From a virus, in IMG/VR virus record IMGVR_UViG_3300022223_000007, positions 1 to 45,106 of that record: 45,106 nucleotides of DNA; one strand, written 5' to 3'. Each line of letters opens with the position of its first letter. Position 1 is the stretch's first letter. Below the pieces are notes generated by a model. The model searched no databases. It had not been told where the DNA came from and worked only from the letters and a program-made list of their open reading frames with translations. Of this stretch, positions 1 through 45,106 are shown piece after piece. Position numbers and translations under genes: made by a program.

Positions 1-184
1 CACGCACCCACGTGCGCCAAGTGACCAAATTCTCGTTCCAAGCGAATATTTCGCTACTGTACAAAAAGATGGGCCTATCCTGTGGCTACGATCATGGCAG
101 TAATGGGCGTGGACTTGACCCCACAAACCATGGCCAGGATATTGCAAGTTGCTCAGTTGGGTATCAACTATTTTAAGGAGGACC
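1..184. other. Left-end non-coding stretch
   Basis: No convincing gene lies here. A short hairpin (CGCAC/GTGCG, positions 3-16) sits at the extreme end. If the molecule is circular or was cut at its ends, this stretch joins 45060-45106 next to the small terminase gene, where lambda-type phages carry their packaging site. That is inference from position only. An open plus frame (3-176) ends inside the Shine-Dalgarno of the next gene, but it has no start in the window. Confidence 0.4.
115..143 (+). promoter_or_regulatory. Possible sigma-70 promoter for the 185-367 gene
   Basis: TTGACC (115-120), a 17-base spacer and GATATT (138-143). This would start RNA near 150 and give a short leader carrying AAGGAGGA at 175-182. 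The -10 box is poor, so this is a moderate match. It is supported mainly by its place before an isolated plus-strand gene. Confidence 0.35.
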
Positions 185-367
185 ATGCACACCACACTCT
201 ACAAATCCCGCGCCGAGGCCTTAGCCGGTGAATTCGAGACGAGCTGGGGGTATTATCCAGACAAACACATCTGGATCGTGGCCGATTCGATCAGCTTGCG
301 GCTCATGGGCTGTATTGAGGGGCCTTTAGCTGTCCTGGACTTTATTGCTAGGGAGAGGGGGGAGTGA
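185..367 (+). CDS. Hypothetical protein, 60 aa
   Basis: Small soluble protein that I do not recognise. It is rich in aromatic and charged residues with no membrane segment or cysteine pair. The ATG at 185 is preferred over an in-frame TTG at 149 because AAGGAGGA lies at 175-182, although the spacing is short. It is one of only three plus-strand genes supported in the window and converges on the methyltransferase gene, leaving 12 bases between the stops. A plus-strand gene at the genome end next to the packaging genes could be expressed separately from the leftward operons. Confidence 0.5.
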   Translation: MHTTLYKSRAEALAGEFETSWGYYPDKHIWIVADSISLRLMGCIEGPLAVLDFIARERGE

Positions 368-379
368 TGACCTTGTAGG

Positions 380-1024
380 TTAAATCGGTAATACTTCTTG
401 GGCCAGCCGTTTGACAGCAATTTCGCAATATTTCTCTTCGATTTCGATCCCAATACACTTCCGCCCTAGATCCTTGGCAGCCCTCAACGTCGTCCCGCTG
501 CCCATGAAGGGGTCGAGGATGGTGCCGCCCACATTGCAAGCAATGAGTTTTCCCATTAGCGATTCTGGCTTTTCTGTAGGGTGTAAATCATTTCCAGTTC
601 GATCTGCAGTGAGCACATCGGGGATTCGCTTAATAAACTCATGGTTATCCTTGGCGTAAAAGCAGCAGGCCTCCCATTGTCTACCGTGCTCATGCTTCAA
701 GTCACCCATCGACCAGTTATTCTTAACCCATACGAGCACACTTTTAGGTATTGGCATCATCGCGAGATTATTCCATCGGCAGAAGACATATGCTGCGCAA
801 TTGGCTCGTTCAATCGCCATCTCGATCAAGTCAAGCGGCAATACATCGTCATTGTAAATCTTTAAGTGCTTTATATATCTATTATTAGATACAAATTGCA
901 TCCCATACGGCGGATCAGTCAGCACGAGATCCACCTTCGGCAAGTGTGGCATGATGTCACGGCAATCAGCATTGTAGATCACGATCCCGCTTCCATCGTC
1001 ATAGTACGGCGTCGGTAAGCTCAT
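380..1024 (-). CDS. DNA N4/N6 methyltransferase, beta class
   Basis: S-adenosylmethionine-dependent DNA methyltransferase of the N6_N4_Mtase family, 214 aa. DPPY (residues 37-40) is the catalytic motif and DPFMGSGT (171-178) the cofactor loop. DPPY comes first, with the presumed target-recognition stretch between them, which is the beta-class order. HPTEKP (148-153) is also typical. ATG 1024 is chosen over an upstream TTG (1072) because it overlaps the stop of the preceding microprotein gene (ATGA) and has GGGGGA in front. No restriction endonuclease is nearby, so it is probably an orphan enzyme protecting phage DNA or marking it for regulation. Base specificity (adenine or cytosine-N4) cannot be read from the sequence. 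Confidence 0.93.
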   Translation of the reverse strand: MSLPTPYYDDGSGIVIYNADCRDIMPHLPKVDLVLTDPPYGMQFVSNNRYIKHLKIYNDDVLPLDLIEMAIERANCAAYVFCRWNNLAMMPIPKSVLVWVKNNWSMGDLKHEHGRQWEACCFYAKDNHEFIKRIPDVLTADRTGNDLHPTEKPESLMGKLIACNVGGTILDPFMGSGTTLRAAKDLGRKCIGIEIEEKYCEIAVKRLAQEVLPI

Positions 1025-1167
1025 TTCGTCCCCCAGAGCACTGCTAACGTTATCCCCGCTGCTGAAATCCAATACATACAGCGCGGCCAGTTCCCTTCCG
1101 CTCCACTCACAATTGACGTGAGTAAGTAGAAGCCAATCAAGAAGATCATCATCCCAGTACTGGTCAT
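1021..1167 (-). CDS. Predicted membrane microprotein, 48 aa
   Basis: Two hydrophobic segments (about residues 5-21 and 32-45) are separated by a short polar loop, so it is probably a small inner-membrane protein. The start has GAGGGAG in front. Its stop overlaps the methyltransferase start as ATGA, so the two are translationally coupled. The function is unknown. The tight coupling and good ribosome site are the evidence that it is real. Confidence 0.6.
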   Translation of the reverse strand: MTSTGMMIFLIGFYLLTSIVSGAEGNWPRCMYWISAAGITLAVLWGTK

Positions 1168-1174
1168 GTCTCCC

Positions 1175-1627
1175 TCACTGGATCGCCAGGATACGGCGAA
1201 TATCCTGCGGCTTCAGCACACCTTGGTCAAAGATCCGCTCTAAGGCCACGCTTGACCGTTTCGCGGCCTGCTCATTCTCCTCAGCCTCTCGCGTCATGCC
1301 ATTACTACGCATCAACACCGCCGCTTTCTCAGCCATCACCGAGACCGAGCGCAGCACAATCGCGTCGTATAACTCCCTTCCGAATTCATCAAGTGTCATC
1401 GCGGCTCCTCCCTTGGGCTGATCAGGACTCACCCCACTGCGCCGATAATAGGCCGTCCCAGCTTGACACCACTGACACACCGGCAAGGTGGCTGATTGTC
1501 TGCCGGCTCGGCATCGAATCACCACGGTACACCCTGCCGTTGAGCAGGTTTGGTCAAGCCAATCGGTGGCGACCACGAGTGCCCGTTGGTCCTCCTCATA
1601 CTCGTCGTGGATTGGTTGGATCGCCAT
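1175..1627 (-). CDS. Zinc-finger-like protein with internal start, 150 aa
   Basis: The N-terminal part has C-x4-C followed by C-x2-C (within residues 28-53), a plausible zinc site. The C-terminal half is helical and charged. ATG 1627 has GGAGGAAACTGT directly in front and is preferred over an upstream start at 1708 inside the replication gene. The gene overlaps the end of the replication gene by 32 bases. A second in-frame ATG at 1399 also has a strong site (GGGAGGAG), so a 74-residue protein made of the C-terminal part alone may be produced too. No family recognised. Confidence 0.6.
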   Translation of the reverse strand: MAIQPIHDEYEEDQRALVVATDWLDQTCSTAGCTVVIRCRAGRQSATLPVCQWCQAGTAYYRRSGVSPDQPKGGAAMTLDEFGRELYDAIVLRSVSVMAEKAAVLMRSNGMTREAEENEQAAKRSSVALERIFDQGVLKPQDIRRILAIQ

Positions 1628-2291
1628 ACAGTTTCCTCCATTGTCCGCGAGCGATTGGATCTTCAGGTCCAGGGAACGGGGGAATCGGGGCATGGTTGGT
1701 CCGTCCATTCCCGTTTTGCATCGGCTGCTCGATCTTGTTCAGCCAGTTCAGCACAAACTGGCGCGTCTTCTTTCGCCGTTTATTCTTCGAGAGGGCGAGC
1801 CACGCATCCATCTTCCCGTTTTCCACAGCCAGGTCGATATGCTGATAAGCTGGATTGGCTCCTAGCGAACTCCAGAAATCCTCACTAACGACGGAGGCCC
1901 GCAAGGGCTGCATCGGCACTCTACTCTTCTCTGTCTCTGTCTCTGTCTCTGTCTCTGTCTCTTCTCTGTCTCTTCTCTGAGAGATAGTTTCACGATAGAC
2001 TGTTGATTCAGAGGCGATAAGGAAACCGGCCTTATATAGCGGCTTTAGGTCTAGTTCTGAAACTTTTATGGCGAGTCGGTGACTGATCCATGAATGGTCA
2101 TTGAAGACCTTGTTACACCCTTCTGAAGCCAACATGAGGAGCCCGATGTACACATATTTCGCTGTGGTCGGCAGGTTAATGAAGTCTCGATCAGAGAGTG
2201 TTGAGCGGTAGAGTTTGATCCAGGGAGGGTTTGACTTCTTGAAGTGCTGATACTTCTCGAAGTTCTTGATTGAGAGGAATTTCTGCGGCAT
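1596..2291 (-). CDS. Replication-organiser-like protein (gpO/DnaD type)
   Basis: The N-terminal ~95 residues resemble the winged-helix region of phage replication initiators; the stretch around PPWIKLYRSTL and the following helices is characteristic. A Glu/Thr dipeptide run (about residues 112-123) is encoded by a CTGTCT hexamer array and links to a basic, Trp-containing C-terminal region. By analogy it would bind origin DNA and recruit host helicase. No helicase or loader is encoded nearby. ATG 2291 is preferred over GTG 2297 because GAGGTG lies just upstream. An intrinsic terminator ends about ten bases before the start, suggesting expression is gated by read-through. Family assignment is by pattern, so it is moderate. 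Confidence 0.65.
   Translation of the reverse strand: MPQKFLSIKNFEKYQHFKKSNPPWIKLYRSTLSDRDFINLPTTAKYVYIGLLMLASEGCNKVFNDHSWISHRLAIKVSELDLKPLYKAGFLIASESTVYRETISQRRDREETETETETETEKSRVPMQPLRASVVSEDFWSSLGANPAYQHIDLAVENGKMDAWLALSKNKRRKKTRQFVLNWLNKIEQPMQNGNGRTNHAPIPPFPGPEDPIARGQWRKLYGDPTNPRRV
1931..1960. repeat. Hexamer microsatellite (CTGTCT)5
   Basis: Five perfect CTGTCT units inside the replication-like gene, followed by imperfect CTTCTCTGTCT units to about 1979. On the coding strand it reads GAGACA, encoding alternating Glu and Thr. Gain or loss of units would keep the frame and change linker length only. Confidence 0.9.
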
Positions 2292-2300
2292 AGACACCTC

Positions 2301-2346
2301 AAAAAAGAAGGGCTCTTGAGACCCGCTAGAATCTCAAAAGCCCTTC
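2301..2346 (-). terminator. Intrinsic terminator before the replication gene
   Basis: 15-base arms at 2332-2346 and 2307-2321 pair fully on minus-strand RNA (one G-U), with a 10-base loop, followed by six U residues (2306-2301). The ribosome site GAGGTG and start of the replication-like gene follow at once. The 100 bases upstream (2347-2446) hold a second small hairpin (GCCTG/CAGGC) and an unsupported 22-codon frame. A processive terminator or attenuator is likely, limiting transcription from the upstream early genes. Confidence 0.8.
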
Positions 2347-2446
2347 ACGTTGCGACTACTCACTTACATGAATAGCCGGAACAGCGTGCCTGCTAGCGGA
2401 CAGGCTTGCACAATTTTCTGCCATTCTACGCGATCACCCACAAAAG

Positions 2447-2617
2447 TCAAGGCCTCATCAGATGCGCCCGCACCTTCTCAAGGTCCGCGTAAGTCTCCTC
2501 AAGGCGCGGCTTCACCTCGGGATTTTTGAGGAAATACAACTGAAAACACTTCCCACACAAGGAATTCGGCATCTTTTTTGCACTGTAACGAGGATGGCTC
2601 TTACACCAATCAGACAT
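2447..2617 (-). CDS. Small zinc-knuckle-like protein, 56 aa
   Basis: C5-x2-H8 and C21-x2-C24 could form a single zinc site, followed by a charged C-terminal helix. The start overlaps the previous gene's stop as TGATG. It is the last gene before the terminator upstream of the replication gene. The function is unknown. Confidence 0.6.
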   Translation of the reverse strand: MSDWCKSHPRYSAKKMPNSLCGKCFQLYFLKNPEVKPRLEETYADLEKVRAHLMRP

Positions 2618-2919
2618 CACACCGCCTCCTTCTTCTTGCGTTCACGCTTCTTCGCTTGCCGACGATTCTGCTGCTTTGCCCGGCACACATCGCATTTAGT
2701 CAGGTACTGCACGGCCCTGCTTCGGAAGCCTGTTACCGCCATGCAGGGCCGTCCACAGCCTTGCTGGCATTTTGGTGGTGCATCACGCGGTAAGCCGTCT
2801 TTCCGGTAGACTGTGATGTGCGGCCTATCGCCGCATTGCAGGCAATAGTTGTACCACGCACTAATGTGCTCATCATACGCTTCCAGAACATTCCCACGGC
2901 ATCGCGTACAGATTGTCAT
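2617..2919 (-). CDS. Double zinc-ribbon protein, 100 aa
   Basis: Four cysteine pairs are visible: CTRC at the N-terminus, CLQC near residue 26, C-x3-C near 51 and CDVC near 76. They suggest two zinc sites. The C-terminal ~20 residues are strongly basic (Lys/Arg), consistent with nucleic acid binding. It follows the 58-residue gene with one base between and precedes the next by a TGATG overlap. A DNA- or RNA-binding early protein is inferred; no family is named. Confidence 0.65.
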   Translation of the reverse strand: MTICTRCRGNVLEAYDEHISAWYNYCLQCGDRPHITVYRKDGLPRDAPPKCQQGCGRPCMAVTGFRSRAVQYLTKCDVCRAKQQNRRQAKKRERKKKEAV

Positions 2920-2920
2920 G

Positions 2921-3097
2921 TTACTCTGGCCTCCCGGCTAACCCGCAATAGCCACGGCGCTGCGTTTCTTGCCGCTCTGGAAATTCAATAGCCCACCGCC
3001 ACGCCGCACACTTCGATGCAATGCAATTCTCATGGGCATCCGCCCCCATCGTCTGCCAGCAGACCAGCTTTTTCATTTCCGCTTCCGTTTTGTACAT
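2921..3097 (-). CDS. Small Cys-rich phage protein (CIASKCAAWRW type)
   Basis: 58 aa. The C-x4-C segment followed by AWRW is a signature I know from small early proteins of many phages, where a conserved C-x(n)-C-x4-C-x-AWRW pattern suggests a metal site. C13, C25, C30 and C51 are present. The start has an excellent AAAGGAGG site. The molecular role of the group is unknown. Confidence 0.7.
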   Translation of the reverse strand: MYKTEAEMKKLVCWQTMGADAHENCIASKCAAWRWAIEFPERQETQRRGYCGLAGRPE

Positions 3098-3116
3098 ACA
3101 ACCTCCTTTCAGATCA

Positions 3117-4016
3117 TTACGGCCACTCTCTCACGCGCAGATCCATTGGCCATTCCTGTGGATTGCCGCCTTTCTTGTCTTGGCAATGAATAAATCCACA
3201 GTCGTCCATAACAGCCACGGCACTGTCGAACGCCCCCCATTCCTCAGCATCTAGTGAACCTTCTACGCCATATGGCAGACTACCGAGTTGCTTTACAAAG
3301 CACGGCACAACAGCTCTTTGACATTGCCGCACGATCGACCGAATCCACGCTACGTCACACGGCCTTGACTTTGGCCCAGACTCACCGCCCACGATCACCC
3401 AATCAAGAGCGTTTGTACCTTCCGGGCAGCAATCGAGCGCATCGGCTGGTAGATTCTTCCTTGATCGCGTGCCACATCCACGACAGGTCAAACCCGTGAG
3501 ATTCACCGGGCTCAGCAATGGCTCAACGCTAACGAACCGTACTGCTGCTGGCACCTGCAAGAGAATCGGTATACGCTCGTCCGTTGTGTGCTGGTCCTCC
3601 ACCGAAACACCGAGCCAGACGTTTGGAAGAATAGCGCCCCATCCAGACCGGAAAATTGTTCCATCCGCTTTCCAGCTGTTCAGCGTCCTCCTCATGCGTG
3701 TCGGTCTTTTCGTGAGCACTTGGAATATGTGATTTTTAGCTTGTCCCATTGTCCAGAAAATAGACCGTAGAAAAGTCTCTGGCACATCCTCATGAAACAA
3801 ATCCGACAAGCTATTGACGAACACTCGCCTCGGCTTCTTCCAGTGCAATGGCGCATCCAGCCGATCAGAATGCAGCTGCACCGGATCGCCCATCTTCCGG
3901 CCTGCCATGCGAAAGGGCGGCGTCCGCTCGATATAGCAGTTGCGACAGCCCTCGCTCACCCGCGAGCAGCCTGTCGTTGGGTTCCAGGTAGCATCAGTCC
4001 ATTGAATTTTTGTCAT
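3117..4016 (-). CDS. DUF5131 (phage Gp37/Gp68) family protein
   Basis: 299 aa, close to full length for the family. The N-terminal cluster C17-x6-C24-x2-C27-Y is the hallmark and is thought to hold an iron-sulphur or other metal site, as in radical-SAM-like enzymes. The central VLTKRP segment and the C-terminal VIVGGESGP and FVKQLG motifs are also family features. It occurs widely in phages and plasmids; its reaction is not established. The start overlaps the upstream stop as TGATG, which favours ATG 4016 over GTG 4019. Confidence 0.9.
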   Translation of the reverse strand: MTKIQWTDATWNPTTGCSRVSEGCRNCYIERTPPFRMAGRKMGDPVQLHSDRLDAPLHWKKPRRVFVNSLSDLFHEDVPETFLRSIFWTMGQAKNHIFQVLTKRPTRMRRTLNSWKADGTIFRSGWGAILPNVWLGVSVEDQHTTDERIPILLQVPAAVRFVSVEPLLSPVNLTGLTCRGCGTRSRKNLPADALDCCPEGTNALDWVIVGGESGPKSRPCDVAWIRSIVRQCQRAVVPCFVKQLGSLPYGVEGSLDAEEWGAFDSAVAVMDDCGFIHCQDKKGGNPQEWPMDLRVREWP

Positions 4017-4192
4017 CACTTAGTCCTCAACGGTTTCACCCGTTCCGCCTCCAGCCGCCGCACAAACGCCTTCGCTAGTTTCGATTGTGCTGCCTTCCAG
4101 GGTTTCTGCTGCACGGTTTTCCAGTTACGCAGCGGAATGCCTTTCTTGTTTACCATTTCTCCACTGGTATGGTCCGGCCAGCTACGGCTCAT
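4016..4192 (-). CDS. Small basic hypothetical protein, 58 aa
   Basis: Lys/Arg-rich (the last 35 residues carry many positive charges), with no membrane segment or cysteine pair, so it possibly binds nucleic acid. ATG 4192 has GGGGAGGAG in front and overlaps the preceding 24-codon frame (ATGA). A longer start at 4207 is less likely. No family recognised. Confidence 0.55.
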   Translation of the reverse strand: MSRSWPDHTSGEMVNKKGIPLRNWKTVQQKPWKAAQSKLAKAFVRRLEAERVKPLRTK

Positions 4193-4263
4193 TGCTCCTC
4201 CCCCCACGTCCTATACAGCACCCAGCCCAGCCCCAATGCCGCGATCGCTATGATGATGCTCAT
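4189..4263 (-). CDS. Membrane microprotein, 24 aa
   Basis: A single hydrophobic helix (residues 2-17) with a short polar tail. Its start overlaps the upstream stop (ATGA), and its own stop overlaps the downstream start (ATGA). This double coupling fills the space exactly and is hard to explain unless the frame is translated. It could also act only as a coupling leader. Confidence 0.5.
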   Translation of the reverse strand: MSIIIAIAALGLGWVLYRTWGEEQ

Positions 4264-4418
4264 GATTCAAACGCCTCCTCTAACTGATCTTTCCATTTCA
4301 AGAACAACTGCCGCACATCCCCCATATGCTCAAGGCCGCCCGGCGTTTCACACTCACCCGACTCAAACTTCTCGGCTATTTCTACTATTTCATTGATGAT
4401 CTTCATCCGTGCATCCAT
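4260..4418 (-). CDS. Hypothetical acidic helical protein, 52 aa
   Basis: Predominantly helical and acidic, with no recognised motif. ATG 4418 is chosen because GAGGAAGG lies in front. A longer frame from 4508 would cover a neighbouring gene and lacks such a site. Overlaps the upstream gene by 29 bases. Confidence 0.5.
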   Translation of the reverse strand: MDARMKIINEIVEIAEKFESGECETPGGLEHMGDVRQLFLKWKDQLEEAFES

Positions 4419-4542
4419 GTGCCTTCCTCTCAACTGGTTCTGCAATCGGTTCGCTGGACCATTCTGTATTCCTGTTAACAAAAGCGACTTTTGTATTATC
4501 AATATCAAGATGAGCCCGATGACAGCCTTTCTCTAGGCTCAT
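4390..4542 (-). CDS. Hypothetical protein, 50 aa
   Basis: Frame with a strong CGGAGGAG site and an ATGA overlap with the preceding gene's stop. The product is polar with two cysteines and several histidines; no family is known to me. It overlaps the next gene in another frame, so the real product could be either or both. Confidence 0.45.
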   Translation of the reverse strand: MSLEKGCHRAHLDIDNTKVAFVNRNTEWSSEPIAEPVERKAHGCTDEDHQ

Positions 4543-4826
4543 TGGCTCCTCCGTTTGAGTTGGTCGAGAATGTTCCGCTTTGTTTTCTGCACAGCAATCC
4601 GCAATGCTTCGCTGGCCACTTCGCGACTAGACTTGATCGCGTCCCACATTTCTAACGGCATCACGCCAGGCAACTCAGGTTCATTCTTCACAATCCGCAC
4701 AGCCGCCCGATGTTCTCGACGGAGGAGCTTCACTGCATCAACATCGCGGATCCATCCATTGTCACTCTCAATATCTCCCTCTACCATGCGCTCCCATCGA
4801 TCCGGTTGCTTCGTTGTCTTGGACAT
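4539..4826 (-). CDS. Hypothetical phage early protein, 95 aa
   Basis: Charged, mostly helical protein starting MSKTTKQPDRWERMVEGD. The basic C-terminus (KRRSQ) and helical pattern suggest a nucleic-acid or protein-interaction role, but no family is assigned. ATG 4826 has AGGAGGGCGGTG in front and is preferred over the 4877 extension. Confidence 0.6.
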   Translation of the reverse strand: MSKTTKQPDRWERMVEGDIESDNGWIRDVDAVKLLRREHRAAVRIVKNEPELPGVMPLEMWDAIKSSREVASEALRIAVQKTKRNILDQLKRRSQ

Positions 4827-4901
4827 CACCGCCCTCCTGTCGCCAACTTCCATCCATACAATTTCACCGCCTACCACCGTCCCTGCTGCACGTCTTTGTT
4901 C

Positions 4902-5276
4902 CTAGAAAATGTTTTCCACAGTAGCGCGGATTGAAAATCCTCCGTAATTACCGTTGTGCTGATTATGGTTTGACACAGTAAACGAACCTTTCGATGTTTT
5001 GACGTGCATAAATTCAACCTCATGTTCATAACCGCACGCATCTTCTGCAACTGCAGGGACGTTCTCAATCGTAAGATCTATGAGCGTGGCCCCAATAAAG
5101 TTTTCTAATTTGTCGTCGCAAACCATATACCTCGACTCACAGCACACCGCCTCAGATTCCTGCACAATCAATGCATGGCCCTTAAACTGAATCCGCAACT
5201 GATCATTTTCTAAGCTTATCGCGACAATCTTTTTGCCCTGCGATTTTTGCAAAGCCTCACCTAATTGTCCCATCAT
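4902..5276 (-). CDS. DUF7448-like domain protein, 124 aa
   Basis: Beta-rich domain resembling DUF7448 proteins of phages: a central CDDKLENFIGATL segment and the C-terminal NHNQHNGNYGGF motif. The role of the family is unknown. The start at 5276 overlaps the upstream stop (ATGA), with a second ATG at 5273. Soluble, no signal peptide. Confidence 0.7.
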   Translation of the reverse strand: MMGQLGEALQKSQGKKIVAISLENDQLRIQFKGHALIVQESEAVCCESRYMVCDDKLENFIGATLIDLTIENVPAVAEDACGYEHEVEFMHVKTSKGSFTVSNHNQHNGNYGGFSIRATVENIF

Positions 5277-5734
5277 TTCCCCTTCCCGACTATCCCCGCC
5301 CACACCTTGACCCACTTGTCCCGTACTTTACCAGGAATGATCCCCTCGTCCTGATATTGCTCCCGCACGCGCTGCTCGGCTTTGGTCGCTTCGTGCGCAA
5401 GCTCCGTGATGCTGGCCACTTCCTCATCGACCTTACTCACCGCTTTGCTCACAGCCTGGGCCTTGACTTGCGCTTGGAGTTGGGCTCGTGCTCGGGTAAG
5501 GATGCGATTCTGGTCCTGGCTGAGCGCCACCCGTGCCTGCAGAAACTCCGCAATGCGATCTTGCTGCTGAATCTTTTCCTCGTACCGATTGATGGTGTCG
5601 TCGTAGGTCGCCTTGATCGTCTCACAGCGCATCTGCGCATCACGATCATACGCCAGCGCAAACAACACCGCTGAAATGAGTGCCCCAAACAGGACGCAAA
5701 TACTGCCAATACTAATAAGCGTGCGTAGTTTCAT
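5273..5734 (-). CDS. Membrane-anchored coiled-coil protein (Rz-like layout)
   Basis: 153 aa. One N-terminal membrane helix (about residues 5-28) is followed by a long charged coiled coil (about 30-130). That is the layout of an inner-membrane spanin, but this gene lies in the early operon far from the endolysin, so another envelope or scaffold role is equally possible. AAGGAGTAACATC supports ATG 5734. Coupled at both ends by ATGA overlaps. Confidence 0.6.
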   Translation of the reverse strand: MKLRTLISIGSICVLFGALISAVLFALAYDRDAQMRCETIKATYDDTINRYEEKIQQQDRIAEFLQARVALSQDQNRILTRARAQLQAQVKAQAVSKAVSKVDEEVASITELAHEATKAEQRVREQYQDEGIIPGKVRDKWVKVWAGIVGKGK

Positions 5735-6030
5735 GATGTTACTCCTTCTTCTGGAATCTGTTTCCACATATACCCATTCCATTTGTATGCATCATGGCCT
5801 TTACCGCGGTACACAAAAACATATTCTTTATCTTTCAGCTTCGTGATCTTGTTCCAATGGTCTGCGACGGCCATTTCTGGTGTTTCTCCGTTGCCATAGC
5901 GCCCCTTCTGGAAATCACCGGACTTCACGGTCAAGCTACTCGCCGACACGTACCAATCCCCCGGCTTACGCATGCGCAAAGAATGCTCGCAGAGTGATTG
6001 GCATGCGGCTAACTGTTGTTCCCACGTCAT
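5731..6030 (-). CDS. Hypothetical protein, 99 aa
   Basis: Soluble, aromatic-rich; the C-terminus has a WNGYMWKQIP segment. No recognised family. The start has AAAAGGAGACGCC in front and an ATGA overlap with the membrane protein upstream. Confidence 0.6.
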   Translation of the reverse strand: MTWEQQLAACQSLCEHSLRMRKPGDWYVSASSLTVKSGDFQKGRYGNGETPEMAVADHWNKITKLKDKEYVFVYRGKGHDAYKWNGYMWKQIPEEGVTS

Positions 6031-6176
6031 GGCGTCTCCTTTTCTTTCTTGTTAGGTTCCAGTAATGCTTCAAGCACAGCAGACAAAACCATCAACGCGA
6101 GAAAGAGGCCGACAAACGATTGCAACGAGACCCCAAAGACTCCGAGCCATATAGCGATGCAAATAATAACAATCAC
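6027..6176 (-). CDS. Two-helix membrane microprotein, 49 aa
   Basis: Two hydrophobic helices (about residues 2-15 and 18-37) and a charged tail (KKEKE). The GTG start at 6176 overlaps the upstream stop (GTGA) and avoids the long overlap of the 6257 alternative. Coupled to the next gene as well. It could be a small holin-like or membrane-modifying protein; this is inferred from topology only. Confidence 0.55.
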   Translation of the reverse strand: MIVIICIAIWLGVFGVSLQSFVGLFLALMVLSAVLEALLEPNKKEKETP

Positions 6177-6358
6177 GCCAGCCCCACAATCACCGCGAGC
6201 GTGTAGATCACGATACTGGCACTCACCAGCCACGCCACCAGCCCAGCAACACGCCACCAGTTCACCGTCGGGCGATGTTCCATCATGGCGATCTGGGCCA
6301 TGAGCCGGGCATGCATCAGGGAATCTGCTACCGGGACATTCACACGATGATATTTCAT
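6173..6358 (-). CDS. Single-helix membrane protein, 61 aa
   Basis: Soluble N-terminus and a hydrophobic C-terminal segment (about residues 34-60). ATG 6358 has AAGGGAGGACCAA in front. Followed by the two-helix microprotein through a GTGA overlap, so the pair may work together. The gap to the previous gene (6359-6492) has only a 23-codon TTG frame. Confidence 0.55.
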   Translation of the reverse strand: MKYHRVNVPVADSLMHARLMAQIAMMEHRPTVNWWRVAGLVAWLVSASIVIYTLAVIVGLA

Positions 6359-6492
6359 TTGGTCCTCCCTTTGAGACGAGGGGGTTGGATTGGCTACCAA
6401 CTCTCGGCTATTCCGAAACGGTACGACATGGCCTTGATCAGCACCGCCCGGCGAGTCGCGCTCAATCGCGCCTCCTCCCACGCCGCCCCTCG

Positions 6493-6816
6493 TCAAGCCA
6501 CGCCGCCCGACTCATTGGCTCGATCACCTTCATCAGCGATTTGCGTCTCTTTGTTGTGCCAGAGTCTTAACGCATCACCGTGCACCCAGCATCTAGCCAG
6601 CACCGACACGGCGCATCCATACATAAATCCGGTGATCCCATCCGTATCGGCGGTATGCGATGTTTCATCCGCACACTCATCCACGGTTGCACCGTGCGCG
6701 AGTCGCGCTTCCATAAGATCGGCCCATGCCTGGGCAAAGCGAATCACACGGCTTCCGCATGGGCCCGTATTCTTTGTGACCCAGCCGTCATATGTCGCCC
6801 GATCTTTAACTTGCAT
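6493..6816 (-). CDS. Hypothetical protein, 107 aa
   Basis: Soluble, with cysteines spaced widely and no recognised motif. A central segment (QAWADLMEARLAHG) is probably helical. GAAGGAGGGC before ATG 6816 decides the start; the longer frame to 7026 would overlap the exported hydrolase gene. Confidence 0.5.
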   Translation of the reverse strand: MQVKDRATYDGWVTKNTGPCGSRVIRFAQAWADLMEARLAHGATVDECADETSHTADTDGITGFMYGCAVSVLARCWVHGDALRLWHNKETQIADEGDRANESGGVA

Positions 6817-6863
6817 GCTTAGCCCTCCTTCATCCATAATCCCCTGCTGCCCATCGACATCAA

Positions 6864-8075
6864 TTACCGCCGCCACTTGACGCAGTTTCCCCGCCACCGC
6901 TTGCGACACTTCGGTTCTTCGGCAGGTGGCTGCCCACCGCGCAGCTGTGTGATGCCATTGAGAAACACCTGCCATGCCGGACGCGCTGAACCGTCTGTCC
7001 ACCTCAGCATTCCGATGGTGCCCCACACCTCGGCAAATTGGTTGGCCAGCTCCTCATGACCCTCATCTCGAAGCTCTTGCACGATCCAGCTTGAGAGTTC
7101 CGGCGACCAGTCGATAAGCTGGAATGCAAACGCCATACGGATCTGAGGCCGTGCCGCAATTTGATTGACTAGCTCGGTATAAAATGCCGTCTGGTTGCTC
7201 TGTGTCGCGCCCACCAGGCTCGGTGTGTTGCCAGCCGGACACCCCACTTCCTGCAAAATCACAAACCGGCTCATCGCAGCCGAGACCATGGCATCAATCT
7301 CCGCGCTCATTACGTTGGTGCCCTGCACGCGGAAATCATTGCCAAGGCAGTAATAATTGAAGATTGCCACGTCACCTTGATTGATAATCGGCGTGATGGC
7401 TCCGCGCCGTCCACGCTCCAGGCTGATTTGTGTCAGTGTCATGCCCACCGCCATGTTGGGGTAGGCAGACTGCAAGGTTGGCCGCACGCTGTAAAGAAAC
7501 TCCACGAGTTGCTGTGTCCAGGCCCGCCCATCCGTCGATTGCCAGTCCAACCCATCAAATACATTGTCCGGCTCGTTCCCAACACTGAACGCTACCACGT
7601 TGCGTCCAGCCATCACCGGCAACATCTGTTGCAGCACAATCTGATAGCGATTGATCACCGACCAATGATTGGGCGGCAAGGTGCGCAAGTCGCTCGGGCG
7701 ATGTTCCGGCGCGGTCCCATCCAACAAGATCAAAATCGCGTGGTCTGATGGGATCTCCCCCATCATGCCCACAAACCGCTCGATCGTGTAGGTCGTCGGC
7801 GATGGTTCTAGATCATTCCAATCAATCTGGATGCGGCTAATTTTCATCCCCTTGTTCAACGCCTGTTGCCGAGCCGCGTCCACCGCAGCGAGTTGCTGTG
7901 GATTCATGCCCGGCGTTAAGGGCGGAGCTGGGTGCCGCTCAAACGTTTCGAGCATGCCCAAATGTTTCCCCTGTGGCAACATCGGCAACTCCCACGGCGC
8001 GGCAAATGCCGTGACTGACCAGAGTACGAGTAGTGCTGTCATGATCCCGACGAAACGAACACTATACAATTGCAT
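6864..8075 (-). CDS. Exported clan GH-A-like glycoside hydrolase
   Basis: 403 aa with a Sec signal peptide (residues 1-26; cleavage near AFA). The rest has the pattern of a TIM-barrel glycoside hydrolase: SVGNEPDN with E168 as likely acid/base, and LQEVG with E276 as likely nucleophile, about 110 residues apart as usual for clan GH-A. The C-terminal ~15 residues are very basic. TAAGGAGGACCTA precedes ATG 8075, and the start overlaps the stop of the repeat gene (TAATG). Such an enzyme would act in the periplasm or outside the cell, which is unusual for an early phage operon. Substrate unknown. Confidence 0.75.
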   Translation of the reverse strand: MQLYSVRFVGIMTALLVLWSVTAFAAPWELPMLPQGKHLGMLETFERHPAPPLTPGMNPQQLAAVDAARQQALNKGMKISRIQIDWNDLEPSPTTYTIERFVGMMGEIPSDHAILILLDGTAPEHRPSDLRTLPPNHWSVINRYQIVLQQMLPVMAGRNVVAFSVGNEPDNVFDGLDWQSTDGRAWTQQLVEFLYSVRPTLQSAYPNMAVGMTLTQISLERGRRGAITPIINQGDVAIFNYYCLGNDFRVQGTNVMSAEIDAMVSAAMSRFVILQEVGCPAGNTPSLVGATQSNQTAFYTELVNQIAARPQIRMAFAFQLIDWSPELSSWIVQELRDEGHEELANQFAEVWGTIGMLRWTDGSARPAWQVFLNGITQLRGGQPPAEEPKCRKRWRGNCVKWRR

Positions 8076-8290
8076 TAGGTCCTCCTTAGTTTGTAGCATG
8101 CCTCTTTAGCTACAGTTAACCCCGACCACGAACGCGACCCCGACCCTGACCACGACCCCGACCACGACCCTGACCACGACCATGAACGCGATCGCGAACG
8201 CGACCACGAACGCGAACGCGACCGCGAACGCGATCCCGAACGCGAACGCGACCCCGAACGCGACCGATGTGTACACTTCAAACCTCGCAT
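8075..8290 (-). CDS. Ser-Arg/Ser-Trp/Ser-Gly dipeptide-repeat protein, 71 aa
   Basis: Residues 9-57 are an unbroken series in which every second residue is Ser and the partner is Arg, Trp or Gly, encoded by a degenerate hexamer array. A short unique tail follows (LTVAKEACYKLRRT). The start overlaps the previous stop (TGATG) and the stop overlaps the hydrolase start (TAATG), so the frame is bracketed on both sides. Such Arg/Ser-rich sequence is usually disordered and could bind nucleic acid. I know no matching phage family. It may instead be a translational bridge into the hydrolase gene. Confidence 0.55.
   Translation of the reverse strand: MRGLKCTHRSRSGSRSRSGSRSRSRSRSWSRSRSRSWSWSGSWSGSWSGSGSRSWSGLTVAKEACYKLRRT
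8120..8264. repeat. Degenerate hexamer array (about 24 units)
   Basis: Alternating CGAACG, CGACCC, CGACCA and related hexamers on the plus strand. It lies wholly inside the Ser-rich repeat gene. Because the unit is six bases, slippage keeps the frame of both flanking genes and only changes protein length. Confidence 0.9.
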
Positions 8291-8547
8291 CACTTCAGCA
8301 CACCAAAACTCTCCACCGCCGCACAGTTCACACGCCAATCGTGCGGGAGTCGTTGTGCATCCTGCCAGGTATTATCACACAGCTCGCCAGTCTCGTAGAC
8401 GATCGATGCCTCTGTCAGGAGCACCCACGTCTTGTTCACGCCAATCAATTTCCCGGTATATATGTAATTCATGCAAAACAATGTCAGACGCTCTCCGATT
8501 AGTTGCTCAAATACATTTGTACCATCATCGACAACCAACCTCTTCAT
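8290..8547 (-). CDS. Hypothetical protein, 85 aa
   Basis: Small soluble protein whose central part (LIGERLTLFCMNYIYTGKL) looks like the start of a beta-barrel fold. No family named. GGAGGCAAT precedes ATG 8547. Coupled to the repeat gene by TGATG. Confidence 0.55.
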   Translation of the reverse strand: MKRLVVDDGTNVFEQLIGERLTLFCMNYIYTGKLIGVNKTWVLLTEASIVYETGELCDNTWQDAQRLPHDWRVNCAAVESFGVLK

Positions 8548-8565
8548 ATTGCCTCCATCCTTGGT

Positions 8566-8676
8566 TTATCGACACTGCCCATTGATCCCCGATATCCGAT
8601 TGACCATGCGCCCGATCCACCACAACGCCGCCAGAACCGGCAGAACGACGATACCGATGCACAAGAGATAGTCCAT
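8566..8676 (-). CDS. Membrane microprotein, 36 aa
   Basis: One hydrophobic helix (about residues 3-21). It starts at ATG 8676, which overlaps the stop of the RusA-like gene (TAATG), with GAGAGG close in front. No function can be assigned. Confidence 0.5.
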   Translation of the reverse strand: MDYLLCIGIVVLPVLAALWWIGRMVNRISGINGQCR

Positions 8677-9122
8677 TATGACCTCTCCGCTCCTTTCAGT
8701 GTGGCAATCACGATGCGACACAATGGCCGCCTCGCATCTATCGGGTACGTCGTCCACTGTACACACTTGACCTGAGCATCATCCTCAACGGTCCCAATCT
8801 TCTCTATTAGATGACACAATGCATCAAGTAAACCTGGCACATCTCGCCTAATGTTGTCTCCAGGTGTGTAATCAACGGTCATGGACACCGGCCCTTTAAA
8901 AACCGGCGTGTTTCCCACCTGAGACATTGCCTCGTCACGCCATTTCTTAAACCGCTTATTGGGGTACCGATGCCCATTGCGGGTGATCTGCACAGCGTTT
9001 TTCCCACTCGGGATCTGCATCCGCAAGGTGAAGATGAACGGCATATCAAGATGTATCGTCTTCTTTACAACCACCAGTTCATCTGGTATCTCAATGGTGC
9101 GTCCGCCGGTTCGTGCCTTCAT
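8676..9122 (-). CDS. rusA: RusA-family Holliday junction resolvase
   Basis: 148 aa. RusA-type endonucleases cut four-way junctions made by recombination, so the packaging machinery receives unbranched DNA. The pattern D94-VPGLL-D100 and the later EDD (113-115) match the acidic metal-binding residues, and the PNKRFKKWR segment fits the DNA-binding N-terminal part. The start at 9122 overlaps the ATPase stop (ATGA). Together with the next two genes it forms a recombination module. Confidence 0.82.
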   Translation of the reverse strand: MKARTGGRTIEIPDELVVVKKTIHLDMPFIFTLRMQIPSGKNAVQITRNGHRYPNKRFKKWRDEAMSQVGNTPVFKGPVSMTVDYTPGDNIRRDVPGLLDALCHLIEKIGTVEDDAQVKCVQWTTYPIDARRPLCRIVIATLKGAERS

Positions 9123-10123
9123 TTCTTCCCCACCGCCTTTATGACCTCAGAATACGCCGTGTAAACCTCTTGCTTCAGTTCATCGGGGCAGCTCTTGTAA
9201 ATCTCGTTGACCTGTGCTGATGTCCCGCCCTTGCGTTTCACCTCGGCCAGCCGATTGAACCACGGTTGCGCCGGACTTTCAGGCTCGGGCGAAGGGCCAG
9301 AGTCGCTATTGCTGGCTTGCGGGGAGACGGCATGCTCGGCGTGAGGCTGAGCAGATCCAGCACCCTGCGACTCTGGCGTGATCCCTTTCGCCCACTGCGC
9401 TAATCGCGCACCAACCTGCTCGTCCAGCACTGCCTCAAGGCTCACGAATGGACGCACCGCGCCAGGGAGCTTGATCGGCTTGGGAAAGCCTGGCTTGTCC
9501 GGTGTTAACAGGAACGAGGCCGTCAGCTCATACAGCATGTTTTTCTCGCATATCGGTATCCAATCGCTAAACCCGCTCGCTATCGTCTTAGGTACGATCT
9601 CAAGCTTGCCGTCCATCCGTTTCATCTCGACTTTTTGCTCGGCACGGAAGCACAGGATCAGATGTGCCCTGACTTGCAGGAGTCGTGTGACGAAACGCTT
9701 ATGATCACCCTTTGGCTTAATCCACGCTGCCATATTGCAGGAATCCCGGCGCTTCCAGTCCTGCCCAGCCATCCTATCCAACTCCTCTTCGTGCCAGTCA
9801 AGGAGTCCACCGTCTCCCGCATGTTCATGGCTACACGAGTCCACCACGATTACCGGATATTTTGCCTCATCCGCTGCCTTGATCGCATCGGCATAGGCAG
9901 ACGGCCTGAATGGTGCCGAGAGGTCCGCATGGTCGAACGTAAAGCTATCGGCGTAATGCTTCCCCCGTCCACTCTCGGTATCGATGAAGGCAAACGGCTT
10001 GCCACCAGACAGCCCTTTCGCCAGTCGCAAGGCGGACAATGTTTTCCCCCCGCCAGATGCACCAGCGAGCCCAATAATCAACCCAATGTTTTCCCGCACG
10101 GCTCGCCTGAATGTGATGCTCAT
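9119..10123 (-). CDS. Sak4-like RecA-fold ATPase
   Basis: 334 aa. Walker A GASGGGKT (21-28) and Walker B VIVVDS (91-96) mark a RecA-like P-loop ATPase of the phage AAA_24/Sak4 kind, which helps single-strand annealing in phage recombination. The C-terminal ~90 residues are Ser/Pro/Gln-rich and probably flexible. The neighbours are a RecE-like nuclease and RusA, a common grouping. Start coupled by TGATG to the exonuclease stop. Confidence 0.78.
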   Translation of the reverse strand: MSITFRRAVRENIGLIIGLAGASGGGKTLSALRLAKGLSGGKPFAFIDTESGRGKHYADSFTFDHADLSAPFRPSAYADAIKAADEAKYPVIVVDSCSHEHAGDGGLLDWHEEELDRMAGQDWKRRDSCNMAAWIKPKGDHKRFVTRLLQVRAHLILCFRAEQKVEMKRMDGKLEIVPKTIASGFSDWIPICEKNMLYELTASFLLTPDKPGFPKPIKLPGAVRPFVSLEAVLDEQVGARLAQWAKGITPESQGAGSAQPHAEHAVSPQASNSDSGPSPEPESPAQPWFNRLAEVKRKGGTSAQVNEIYKSCPDELKQEVYTAYSEVIKAVGKK

Positions 10124-11001
10124 CAGACAACATCCTCCGCATTAATAGGGTGTAGGTACTCATCCCAGCCGATTGACGCATAGGCTGGAGGATCTAAATA
10201 GGCCACTTGTGTCGTGTAGGTTGGCCAATGGTTCTCACGCAAGCAGCCTTTCCATGTCATCATGGCCCGCTTAATCTTCTGATAGGCTAATTGCTGCCAT
10301 TGTGGGCTTAGGCTCACGAATGACAAGGCATAGGGCGGCTCAATCTCCTGCACCACGAAGACAAAGGCCACCCGCGCCCCCTCGTTCAATCCTAATGCCT
10401 CGACCCCCATCATGCCCAGTTCGGCCTGGATGTCGTAGCCCTGCTGGATGATGGTCCGCATGAATGCTTGCGGGTGCGCCGATCCTGCCACGGTCTTGTA
10501 GTCAAACAAGATCCGCCAGTCTGGCGTGGCCTTGTCCGGCCTGGACCGACACCACACGCCTCCGTGCTGCCAGAGCAAGGTCTGTTCAGGGATTGCCTCA
10601 CGCCAATCCTCGGCAAACTCACTCGTTGCGATCTGCGCTTTGGCCGTCACTACCATCTCTTGAATACCGAAATAATCCTTGCTCAAGATCGGCAACTTGC
10701 CGAGGGCCCGCGCTTCGTCACGCTGCTCCTTCGCTTCCTTCTTCCGCCAATCATCCGCCTCGATCACCACCACCCTGCTGGAATCGTTCTCCAAGAGAAG
10801 CGCATGTGCGATCGTTCCAACATCTAACCGGCTCGACTCATCAGCCTCATAATTCGCGTTCAATCTCGGATGGCCGTAGCACACATGGCGCGGACTCTGT
10901 GAGATCAATGTATGCACGGCCCAAGCGTTCAATGATGGTTCTGGCGCTGGGTCTGCAATGTACGCACGTAATGGGATCACGTGGACGCCTTCAGTGAGCA
11001 T
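10123..11001 (-). CDS. RecE-like exonuclease (PD-(D/E)xK)
   Basis: 292 aa. GTIAHALLLE (62-71), E139, RPDK (154-157), FDYKT (166-170) and the Q-x-x-Y-x-x-Q pattern near 187-192 match phage exodeoxyribonuclease VIII-like nucleases. These resect 5' ends to give the single strands used by the annealing protein. ATG 11001 is chosen for AGGAGGAATA just upstream; the longer frame would overlap the previous gene. Confidence 0.8.
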   Translation of the reverse strand: MLTEGVHVIPLRAYIADPAPEPSLNAWAVHTLISQSPRHVCYGHPRLNANYEADESSRLDVGTIAHALLLENDSSRVVVIEADDWRKKEAKEQRDEARALGKLPILSKDYFGIQEMVVTAKAQIATSEFAEDWREAIPEQTLLWQHGGVWCRSRPDKATPDWRILFDYKTVAGSAHPQAFMRTIIQQGYDIQAELGMMGVEALGLNEGARVAFVFVVQEIEPPYALSFVSLSPQWQQLAYQKIKRAMMTWKGCLRENHWPTYTTQVAYLDPPAYASIGWDEYLHPINAEDVV

Positions 11002-11377
11002 TATTCCTCCTGCTCCTCGTTGCCATGTCAAGCCTTCTTCCGCTCTTCTTCCGCTCAATGATAAACACCGGTCCGTTGTGCGGACCATCGGTGAAGGTAA
11101 GCCGATCCCCTTTCGCGAGTCCTACATAATCCTCGCCATCCATATGTTTGTATTTCGCCGTCACGTCCTCCCATTCCTCCGGTGGAGCACAGAGGCGGTA
11201 TTCTGATTTTGGGAGGAGATGGGATGGCACAACGGAACCGCTTCCGCATACACACCATTCACGATCTGCATCCACCTGGCAACCAGGATACATCCATCCA
11301 GGCTGTTCAGTGCCAGACCATACCATCCACTTCTCCCCCTTCCCTGACATATGCTGCACCCATTGCTTCTCATTCAT
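10991..11377 (-). CDS. Hypothetical early protein, 128 aa
   Basis: Soluble, Trp-rich with C-x-C (WCVCG) around residue 42-46. The C-terminal half (KGDRLTFTDGPHNGPVFII) reads like a small beta-barrel domain. AAAGGAGGGGACTC precedes ATG 11377. It overlaps the exonuclease start by 11 bases. No family recognised. Confidence 0.6.
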   Translation of the reverse strand: MNEKQWVQHMSGKGEKWMVWSGTEQPGWMYPGCQVDADREWCVCGSGSVVPSHLLPKSEYRLCAPPEEWEDVTAKYKHMDGEDYVGLAKGDRLTFTDGPHNGPVFIIERKKSGRRLDMATRSRRNNAH

Positions 11378-11389
11378 GAGTCCCCTCCT

Positions 11390-11548
11390 TTACCGCGACA
11401 GCCCGATCCACGCCAGGATCAGCCGCCGCACCACTTCGCTCTTTGATACCATCAGCTCCTTTGATACTTGTGCAATATGTGCGTACGCCGCTGGTTGCAA
11501 CCGAATGCCGAGATAGGCTTGCTTATTTCGTTTGCGTGTCTGTTTCAT
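11390..11548 (-). CDS. Ribbon-helix-helix (CopG/Arc-type) regulator, 52 aa
   Basis: Short protein with a basic N-terminus, a YLGIRL strand, then two helices (residues 19-30 and 34-48) with the KSEVVRRLI pattern typical of ribbon-helix-helix repressors. As the first gene of the leftward early operon it probably binds the switch region between the divergent promoters and represses one or both. No Shine-Dalgarno is at a usable distance; the mapped promoter places the RNA start at the ATG itself. Confidence 0.75.
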   Translation of the reverse strand: MKQTRKRNKQAYLGIRLQPAAYAHIAQVSKELMVSKSEVVRRLILAWIGLSR

Positions 11549-11554
11549 GGTGTC

Positions 11555-11583
11555 GTTATACTCCTCCCTCAATATCCTGTCAA
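11555..11583 (-). promoter_or_regulatory. Leftward sigma-70 promoter, probably leaderless
   Basis: On the minus strand TTGACA (11583-11578), a 17-base spacer and TATAAC (11560-11555). The expected start, seven bases on, is the A of ATG 11548. A second TTGACA lies 12 bases further upstream (11595-11590). Near-consensus spacing and boxes make this the best leftward early promoter seen. Confidence 0.7.
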
Positions 11584-11602
11584 GTGAAATGTCAAACAAA
11601 TA

Positions 11603-11631
11603 TTGCGCATACGCTCAGGAATCACTATAAT
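11603..11631 (+). promoter_or_regulatory. Rightward sigma-70 promoter
   Basis: TTGCGC (11603-11608), a 17-base spacer and a perfect TATAAT (11626-11631). RNA would start near 11638 and carry AGGAGG (11650-11655) before ATG 11662. Confidence 0.75.
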
Positions 11632-11635
11632 AGTG
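11623..11635. promoter_or_regulatory. Palindromic operator candidate
   Basis: CACTAT-A-ATAGTG, a perfect 13-base inverted repeat over the rightward -10 box. Partial direct repeats GCGCATAC (11605-11612) and GTGCATAC (11633-11640) flank it. Such a site could let a dimeric regulator, most simply the adjacent ribbon-helix-helix protein, block the plus-strand promoter. Confidence 0.5.
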
Positions 11636-11661
11636 CATACATATATAACAGGAGGCACATC

Positions 11662-11874
11662 ATGGACGAAAGCGCATTCGGATTCCCTAAGAACTTGCAT
11701 GATCGGCTCATGGAGATCCACTTAGCCCACCAAGCCGCCATGGAGGAGATTGAGCGACGCTACGCGGGACGGCTGCAAGAGTTAGAGCGGCTACGGAACG
11801 TCCCTGCCAGCACATTGATTGAGATTGAGGATCTTGAGCGCATGTGGAACGCGCCCACCATGGAGGAATTATGA
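11662..11874 (+). CDS. Small coiled-coil protein, 70 aa
   Basis: First gene of the rightward transcript. Highly charged with a predicted coiled coil (about residues 12-48). AGGAGG with six-base spacing precedes the ATG. It could be an antagonist or partner of the leftward regulator, but no sequence motif shows this. It ends in an ATGA overlap with the next gene. Confidence 0.65.
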   Translation: MDESAFGFPKNLHDRLMEIHLAHQAAMEEIERRYAGRLQELERLRNVPASTLIEIEDLERMWNAPTMEEL

Positions 11875-12023
11875 GCCTGCCGGATGAGCTACTAGACGAA
11901 CCGGACATGCCATACTGTGCGACGCACGATCTCTGGTTTCGTAGCAGGCTATGCCCAGAATGCTACCGTGACGAGGAAGACGTACGGGCAGAGTGGAAGA
12001 TCGAAAAAGATCAGCTAGATTGA
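11871..12023 (+). CDS. Small acidic zinc-finger-like protein, 50 aa
   Basis: C16-x2-H19 and C28-x2-C31 could bind one zinc ion. Overall very acidic. Coupled to the previous gene by ATGA and closed by two in-frame stops (TGATAA), just before the convergent lysis-region gene ends. Unrecognised. Confidence 0.55.
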   Translation: MSLPDELLDEPDMPYCATHDLWFRSRLCPECYRDEEDVRAEWKIEKDQLD

Positions 12024-12026
12024 TAA

Positions 12027-12698
12027 CTAGGGGGCATCCTGCGGCACCCCCTTCCGAAAGGTCTCTTGGAGTTGGTATTGACTCCAGGCATGCTCAGACA
12101 TCGTGCGATGATTGATCAGTGTGTGTCCGAGTCGGCTGGTAAGTTCGGCGATACGTTTCGTGAATGCAGCGCAGGTAACGGAGCTAGGTCCTGATAGGTC
12201 GCCGCGCTGTCCGGCTTCGAGTACGTCGGGCACACGATGATAGGGGATTTCATTGAGCACGCGGGTAAGATTGTCCACAGTATCGACATCACCCCAAGAC
12301 ACAAAGCACGGCTCGTGATAGGGAACCAGTTTCTCGACTTCAACAATTTGCGTTTCATGGATCACCTCAGGTGGCTGGTTTTTGGCAATGGCAATGTCGG
12401 TCCGTAGCTTCTTGATTTGGGCTTCGCGATCCGCGAGGACCCGGCGGGTCTTGGCGTCGAAGTCTTGCTTTTCGGCCATTTGCCTCTTGAGAATGTCGAT
12501 GGTGGATTCATATTCCGCCCTCTCGATGGCCTTCACTCTCTCATGCTGTTCCGCAACTTCCTCGGCTTGCTCCTGCCTGATTTCTTCACGGCCTTGATCT
12601 CGGATGCTCTCCTTGTAGAGATACCATCCTCCAATCACGAGACCAGCCATCAGGATCGGCCCACCTATTTTCAGTGCCAAAGGAATTGCGGGAAGCAT
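12027..12698 (-). CDS. Rz-like inner-membrane spanin candidate
   Basis: 223 aa. One N-terminal membrane helix (about residues 8-28), then a long charged coiled coil (30-110) and a cysteine-containing globular end. Position at the end of the lysis genes (endolysin, holin candidate) supports a spanin-like role in linking inner and outer membranes, but it is longer than typical Rz. AAGGAGTAGCACT precedes the start. No partner outer-membrane lipoprotein was found next to it. Confidence 0.55.
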   Translation of the reverse strand: MLPAIPLALKIGGPILMAGLVIGGWYLYKESIRDQGREEIRQEQAEEVAEQHERVKAIERAEYESTIDILKRQMAEKQDFDAKTRRVLADREAQIKKLRTDIAIAKNQPPEVIHETQIVEVEKLVPYHEPCFVSWGDVDTVDNLTRVLNEIPYHRVPDVLEAGQRGDLSGPSSVTCAAFTKRIAELTSRLGHTLINHRTMSEHAWSQYQLQETFRKGVPQDAP

Positions 12699-12702
12699 AG
12701 TG

Positions 12703-12978
12703 CTACTCCTTCACCGGTTGTGCTTTCGCCAGCAAATCGGTCTTCTGTCCACTGGAATGCGTCGTTCCCACCCAAAACATCACACAGGCCGTTGTGAGTC
12801 CGGAGAGTTGCCCCAGCATATACACCAGCGTTTCTTTATTACCGGCAGGGATTTCGAATAGATAGAGCATCACAACCGAGGCCATGAAGCTTACCGTCAT
12901 CGCGACGGTGAGGACACCAATAAACCAGAGCATGCGCTTTACGCTGGGCTTGTCAGTGAGTAGCTGTAGTTCGCTCAT
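12703..12978 (-). CDS. Two-helix membrane protein, holin candidate
   Basis: 91 aa with two membrane segments (about residues 15-42 and 50-72) and a charged C-terminus. That is the size and topology of class II holins, which make membrane lesions that release endolysin. It lies between the spanin candidate and the endolysin. Start coupled to the previous gene by ATGA. Confidence 0.6.
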   Translation of the reverse strand: MSELQLLTDKPSVKRMLWFIGVLTVAMTVSFMASVVMLYLFEIPAGNKETLVYMLGQLSGLTTACVMFWVGTTHSSGQKTDLLAKAQPVKE

Positions 12979-13385
12979 CGTGTCTCATGCTCCTGCTTGT
13001 ATCGGAGTAGTTGCCGAAACCGTTCAGGCATCCGCACAACCTCAGAGAGTTTTTCTTTTTCCTTGGGCGTTGCGAAAAACAAGAGATAGTTCTGCTCCTC
13101 TTGGAGCTGCGATTGTCCTTTCATGACTTCGGTTTGGGCCTCGATCGCGATCTTCATCTCGCGGTGCTCGGTTGCGGTATCGACTCGGTGCTCTTTTAGG
13201 GCGCCGGTCAATGCCCGCTCCGTCCCGTTGCTCACGCTGTCCCAGAGCATCCAGGAGACAAAGATCGCAAGTGCCAAGACAATGATAATCATCACGGTAT
13301 AACTTCCACGGATAGTCAGTGTTTTCCCACCAACGCCGAGTGCAAGTTCATCGGTATCGGGGTTTGTCTCGCCCTGTGTGGTCAT
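12975..13385 (-). CDS. Single-pass membrane protein in lysis cluster, 136 aa
   Basis: A soluble N-terminal segment, one membrane helix (about residues 27-49), then a coiled-coil and charged region. It could be a holin partner, anti-holin or second spanin-like protein; no family is recognised. AAGGGGAAATAAGGT precedes ATG 13385. Confidence 0.55.
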   Translation of the reverse strand: MTTQGETNPDTDELALGVGGKTLTIRGSYTVMIIIVLALAIFVSWMLWDSVSNGTERALTGALKEHRVDTATEHREMKIAIEAQTEVMKGQSQLQEEQNYLLFFATPKEKEKLSEVVRMPERFRQLLRYKQEHETR

Positions 13386-13388
13386 ACC

Positions 13389-13514
13389 TTATTTCCCCTT
13401 CGTGGTGCTACTGGCTGGTTGGCCAGGTCGCCTCCTACATTCATGCTGCACGTGGTTATGCATATCGTCATGCTGCAGCATCCTGCCACATTTGGCGCAT
13501 TGATAGCGTTTCAT
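13389..13514 (-). CDS. Mini zinc finger protein, 41 aa
   Basis: Starts MKRYQCAKCGRM: C-x2-C followed by histidines and a further cysteine, as in a single classical zinc finger. A basic tail follows. It sits between the endolysin and membrane genes of the lysis cluster. GAGG lies nine bases before the ATG. Function unknown. Confidence 0.55.
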   Translation of the reverse strand: MKRYQCAKCGRMLQHDDMHNHVQHECRRRPGQPASSTTKGK

Positions 13515-13518
13515 TGCT

Positions 13519-14037
13519 CTATACCTCGTGTGATTGTGTCAAAGATACCGGCTGAATGCACCTCAGCCCGTCGATCTTGAGTTTCCACCCAGGCTCTTCA
13601 TAGTGGCCCAGATCGCCTTTGAGATATGCGCCAGTGGTATCACCGAGCGGATCTAGCCCGACTTTCCAGGCAATCTCAAACAGCGCCGTCCAAAACTCCA
13701 TTGCGACATCCCAGTCGGCTGAGCCGTCTGTGTTGAGTGGGATGACATCCACGGCCATCGAGGCTGGGCGTCCCTCCCGTGTCACGACGTTGTGCGCGCT
13801 GAGACCTGGCAGGGCATTGGTCACCACGGATAACGCATCGACCACCATCCAGGTTGCCGTCTCACGATCAAATTCCCGGCCCTTTTGATAGAGCAACTGC
13901 TGGGCTTGTGAGGAGCGATATCCATGCACAATGAGCAGGTGCCGTCCCAATTCCTGCTCGCAGCGTTTGACCAGTGAGAGTACGGACTGTTGAATGACTG
14001 GATGACATTGCTCGACCCGTTCAAGCCGTTGATTCAT
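13519..14037 (-). CDS. M15-family endolysin (D-Ala/L-Ala peptidase type)
   Basis: 172 aa. SAHN (H82), AVDV (D97) and LGHYE (H145) are the zinc ligands of VanY/M15 peptidases, and GYRSSQAQ near residue 39-46 is the usual substrate-binding arginine segment. The enzyme would cut the peptide of peptidoglycan at lysis. It has no signal peptide or cell-wall-binding domain, so it would depend on a holin; two membrane proteins lie downstream. ATG 14037 has GGAGGAGGTG in front; the longer frame is rejected. Confidence 0.85.
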   Translation of the reverse strand: MNQRLERVEQCHPVIQQSVLSLVKRCEQELGRHLLIVHGYRSSQAQQLLYQKGREFDRETATWMVVDALSVVTNALPGLSAHNVVTREGRPASMAVDVIPLNTDGSADWDVAMEFWTALFEIAWKVGLDPLGDTTGAYLKGDLGHYEEPGWKLKIDGLRCIQPVSLTQSHEV

Positions 14038-14284
14038 ACGCCACCTCCTCCTGCAATAACCGGAGCTGTCGCTTGCATTCTTGCCAGAGCACATCGTGCC
14101 GTATGCGCTCTGTCCTTTCAGCCTGCTGGGCTCGATTGGCCGCGATGACCGCATCAAGGCGATTGCCGCAATTAATGCAGACCCACATATACAACCCTTT
14201 CAGCCACCCCCGAGACACGTCCGGCCAATCCCGCTGCCAGCACGGGCGCTCCACCATCAGCCCATCACATCGGCCACAGCACAT
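14021..14284 (-). CDS. Zinc-ribbon protein, 87 aa
   Basis: Starts MCCGRCDGLMVE and has CINC at residues 36-39, giving a C-x2-C/C-x2-C zinc ribbon, then a basic helical tail. It resembles small uncharacterised proteins I associate with Nitrospira-like genomes; this is a recollection, not a search result. Overlaps the endolysin start by 17 bases. The start is uncertain because the ribosome site is weak. Confidence 0.55.
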   Translation of the reverse strand: MCCGRCDGLMVERPCWQRDWPDVSRGWLKGLYMWVCINCGNRLDAVIAANRAQQAERTERIRHDVLWQECKRQLRLLQEEVAYESTA

Positions 14285-14294
14285 CGCGCATTGC

Positions 14295-15332
14295 CTATAC
14301 CGGAATTTGCGTCCAAAACCCTTCCCATCGCAATTCCGCAGCCGAAAACGTGAGATCGAGTACGGACGCTTGGTTAGCTGTAGAGGCTAAGCTGCCTGAC
14401 ACTTTCGCCCCTGAGGGAACCGCAACCGTCCTCCCGCCAGTTCCATCCTGCACAAATCTGATACGCACATGGGAACCAGTGAATGGGTTATTCATATCCA
14501 GGGTTGTGACATTGCCGGTCAACGCTGACACTTCCCAATACTCCGACAACAGCGGCGCTATGAACACCGTTGCTCCAAAGTTGGTTGCAGCCATTCTGCG
14601 CCGAAATTCTCCGCCTAAATGGTACCAATCGGTCCCATTGGTGACCAAGGTCACCCCTTGTCTAGCATTCACTATCGGGGCATTTGTTATTTGATTGAGG
14701 GCTTCCGAACCGGCAAAGTCGATCGTCACAGTATTGTCCAGTGTATTTCCGTTAAAGATGCCAACGGAAAACCCATTTCCTAATGTCGTGGCGGCCGGAA
14801 CTGTCACCGTGAAGCTGGCAGTGCATAGAATTATTGATCCATGATGTTCTGGTCCAATGGTAAAACCAGAGCTCTTGGTCACCACCGGCATTTGCAGTGG
14901 AGCTGGGCTCCGATCTACTTCGTGCCAGTCTGTTCCGCGCCGCTGCAGCAGCACCCATCGCTTGGTATCATCTAACACGGCATCAGCCGAACGGCTCAAG
15001 AACATCTGTCCACTGCCGGTTGCAGCGTGCTTGAGCGTCACCACGCGAGCCGCGTTCGCGTTACGGAGTAGAATGCATGCATTGTCAGGATAGTTTGTCT
15101 GGACAATCGTGGTCAGGTCATCCGCTGCCGCAGCAGACTCAGTATCGACAACGATGATGCCGCCTGCCCCTGCAGGAGTAATCGAGCCGCCGGCAATCGT
15201 TGCAGCCAGCTCCACTGAGGCTGCACCTGGCACCTGTCGGAGTGATGCTATTACTGACTCCAGATCTGCCTTGACCTCACCTTCAGTGCGAAGTGAATCG
15301 GAAATGTGTCCTGCTGCGGGAATCGTTGCCAT
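14295..15332 (-). CDS. Tail fibre / receptor-binding candidate
   Basis: 345 aa, beta-rich and Thr/Ala/Gly-rich, placed immediately after the gpJ-like gene where side-fibre proteins often lie. An N-terminal helical part (1-45) could attach to the tail. Repeated beta modules follow, with similar GTDWH/YHLGG and WEVSALTGN stretches. AGGAGGGTAGAGT precedes the start. No enzymatic motif seen. Confidence 0.6.
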   Translation of the reverse strand: MATIPAAGHISDSLRTEGEVKADLESVIASLRQVPGAASVELAATIAGGSITPAGAGGIIVVDTESAAAADDLTTIVQTNYPDNACILLRNANAARVVTLKHAATGSGQMFLSRSADAVLDDTKRWVLLQRRGTDWHEVDRSPAPLQMPVVTKSSGFTIGPEHHGSIILCTASFTVTVPAATTLGNGFSVGIFNGNTLDNTVTIDFAGSEALNQITNAPIVNARQGVTLVTNGTDWYHLGGEFRRRMAATNFGATVFIAPLLSEYWEVSALTGNVTTLDMNNPFTGSHVRIRFVQDGTGGRTVAVPSGAKVSGSLASTANQASVLDLTFSAAELRWEGFWTQIPV

Positions 15333-15343
15333 ACTCTACCCTC

Positions 15344-18300
15344 CTAATATCCGTGGACCACCACATCTACAACCCCGGTCGTGGCTACATCGCTTGACGT
15401 AAACACCTGGATCAACGGCCCGGCCAATGATTTGTCCATGACCTTCGCGTAGGCTGAGACCCCACCATCATCCTCCAATGTGAGCCGCGCTGATACAATC
15501 TGACGATAGCTGCCAGTCAGGGCCAAACGTGAGCCCGCCGCACTAATCGGCACATCCTCAAGGATTTCCACCAAGTCCGGTACATCATAGACCACTGAGA
15601 GCTGTTGCAAAACGGCTTGCACTGGCCCAGCATGGCCGGTAATACGTATCCGGTAAGGCTGTGTTTTTAGGTGATCCAATTGACCAGGCCATTGCGTATA
15701 TCCACCGAGCGGACTCCACATGATGGCGCTGTCCGTGCTCCACATTGGCGTGCTGAGATTGGCATCCCACATGAGCTCCGATGATTCAGGGAGATATTCG
15801 ATCGACCATTCGCCCTGCATGGTGAGTGGGAGTTTCAGCATGGCGTCTAGAAGATCCGGAGTTGGCTGAATCGTAAACTCATAGGTCATCTCATCGTAGG
15901 CTGCAGTCCACATCAAGGCATTGAGGTTTGCACTCCACATCGGCGCGGTATCAACCGTCCAAAAAGCCGTGCTGGACGTAGCCCGTAAATCCCCACCAAT
16001 CACCTGGCCGCCAGTCGTCACGCCGGGCCAGCCCAGCGTCCGGTAGTTTGTGTCCACCACGATGTTTTCTGTCTCGGCTGCATCAAAGGTAACCGTCACG
16101 GCCTTTGCGGCCACGCTCTCATTGCCATATTGATCAACGGCTTTGACCAGATAGGTCTGGATACCAGAGCGCCGAAAGATTTGCAGATCCGTCCCGAGTA
16201 TCACGTTCGTGTGGGCAGGCGTAGCGGACTCCCAGGCTTTGGATGTCCCGGGCCTAAACCGCACGATAAACCCTGCGAGATCCCTCGGGGGGTTCGGATA
16301 ATTCCACCTGAGCCGGTCACCTTCGAGAACCAGAGTTGGCACGTCAGGAGGAAAGATAGATGTTCGAATAATCTCTGCGACTGGTGCTATCGCAAGACTG
16401 CTTTCAATGCCCGCGCCTGAGACGCTTGTGACTGCTACGCGCACCAACTCGCCAGGCACCGCATCGCTAATGGCTAGCGATCCATTGGTTGACTCACCGA
16501 TCAACACAGGAATCCCACTGTCTGTGCGGTAGACACGCCCTGCCTTGAAATGGGGAGACCCTGGAGGAGACCAAGACACCCAAATAGATTGCGAAAGATC
16601 GATCTGTTCCAGCATGATCAGGTCTTTGACATTGCCCGGCGGCCCCGTGAGACTCCCGAGTGCACTGTACTGTACCTGGTTGGTCTCGAGACCGTCACTA
16701 TCGTCGTACACGCTGGGAGAGTACTCAACGGCTGTAATACGTGCATCGAGGTCTTGTGTCCGCTCAATGGAAATGATTCGGAATGGTTTCGTGCTAATCA
16801 ACACCTCGCCGAATGCCCACACCTCATGCCGCGCGGGAGTGGCCGCCCATGCTCCACTAATCGTCAGCACGGAGACATCGCCCGGCCCCGTCGTGACCGG
16901 CTTGATCTCAACGGTGTCATCGGCATGTCGGACCAGCACCTCGTAGGCTATCCCTGATGCAATCGTGACCGTATGATCCAGCACGATGGTTGTAGCCGTT
17001 GAGCCAGGCAGCACACGCCCGCCATAGCCCCATTGAGGAACGTCATGCTGGAATCGGAACACATCACCAGGCTCGCAATTAATCGCATCCAGCGCCGCCT
17101 CAAATGTAATCGTGCGGGTGATATATTGGTTGACCCGTCGGTTAAATCTCGCCAGTCGTGCCGCGTGCGAACTTCGCGTGATCCCGTAGCCGCTGACCGT
17201 CTTTCGTCGTGGCTGATCATTGTTGGTGATCAATAGCGGATCTTCCAGGACCACAACGTCCTGCGCGTACCCATCGCTGGCGTTGAGAAATTGCACCTCA
17301 AAAATGTTCGCCCGCTCTTTGAGTGGCAGGAAAATCTCTTCGAACGTATCCCGCTTAATCGTTGCCATCGTGAAGAGTTGGACCGGCGCTGATGCTCGTT
17401 CGATCTTGATTCGTATGTAGGAGCCTATCTTGATGGGTGATGCATGCCCGATTCCACATATCCGCAACACAGCGGACCAGATATTTTCTTGATCTGCATC
17501 GAAGACAAAATCGCAGGTTGCCCGCTTCTCCATCCCACCCTTGCCATTAGGGACTAACTCATCACAAAATGCGGCCCATTCCTGGAAACTTGTAATATCA
17601 ATGTCGTTCATCCGTACTTCATAGGTGAGCCCGGTCCCTGATGTGCCGAACCAGACAGTCTCAAAGGTACCGGTTTGCGCGCCATAGTCTATCGTGGCGA
17701 CAACCCCAACACACCCCTTGGATGGAACGTGTATCAGATCCCCCTTGCGCAGCGTGGCTACAGTCCAGCCGGTACCGGACCCAGAGAATCCCACATCCCC
17801 ATTTGTCACCGCGATAGCCCCTGTCTCGTACGTTCTCCGCCACGTAAACCGCCCATGCCCATAGCGTTCGTTCGTGAGCATGTCGAACACGATCCAGGCC
17901 GGATTATCGGTAAACGTTGTAATATACGTCAGCAGTGGAACGATGTCGAATTTCTTAATTTCAACACCGAAGACATCGGCTGTGACGCGAGGCAGCCCGC
18001 CACTAATCTGATTGGTGGCCACGGCACGCACGGCGAGTAGTGCCGTATTAGGATAGGTGTAGCTATCGTTGACAATTTCTGTCATGGCCTCACGGGTGAC
18101 AGAATCAATGCGTGACGTGCTCGTGCTCTCCACGGTGGTTCGCCTTACACGGATATCGTATTGCCCTGACGCCAGCCCGTCTACTCGTATCGTCCGCCTC
18201 AACACCGCTCGACGCGCATCGCTGTAGGTGACACGTGGGCCGGTTGTCCATGTCCCCGATGCCACCAGTTTATAATCCACCTCGATCGACACCGAGGCGG

Positions 18301-19186
18301 ACATCACATTGCCGGTTGTTGCGTTGACCGTAAACAGTCCACCCGTAAAGGTGATCTTGATTTCCACAGCGTTGAGATTGGCCCCGATGGTGGTGTAGGT
18401 CGCAAAGGCTGTGGTCAAGAGCAGGGCAGCATCGTACGTCGTTGCGGCCTTATCGCCAAATATGGTGATGGCGGATTGCGTGTTCGTACCGACCCGCGTG
18501 TCCGTCGAGACACCGGTGAAATTCGCAATGGGCTGATCATTGATTTCGATGAGTGAATTGAACGATAAGATTGGCCCCTCTGATACCGCATAGAGGAGAT
18601 TCAGCACATCGTTGTCGCCCTGTGTTTTTACAAATGCTGAAATCAGATGCCCGCCTACGCGATGCCTTCCATAGATGACTGGTATCGGGGCACCGATGCG
18701 CGTCCCATTCGTAATGCCAGTGAATCCATATGTATTCGATGAGGCTAGATCGCTGCTTGCAACCGGCACGTTGGGCGCACTGGGCTTCCCCGCCATAATA
18801 TTTTCGATGGTGGGAAAGAGCTGCATCCCGATCGGTCCACCGGTCAACAGCCCGGACGCCCACGACGGCAGCCCGGCATGCCGCAGTGCCCAATAGACCC
18901 CAAGTGGCGGGAAGATAATACCGGTAACGATCTTCAGCGTATCGGTCCCGTGGAGGCGTGGGTAGACCACGATTTCCACATTGGGCACGATGAGGTGGGA
19001 GGCCCATCCCTCACGCGGAATGACGCGCCCATTTTCAACAGCTACCCAATCCCCGATCAGGCAATGTGCGGGTACCGCCTCATGCAACCACTGCCCGGCC
19101 CTGCACGGCACAGACTCACGCGAGCGCGACGGCTCCAATGGGTTGGCAATAACGATCAACTGAGGTGAGTTATCCAGCGTAGACAT
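15344..19186 (-). CDS. J: gpJ-like central tail tip protein, gpI-like N-terminus
   Basis: 1280 aa, full length for the family. Residues ~1-140 look like the gpI-like part (a beta-grasp-like start, then a hydrophobic segment about 85-125). From ~150 the GITNGTRIGAPIPVIYG and LLYAVSEGPI motifs mark the conserved gpJ body. Fibronectin-like modules follow (about 830-1060). A Trp/Met-rich stretch (about 1075-1165) has repeated MW pairs. The C-terminal part is probably receptor facing. It follows a K-like NlpC gene with no separate gpI, as expected for a fusion. Confidence 0.88.
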   Translation of the reverse strand: MSTLDNSPQLIVIANPLEPSRSRESVPCRAGQWLHEAVPAHCLIGDWVAVENGRVIPREGWASHLIVPNVEIVVYPRLHGTDTLKIVTGIIFPPLGVYWALRHAGLPSWASGLLTGGPIGMQLFPTIENIMAGKPSAPNVPVASSDLASSNTYGFTGITNGTRIGAPIPVIYGRHRVGGHLISAFVKTQGDNDVLNLLYAVSEGPILSFNSLIEINDQPIANFTGVSTDTRVGTNTQSAITIFGDKAATTYDAALLLTTAFATYTTIGANLNAVEIKITFTGGLFTVNATTGNVMSASVSIEVDYKLVASGTWTTGPRVTYSDARRAVLRRTIRVDGLASGQYDIRVRRTTVESTSTSRIDSVTREAMTEIVNDSYTYPNTALLAVRAVATNQISGGLPRVTADVFGVEIKKFDIVPLLTYITTFTDNPAWIVFDMLTNERYGHGRFTWRRTYETGAIAVTNGDVGFSGSGTGWTVATLRKGDLIHVPSKGCVGVVATIDYGAQTGTFETVWFGTSGTGLTYEVRMNDIDITSFQEWAAFCDELVPNGKGGMEKRATCDFVFDADQENIWSAVLRICGIGHASPIKIGSYIRIKIERASAPVQLFTMATIKRDTFEEIFLPLKERANIFEVQFLNASDGYAQDVVVLEDPLLITNNDQPRRKTVSGYGITRSSHAARLARFNRRVNQYITRTITFEAALDAINCEPGDVFRFQHDVPQWGYGGRVLPGSTATTIVLDHTVTIASGIAYEVLVRHADDTVEIKPVTTGPGDVSVLTISGAWAATPARHEVWAFGEVLISTKPFRIISIERTQDLDARITAVEYSPSVYDDSDGLETNQVQYSALGSLTGPPGNVKDLIMLEQIDLSQSIWVSWSPPGSPHFKAGRVYRTDSGIPVLIGESTNGSLAISDAVPGELVRVAVTSVSGAGIESSLAIAPVAEIIRTSIFPPDVPTLVLEGDRLRWNYPNPPRDLAGFIVRFRPGTSKAWESATPAHTNVILGTDLQIFRRSGIQTYLVKAVDQYGNESVAAKAVTVTFDAAETENIVVDTNYRTLGWPGVTTGGQVIGGDLRATSSTAFWTVDTAPMWSANLNALMWTAAYDEMTYEFTIQPTPDLLDAMLKLPLTMQGEWSIEYLPESSELMWDANLSTPMWSTDSAIMWSPLGGYTQWPGQLDHLKTQPYRIRITGHAGPVQAVLQQLSVVYDVPDLVEILEDVPISAAGSRLALTGSYRQIVSARLTLEDDGGVSAYAKVMDKSLAGPLIQVFTSSDVATTGVVDVVVHGY

Positions 19187-19547
19187 ACCACCCTATCACG
19201 CGCTGTTTCCATGGTGCGCGGTCTATCCGGCTAATGATGGCTCCTGTTTTTCGTGTTGTGTGCAAAAATTCTGTGTCGCTCAGCATAAACCCGATATGCG
19301 CCGGATGTTCCAGGCTGTGCAATTCTACAATCCCGCCGGGCGTCGGACCATCGGCTTTCTGCCACCCACCCAACCGCTCCGCAATCCATTCGCGTGAGTC
19401 CATGGGGCGATCGGCTGAGACGAATGGATCCGGGATCGGGTGCCCAGCACGGAGGCAGCACGCCACGACCAGGCCGAAGCAATCAGTCCCACTCCCCGGT
19501 AACCGCCCGCCTGGTACGTATGGGGTTCCAATCAAATCATCAATCAT
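19170..19547 (-). CDS. NlpC/P60 tail assembly protein (gpK-like)
   Basis: 125 aa. TDCFGLV holds the catalytic Cys and HIGFM the catalytic His of NlpC/P60 peptidases. In lambda this domain is in gpK, needed for tail tip assembly or for entry through peptidoglycan. Its position between L- and J-like genes matches lambda. ATG 19547 overlaps the previous stop (ATGA); the extension to 19691 is rejected. The N-terminal JAB domain of lambda gpK is absent. Confidence 0.82.
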   Translation of the reverse strand: MIDDLIGTPYVPGGRLPGSGTDCFGLVVACCLRAGHPIPDPFVSADRPMDSREWIAERLGGWQKADGPTPGGIVELHSLEHPAHIGFMLSDTEFLHTTRKTGAIISRIDRAPWKQRVIGWYVYAG

Positions 19548-20155
19548 CGTCGTGCCACTAACAATGGGAACCCGCCGAACCGCGGAACGTTTGCATGGGC
19601 CCGGCATCCGTTGGCCCCTTCGAGTACCTTGTCGCATGTCGGCAATCCGCCAGAATATCCGCACTCCATGCTCTTGTATATCCATCGGCAATTGTCACGG
19701 TAGAAATGCCCCGATGGAAACCGATGTTGCGCGATGCGGTCATGCCCGAGGGTGAATGTCACAAACCGATCCCCCTTGACTTGGATCGACATGATTTCAT
19801 AGCGTTCCTCTAGAACGACGGCCAGCGGATCTGCCAAATGATCGGAATGGACATAGGCAATGGTTACCCGTGCACCGCGTAGCTCGGTAAACTCTATGTA
19901 GGCACTCATCTCTCGGGTGACGTTCGCCACTGAAATCGAGAGGTCGTTGAGCCCGCCTTTCGCATCGTGTACGACCTCTCCAATCTCACACCCAAACGGA
20001 ATATACGTTTCTCCGTCGAAGACAATGGGCAGCGGATTCGGCACGAAGCGCAACACGGTAGCGGCATCCACGTAGACGGTGATCAGCGGGAGAAACGCTC
20101 CAGCCGCGTCCAGTTTGTTTTTCTGCTGTGTGATGGCTGCCGTAAGTTGCCGCAT
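19544..20155 (-). CDS. Minor tail protein gpL-like
   Basis: 203 aa. The C-terminal cysteines (DNCRW, MECGY, TCDK, NGC) followed by FGGFP are the gpL signature, where four cysteines hold an iron-sulphur cluster. The N-terminal part is beta-rich as in distal tail proteins. Coupled to the M-like gene by TGATG and to the K-like gene by ATGA. Confidence 0.82.
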   Translation of the reverse strand: MRQLTAAITQQKNKLDAAGAFLPLITVYVDAATVLRFVPNPLPIVFDGETYIPFGCEIGEVVHDAKGGLNDLSISVANVTREMSAYIEFTELRGARVTIAYVHSDHLADPLAVVLEERYEIMSIQVKGDRFVTFTLGHDRIAQHRFPSGHFYRDNCRWIYKSMECGYSGGLPTCDKVLEGANGCRAHANVPRFGGFPLLVARR

Positions 20156-20520
20156 CAGAGTGCTTCCTCTAGCATGATTGGCCCGATGTTAAAGCCCACA
20201 TTGGCCTGCCCGATAGGCACAATAGATGGCGGGTTGCCCGAGGCGTGCTTGAATCGGCACGAAATGGTGGTACTTGTCCGTGGGATCGTAAAGTCAAACG
20301 ACTCAGCCCCGCCCTTCCTCGCCTCCCAGAACGCAATCCATGTTGTGACTTCGGCTGCCGTCGCGCCGTGGTGCGACAACTGAAACGCCCGTGGCGCGAT
20401 GGTGGACTTTGCTCGTGTCTGCACATAGCCGGACTCAAACTCGGTCCGCACCGCATGGAATGCGCGCGGCAACTCCACGAATCCTTCAAACGAAATTGGG
20501 ATGTTCGGATAGGCTGCCAT
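20155..20520 (-). CDS. Minor tail protein gpM-like / distal tail
   Basis: 121 aa, beta-rich. Its place between the tape measure and gpL-like genes is that of lambda gpM, a tail tip ring component. Motif AFWEARKGGAESFDF resembles the DUF2460/gpM type. The assignment rests on order and general pattern. Confidence 0.65.
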   Translation of the reverse strand: MAAYPNIPISFEGFVELPRAFHAVRTEFESGYVQTRAKSTIAPRAFQLSHHGATAAEVTTWIAFWEARKGGAESFDFTIPRTSTTISCRFKHASGNPPSIVPIGQANVGFNIGPIMLEEAL

Positions 20521-20526
20521 GATGCC

Positions 20527-22728
20527 TCACCCTAAATGGCCTAGTAGCGCACTGCGATTCCTGAAGAATACATCAATGACCATGCCCTCGAATTGCCGCT
20601 TGAAATTGACGGTCGGCCGCTCATCGCTAGGGGCATTATGGAAGTTGAGAATGACCTTCGGCTCGCGACTCCCTCCAGGGATTCCACCCTCGTTGAGTTG
20701 TGCAAGGGCTTGCATCCCCCGCCGGCTCAACACCCCCTCGCCTGGCGTAAGCATCGCCCGGACAGTATCCTGGTTGCCTGCTCCGATGACGGGTCCGCCT
20801 GACGCAAACTTCAACCCCCCCAAAAGCCCACCGGCATCGACACTGCCGCCACCACCACCACCGCCAAACAAGCCACCAATCCCAAACCCTCCGAACCCGC
20901 CCGTGATGCCCTTGAGGACCAGCATGGTCGCAAGCTGAGCCGCCACCTGTGCAATCATCTGCTTGGCAAAATCGGCAAAGCTCTTGAAGAGATCTTTCAT
21001 GGATTTGATCTTGTTATCCATGATGTCGAAAAAGAAGTTTCTGAATGCGCCTTCCATCATCTGGGCTGTCCGTCTGGCCAGATCTGCGGCAAACCCAAAC
21101 GCTGACTGTGTATCCTCGATGTATTTCTGCAGGCCCATCCGCCACCCTAAGAAGATGTCCCCACCGAATTGCTGGTGGATAGCCGCGAGCTTTGTGAGTG
21201 ATTGCAGCTCGATTGTCTCGCGCTCCTGAGCCGTCAATGCCGTTTGGTCCAAGATCGCATCGGCCTTCAATGATTCATGATTGTCCCATGCCTGCAAGAG
21301 CTTGTCGGCTTCCTCAGTCGTGATTTTCAACTGGCTCGCCATGTTTGCCCGCAACAGGTCAAGCTGATGCTCCATGCGTAACTCGGTTGAGGCTCCCACT
21401 TGGTTATCGTAATCGATCCACGCCTGCACGTTTTGAATCAGCCCGGCTCGCTCACGCTCCTGCGCGGCATCGCGCGTGCGCACCATGCTTTGAGTCTGAT
21501 CAATAATGAATCGGCCCTTGCGCTCTTCTGCTGCCTCATCTTCTCGGCGGAACTGCTCTTGCCGATCGAACGCCAAAAAGAACTCGCTGAGCTGTCCCTG
21601 TCCACCCAACAGCTTGTTGCGAATCTCTAGGGCGCTGTTTTGACTCTGGAAGATATCGAGCAAGGCTTTCCCAAGCTTCTCCTGTTCCTTCCCGGCCTTT
21701 TTCTCGTCGGCATTGCCGATCGTTGAGCGAATCTGCGGCTTGCTCGCGCTCAACTCAGCAGATCGGCCTTTCGGATTAAGGAGATCTTCAGCAAGGGGAT
21801 GCTCCAAGAGAAATAACTTCTTGCTCGACTCAGCCTCAATTTGCTTGATCCTGGCTCCCAGCTCGGCAAAGTTCAGCTTTCCACGAAGAAAATCGATGTT
21901 TGCCGCTACCTCTTTGATGAGCGTCCCGAACAGGATGATATGCTGATTGACCCCTTTGAAAAATGAATTCAGTGCCCCCGCTATCGGACCAGTCCCGAGA
22001 TCATTCATCAGCGAGAGCAGCTCTGTGAGTGGCCCCAACATGAACTTGCCGATGGTGAGCGAGAACCCTTTGGCTTGCGCTTCCAGCCTGGTGATTGAAT
22101 CGTTGAACGCTTCCGATGCCCTGGCCGTGTCCTCGTCCATCACAAGGCCAAGCTTCTCGGCTTCGGCCATCAGCTCCGTAATGCTGGCCTTCCCGCCATT
22201 CAGTAACGGAATCATCTCGGCCCCGGATTTACCGAGCAACTTCATGGCAACTTCGGTCTTACCAGCGCCATCCTCCGTCTTGCTGAATACATCCGCTACT
22301 TCGAGCAGCACTTGCTCCATCGGCTTCAATTTGCCGTTTGCATCCGTGGCAGAGAGCCCGACGCGGGTGAACGCCTCATGCCCTTCCCCGGCACCTTGGG
22401 CGCTATCGACCATTGCCCGCGAGAGGGCCATCAGCCCTGTTTGGAGTTGTCGATTGTCCACGTCAGCCAGCTTTGCCGCGTGCTGCAGTCCGGCCAGCGA
22501 TCTGACATTGATTCCCACTTTCTGAGAGGTTTTAAAGAGTTCGTCGCCATAGTTCGCCGTGCTTTTCGTAATCGCAAACAATGCTGTGCCCGCTGCCGCG
22601 AGTTGTGTGCGCCAGTCCTGAATGAACTTATTGAATGAACCTAACGCGCCCTGTGAGCTTTTTAGCTCTTTCTGAAACTCATCAGCGACGAGCTTGAGGA
22701 CTAGGGCTAATTCACGATTCTCAGCCAT
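20527..22728 (-). CDS. Tape measure protein
   Basis: 733 aa. Long, helical protein that sets tail length. The N-terminal part has the conserved GDELFKTSQKVGINVRSLAGL stretch common to phage tape measures. A Gly-rich segment (GGFGGFGIGGLFGGGGGGG, about residues 620-640) lies near the C-terminus. AAGGAATGCA precedes the ATG. The next downstream genes are the M/L/K/J-like tip genes. Confidence 0.88.
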   Translation of the reverse strand: MAENRELALVLKLVADEFQKELKSSQGALGSFNKFIQDWRTQLAAAGTALFAITKSTANYGDELFKTSQKVGINVRSLAGLQHAAKLADVDNRQLQTGLMALSRAMVDSAQGAGEGHEAFTRVGLSATDANGKLKPMEQVLLEVADVFSKTEDGAGKTEVAMKLLGKSGAEMIPLLNGGKASITELMAEAEKLGLVMDEDTARASEAFNDSITRLEAQAKGFSLTIGKFMLGPLTELLSLMNDLGTGPIAGALNSFFKGVNQHIILFGTLIKEVAANIDFLRGKLNFAELGARIKQIEAESSKKLFLLEHPLAEDLLNPKGRSAELSASKPQIRSTIGNADEKKAGKEQEKLGKALLDIFQSQNSALEIRNKLLGGQGQLSEFFLAFDRQEQFRREDEAAEERKGRFIIDQTQSMVRTRDAAQERERAGLIQNVQAWIDYDNQVGASTELRMEHQLDLLRANMASQLKITTEEADKLLQAWDNHESLKADAILDQTALTAQERETIELQSLTKLAAIHQQFGGDIFLGWRMGLQKYIEDTQSAFGFAADLARRTAQMMEGAFRNFFFDIMDNKIKSMKDLFKSFADFAKQMIAQVAAQLATMLVLKGITGGFGGFGIGGLFGGGGGGGSVDAGGLLGGLKFASGGPVIGAGNQDTVRAMLTPGEGVLSRRGMQALAQLNEGGIPGGSREPKVILNFHNAPSDERPTVNFKRQFEGMVIDVFFRNRSALLGHLG

Positions 22729-22736
22729 TGCATTCC

Positions 22737-22997
22737 TTAATAGGTATGGATACTAGGATCTGGCCAAAACCGATTGGGCGGATCAGTCTCATATACTTTC
22801 CGCACAAACTGTCTTGTGCCTCCCACAGCATCACCATCAATTCCCACTCCTATTACCGTCGCCAGCCCCAAGCAGAACCCCACCCCAACCCGAATACCAT
22901 TAACACCAACCCCCACCACGAACGCCACGCCCTCGCACACGCCCACGGTAAAGACTGGCGTTCCATCTTGAACTGATTGCGCAAGGAGTAACGACAC
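22737..22997 (-). CDS. Gly/Val-rich low-complexity virion protein, 86 aa
   Basis: Hydrophobic stretch with repeated VGVG-type dipeptides (about residues 15-60), then a polar end (PPNRFWPDPSIHTY). The GTG start at 22997 sits at the upstream gene's stop. A TTG at 23033 would overlap that gene. Located directly before the tape measure; probably a virion accessory protein. No family. Confidence 0.5.
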   Translation of the reverse strand: MSLLLAQSVQDGTPVFTVGVCEGVAFVVGVGVNGIRVGVGFCLGLATVIGVGIDGDAVGGTRQFVRKVYETDPPNRFWPDPSIHTY

Positions 22998-22998
22998 A

Positions 22999-23661
22999 TT
23001 AATACGCCTGGGCTTCGCACCATGAGATATCAATCATAATGGCCACCTCATTAAAGGTGGCGCTGCCTGTCGGAACGTGCTCGATCGAGAACCCTTCGTC
23101 CTGTCCGAACATCATTGGGTAGGCTCCGTGTCCTAACTCGCTGAGTAGATTTTTAACATATGGGCGCGTTGTCGGAGCTGCTGACGCCACCCACGCCATA
23201 AGATACGCGAAGGCATTGGTTGCCTTGGCACCCCATGTACCTGTCAGCATTCCCGCCGCTGCCCCAGCCTGGGTAAGCGCACGGAGAGAGGCATTCCCTG
23301 GGTATGCGGCCATCTCCGTACGCACAGGGCCACCCGTTGGCGTCGCGATGTTGACAGTCGAGGACCCTGTAAACCCAGTATATTTAAAAGCTGATATCTC
23401 CAGAAGGTATGGATTGGCCACTGACCCGAATGGAACGACCGTGATTTCAAGATGCGTTGGGATAAGCAGGTTCGTTCCTGCATTACGAATCTCAAATAGC
23501 CGTGAGTTTGACACTTGCGCCGCCGATAGAATCGTTTTCATGGTAGTCCGATAGTGCCCTACCACATATTCAATCGGCTTCGGCTGGACGTACGCCGCCC
23601 GCAACATCCCTCCACCGACTTGAAGGATCGTTCCGTTCTCGCCTTGCACTTGAAAGGACAT
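22999..23661 (-). CDS. Virion structural protein, 220 aa
   Basis: Beta-rich start followed by Ala/Thr-rich segments. It resembles uncharacterised virion proteins beginning MSFQVQGENG seen in many tailed phages. Likely a tail-surface or fibre component from its place. No catalytic motif. Confidence 0.55.
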   Translation of the reverse strand: MSFQVQGENGTILQVGGGMLRAAYVQPKPIEYVVGHYRTTMKTILSAAQVSNSRLFEIRNAGTNLLIPTHLEITVVPFGSVANPYLLEISAFKYTGFTGSSTVNIATPTGGPVRTEMAAYPGNASLRALTQAGAAAGMLTGTWGAKATNAFAYLMAWVASAAPTTRPYVKNLLSELGHGAYPMMFGQDEGFSIEHVPTGSATFNEVAIMIDISWCEAQAY

Positions 23662-23670
23662 GCGCCCCCC

Positions 23671-23979
23671 TTAATTCCAGACCCAAAATACGTTGAATTG
23701 CCCAGACATCCTGATAGCCTTCCCGTTGGCATCGGCTAACGGCCACATCACAAGGCCGTGGATGGTGAATCCTACCGATGGCACAATCTCTGCAGCCCAC
23801 ACTTTTATCGGCGCTGCCATGTGCTCGTCGAGTGAATGGTCTCCCGTTGCCACAGGGCGGATCTCCGCTTGCGCCAATGAACCTGAGAGAATTCCTGATT
23901 GCCCAATCACCACAACGGTTGCGTGCGTCCCGCCGGGGAACGCTCCAAAATCTAAAACGGTTGTGCCTTGTGCGCCCAC
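23671..23979 (-). CDS. Small virion/tail protein, 102 aa
   Basis: Beta-rich protein of a type often seen beside phage fibre genes, starting MGAQGTTVLDFGAFPGG and ending FNVFWVWN. It is probably a decoration or fibre adaptor; no function has been shown to my knowledge. Confidence 0.55.
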   Translation of the reverse strand: MGAQGTTVLDFGAFPGGTHATVVVIGQSGILSGSLAQAEIRPVATGDHSLDEHMAAPIKVWAAEIVPSVGFTIHGLVMWPLADANGKAIRMSGQFNVFWVWN

Positions 23980-23980
23980 A

Positions 23981-24400
23981 TTATTCCTCGGTAACTGTAC
24001 TCGCCGTGGTAATCACCGGCTTGACCTGCGTGGCCATGATGACCGGCTGCTGTAATGAACCACTATAATCGATGGTCCCGCCACCTCTCGATATACTCCA
24101 ATGCGTGAGCGGAGGGCCAGGTGACGCCGTACACTTGTCAAACTCAATATCTACCGTTGGGCTTACGACGTTGCCTGTAATAGTCCACCCGGCACTGTTT
24201 CTCGGCACTGCCTTTCTCGCGTATCCAGTGTAGCCCGTTTCATTCGTCAACTGTGACCCTCCGGAGCCTGGGTCCGCCGTGTGTAACGCAATGATGTGCG
24301 ACGTGAACGGAACCGACGAATTATCAGCAATGCTTGCAATGGCTGTCCCGTGGAAATACAGCTTGATCAAATCATTGCGGTATGTTTGCCCCTTCCCCAT
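23981..24400 (-). CDS. Tail fibre protein (Gp80-like)
   Basis: 139 aa. The pattern LHTADPG followed by ETGYTGYARKAV and later segments matches the phage fibre family sometimes named Gp80. It is probably a short fibre or baseplate component. Adjacent genes are similar beta-rich proteins and an exported lipoprotein. Confidence 0.65.
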   Translation of the reverse strand: MGKGQTYRNDLIKLYFHGTAIASIADNSSVPFTSHIIALHTADPGSGGSQLTNETGYTGYARKAVPRNSAGWTITGNVVSPTVDIEFDKCTASPGPPLTHWSISRGGGTIDYSGSLQQPVIMATQVKPVITTASTVTEE

Positions 24401-24415
24401 TGCTCCACATTCCCT

Positions 24416-25426
24416 CTAGCGATAAATCGCCCGCGCCAGTGAGGTCATCCACGGGAACCCACCGGTATCGACCGCGCCATAGAACATATACAGCGTGGCC
24501 GTGTCTTCATGGAACAACAGCGAGGGAGACGTAATCGATGCCACCTCTCCGACGCTTGCCCCGCCGAGGGTGAGCACGTCGGGGTAGGTTTCGTATGGTC
24601 CGAGCGGGCTAAACGCTCGTCCGATTGTAACGGCGTCATTTCCGCCGCCGTCCACAACCACCCCGGCACGATAGTAAAAGCCGTCCGGCCCCTTTTCGAT
24701 GTGTGCCTCAACCCCGAAAATATCGTTCCATGAGAGCGAGCCCTGCTTGACCCATGTCGTTCCGTTGTTCGACGAGGTGGCATACATGGTAGTCACAGCG
24801 GGGTCTGGCGAGTTCGGCGAATCGCCCCATCCAGTGTAGACCATGTATAGCACCCCGTTGTATTCAACGATGGATGGCGAGGTCATGGCCGAATCATCGT
24901 CGGAGCCACCGGCCCCAAGCGCCACAACCGGCGTGGTTTCGCGCGTGTACGGACCGAGCACATTGCTCGCTGAAATCGCTCGATAGATTTGCGCGACGTA
25001 GGCTCCCTCAGCCGTGCCGTCGTAACCGATGTAGTAGATGTGATGCGCCCCGCCTGGCGTCTTGTAGTAAAACGCCGTTTCCTGGTTGAGTTGGCCGGCT
25101 GCCGGACCTGCCCCACTGAGTACGCGATGATCGGAGTACTGCGCGCTTTCAACCGGAAGCCATGTAATAAGATCGGTCGAAATCGCCATTCCGATCGCCT
25201 GCGAGTCTGATCCTGAATCAGTGGTGTAGACCATCCGATAGGCATCTTCGGCTTCGGTGACCACATGCGGGTCACCGGCGAAGTTGCCATCCTCTCCGCC
25301 GAACAGTGGTGCGGTATAGTGGCGTTGGAATTTCGTCAAGCCTGAAAAATCAACGGAGCCAGAGAGTCCACACCCAAGCATCACGATTCCCCCGACTATG
25401 CTGAGACCGAGCCGTTTCCACGTCAT
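24416..25426 (-). CDS. Predicted lipoprotein, beta-propeller glycosidase-like
   Basis: 336 aa. A lipoprotein signal is visible (hydrophobic helix, then MLGCG with Cys19). The body has repeated beta-strand blades with AGDPHVV, TSPSIVEYNGVLYMVY and TSPSLLFHEDTATLYMFY, as in five-bladed propellers of GH43/GH32-like families. The Asp in AGDPHVV is a possible catalytic base. A lipid anchor is odd for a protein encoded among tail genes. Substrate unknown; it may bind sugar rather than cleave it. Confidence 0.65.
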   Translation of the reverse strand: MTWKRLGLSIVGGIVMLGCGLSGSVDFSGLTKFQRHYTAPLFGGEDGNFAGDPHVVTEAEDAYRMVYTTDSGSDSQAIGMAISTDLITWLPVESAQYSDHRVLSGAGPAAGQLNQETAFYYKTPGGAHHIYYIGYDGTAEGAYVAQIYRAISASNVLGPYTRETTPVVALGAGGSDDDSAMTSPSIVEYNGVLYMVYTGWGDSPNSPDPAVTTMYATSSNNGTTWVKQGSLSWNDIFGVEAHIEKGPDGFYYRAGVVVDGGGNDAVTIGRAFSPLGPYETYPDVLTLGGASVGEVASITSPSLLFHEDTATLYMFYGAVDTGGFPWMTSLARAIYR

Positions 25427-25427
25427 G

Positions 25428-28157
25428 TCAATGCCCCATCGATGATTGTGGATCTTGCACGAGGACCAACGGTAACGGCACAGTGTAGGTACCGAGTGCT
25501 GATCCGTCGTCCCGTAACAGAATGCATGTAAAACTGGTGTTGCGCGTCACACTGTTGCCGCTAGTGAGTTGGTAATCGATTTCCGTATGTGTCCCGGCTG
25601 GCATAGCCGGAAGGATGATCGGAATAGTGTCATTCCGCGCCGTGGACCCTGGCGCGAAGGTGCCCGCGAATCGCTGACTCGTTGGCGTCCCGGTGCCCGG
25701 AATCGTAGGCTCTGCTGTAGTCCCATAGTAGGCGATATGTCGCCCGTTGAATGTATTTTGCACCCGAATGTACTCTCCGGCGTTTTCTCGGCAGTAGGGT
25801 GCCACGCCAGTCGGCACTGATGTATCGTTCACCACGGCCACCTTAAACCGCACGCGGAAGGCTCCATTGGGGCCGATGCGGGCCGGTTCGTTGTCGAGGC
25901 ACAGAGGGCCCAATGAGAGTTCGTTGTTCGCGGCTTGACCGTGCAGGCCTTCGATGCGGTAGGCTGTTATTTCAAATGCACTCGGCCCAGGACCACCTGG
26001 AGATGGCGGCACAATCGGGACCGCCACGATGCCCCAGGCACGCAAGCCGCCAAGGAGGAACGACTCTTCCTGCCCATCCGCGCCGCTCTGAGTGGACGAC
26101 CCAATACGCAGCGAGACGGACGGATGTTGGTGATCCGTCGTGAGGGTCTGATGCGGCCCAGCTGAAAGTGTCACGGTGGAGCCCGTGCCGGTACCGACAA
26201 AAGTTCTGGTGATCTCGTCCGCATTGCTATTCGATGTGACCGTGGGAGTCACGCTGACGCCAACCGTTTGTGCCACGGCTCCATAGCTGCCGATGTTCGA
26301 TTCCTCAACCGATTCCATGATCCATCCACCGTTCACCGTTGTGCTGAATGTCGGCGTCAAGGTGCAGGTACCAGAGGTGGGATTGACCAACCCGAACACC
26401 CGTACGCTGCGATGCCCTGCCGTCGTGTCAGTGAATAAATGTGTCGCTAACGGCGGGATATCCTCGCTTCCGCAACTGCTGGTGACTGATGTCGGGAACG
26501 CCTGCGTACCGACGCCATTCCAGATTGTGGTGAGAAACACCGTCAACCCTCGATTCGCCGAGGCGCTGATGGTGCGGGTATGAGCTCCATCAAGATCTGT
26601 GGTGCGATGGTGTGATGGAGGATTCGTAGGAGCCCCACCTCCACCGGAGGAGAATGACGAGGGGAACGGGCAGCCGCCCGTGTTCACGTTCATGCGGACA
26701 TGGAAATCAAAGAGCGATTCGCCGGCCACGCGATTGACGCCATCGAGATCGGCTTCCCCGTGCGGGAATTCTGCTGTGGTAGGGTCCCAGAGCGGCACTT
26801 GCAGCGTACCTCCAGACCCGTCGAGCAACACCCCATCCACATAGCGATAAAGTATCCGTGCCCCCGCGCCTGCTGTTTCAGCGGCAGATCCATCAGGAGC
26901 CCACAGCCCTTTGCAGGTGCCGAATCCAGGATTGGCTGTGGTTGACGAGCCCCAATTTGATGGCAGGCTGGGGTTGTAGGCGGTCCCGTTGCCGTTCGAT
27001 AAATTGTTAGACCCGCTCCAGTTCGTGATTTGCGTCACGGTGTAGCCGAGATCCTGCACCCCCGATACCACGCTATTCGTAATCGTCGCCGAATTCTCGC
27101 TTGGCGTAGCTCCAACGTTGTCGAAATCGTCTAACGTGATGCCATCCTGGCCAGTCACACCTGTGCCAAGTACGGTGATCCGGTTGATCTGGTAGTTGAC
27201 GCAACTCGAACAACGGATGCCGGTTGATTGCCACGCATAATCGACGATCGCAATATCTTGGAGGAGTCCATCTTTTGGTGTGTAGTTCAGTCCAGGATTA
27301 CTGCGAGCGTTGGCATAGATGCCATTGCCAGTCGTGCATTTGTAGCAGATTGACCCCAGCACACTTGACCCGTGCATTAAGATAGAGTTGAAGAACGGCG
27401 AGTTTTGCTCCACGAGATACCCGCCGTGGGTCGTGCCGTCCATGATGATATTTTCGGCGATGCAGTTAGTGCAGGGATACATCGACACAACCGCATCGGC
27501 CCGGCCCACACCAGGCCCGACACCGCCACTGATCGCGCCACCTCGCGGGTTGCAGTATTGCCGTCGCACGACAATCCGCTCAGAGCGCCACAGCTCAACG
27601 CAATGGCGACCGTAGGTATACACCTCGTTGTCTTCCACGAGCGAATCAGTAGAATCGTGAATCGAGATCGCGTGCAGGTTGTTATAGCGGTTGGGGTTGA
27701 CCACAACATTATTTCGTACCGTGTAGTGATTCCCGTTGACCATCCTGATGGGGTTCCCACCTGAGCCACCGCTGTTGTCGGTTGAGCGCAAATAGAGACC
27801 ATCCACAATGATGTAGGCGCTGTTGTTGAACTGCACCGCTCGACCGGTACCGTTGTCAAAGATTTTCGCCTTGCGCTGATTCAGCGCGGTGACGATCAAC
27901 TCATTGCCCGCCGTACAGACCACTGCATTCGCGCTGATCTTCCCAGTACTGGTGCCATCTCCATAGGTCCCGTTGAGCAGGTGCAACGTATCGCCGCACC
28001 ACGCCCGCGAGGCATTGATCGCATGGGCGAAGGTCAAAAACGGTGCACCCGTAGACAGACCGTCGTTGCTGTTACTGCCGGTAGGGGAAATGTAATAGCT
28101 CGTGGCATGCGCGATCGAGGGCATGAGCAGCATGAGCAGGAGCAGTAGAATTTTCAT
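25428..28157 (-). CDS. Exported right-handed beta-helix protein
   Basis: 909 aa with a Sec signal peptide (residues 1-18, cleavage near AHA). Residues ~20-400 are a parallel beta-helix of the pectate-lyase/DUF1565 kind (many Asn/Asp/Gly turns: NNVVVNP, DNEVYTYGRH). Residues ~520-720 form a beta-sandwich-like domain with a similar cadence to the 33052-34122 protein, and a further beta domain ends the protein. It could be a polysaccharide depolymerase or fibre, but the signal peptide is unexpected. No catalytic residues can be named with confidence. Confidence 0.65.
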   Translation of the reverse strand: MKILLLLLMLLMPSIAHATSYYISPTGSNSNDGLSTGAPFLTFAHAINASRAWCGDTLHLLNGTYGDGTSTGKISANAVVCTAGNELIVTALNQRKAKIFDNGTGRAVQFNNSAYIIVDGLYLRSTDNSGGSGGNPIRMVNGNHYTVRNNVVVNPNRYNNLHAISIHDSTDSLVEDNEVYTYGRHCVELWRSERIVVRRQYCNPRGGAISGGVGPGVGRADAVVSMYPCTNCIAENIIMDGTTHGGYLVEQNSPFFNSILMHGSSVLGSICYKCTTGNGIYANARSNPGLNYTPKDGLLQDIAIVDYAWQSTGIRCSSCVNYQINRITVLGTGVTGQDGITLDDFDNVGATPSENSATITNSVVSGVQDLGYTVTQITNWSGSNNLSNGNGTAYNPSLPSNWGSSTTANPGFGTCKGLWAPDGSAAETAGAGARILYRYVDGVLLDGSGGTLQVPLWDPTTAEFPHGEADLDGVNRVAGESLFDFHVRMNVNTGGCPFPSSFSSGGGGAPTNPPSHHRTTDLDGAHTRTISASANRGLTVFLTTIWNGVGTQAFPTSVTSSCGSEDIPPLATHLFTDTTAGHRSVRVFGLVNPTSGTCTLTPTFSTTVNGGWIMESVEESNIGSYGAVAQTVGVSVTPTVTSNSNADEITRTFVGTGTGSTVTLSAGPHQTLTTDHQHPSVSLRIGSSTQSGADGQEESFLLGGLRAWGIVAVPIVPPSPGGPGPSAFEITAYRIEGLHGQAANNELSLGPLCLDNEPARIGPNGAFRVRFKVAVVNDTSVPTGVAPYCRENAGEYIRVQNTFNGRHIAYYGTTAEPTIPGTGTPTSQRFAGTFAPGSTARNDTIPIILPAMPAGTHTEIDYQLTSGNSVTRNTSFTCILLRDDGSALGTYTVPLPLVLVQDPQSSMGH

Positions 28158-28160
28158 AGG

Positions 28161-29405
28161 TTACTCACTTAAAGATTCCCCGAGAAATAGGATGAGAAAT
28201 CCGAGATGGTGTAGCGTAGCCGTTGGGGTGGTCGTCCCGGTTGCATCTAGCTCATATTTAAAATAGAGCATATCGCCACCAGCTGGCGTACCGTTACACT
28301 GGATCGGAGTGTCAATCGTGAAGAAATCGTTTTTCGAGCTGCCACCGACGGATGAGGCGGTAATCGGGACCTCTGTTGCCCACGTCGATGATGGAGCCAC
28401 GCCGTTGCCGCGCACCTGACAGGTAAAATGGCCCAGGAGGGCAGCGGTATTCACGGCGGTCTGTACCACGACCTGGATAACGGTGATCTGCTCACCGGCC
28501 CACTTAAAATCCATTTTGAACGACCCATCCAAGCGTGAGCCGTTGTTGTCCGCGCAGATAAAGGTTCTGATACGTGGACCACTGTTCAGTACCGCCCCTG
28601 TCGCGCTCGTTGGGCAGTTTGTACCGTCTCCAATGAGGCGATCTGCCGGTATCCATTTCGAGTAGAGAATATAATACCCGGCTCCAACCGTGTATTGCAG
28701 CGCTGCTGTTGGTGCGCTGGGATCAAAGCGGATCATTTGCGTATTCGCCGCGCCATTGACCTGGAAATATCTGGTATTGGGGAGGCGCACAATCTTGTTG
28801 CAATCATCCACCACTCCACCTGATACACACGTGATGTAGGTATTCCCATCACTATGCTGAAAGACAGTGGCTCCATTCGCCGCCTGTCCACCGAGCCCCA
28901 AAATATCGAGCCGCCGCGCCTCGCTGGTGCCGGTAATGATGTTCCCACTTGGTAAGTCAAAATTCGCATCAAGCCCCTGGGCCGACCCACCTCCACTGCC
29001 ACCGCCACGGCTAATCACAGCCGTAGTAGCATGCCCCGTAACCACAATGGTTCCGCTCGTGTAGCTAGTCACCGGCGCTCTAAAACTAAAAGCACCGCCA
29101 GGGCACTCCCAGTAACCCGGCTCAACCGCCTGGATAGACACAATTGATCTATCGTTGGCGTCTGTGCATTGCACGGGAACGTAACTTGTCGCATCTTTGG
29201 TTTTTTTCTGGAATTCAACGATTCCCTGGAATGTCCCTTCGATCTGCACAGCGACCGTGGAGTAATAGCCCGCCGGCAACTCGGACCCGTTCGCTGCCCC
29301 GGTCGCCCCACTATGGAATACCCACGGGATGGCAGATTCTGCCCCGATGCGATAGGGCAGGAGTACCATCACCACAATGATCATCCCTCGTAACCCGCTA
29401 ACCAT
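28161..29405 (-). CDS. Exported beta-rich virion-locus protein, 414 aa
   Basis: Sec signal peptide (about residues 1-22) then an N-terminal beta domain, a Gly/Ser linker (RGGGSGGGS near 134-142) and a larger C-terminal beta domain. The start at 29405 with GAGGGGTGGCAAC is preferred; an ATG-equivalent at 29438 would overlap the frameshifted chaperone end. It lies directly after the tail chaperone, where the tape measure would be expected. Unrecognised. Confidence 0.6.
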   Translation of the reverse strand: MVSGLRGMIIVVMVLLPYRIGAESAIPWVFHSGATGAANGSELPAGYYSTVAVQIEGTFQGIVEFQKKTKDATSYVPVQCTDANDRSIVSIQAVEPGYWECPGGAFSFRAPVTSYTSGTIVVTGHATTAVISRGGGSGGGSAQGLDANFDLPSGNIITGTSEARRLDILGLGGQAANGATVFQHSDGNTYITCVSGGVVDDCNKIVRLPNTRYFQVNGAANTQMIRFDPSAPTAALQYTVGAGYYILYSKWIPADRLIGDGTNCPTSATGAVLNSGPRIRTFICADNNGSRLDGSFKMDFKWAGEQITVIQVVVQTAVNTAALLGHFTCQVRGNGVAPSSTWATEVPITASSVGGSSKNDFFTIDTPIQCNGTPAGGDMLYFKYELDATGTTTPTATLHHLGFLILFLGESLSE

Positions 29406-29416
29406 GTTGCCACCCC

Positions 29417-30144
29417 TCAGTTTGGACACGTTCGGCACGCCTGCGCCAACCCATCACCGAAATATTGCACGCATTCTTGAATGCATGATCCTCCGCAGAA
29501 CTCACCAATCTGTTGCTCGTGGTCATGCGCTTGACGCTCTTTCATCCATGGGAGTTCAACTCCGAACCAACTGAGGATGGCCCGGTCAACGAATTCGCGC
29601 TCAAGGCATCGCCTGAGATAGGGGTCTGAGTCGTGTGGCCCCCATTCTGTGAGGATGGCGCTGAGCTTGGTGACATCCCCGCCGCTGAGGGCGACAAGAG
29701 CGTGCTCGACCCAGCCTCCCCAGGTGCACGGGACGGTACGCCCCCCGCGCTTGGCGTCTGGTCGAACTGCTTGACCAGCGTTTTCCCCGGAATAAGCATC
29801 GCGAGGTGTTCCCGTTGACAGAACTGAAAAAAATGTGGGGCAAATACGGCCACCTCCGCGCCGGTCAACTCTGCAGCAAATTCCTCTGACCGCGCGTAAA
29901 TCGTCGCCCATGGCTGCCGGGAATGGTCCGCGCGAGTCACCCCGTCAGGCAGCAAACTGATTGCCATGATGAGCGGCCCCTTCTCCCTGAACAAATCCCA
30001 AATCGTTGCGAAGTCCAACAACTCCAAATCGATAGTTTTAAAGATATGTTCGGCAAGCCATTTATTTTGCTGCCATGACGGCGGCTCAAGTCTGTACGCA
30101 ACGCCATTAATCGTATAGATTTTCTGTGTGAGATCTTGGCTCAT
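29417..30144 (-). CDS. Tail assembly chaperone, -1 frameshift product (gpGT-like)
   Basis: Join of residues 1-135 of the zero frame with a 107-residue extension read in the -1 frame from CGT at 29740 to the stop at 29417, giving 242 aa. The extension has globular-looking sequence (WVEHALVALSGGDVTKLSA, later a Cys-rich end). The switch site is GGGGGGC at 29746-29740. It would bridge tape measure and tail tube as gpGT does. Confidence 0.7.
29542..30144 (-). CDS. Tail assembly chaperone, zero-frame product (gpG-like)
   Basis: 200 aa. In lambda-like phages gpG and a frameshifted gpGT coat the tape measure during tail assembly. Position directly after the tail tube gene fits. Residues 1-135 look globular; from there on the zero frame is Ser/Pro/Gly-rich and low in complexity, which suggests that most of the meaningful sequence lies in the other frame. 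Confidence 0.75.
   Translation of the reverse strand: MSQDLTQKIYTINGVAYRLEPPSWQQNKWLAEHIFKTIDLELLDFATIWDLFREKGPLIMAISLLPDGVTRADHSRQPWATIYARSEEFAAELTGAEVAVFAPHFFQFCQREHLAMLIPGKTLVKQFDQTPSAGGVPSRAPGEAGSSTLLSPSAAGMSPSSAPSSQNGGHTTQTPISGDALSANSLTGPSSVGSELNSHG
29740..29746 (-). other. Programmed -1 frameshift slippery site
   Basis: G|GGG|GGC is exactly in the X|XXY|YYZ register of the zero frame (codons at 29745 and 29742). A CGTGC/GCACG stem (29730-29726 with 29705-29701) begins nine bases downstream, a normal spacing for a stimulatory element, though it is only five pairs. Confidence 0.7.
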
Positions 30145-30151
30145 GGTCCCT

Positions 30152-31090
30152 CTAGGTGAACGCGATACTTAACTCATCATTGCCTGCCGTGCGCTTCATC
30201 CCAAAATCTGAGTTCAGTGTGGCGATCCCGTTACGATCCCCCTCGGCAATCTTGGTGTATTGGGCCTTAGGGATGTTGAACGTCACAATGTTGCCAGCCG
30301 TGAGCCCATGTTTCCACGTCAACACCCCGGTCGTGTTGCCTTTCCATCGCCCATAGAAATCATGTGTCGCGACTAACTCATCTTCAGGGTCAAAACTGCC
30401 TTTCGGCTCACGCGCTGTCAGGAGGGTCGAAATGAATCCGGTTGACTGATTGATATCCCCTCTCCGCTGCAACGTATTGGCCATGTCGAATTGCAGCTGT
30501 GAGACGAACGCTTGGAATGAGGCAATGCTGAACGCTGCCGAGAGTAATGGGAATGGAATGGTTGTCTCAACGCCTGATGGCGTTGGGAGTGCAACATCGG
30601 TGACATCTGACCCCACCCCTGCGAACTCGAATTCAAACATCCCAGGTTCACCGCTTTTCCCGGCATACTTCATGTTCCCACGAGCCCCCGTGATCAACTT
30701 GCGAAGCCCATCACGATACGTCGCAAGCGTCATTGTCGGAATGCTGGCTAAGGCACTGATCGGCGCATACGTCACGCTGGTCGATGCCACAACCGTTTCG
30801 CCAAATCCGCATGCCTTGAGATACTTGCCACAGGCTGGCGCTGTGCCCGCCGTTCCCGACCCCTTGACTTCGACCTTAAACGCGATGGCACCGGCTTGCG
30901 TGGTGGCAATATCCACGTACGGCGATAAAGAATTATCGAGGAACTTTCTCACGAACATCGGAATATCCGCCTCGAATTTCGGCTCCATGATCAAGTTATT
31001 GGCATCGGCCCCGACGAGTGTTTCTGCCGTGCCCTCTACGGCTTCTTCCTTGCCCGCCAGCACCACGCGATTGCTTAAGATACGTCCCAT
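30152..31090 (-). CDS. Major tail tube protein
   Basis: 312 aa. Placed between connector/fibre genes and the tail chaperone, as lambda gpV. The sequence has the tail-tube pattern: MGRILSNRVVLAGKEE at the start, a central YLKACGFGETV segment and a beta-rich body. It should polymerise into the tail tube. Identification rests on order plus these patterns. Confidence 0.78.
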   Translation of the reverse strand: MGRILSNRVVLAGKEEAVEGTAETLVGADANNLIMEPKFEADIPMFVRKFLDNSLSPYVDIATTQAGAIAFKVEVKGSGTAGTAPACGKYLKACGFGETVVASTSVTYAPISALASIPTMTLATYRDGLRKLITGARGNMKYAGKSGEPGMFEFEFAGVGSDVTDVALPTPSGVETTIPFPLLSAAFSIASFQAFVSQLQFDMANTLQRRGDINQSTGFISTLLTAREPKGSFDPEDELVATHDFYGRWKGNTTGVLTWKHGLTAGNIVTFNIPKAQYTKIAEGDRNGIATLNSDFGMKRTAGNDELSIAFT

Positions 31091-31130
31091 CGTCTCCCCT
31101 CCTTCTGTCAGCCCGCAAGCTGTAGGTTAC

Positions 31131-31301
31131 TCAGTCCCGTTCCGACCGCTTCGGCGGCTCCACCAGCGTAGCACTCCCGCCGGCGAGCAATTGTCGCAAG
31201 GCCGACGCCGGTGCGTCCTTCGGCGACTCCAAACAGTCACCAGGCTCACCCAGCTTCTCCCCCTTCGGATTGCAATAGGTACAGGTCAGTTTGACCTTCA
31301 T
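31131..31301 (-). CDS. Small CxxC protein, 56 aa
   Basis: Starts MKVKLTCTYCNPKGEKLGE: one C-x2-C pair and a further Cys at residue 24, a possible zinc site. A GGGAGGTAGCC site precedes the ATG. It lies between the tail tube and repeat-protein genes. No function known. Confidence 0.6.
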   Translation of the reverse strand: MKVKLTCTYCNPKGEKLGEPGDCLESPKDAPASALRQLLAGGSATLVEPPKRSERD

Positions 31302-31303
31302 GG

Positions 31304-31921
31304 CTACCTCCCGCTGACCGCCTTGATCGTCGCCGTGGACCCACTCACCCGCAGCATGGCTGCCGACGACCCGGAGACCCGTCGCAGCACAACCACATCC
31401 ACCAACACCACCCCGGCTTGTGTGACCGCCTGCGCGAGATCAGTCTCCTCGATCTGTCCAAGCGTCCGGCGTTTTACCCGCACGAGCGCCTGCGCCAGTT
31501 CGCCGTCGATCGCGATCCCGAGCTGCCGCAGCCGCGAAGCCGTGAGCTGGTGCGCCTGCTGGCTCTCGACCACCTGCCCGCTTGCCAGCCGCTTCGCGGA
31601 AGCGACCACCTGCCCCAGCGCCGACTCTGATGCCTGCCCCAGTACAATGGTTTTGTTGCCGCTCGCCTGGACCGCCTGCGCGAGATCAGTCTCCTCGATC
31701 TGTCCAAGCGTCCGGCGTTTTACCCGCATGAGCGCCTGCGCCGACTCGCTGCTAGTCACCTGCGTCACGGCCCGTTGCTTGGCATGCGTGACCGGCTGTG
31801 CCAGCGCCGACTCTGACGCCTGCCCCAGTACAATGGTCTGCGACGCCACGCCTCCGGATGCCAACGAGGTCCAGGCCCCTGTCCTGTCCGCCGTCTGCGT
31901 ATGCGACCAATTGATGATCAT
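31304..31921 (-). CDS. LGQ-x-x-E repeat protein, 205 aa
   Basis: About seven imperfect ~20-residue repeats, e.g. LGQIEETDLAQAV (twice), LGQASESALAQ and LGQASESALGQ, with basic spacers (RVKRRT). Similar repeats occur in uncharacterised phage virion-locus proteins. They could form a fibrous or solenoid element. Two 72-base DNA copies differ at one base, showing recent duplication. No N-terminal signal. Confidence 0.65.
   Translation of the reverse strand: MIINWSHTQTADRTGAWTSLASGGVASQTIVLGQASESALAQPVTHAKQRAVTQVTSSESAQALMRVKRRTLGQIEETDLAQAVQASGNKTIVLGQASESALGQVVASAKRLASGQVVESQQAHQLTASRLRQLGIAIDGELAQALVRVKRRTLGQIEETDLAQAVTQAGVVLVDVVVLRRVSGSSAAMLRVSGSTATIKAVSGR
31425..31742. repeat. Direct repeat of 72 bp (31425-31496 and 31671-31742)
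   Basis: The two copies lie 246 bases apart in the same frame of the LGQ repeat gene and differ at one position (C/T). A further ~30-base near-repeat (31620s and 31806 onward, around AGTACAATGGT) belongs to the same array. Confidence 0.9.
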
Positions 31922-32670
31922 CGATCGGTCACCACTGTAATCAGTGTGGGATCGGCCCCGGTGGCCGTAAATTTTAGCGTGATGACATTGCCGTTCACAT
32001 CGCTCGCTGCTAGGTCGAGCTTGTAGATGCCGGCCGAAACTTCAGCGACGGCATTGGCGCAGGAGGCAAAGGCGGCCCCGTCAATGGAGCGCTCTGCCGT
32101 GACGGTCGCTCCGGACTTGCCAGACACATGATTGGCACTGTCGCGCATGAAGAACTCAAAGGCCGACAAGGCTGTGTTCTTTTTGATGCTCGCTGTCGTC
32201 GACAGCGTCACTTCAGGTCGCCCTCCGCTGAACGTCCCGTTGGTTCCACCGAATTGCACGGTGTTGACATCCAGATTATCGCCACCATCACAAAGGGCAT
32301 CGTTGATGGCTGCGGCTCGAAAGCCGATGATCGGACCGCGCCAGGGCAAGACGCCGGTGGCCAATCCTGTAAACCATCCATACCCTTCGGTGTCGTTATT
32401 GATTGATCCACCACCAGAGGCTGGAATCTCAATCGTATACATCCCATCGCCTTGATGGGTCCAGTCATAGACACCGCCTGTGGTCGGTGTGACGGCGGTT
32501 TGCGTAAATGCCCCGCCACTCGCGACGAAGTTCCATACGAGATCCATCCCTGAGGCGTTATACGCCACAGCCGTCTCGCGGGTCTTGAAATCGGTATCAT
32601 CAGTCAAGGGGAAGATGTTGACAGGAACTTCGCTTAACGCTGTATCAACATCCATGTAGATATCAGGCAT
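31918..32670 (-). CDS. Virion-associated protein, 250 aa
   Basis: Beta-rich protein of a type frequent in tailed-phage structural operons (motif ALSEVPVNIFPLTDDTDFK and NNDTEGYGWFTG). Probably displayed on the virion. Coupled to the repeat gene by an ATGA overlap. No catalytic motif. Confidence 0.6.
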   Translation of the reverse strand: MPDIYMDVDTALSEVPVNIFPLTDDTDFKTRETAVAYNASGMDLVWNFVASGGAFTQTAVTPTTGGVYDWTHQGDGMYTIEIPASGGGSINNDTEGYGWFTGLATGVLPWRGPIIGFRAAAINDALCDGGDNLDVNTVQFGGTNGTFSGGRPEVTLSTTASIKKNTALSAFEFFMRDSANHVSGKSGATVTAERSIDGAAFASCANAVAEVSAGIYKLDLAASDVNGNVITLKFTATGADPTLITVVTDR

Positions 32671-32673
32671 GTT

Positions 32674-33042
32674 TTAGACTCCTGTCGCTTGCGTTCCTGC
32701 GACCACCCCAAGATTCACGAGCCCAGTTTCCAGAATATTTTGTGAGGCCCTGATCACGTTATCCGTGACAAAGGTATTCTGTGGGCCTGTCAAGACCACC
32801 TGGCGGTAGAAATCCAGCTGCTGGACCTGGATCGTCAGCTTGGCTGTGACGCAATTGATCGTCATGGAACCTTCAACGGCCTGCATCTCAGGATTCGAGG
32901 TGGAGGAAATCTGAACCCGCGCCGTCACCACCTTGTTGACGGTATCGTAGTTAATCGAGGTAAGGACAAACTTGGCATACGATATCGGGGCATCCCCTCC
33001 AAGAACACTATTCACTTGTGCCGGTGTCGTTAAGGTAATCAT
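32674..33042 (-). CDS. Hypothetical virion-operon protein, 122 aa
   Basis: Beta-strand-rich, with no membrane segment. Likely a structural or assembly protein from its context only. Not recognised. Confidence 0.5.
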   Translation of the reverse strand: MITLTTPAQVNSVLGGDAPISYAKFVLTSINYDTVNKVVTARVQISSTSNPEMQAVEGSMTINCVTAKLTIQVQQLDFYRQVVLTGPQNTFVTDNVIRASQNILETGLVNLGVVAGTQATGV

Positions 33043-33051
33043 CGGTTCCTC

Positions 33052-34122
33052 TTATTGGTTGGCCACGTAATGGTACCTGCTGGATGCTGCTCCTCCGCCC
33101 CCACTAGCTTCCTTGAACACCACCACACCAGTCACCCAGGTTGACGCGCCGATGGTCCAGCTCGCCGAATCGGTCGTACCGGAGGCCACAATCCGTTCAA
33201 TGGCCGCATGCTGAATGCGTGCCGAAGCGTCCTCGTCCTCACCTAAGAGGGAGAACGCAGCATCTTCGGTAAGAGCAGGCGTGCCACTATGGTCAGTAGT
33301 CAGCGCGCCAATAAACACCGCTGCTCCCGCAGACGTGGCGTTCCCTGAATCTGCGGCTGCCCCTGTTCCTGTCCCTGTGTTTGAGGCTTCTGTCCGTGAA
33401 CTATCCCAAGTACCGCTATATTCCGCTGCGACTACAGATCCGTAGGTTCCTCCAGATGGATGCGCCACCTGAAGAGTTAATGACCCCGACCCTGTTACCA
33501 GGACCGACCAGATTCCCACCACTTGGTGCGATCCTGCCGCTGCAGAATAGTGGAGCGTTGGACTGCCGATTGTCGCGGTCCCTGCTGATTTGGTCAGGTC
33601 CCCAGCTATGTATAACGCGCTATCAAATGAGCGCCAGCGCGCAGCAGACACCACGAGAAGACTTCCGGACGAGACATTGCTACTAAACGCACGAGTCATA
33701 TTCGTAACGCCGCTGTGCGTAGTAATCCCATTTTGTAGACGTGAGGCCATTACAGGAGGCTCCGGTTCGGCCAAAACTTGCAATTGGAACGGTTGACCAG
33801 GGACATAGCCGGATTCAAACAATGGGAACGGGACATCCGGCTCAGCCTGTCGGCCTGCTCCATTCTGGGCGTAGAGCACACACGTATATTGCCCAGGGCC
33901 TGGCACCACATCCGTGATCGGAGTGCTGGTCGCAGGCATGGGGACCGTGACACTGTTTCCTCCACAGGTAAGGACATGGCTCTCCGGTGCGTTCTCTGTG
34001 GTGAACGGCTGGAGGTCCCACTGGAACGCTCCCTGTAAGTGGGAGACATAGACCGGCGTTTGCGCCAGGGCGCTCCCACTCCACAGGATGAGGCTACAGA
34101 GCCCAGCATAGAGGCCTCGCAT
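33052..34122 (-). CDS. Exported two-domain protein, 356 aa
   Basis: Sec signal peptide (1-20, cleavage near ALA). Residues ~22-115 form a fibronectin-like domain with a Cys pair (VLTCGGNSVTVP and YTCVLYAQN), closely related to the neighbour at 34122-34502. Residues ~130-345 form a larger Ser/Thr/Ala-rich beta domain. The stop/start junction with the upstream gene is adjacent. Role unknown; it could be an adhesion or receptor-modifying protein. Confidence 0.6.
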   Translation of the reverse strand: MRGLYAGLCSLILWSGSALAQTPVYVSHLQGAFQWDLQPFTTENAPESHVLTCGGNSVTVPMPATSTPITDVVPGPGQYTCVLYAQNGAGRQAEPDVPFPLFESGYVPGQPFQLQVLAEPEPPVMASRLQNGITTHSGVTNMTRAFSSNVSSGSLLVVSAARWRSFDSALYIAGDLTKSAGTATIGSPTLHYSAAAGSHQVVGIWSVLVTGSGSLTLQVAHPSGGTYGSVVAAEYSGTWDSSRTEASNTGTGTGAAADSGNATSAGAAVFIGALTTDHSGTPALTEDAAFSLLGEDEDASARIQHAAIERIVASGTTDSASWTIGASTWVTGVVVFKEASGGGGAASSRYHYVANQ

Positions 34123-34502
34123 TACGGCACGATAATTTGCGGGTTCGTCGGGCTCAACGGCGGATAGCCAGCCTCAAAGCCGGGAAAGGCCTCCGTGGTA
34201 CTTGAGCCAAACACATTTTGAGCATGCACGGTGCAATTGTAGACGCCCGGAGCCGGGACGATCGAACTCACTAACACGGAGTTGTTCGGGACCATGCCTA
34301 TGGGCACCGTCACACTATTCGCGCCACAGGTGACAATGTGAGAGTCTGCCGCGCCGTGTGTGGCGTCAGCTGCCGGGATCGTCCACGTCAGGGTCGCGGT
34401 TGTTAGCGGGATGGCAATCACGGTCTGCGCGTGGCCGGAGGCAGTACAGAGCCCGGCAATAATCACACAGGTGATAGCGGCGACGAGGCTTTTCTGGCGC
34501 AT
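34122..34502 (-). CDS. Exported fibronectin-like protein, 126 aa
   Basis: Sec signal peptide (about 1-25, cleavage near GHA). The rest is one domain with IVTCGANSVTVP and YNCTVHAQN, paralogous to the first domain of the next gene. The two cysteines probably form a disulphide, which needs the periplasm. A GGGAGAAAC site precedes ATG 34502. Confidence 0.6.
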   Translation of the reverse strand: MRQKSLVAAITCVIIAGLCTASGHAQTVIAIPLTTATLTWTIPAADATHGAADSHIVTCGANSVTVPIGMVPNNSVLVSSIVPAPGVYNCTVHAQNVFGSSTTEAFPGFEAGYPPLSPTNPQIIVP

Positions 34503-34593
34503 GGTTTGTTTCTCCCAGTTGTGCGGTCAGGCACGGTTGACAGATTCGATCAACACTCCCATCGTCTTGCTGGCACCACGGGCACCAGGACAT
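34366..34593 (-). CDS. Possible small zinc-ribbon protein
   Basis: Begins right after the upstream stop (TAAATG). The first ~30 residues (SWCPWCQ, ICQPC) match small CxxC proteins common in phages. The later part overlaps the exported gene at 34122-34502 by 137 bases and has extra cysteines, so the frame may be real only in part or not translated. Confidence 0.35.
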   Translation of the reverse strand: MSWCPWCQQDDGSVDRICQPCLTAQLGETNHAPEKPRRRYHLCDYCRALYCLRPRADRDCHPANNRDPDVDDPGS

Positions 34594-35064
34594 TTAGCTC
34601 GCCCGGAAGAATCCCGCCGCCGCGATCTGCGCCGTGATATCGCTGCCGTCTGGCGTGACGGCAAAATCGTGACAGGTCAAGGGAATGATCGCGCTATCGG
34701 TCCCGCCCGTCGTATCTGGGTCGTAACAGATCAGGAGATCCGTCCAGGCCGTGCCGGCGGCCACGCCGGTCCAGGTCTGATCTGGGATGTCCAGATCCAC
34801 CCGGTCGTTCGTATCGTCGATCGACAGCGCCGCGATGTCTGCGTCGGTCAAGGTCTTGCGGGCATAGTTCGTATTCGTCACCTCGTTGGCCGTGCCGCCG
34901 AGGAGTGCAGCCAGGTCGTCCCGATCGCGCATCGTGGCGTCGGTGTCACCGTTGGCGTCGATCACCACGACGATCAGTGCGCTGTTGGCGGGATCGTTGG
35001 ACTTGACCCGATTGTAGAATTCCGCGACGCGCCCCTTGGCGATGTTGAACACAAAATCAGCCAT
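34594..35064 (-). CDS. Virion-operon protein, 156 aa
   Basis: A beta/helical protein typical of uncharacterised genes between head completion and tail tube genes in many tailed phages; motif VVVIDANGDTDATMRDRDDL. Structural role inferred from place. No signal peptide. Confidence 0.55.
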   Translation of the reverse strand: MADFVFNIAKGRVAEFYNRVKSNDPANSALIVVVIDANGDTDATMRDRDDLAALLGGTANEVTNTNYARKTLTDADIAALSIDDTNDRVDLDIPDQTWTGVAAGTAWTDLLICYDPDTTGGTDSAIIPLTCHDFAVTPDGSDITAQIAAAGFFRAS

Positions 35065-35073
35065 GTGCCCCTC

Positions 35074-35733
35074 CTAGGTTGCTTTGCCCAGATTTGTCAC
35101 CTGGAAATGAAAGAGAAACGCGGCCGTTTTGCCACCGCCATACGTGGCCAGCACATAGGCCTCATGCCATTCCGTTGAGCCGATCGCCGTCGCGGTATCC
35201 ACGATTGCATTGTCTGCTGGTTGCAGCTGTACCTGTAACCCTCTGGTAGCGGTCCCGCCTGAGAGATATGCCCCTGTTCCCGATGAACCGATCAACTCCA
35301 CGTGGTCAACCCCCACCACATCGATAAACCAGTCTCCATTTGCCCCTTTAATCCCTCGTATCCCTCGTATCCCAATGAAATCACCAGCATTGTACCCATG
35401 CGCCGTGATCTGCAGCCGGACCCTGCCGTAATAATCGTCCTGGGCTGTGTTGATTGTCGCGCCGACAACCGCTTTACCATTCCCAATAGTGCCTCTCACC
35501 CCATCATTCAAGATATCTGTATTGCTCACGCTGTTGATTCCACCAGACGGGACCGCCGTATCGTCGCGCAAGTGCAGCCAGAGCCGTAATGACGATAATT
35601 GGCTCGCTTGGATCGGCACCCCGGCGTTATCCACGAGGATGCCGCGCAGCGTCCAGGCCGTGTTCTCCATCGGCACAAACTGCCGTTGATCCGGCGTCGT
35701 GAGAATGTACGTATTGTCGGCAACGGCAGGCAT
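35074..35733 (-). CDS. Virion-operon protein, 219 aa
   Basis: Beta-rich with a repeated IGIRGIRGIKGANGDWF stretch in the middle. No known family to me. Its place after the terminator-like gene suggests a structural or fibre-associated role. Confidence 0.5.
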   Translation of the reverse strand: MPAVADNTYILTTPDQRQFVPMENTAWTLRGILVDNAGVPIQASQLSSLRLWLHLRDDTAVPSGGINSVSNTDILNDGVRGTIGNGKAVVGATINTAQDDYYGRVRLQITAHGYNAGDFIGIRGIRGIKGANGDWFIDVVGVDHVELIGSSGTGAYLSGGTATRGLQVQLQPADNAIVDTATAIGSTEWHEAYVLATYGGGKTAAFLFHFQVTNLGKAT

Positions 35734-35742
35734 CAGACTCCT

Positions 35743-36213
35743 TTACCCCGCAATGGTCGGATCTGTTCGCCGCGTCCGATACCGAATCTCATAGCCGAGC
35801 ACCCGCCTCAATTCCGGCATGCCGATTTCAATATCGGTTTCATTCGCCTGGGTTTCTTCGGTGTTCACCGCCAACCCCCCGCGTGTCCAATCCGCATTGA
35901 CAGCCCGACGCACATCAGCCTCTAAGCTGTTCATCAACTCTGATGCTGAGAGCGCGTCATCTTGTTGGGCCACGATGATCAGGTCTACATGACGGCGGCG
36001 CGAGACTAAATCGTGATCTCCCGCCATAATGACACCCTCGACGAAATCGTCTCCATCGATGACATGCACCCCATTGCCGTGCACTGGTGCCTGGCCGTCC
36101 TGCTGGAGCCGCTGGACCAGGTGCATGGTGTTGGCATAGCCGTTCTCTGTCTGGATACTCTCAATGGCAGCCTGCAGGTGTTGCATGATTCGCTCGGCCA
36201 CACTATCTGGCAT
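35743..36213 (-). CDS. Tail terminator / completion protein candidate
   Basis: 156 aa. Position after the gp10-like gene and before the tail tube fits the lambda gpU terminator, which stops tube growth at the head end. The pattern (N-terminal helix, then HVDLIIV strand and a helix) is compatible. Identification is by order. Confidence 0.55.
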   Translation of the reverse strand: MPDSVAERIMQHLQAAIESIQTENGYANTMHLVQRLQQDGQAPVHGNGVHVIDGDDFVEGVIMAGDHDLVSRRRHVDLIIVAQQDDALSASELMNSLEADVRRAVNADWTRGGLAVNTEETQANETDIEIGMPELRRVLGYEIRYRTRRTDPTIAG

Positions 36214-36216
36214 TAT

Positions 36217-36756
36217 TCACCGCACGATCCGTTGCACGCTCGCGGTCAGAGCCTTCATTCTCTCATCCATGGCCTGGCGGAGCGCACGCACAGTCCCATC
36301 ACCGACCTTCTTAAGCCCGTCAGGAACTTCCTGCTTCCACACCTTCTCAAACCCCAACCGAGGCTTAATCACCACCTGTTTGACGCGGGCAAAGATCGCC
36401 CCCTTGCCCTTCTGCCCAGTTTTCTTCCGTAGATAGATCCACTCAGCCCCTCTAGTCGGGTGAAACGTATGCCCCTCTTCATGCACGCGCAACACACGGC
36501 TGATCTTGTTGACCGCTTTCAGGCTGGCCAGGTCGCTCCCGGTCGTGAATCCTCGCACGTGCTTACCGCGCTTTAATTGCCCACCTTTGATGCCAGGGGG
36601 ACCGTTCAGCCGCTCACGAATGGTTTTGCGGCGCACCCGTTTTGCAAACCGGACAAGCTCTGTTTTCACGTTACGATGGACTAGGCGCGGAGCCGATTCA
36701 AAAGCGTGTCGGAGTTCATCGAAATTTATTACATCGGTCCCTACAAACGTCGGCAT
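36217..36756 (-). CDS. HK97 gp10-like / gpZ-like head-tail protein
   Basis: 179 aa, very basic N-terminal half with a long helix (AKRVRRKTIRERLNGPPG), as in HK97 gp10-like proteins that sit between connector and tail terminator. The start overlaps the upstream stop as TAATG. Confidence 0.65.
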   Translation of the reverse strand: MPTFVGTDVINFDELRHAFESAPRLVHRNVKTELVRFAKRVRRKTIRERLNGPPGIKGGQLKRGKHVRGFTTGSDLASLKAVNKISRVLRVHEEGHTFHPTRGAEWIYLRKKTGQKGKGAIFARVKQVVIKPRLGFEKVWKQEVPDGLKKVGDGTVRALRQAMDERMKALTASVQRIVR

Positions 36757-37097
36757 TATTTCACCAACAACAGGTACATACCGCTGTCACCGGGAATCAT
36801 TCCTACATCTTCGTCCTGCACCATCGCCACGGTGAATTCCGTCTCGGTGGCATCGCTAATCGACCGCTTGAACCGTACATGGTCCTTGCCTTTTGCAATC
36901 GTCAGCACACCATTCACCACATCACGTGGGACTGCAATGATCATGGCATTCTCGGGGTAGGCCACCCCTGAAAACGCCGACACCCGCGACGGTTCGCGCT
37001 CCACGACGGCCTTGATCTGCCTGGCCGTCCCGCCGTACGGCATATAGGTCACAACCTCTCCCCCCAGTGCCTCGACGATGGCTACGGCATCAGACAT
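36756..37097 (-). CDS. Head completion / connector protein candidate
   Basis: 113 aa, mainly beta. Order (after the capsid and before gp10-like) suggests a head-tail joining role like lambda gpFII. No specific signature, so the assignment is contextual. Confidence 0.5.
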   Translation of the reverse strand: MSDAVAIVEALGGEVVTYMPYGGTARQIKAVVEREPSRVSAFSGVAYPENAMIIAVPRDVVNGVLTIAKGKDHVRFKRSISDATETEFTVAMVQDEDVGMIPGDSGMYLLLVK

Positions 37098-37259
37098 CTA
37101 TTTCTTACCCTTCTTCTGCTCATGCTCACGCTCTTCTTTCGTTGGTCCCTCAACCGAGTCCAACTTCAACCGCTCTCCCACTTCTCGCGGAAGATCCACC
37201 ATGCCTGGGTCGTAGGTTTTCCCATCGTGAATAATGGTGCTCTCACTCCTGAATTTCAT
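37098..37259 (-). CDS. Small hypothetical protein, 53 aa
   Basis: Charged, Lys/Glu-rich C-terminus. ATG 37259 is preferred over 37316 because GAGGAGCATT precedes it. It lies between the major capsid and completion genes. A connector accessory is possible; not recognised. Confidence 0.5.
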   Translation of the reverse strand: MKFRSESTIIHDGKTYDPGMVDLPREVGERLKLDSVEGPTKEEREHEQKKGKK

Positions 37260-37324
37260 AATGCTCCTCGCAGAAGGACCCTGGCGATATCCTGAGACAC
37301 CGCCAGGGCTACTCATGGCTAATG

Positions 37325-38263
37325 TTAGGCCACCGCATTCTCGATGAAATATCCAAGGTCGGACGCAATGATCTTTTCATCGCTGTTAAATCCAACCTTG
37401 ATATAGTGCGAGCCCTTTAAGCCCTTCTTTTGGTCGAACATTCTGGTCGTGACTCGTGCCGTCTCAACAAATGTTTTCCCAAACGTCACGCTACGGATAC
37501 CGGGGTTGCCCGCCTTGATGTGCAAGGCCGCCATATGCTTCCCCCACAGCCGCGCAAACGTTGCAGTCTGCCCTTCCTTGGTCGTGATGTAGCGTGATCG
37601 CCCGATCAAGATACGATCGACCTCAAACAGGTTGGCGACCGCGCTCGGTGTGGCAAGTCCACCATTTAAGTTGGTACCTGCAATAGCCTTCACGGCATCC
37701 AAAATTTCTGGCAGCCGGCGGAAAACCAGCCATGCGTCAATACCAAAGATCAAGGTATTGGCACGCATAAAACAGCCCTCCACAGCATCCTGCACGTTCT
37801 TAATCGGGTTGTCGGCTGAATCGCTCCACTGGCTGGTGCCGGAAAGTGTCACCTTGTTCCCGACCGGGTACGTCCCTGCCGCAAATACGATTCCTGATAC
37901 CCGTTGCTCTTGCGACACATCTAAACACTGATTGATAAAATCGTTCGCGTCACTTTCAGGGGCAAGTGGGCTATCGGAATTATCAATTTCTTCCTGTGCC
38001 ACATAATCGGCAAGGGCATGATCTTTGACCGAATAGTTATCCGTTGACACCGCAAAGTCGATTTCATTGGCTTCCGATTTCGGACCGATCTTATCGTCAT
38101 AAATACGGAATCCGTTTTCTTTCGCGTATTTCCAGTAGAGGTCACTCCGTTTATTGACCTTCACTTCCGGCATAACTTCCCGCCAAATCATGTCCTCGTT
38201 CCGGTACTGCACGGACATGTTGGTTAGAACAGAATCTATATGGAGGTCTCGTGCTTCTGCCAT
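37325..38263 (-). CDS. Major capsid protein
   Basis: 312 aa. HK97-fold-type capsid pattern: N-terminal arm, then a WREVMPEVKVNKRSDLYW stretch, and later FGIDAWLVFRRLPEILDAVK and the AALHIKAGNPG strand. It follows the decoration and protease/scaffold genes, as lambda gpE does. AAGGAGACCTAGATT precedes the start. Confidence 0.85.
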   Translation of the reverse strand: MAEARDLHIDSVLTNMSVQYRNEDMIWREVMPEVKVNKRSDLYWKYAKENGFRIYDDKIGPKSEANEIDFAVSTDNYSVKDHALADYVAQEEIDNSDSPLAPESDANDFINQCLDVSQEQRVSGIVFAAGTYPVGNKVTLSGTSQWSDSADNPIKNVQDAVEGCFMRANTLIFGIDAWLVFRRLPEILDAVKAIAGTNLNGGLATPSAVANLFEVDRILIGRSRYITTKEGQTATFARLWGKHMAALHIKAGNPGIRSVTFGKTFVETARVTTRMFDQKKGLKGSHYIKVGFNSDEKIIASDLGYFIENAVA

Positions 38264-38309
38264 AATCTAGGTCTCCTTCATTCACCGTCGGTTAATCAGC
38301 TACTCGTCG

Positions 38310-38693
38310 TTACCCTTGCGCACGGCTCTGCGCGAGCAATACCGGCACGATGTCATTGAGGACACCGCTGGCCATCGCTCGCCCAATCACCGCGTAGTTC
38401 GTCCCGGCTACCGCGCCGATGGCAACGGCTTTGCCGTTCGCGTCGGATGTCAGGAGCGCCCCTCGCGCAACCGTCCCGCCCAGTACGACTCTGCTGATGC
38501 CATCCAGCATGACACGCACCTCCTGCCCCGCCGCTGTGGTCGTGTGCTGGAATACACCGACTAAATCCTCTGTTGACGCCGTGGCTTGGCTCAACGTGTC
38601 GTCGTCTGCGCCAAACTTAGCAATCAGGAAAGATGTCGCTATCGCTGCCGTGCATTTAACGGACTTTTCGAGTCCTGAAGTTTGTCCCATCAT
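38310..38693 (-). CDS. Head decoration protein candidate
   Basis: 127 aa, Ala/Val/Gly-rich; VFQHTTTAAGQEVRVMLDGI fits the capsid decoration (DUF2190/gpD-like) group that cements expanded capsids. It lies immediately before the capsid gene in transcription order, as lambda gpD. ATG 38693 and 38690 are both possible starts behind GAGGAGACG. Confidence 0.72.
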   Translation of the reverse strand: MMGQTSGLEKSVKCTAAIATSFLIAKFGADDDTLSQATASTEDLVGVFQHTTTAAGQEVRVMLDGISRVVLGGTVARGALLTSDANGKAVAIGAVAGTNYAVIGRAMASGVLNDIVPVLLAQSRAQG

Positions 38694-38749
38694 GGTCGTA
38701 CGTCTCCTCGTTCACGGTTATGGACTGCCCCACTCCCTGCTCTCAGGAT

Positions 38750-39307
38750 TCACCGATCCCGGAACAGCTCCGGTCGTTGCCTCGACACCGCGAGGGCTGC
38801 CGCCTTGTAATCACAGTTCTTCTCAGCTTGATACGCCTGGATGGCCTGCTTTCGCTCGGATTCTCTCGCCTCGCCCGTTGTAGTCTCTGGATTACCCGCA
38901 TTCTTCACCACAGACACCGAGGGTTGATCGATCGGACCAAGCTGATCTTGATTGAGCTGATCACGCCGGACGCCCCTCGCCTGCTTTTCTGCCTGCAGGA
39001 CCCGAATGGCGGCCTGTGCGCCGGTTGTTTGTCCGTCCCACTTCAGAGAGTCAATCAATTTCTCGTGCCCCGGCAATGCCTGCCCCTCAACGTCCTGTAT
39101 CCGTGCACGCTCCTGCTCGGCACCTTTCTTGATACCCTCTTCCAGGCCATGTGCGTACCCCTTGGCCTCTCCATCCGCATTCGCCTGCTCAGTGCCTTCA
39201 GTACTGCCTGCTTGCCGCCCTTCAGCAATCAATGCCTCGACAAGTGAGGCGTTCAGAGACTTCAGATCGTCCATCGTGAGCGTCTTAACAATGTCTGCCT
39301 TATCCAT
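38750..39307 (-). CDS. Nested scaffold protein (Nu3-like), 185 aa
   Basis: In-frame ATG at 39307 (residue 299 of the protease) has AAGGAGTGACT directly in front. The product is the charged, helical C-terminal region without the protease domain, exactly the lambda C/Nu3 arrangement. It would guide capsid assembly and then be degraded. Confidence 0.75.
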   Translation of the reverse strand: MDKADIVKTLTMDDLKSLNASLVEALIAEGRQAGSTEGTEQANADGEAKGYAHGLEEGIKKGAEQERARIQDVEGQALPGHEKLIDSLKWDGQTTGAQAAIRVLQAEKQARGVRRDQLNQDQLGPIDQPSVSVVKNAGNPETTTGEARESERKQAIQAYQAEKNCDYKAAALAVSRQRPELFRDR

Positions 39308-40201
39308 AGTCACTCCTTCGTGTTGCCGACCGGATGACCCGATCGAGCGTTTAGCAAACCCACCCATCCGGCCACGTTGCAACGCCGTGATAATATCCTG
39401 CTCCATCACAAACCCATCCGCGAGGCCGACCTCGATCGCTTTCCCGCCGAGAAATAACCGTCCATCCGCCATGCGATTCACGACATGCTCGACGGACCGT
39501 CCGCGAAACGCTGCCACGTCATGCACGAAGGCCGTATAGATATCATCGACCATTTCCTGCATGGCCGTTCGGCCTTCCTGGCTTAATGGCGCATACTGCG
39601 ACGCAATGCGCTTGAACTTCCCCGCCGTAATCTCCGTGGTCTTGACGCCGATCCGATCCTCTGCGCGTGATACATCCACGTGCGTGGCCACGACGCCGAT
39701 CGATCCCGCCACGGTGGTATCACTCGCCAGATACAGCTCATCGGCTGCTGCCCCAATCCAGTACGCCGCCGAAGCAATAGTGCCAAGGGCAACCGCCTTG
39801 ATCGGCTTCTTGCCGCGCGCGCGAAAGATCTCCTCGGCAAATTCTTGGGTTCCGTCCACGGTCCCGCCAGGGCTATCAATCACCAGCAAGATCGATTCGG
39901 CCTCGCGGTCATCCATGGCTTCACGAAACTGTGTCCGCATCTGCTCGGTTGACGTTCCCCCGGACATCCGCGTGAGCAGATTGGCGCGACGTGCCAAGAC
40001 TCCCTCGACGCGCACAATCCCAACGCCCTGCCGGTTCTCATACCGCTTGGTCTCGTTCTGGAGCGGCCTGCCAAGCTGTGCTTCGATCGATTTCAGGTCG
40101 ATTTTCTCACCGCGAAGATGCGTGGCGTAGACCTCTTGTATCTCTGCAAGCTTGTCCGGCACGATCGCCCAGGGCGAGGTTAAGACATCCAACAACTTCA
40201 C
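38750..40201 (-). CDS. S49-family head maturation protease with scaffold region
   Basis: 483 aa. SppA-like protease: VIDSPGG (108-113), likely Ser nucleophile S144 in IASAAYW, and Lys K195 in TAGKFK. Residues ~299-483 are charged and helical, as for a scaffold. In lambda gpC the same fusion exists and nu3 is read from an internal start. The start at 40201 overlaps the portal stop (ATGA). Confidence 0.85.
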   Translation of the reverse strand: MKLLDVLTSPWAIVPDKLAEIQEVYATHLRGEKIDLKSIEAQLGRPLQNETKRYENRQGVGIVRVEGVLARRANLLTRMSGGTSTEQMRTQFREAMDDREAESILLVIDSPGGTVDGTQEFAEEIFRARGKKPIKAVALGTIASAAYWIGAAADELYLASDTTVAGSIGVVATHVDVSRAEDRIGVKTTEITAGKFKRIASQYAPLSQEGRTAMQEMVDDIYTAFVHDVAAFRGRSVEHVVNRMADGRLFLGGKAIEVGLADGFVMEQDIITALQRGRMGGFAKRSIGSSGRQHEGVTMDKADIVKTLTMDDLKSLNASLVEALIAEGRQAGSTEGTEQANADGEAKGYAHGLEEGIKKGAEQERARIQDVEGQALPGHEKLIDSLKWDGQTTGAQAAIRVLQAEKQARGVRRDQLNQDQLGPIDQPSVSVVKNAGNPETTTGEARESERKQAIQAYQAEKNCDYKAAALAVSRQRPELFRDR

Positions 40202-41856
40202 GATGGCACCTCCACGGTTTCATCTTCCGGCTGTTCTTCACGTTCAGGCTCATCGCCGTTCGGCGTCTCGCTGTCGCGTGGTTGGGTGGGTGCCCCGCTC
40301 GTCACTGCCAGTCCGGAGGCAGACAGTACACGCTGCTCTTTTTGCTGTTGCCGCACATTCGTTTCCCAATCGCCGCCGGTCAGCTCAGCGGTCTCGCGAT
40401 CGAGCGTGCTCAGCCGGTGCTGCATCCGCAAGACTGCGGCCTCGACTTCATCTTTTTCATTGATCATCCCCTTCGCGGGACCGATCCACTCTGCACGGCA
40501 ATAGGCTTCACGGACCAGTGGATCACTCAGAAACCCCGGTGCGGAAATGCGATCATTTGCAATGGCTTCCTCGAGCCATGATTCGTAGACCGGCTGACAC
40601 AGCGATTCTGCGAGCCACGTCCGGCGGCCAGAAAAGAATTTCCAGGCTTCGAGCAAGGCTGCTCGTGCAGCCGAATAACTGGCCGTAAAATGCTTGACGA
40701 GCACTTCATACGGAATTTCAAGGCAGAGCCCAATCTGCCTGACGATGGCCACGACAAACGGATCGAACTGTGAGTTCGGGCGCTGGGGGTTGACCGTACT
40801 GACATCTTCACCGGGGCCAAGTCCTACCACGGCACCGTTGCCGAGCTTTATATCAGCATCTGCCGACGAGGCCCCTGTTTCCTCTGTCGGCGACATCGGC
40901 GCGAACGCGGCATCGCCATTGTCCGCCTTGACAAAGACGGTCAACATGCCACTGACAACAGCGGCCATCAACTCCGCATCAGTGTAACGGCTGATCTGCT
41001 TCAATTCTCGGATGACAGGCGCAAGAAACGGTACGCCTCGGATCTGCCCCGGTCGGATGAGCCGACACAGGTGCAGCACTTGCCGACGCCCTGACGCATC
41101 CCCATAGGCACGCACCCGAGTCCACTTCGCCGTGCTTGCCCCGGTGTGCACCTCTCCTGGGTGCGTATCCTGAATGTGGTACGCGATCGGAGCCCCAAAT
41201 TGATCCCGTTCAACGCCAGCGGCTAACCGTGTCGAATCCTGCGCGTTATGTGGGTTCGTGATGCGATCCGCTTCAATGATCTGTAACGAGAGGCCATACG
41301 GGGATGCTGGTTTTTCCTGATAGGGCAACAACACGAACGCATCGCCGCTTTCAAGGGCCGACCGAAAGGCTAATTCCTGGATGCCACCGAATGTCAGCAT
41401 CCGCATGATGTCGCAATATTTACTCCACAACGCAAACTCTCGCTCGGTCTGCTCCTCCCAGGCGTCTGCCTGCTCGTCAGCGAGGCCGAGATATTTCCGG
41501 TCTATCCTGGATTGCAGCTTCAGGCCGGTCCCGACGGTGTTGGTCACCGTCGTATTGATCGCGCCACAGCCGATCGGAGAATTCCGAGAGAGCCACCGAG
41601 ACCGATCACGGAGCGTTTGGAGGTCCGTCAGGATATCGTAGTCAGGGCTTCCGAGCGCGGTCCGCCATCCGGCCAACGCGCGATCAGAGCGTGAGGTGCC
41701 CACATAGCCACCGACCATCGCGCCAAACATGGCGGACTGTAGCCGCGCCTGTAACCGGCTGTTGGCTTTGATAGGATCGAAGTACCGCACCACGCGGTCA
41801 ATCAGATTCTCTCGCGCCGTGACGGTCTGCTCGCCGACTTTCAGGTGCACGTTCAT
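40198..41856 (-). CDS. Portal protein (gpB-like)
   Basis: 552 aa, lambda gpB-type portal. It forms the dodecameric ring through which DNA enters the head. Recognised from the N-terminal SRWLSRNSPIGCGAINTTV, the ADRITNPHN segment and the LCLEIPYEVLVKHF, SYSAARAALLEAW motifs. ATG 41856 overlaps the previous stop (ATGA). The C-terminal ~80 residues are acidic and probably flexible. Confidence 0.9.
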   Translation of the reverse strand: MNVHLKVGEQTVTARENLIDRVVRYFDPIKANSRLQARLQSAMFGAMVGGYVGTSRSDRALAGWRTALGSPDYDILTDLQTLRDRSRWLSRNSPIGCGAINTTVTNTVGTGLKLQSRIDRKYLGLADEQADAWEEQTEREFALWSKYCDIMRMLTFGGIQELAFRSALESGDAFVLLPYQEKPASPYGLSLQIIEADRITNPHNAQDSTRLAAGVERDQFGAPIAYHIQDTHPGEVHTGASTAKWTRVRAYGDASGRRQVLHLCRLIRPGQIRGVPFLAPVIRELKQISRYTDAELMAAVVSGMLTVFVKADNGDAAFAPMSPTEETGASSADADIKLGNGAVVGLGPGEDVSTVNPQRPNSQFDPFVVAIVRQIGLCLEIPYEVLVKHFTASYSAARAALLEAWKFFSGRRTWLAESLCQPVYESWLEEAIANDRISAPGFLSDPLVREAYCRAEWIGPAKGMINEKDEVEAAVLRMQHRLSTLDRETAELTGGDWETNVRQQQKEQRVLSASGLAVTSGAPTQPRDSETPNGDEPEREEQPEDETVEVPS

Positions 41857-42071
41857 CCGATGGGGGTGACTCCCTTGACGGTCATACCGCCGCGTGAGAG
41901 TGCTTTGGCGCGGTAATCCCATAACTGGATACCTTGCTGGATTTCTGCAAGATTCGCGCGGGTGACCGTGCGCCCGTTGATCGCGTAGGATTGGCCACTG
42001 AGCACAGCGGCTTCAGCAGCAAGATAGGCCGCAAGCTGTACTTCTGCCTGTGCGGAGGTAAGGCCAGCCAT
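41853..42071 (-). CDS. DUF6148-like / gpW-position head-tail protein, 72 aa
   Basis: Small helical protein (QAEVQLAAYLAAEAAVLSG, then a short strand and helix), in the lambda gpW place between large terminase and portal. The ATG at 42071 has no Shine-Dalgarno, but a promoter-like sequence just upstream would start the RNA almost at the ATG. Upstream start codons give a Cys-rich extension with no support. Confidence 0.65.
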   Translation of the reverse strand: MAGLTSAQAEVQLAAYLAAEAAVLSGQSYAINGRTVTRANLAEIQQGIQLWDYRAKALSRGGMTVKGVTPIG

Positions 42072-42079
42072 ATTGCAAG

Positions 42080-42107
42080 TATTTACACATCGACACATAA
42101 CGGTCAA
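42080..42107 (-). promoter_or_regulatory. Possible leftward promoter before the connector gene
   Basis: TTGACC (42107-42102), a 16-base spacer and TAAATA (42085-42080) on the minus strand. A start around 42073 would give a nearly leaderless RNA. Moderate match; it could boost the head genes separately from terminase. Confidence 0.35.
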
Positions 42108-42148
42108 TGCTGCTATCAGCACTCACCATCACTCAACAACACCAATAT

Positions 42149-42385
42149 TTAGGAAATCCCGCTCGAAATAACGCGCCGCCTGGTCGGTATGATCGGCTGG
42201 ATTGTGCCCGCGCTGAGCCTACACTGCTCATCGTAGGCCTCAACGTCGGCCTTGGGGATACGGTACTGCCTCTGGATGAGGCGCACGTTGGGGAAGAGTC
42301 CGCGACTGATCCACTCGTAGACGGTTCGGACTTGTTTGATCCGGAAATACGTGGCCACCTCACTTGGCGTCAGAAGCTCTTGCAT
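42149..42385 (-). CDS. Excisionase-like helix-turn-helix protein, 78 aa
   Basis: PSEVATYFRIKQVRTVYEW and RQYRIPKADVEAYDE match the MerR/excisionase-like HTH_17 fold. Placed inside the packaging genes, directly after the large terminase, it may help bind a packaging or regulatory site rather than excise a prophage. Coupled by a TAATG overlap to the terminase stop. Confidence 0.72.
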   Translation of the reverse strand: MQELLTPSEVATYFRIKQVRTVYEWISRGLFPNVRLIQRQYRIPKADVEAYDEQCRLSAGTIQPIIPTRRRVISSGIS

Positions 42386-44331
42386 TACAGGACCCCCTGT
42401 GAGATCACACGCCGTCCCGGTCGAGCCGTGGTAGAGGTGACCGACGGAAGCGCCGGTGCCGGGACTCCGCTGCTCTGGACCTGTGCCGCATCACGCGCTT
42501 TAGCCTGCTCCACCTTCCGCACCCATGCGGCCGCCATGCGGTCCAATGTCACACGCCGATGTCTGATCCAAATTTGCATCGTGGCCAAGGCATAGACCTC
42601 TAAGTCGAGTGGTTCGTTCCTCGTGTAGACCTTTTCGTAGGAGTACCCGATCTGCACGTGGCTCCGTGGCCGGTATTTCGGTTTCTTCACCTCACTTGCC
42701 AAGCCCTTGAAATATTCTTCGTCGTAGCCGTCCCGCTGAGGGAAATGCATGTACCCAGGACCATGCTCAGATATCTTGAGACGGGAAAAGATCGTGTCTT
42801 TCAGGGCCACCGTCCCCAGTAAGTAGAGGCGGAAACGGAAATTCCGATGGGCTTTCGGCTGGCGCATCGGCACATCAGGTGCCCCCTGGGCACTGCTGCC
42901 CTTGAGCGCAAAGGCTACGCCACGATACTGCTCAATGAATCGATAGGCTTCCTTGGTGTGGTGTCCACCGGTATCCACCCCTACGGCCTCGACATGGATC
43001 GATACCCCATCGGCATGGGTGCGTGCAGACTGCAGCCACTCCGTCAACTCGTCCCATACGGATTCTAGCGCGGGAGACCCGTAGAATATATGATACTCAA
43101 TCCCCCACGACTCCTCACCGACCCCGAATCCTCGGATGCCAGCTTCAAGGCGATCGTCCTGCACATCGACTGAGGCAAACAAGACTACGACCCCACGCGG
43201 ACACGTCGCTTCGTAGATCTCCCGCCGGTGGTAGAGGCTGTTGTGTTCCACCTTATCCAACCGCTCTTTCCAGGTCTTGGCGAGCATCGTGTTGGTAAAG
43301 GTTTTCATCGGCCGCACATCGCCGACCTTCATCTTTTCGTACGCTGCGCTGTATTCTCTGGCTAATCGCGTCCATGGGTAGGCCCAACCATAAGGTTGGT
43401 AGAGGAGATTGAGGTGGAACGAGGCGTGCTCATTGACCCGCTCAGGGTAGGTATGGACCCACTGAGCCCGCGAGGAGTCCATCATCCAGGTTTTATGTTG
43501 ATCCGGTATCAAGTCTCCACAGGCACAGCACTGATACGCCGCGCGTTCAGGGTCCCTCACGCCATCAAACGTATAGATTAAGCGTTCCCACTCCAACGGT
43601 TGGAGGTGCTGACAAAACGGACAGGGCACATGATAGCGGCCCTGGCTGCCGATGGTGTATTGCTTCAAGATCCGGCTGGTTTCGTCGGCGGTCGGGGTCG
43701 AGAGTTCAAAGATTTTGTAGCGGGGATACGAGGCGGCGCGTTTTTCAATGATGTCGCACGGGTGCCCTTGATCCCCCACGTCCTGCTCGTATTCATCGAC
43801 TTCATCCAGCACGATCCTCGGCGCACTCGTTGACCGTGCCGCTGCGGAGCTGTTGGACCAGAGGAGATTCAAGAACCCCCCCATGAACTCCTTGCGGAAC
43901 ATCGTGTTCCCGCTATCGCGTGAGCGCGCTTCCTTGACCTTGCCACGCAAGGCGGGTGTGGCATTGATCATTGGATCCAGTTTTTCCTTTGTCAACCGCT
44001 TGACCATATCGATGATCGGCTCATAGAACAGCATGGCGCTCGGCGAACAGGCCATGGTGTAACCTACCCAGTTGACGGCGATCTGTGTCCCGCCGATCTG
44101 CACCGGTTTGATAAATGAGACTTTCTTACAGGGATGTCGAGGGGAGAGACATTCCATAATCTCTTTCAGAAATGGCGTGCGACTCGTCCGCCAGGGCCCG
44201 CTTTCCGACGCGAACGAGGGCAGGCGCACACATTCGTCCGACCACTCAGCGACCGTCTTGGATGGATCAGGCCGGAGCCCCGCAAAGAATACCGCGCGCA
44301 AGTCAGACGGTGCAGCGTAGGTAGCGTCCAT
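42385..44331 (-). CDS. Terminase large subunit (GpA family)
   Basis: 648 aa. Packaging motor ATPase and nuclease. The Walker A variant is KPVQIGGTQ (75-83) and Walker B is RIVLDEVDEY (172-181). A zinc-binding C237-x2-C240 with C268/C269 and C271, and downstream VDVQDDR and VEAVGVDTGGH metal-site strands, match GpA. The small subunit candidate lies upstream with one small gene between. Confidence 0.93.
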   Translation of the reverse strand: MDATYAAPSDLRAVFFAGLRPDPSKTVAEWSDECVRLPSFASESGPWRTSRTPFLKEIMECLSPRHPCKKVSFIKPVQIGGTQIAVNWVGYTMACSPSAMLFYEPIIDMVKRLTKEKLDPMINATPALRGKVKEARSRDSGNTMFRKEFMGGFLNLLWSNSSAAARSTSAPRIVLDEVDEYEQDVGDQGHPCDIIEKRAASYPRYKIFELSTPTADETSRILKQYTIGSQGRYHVPCPFCQHLQPLEWERLIYTFDGVRDPERAAYQCCACGDLIPDQHKTWMMDSSRAQWVHTYPERVNEHASFHLNLLYQPYGWAYPWTRLAREYSAAYEKMKVGDVRPMKTFTNTMLAKTWKERLDKVEHNSLYHRREIYEATCPRGVVVLFASVDVQDDRLEAGIRGFGVGEESWGIEYHIFYGSPALESVWDELTEWLQSARTHADGVSIHVEAVGVDTGGHHTKEAYRFIEQYRGVAFALKGSSAQGAPDVPMRQPKAHRNFRFRLYLLGTVALKDTIFSRLKISEHGPGYMHFPQRDGYDEEYFKGLASEVKKPKYRPRSHVQIGYSYEKVYTRNEPLDLEVYALATMQIWIRHRRVTLDRMAAAWVRKVEQAKARDAAQVQSSGVPAPALPSVTSTTARPGRRVISQGVL

Positions 44332-44525
44332 TAGCCTGGGGACCGCTCACAGCCAGTATCAATCGGCTGCACGTGACACTTCTCGATGGTGAGGGCGCCG
44401 CACCGCTGACAAGTCCGTAGCCGCTCCACGGTCTGCTCGTCGCAATGTGCATAACTAATGACCCAGCGATGTTGACAGTCCATCGTTAAATTAGACGGCA
44501 CAACCCGCTCAGTATCATTCATCAT
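44331..44525 (-). CDS. Small CxxC protein between terminase genes, 64 aa
   Basis: C-x-H and C-x2-C (CQRCG) pairs suggest a zinc site. GGGAGACGAAC precedes ATG 44525 (a second ATG follows at once). It is coupled to the large terminase by TAATG. A packaging accessory is possible; not recognised. Confidence 0.55.
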   Translation of the reverse strand: MMNDTERVVPSNLTMDCQHRWVISYAHCDEQTVERLRTCQRCGALTIEKCHVQPIDTGCERSPG

Positions 44526-44546
44526 GTTCGTCTCCCGTTCTGGCCT

Positions 44547-45059
44547 TCACGATGTGGCCCTTTCAGCAATCCCCTCGAGGGCCTTACAGATCTCCATGTG
44601 CAACATGTCATATATCTTCCGCTGATCCGTCTCCGCTGCTACGACGCCGGCCACCCGTGCCGGAATGTTCAGCATGTTGTCCCGAACCAACCGCGCCAAG
44701 CCGAACCATTCTTTTTCGACGCCTTCTTTTTCCACCAACGTGCCGATGCGCTCTAAATATTCAATCTCGGTGAGCTTGGCTTTGAACGCTTCCTTTTTCG
44801 CCTGGGAATCCAGGAAGGTGGGCGTGACATCCGTGGACTCACTCGGCTGCGGATCTTCACCCGCTAATCCCGGAATCGGTTTCGTGTGCTGTGACCGGTG
44901 AAGATGGCGGGAGTTCTGACGCAAGCGATCGACCACCTCGTGGTCAAATGGTTTCAGGTAGTCAATGTTGAGCCGTTTCAATTGGCGCGCCGCCGCTTCA
45001 CTCGAAATGCGAGCGTGCCGGGCATAGGCTGCAAGGTATCCAAGTTTCGTGCCACTCAT
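44547..45059 (-). CDS. Terminase small subunit (Nu1/DUF1441-like)
   Basis: 170 aa. The N-terminal ~50 residues look like a helix-turn-helix DNA-binding part (LAAYARHARISSEAAARQL). The C-terminal helix-rich part (FKAKLTEIEYLERIGTLVE) fits DUF1441/Nu1-type small terminases. It would recognise the packaging site and recruit the large subunit. AAAGGT lies directly before the ATG; the upstream region runs to the window end. Confidence 0.8.
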   Translation of the reverse strand: MSGTKLGYLAAYARHARISSEAAARQLKRLNIDYLKPFDHEVVDRLRQNSRHLHRSQHTKPIPGLAGEDPQPSESTDVTPTFLDSQAKKEAFKAKLTEIEYLERIGTLVEKEGVEKEWFGLARLVRDNMLNIPARVAGVVAAETDQRKIYDMLHMEICKALEGIAERATS

Positions 45060-45106
45060 ACCTTTGAAACGAACCCTGGCACTAGCGTTTATTCGCGCGC
45101 CTGACC
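45060..45106. other. Right-end stretch upstream of the small terminase
   Basis: 47 bases with no gene. It contains a GC-rich run (CGCGCGCC) and no clear promoter. It would join the left end if the molecule is circular and is then a candidate for part of the packaging site; inference from position only. Confidence 0.3.

Follow-up and report, generated by a model that had tools for sequence, protein, structure and literature searches.

Five genes packed among the head and tail genes of this virus are, to judge from their sequences, a real, little-described phage tool kit and not a sequence accident, because relatives repeatedly carry export-tagged proteins at the same places. Their products are very probably exported and, given export, a role at the envelope, in the matrix or on glycans seems fairly likely. 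The reading that we prefer, with slightly better than even chances, is that they are late-expressed exported accessory proteins of a probable Nitrospira siphophage, which would act on glycans of the host envelope or matrix.

The window, that is the whole 45,106-base virus record analysed here, is of siphovirus type and has its late operon on the minus strand, spanning TerL to J according to PHROG profile matches. The features needed below are the following.

42385-44331, minus strand, TerL (profile match)
40198, minus strand, portal (profile match)
38750, minus strand, protease (profile match)
37325-38263, minus strand, MCP (profile match)
36756, minus strand, head closure (profile match)
35743, minus strand, tail terminator (profile match)
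34594..35064, minus strand, phrog_26662 protein of unknown function, no signal (PHROG E 8e-42), marks a cargo slot
34122..34502, minus strand, Z, predicted secreted fn3/Ig-like protein, 126 aa (signal score, AlphaFold2, L002 homologue)
33052..34122, minus strand, Y, predicted secreted protein, 356 aa (signal score, L002 homologue)
30152-31090, minus strand, tail tube (phrog_290; isolate phages have homologues with that annotation), the anchor for finding relatives
28161..29405, minus strand, X, predicted secreted protein, 414 aa (signal score, L002 and L018 homologues with signals)
25428..28157, minus strand, predicted secreted protein, 909 aa, probably of beta-helix type, 17 Cys (signal score, domain model)
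24416..25426, minus strand, GH43-like protein, 336 aa, predicted outer-membrane lipoprotein (Pfam, lipobox)
20527-22728, minus strand, tape measure protein (TMP; several PHROG tape-measure families), end of the second cargo slot
15344-19186, minus strand, J, with minor tail genes
13519, VanY-like endolysin-like gene, separate from the five exported-protein genes

A sequence-only reading had placed five ORFs with export signals among structural genes, and this was borne out. All five are open at these coordinates on the minus strand, a codon-usage gene caller gave the identical five starts, and the PHROG neighbours together with the isolate-phage tail tube homologues place them packed inside the TerL-to-J late operon. 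Wrong start codons were excluded for all five by the codon-based gene calling and for X also by the position of its ribosome site, as GAGGGGTGGCAACATG lies upstream of this ATG and speaks against the GTG of a longer ORF ending at 29438. Z and Y come after the phrog_26662 gene (34594), on the upstream side of the tail tube gene; X, 25428-28157 and 24416-25426 sit between the chaperone and TMP. The overlapping ORFs 29542-30144 and 29417-29911 (window 29417-30144) resemble a frameshifted G/GT tail chaperone pair. Within the two cargo clusters genes are 1-15 bases apart or overlap, the larger gaps (136 and 91 bases) lying outside them; promoter-like sites are not in excess (4 versus 8.2 expected), and cargo GC (0.576) is similar to that of the other late genes (0.564). 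Together the five genes take up about 6.4 kb of the 45-kb record. Lambda lom and bor are lysogenic-conversion morons, and morons have their own promoter and an odd composition. The window cargo resembles lom and bor in that accessory proteins of a temperate-type phage are exported, but it matches the late genes in operon packing and GC, and a moron reading was rejected on packing and composition.

Signals had been claimed on all five proteins, and with our own rule set we found four Sec signal peptides and one lipoprotein signal. Each protein starts with a charged n-region, followed by a hydrophobic stretch and then a plausible site for cleavage, and the features of Sec substrates (n-, h- and c-region, cleavage site, retention in homologues) are present in all five under these rules. 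The leader of 24416-25426 is MTWKRLGLSIVGGIVMLG, cut before C; its lipobox reads VMLG followed by that Cys, the only one in the protein, with Gly at +2, and by eye it agrees with the Prosite lipobox pattern. The other four proteins have no lipobox. Their leaders are MKILLLLLMLLMPSIAHA before TS for 25428-28157 (signal score 4.69), MVSGLRGMIIVVMVLLPYRIGA before ES for X (4.27), MRGLYAGLCSLILWSGSALA before QT for Y (3.17) and MRQKSLVAAITCVIIAGLCTASGHA before QT for Z (3.71), the last cut being placed by eye where the script put it earlier. A sixth ORF with a signal peptide (window 6864-8075, 403 aa) lies outside the structural operon and has no Pfam or PHROG match.

Since the predictor gives false positives (19544 and 38310 with low scores, the P-loop protein 9119 with a higher one), we used a score cut of 3.0, chosen after the window scores had been seen, and, as controls, nine isolate phages whose tail tube is homologous. 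Signals were found in 5 of the 31 structural-operon genes of the window versus 1 of 153 in the controls (Fisher p 5e-4; as the close relatives are few and related, the Fisher tests here overstate independence), and in 17 of 204 genes of the window and its relatives; 1% of shuffled proteins scored as signals. For GC-rich relatives genes were taken from codon-usage calls, and the gpI proteins L077 1286 and L120 1473, which start hydrophobic, were left out of the counts because the gpI family begins with a hydrophobic stretch anyway. Over the whole set, the mature parts of signal proteins are also richer in Cys (1.6% versus 0.7%) and poorer in Lys (1.7% versus 4.0%).

The leaders diverge faster than the proteins behind them. 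In X the leader is 19-26% identical versus 60-66% over the first 100 mature residues; the corresponding values are 50% versus 66% in Y, 48% versus 59% in Z and 32% versus 59% between the fn3 proteins of L004 and L011. When neutral drift was simulated in 400 runs for each pair, until leader identity had fallen to the observed value, the simulated leaders still scored as signals in 6, 16, 22, 14, 68 and 13 of 400 runs (1.5-17%), whereas the real ones did so in all pairs except for L011, whose long n-region is beyond the scope of the rule. The signals therefore look functional and kept by selection. With this selection, the Cys-rich and Lys-poor mature parts and the recurrence in relatives, the earlier proposal of export is well supported.

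Relatives were collected by a tail tube search (L002-L010) and a tail tube alignment (L011-L017 and three genome loci). One of the three genome loci is a prophage in a Nitrospira assembly (L018, L023), truncated upstream where the contig ends; the prophage is 73% identical to the window in the tail tube and 60% in J. It runs into bacterial genes, and the host part of its contig matches other Nitrospira genomes at 70-79%. A tail tube of this type was found in only 1 of 79 Nitrospira genomes. By this kinship the window virus probably infects nitrite-oxidising Nitrospira, key nitrite oxidisers of which few viruses have been characterised.

We then looked at the proteins individually. The product of 24416-25426 matches Pfam Glyco_hydro_43 with E 4e-9 (36.7 bits versus a cut-off of 32.2) and, weakly, the solved GH32-type structure 3r4y; by eye, only a DP motif was seen in the putative GH43 domain. 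Secreted bacterial GH43 enzymes likewise combine an export signal with a Pfam GH43 domain following it, but this protein is phage-encoded, lies in a tail operon and is a putative member by its Pfam match. L002 and L018 encode exported beta-helix proteins that match Pfam Beta_helix and NosD, and a model built from these two alone picks up the C-terminal domain of 25428-28157 (E 1e-7); 25428-28157 itself matches neither Pfam family. The same domain occurs in a leaderless operon protein of L183, L189 and L191, fused, by eye, to repeats resembling those of 31304, so modules appear to move between exported and leaderless operon proteins.

X has a conserved N-domain with Cys80 and Cys101 and a variable C-part; an AlphaFold2 model from three sequences (pLDDT 33) was discarded. 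Y has an fn3-like N-domain with Cys53 and Cys81, 62% identical to that of its L002 homologue, which also has a signal, and an unrelated C-part. Z, with Cys59 and Cys90, is a paralogue of Y; at TAATG the stop codon of Z and the start codon of Y overlap. The AlphaFold2 model of Z (pLDDT 79) has mostly fn3 folds among its best structural matches, none with E below 0.001, and its Pfam fn3 match (E 0.058) is below the cut-off; the match is clear in the homologous slot of L004 (E 5e-15). Cysteine pairs had been attributed to two proteins; we instead found conserved pairs in three of the five (X, Y and Z), and 17 Cys in 25428-28157. No enzyme domain was found in Z, Y or X, and Pfam and PHROG profile searches found no lysin domain in any of the five.

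GH43, 25428-28157, the X domain and three exported proteins of relatives had no match in 50,697 phage records; searches of viral contigs with Y, GH43 and 25428-28157 returned no relatives, and the X domain matched L002 alone there and only the prophage among 79 Nitrospira genomes. No GH43 relative was found in 246 genomes of the Nitrospira phylum, an empty answer that is weak evidence.

Among close relatives the slot position is kept while the cargo changes. L002 has homologues of Z, Y and X and two exported proteins where the window has 25428-28157 and GH43; L018 has an X homologue and two other exported proteins, with a non-GH43 exported protein at the place of GH43. In L004, L005, L006, L009, L012 and L015 a block of the 35074 type, including an exported fn3-like gene, stands between chaperone and TMP. 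An exported fn3-like protein is present in all nine slot-spanning members (window, L002, L004, L005, L006, L009, L011, L012, L015), the leaders of L006, L011 and L012 being judged by eye as the rule missed them and that of L009 being lipoprotein-like. None of the fn3-like, X and 25428-type proteins of close relatives is without a leader.

In the window the block 35074/34594/.../31304 (31131-35733) stands before the tail tube, and in most relatives between the chaperone and tape measure genes; compared with L004, L006 and L009, its placement is that of a rearranged late operon. A repeat protein with a short Q-x-E-x-D/S-x-A-Q-type unit directly precedes the tape measure genes or the tail tube (window 31304-31921, L006 12254-13417, L009 10522-11607, L191 7760-8767).

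The export theme recurs well beyond close relatives, as revealed by the products behind the phrog_26662 gene. A search with this protein gave 80 loci, of which 68 distinct ones were used. Signals were found in 18 of 157 genes at positions +1 to +3 versus 8 of 371 at or before it (p 2e-5), and 17 of 56 loci have at least one signal gene at +1 to +3. The exported products are fn3-like in L137, L158, L160, L167, L173, L180 and L201, beta-helix in L128 (Pfam E 1e-7) and PL14-like in L142 (E 1e-4, below the gathering score). This slot offers a simple route to mine further exported proteins. In addition, L183 (2825-3187) and L189 (4585-4947) encode an exported protein of 120 aa that is HNH-nuclease-like by eye (DHVIPL...GG..NMQWL), with no Pfam match; if it is HNH-like, such a periplasmic nuclease could stop superinfecting DNA.

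Taken together, the cargo genes would be transcribed late with the structural operon, judging the timing by operon position. Four products would be exported by Sec, cleaved by signal peptidase and folded in the periplasm, where three of the four could form their conserved disulphides. The GH43-like product would be anchored as an outer-membrane lipoprotein, and the others would stay periplasmic until lysis or be surface-exposed. Late in infection, or after release by lysis, they would most likely act on glycans or other host envelope or matrix material, loosening the matrix around clustered host cells so that progeny could escape and reach new cells. A glycan role is suggested by the GH43 match above the Pfam cut-off in the window and by the exported beta-helix and PL14-like proteins of relatives, which lend weight to polysaccharide cutting among the functions proposed earlier.

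The main rival, unlikely in our estimate, is superinfection exclusion or receptor masking, in which the exported proteins would block adsorption or DNA entry and keep progeny off debris, in the manner of Llp of T5 and Cor of N15 and phi80. One of the five is a lipoprotein, exclusion lipoproteins adjoin tail genes in T5, N15, phi80 and Rtp, and in Alteromonas phage P24 a small gene of lipoprotein-like type directly precedes the tail tube gene; but GH43, beta-helix and PL14-like folds are, to our knowledge, not known from exclusion proteins. The exclusion lipoproteins Llp (T5) and Cor (N15, phi80) and the lipoprotein AH14a_p83, found in a tail gene cluster (PMC9586334, PMC4936722), do resemble the window case as phage-encoded exported lipoproteins among tail genes. 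However, these known ones are single small proteins beside receptor-binding genes or J, whereas here five proteins of 126-909 aa, one of them a lipoprotein, lie far from J, none beside it, and include GH43, beta-helix-type and fn3-like parts. The lipoprotein itself, with 336 aa, lies about 5 kb away from J, in the stretch from the tail chaperone to the tape measure gene, and so has neither the size nor the place of Llp and Cor. Moreover, T5 Llp is described as expressed early (PMC9586334), while the cargo genes belong to the late operon. The host Sec system also serves other late phage proteins, among them SAR endolysins and Sec-exported endolysins like Lys44 of fOg44 (PMC6116005), but these are lysis enzymes.

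The remaining explanations concern the virion or chance. In two-compartment assembly, which we consider quite unlikely, periplasm-folded proteins would dock on tails or heads at lysis as adhesins or spikes. In its favour, the head-tail operon does enclose the genes, the N-domain of X and Y is conserved and their C-part changes, as in tail fibres (in 25428-28157 the conserved part is C-terminal), and fn3 parts of J are hit weakly by an fn3 model of the exported proteins (L019, E 2e-4). The 25428 domain in leaderless operon proteins and the leaders on gpT described below make some link to the virion possible, but a lipoprotein would remain in the membrane, and we know of no tailed phage that assembles in two compartments in this way. 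With tail fibres and depolymerase tailspikes the window proteins share the conserved and changing parts, probable beta-helix or predicted glycan-active domains and the tail operon; they differ in having signals, which tail fibres lack, and in their places, upstream of the tail tube or in the stretch from chaperone to TMP and not behind J. It is highly doubtful that the leaders serve no release and instead target ordinary virion proteins to the membrane or are removed from them, as signal-like leaders with ribosome sites on gpT of L017, L058, L077, L087 and L096 might suggest: real export agrees with the lipobox, the low Lys, the conserved Cys pairs and the domains of secreted-enzyme type, and the fn3-like, X and 25428-type proteins of close relatives are never leaderless. 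That secreted host-type genes were acquired by chance and are unused is extremely improbable. GH43 indeed lacks relatives in the searched viral contigs and phage records, but passive cargo is hard to square with selection on the leaders, with the recurrence of such proteins in nine members, with close packing and a GC like that of the operon and, weakly, with the empty search of the 246 host-phylum genomes.

Exported phage proteins are known mostly singly, either as enzymes of lysis or as exclusion lipoproteins of small size; in the present case one phage lineage has five late genes with export tags apparently under selection and unrelated swaps in the same slots. We found no description of such export-tagged tail-operon proteins in the openly accessible literature searched, which is weak evidence. 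If, as we prefer to think, they act on the host matrix or envelope, they may reveal how phages of slow, cluster-forming bacteria open clusters.

The assumption that no virion protein begins with a leader of this kind did not hold throughout, the exceptions being some Mu-like gpT capsid proteins with a signal-like leader supported by a ribosome site. Therefore, a leader alone is not proof of a non-virion role, and the argument for the window proteins rests on the lipobox, Cys pairs, composition and recurrence. The gpT proteins in question are L017 5339-6346, L058 2233-3264, L077 2866-3915, L087 2974-4011 and L096 2869-3894; their leaders follow a good ribosome site and are 15-42% identical, with 50-69% in the core. 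In L017 and L096 there is no usable start between leader and core, and most other gpT relatives examined begin at the core. The exported tail-operon proteins here and the leaders on these capsid proteins are two possible signs of a still unrecognised route in some tailed phages, very doubtful at present, by which proteins that have passed Sec and folded with disulphides in the periplasm would join or dress the virion only at lysis.

Other signals near head genes were also noticed. A small Cys-containing family with signal peptides lies directly behind gpT (L097 3978-4388, L100 4062-4478, L111 3974-4396, L112 1982-2392), and proteins of 151-154 aa near head genes of deltaproteobacterial prophages have signal peptides (L019 3657-4112, L020 3323-3787). 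Finally, L028 8759-9397, near the genome end, encodes an outer-membrane beta-barrel (Pfam OMP_b-brl, E 8e-10) and is possibly a Lom-like conversion gene.
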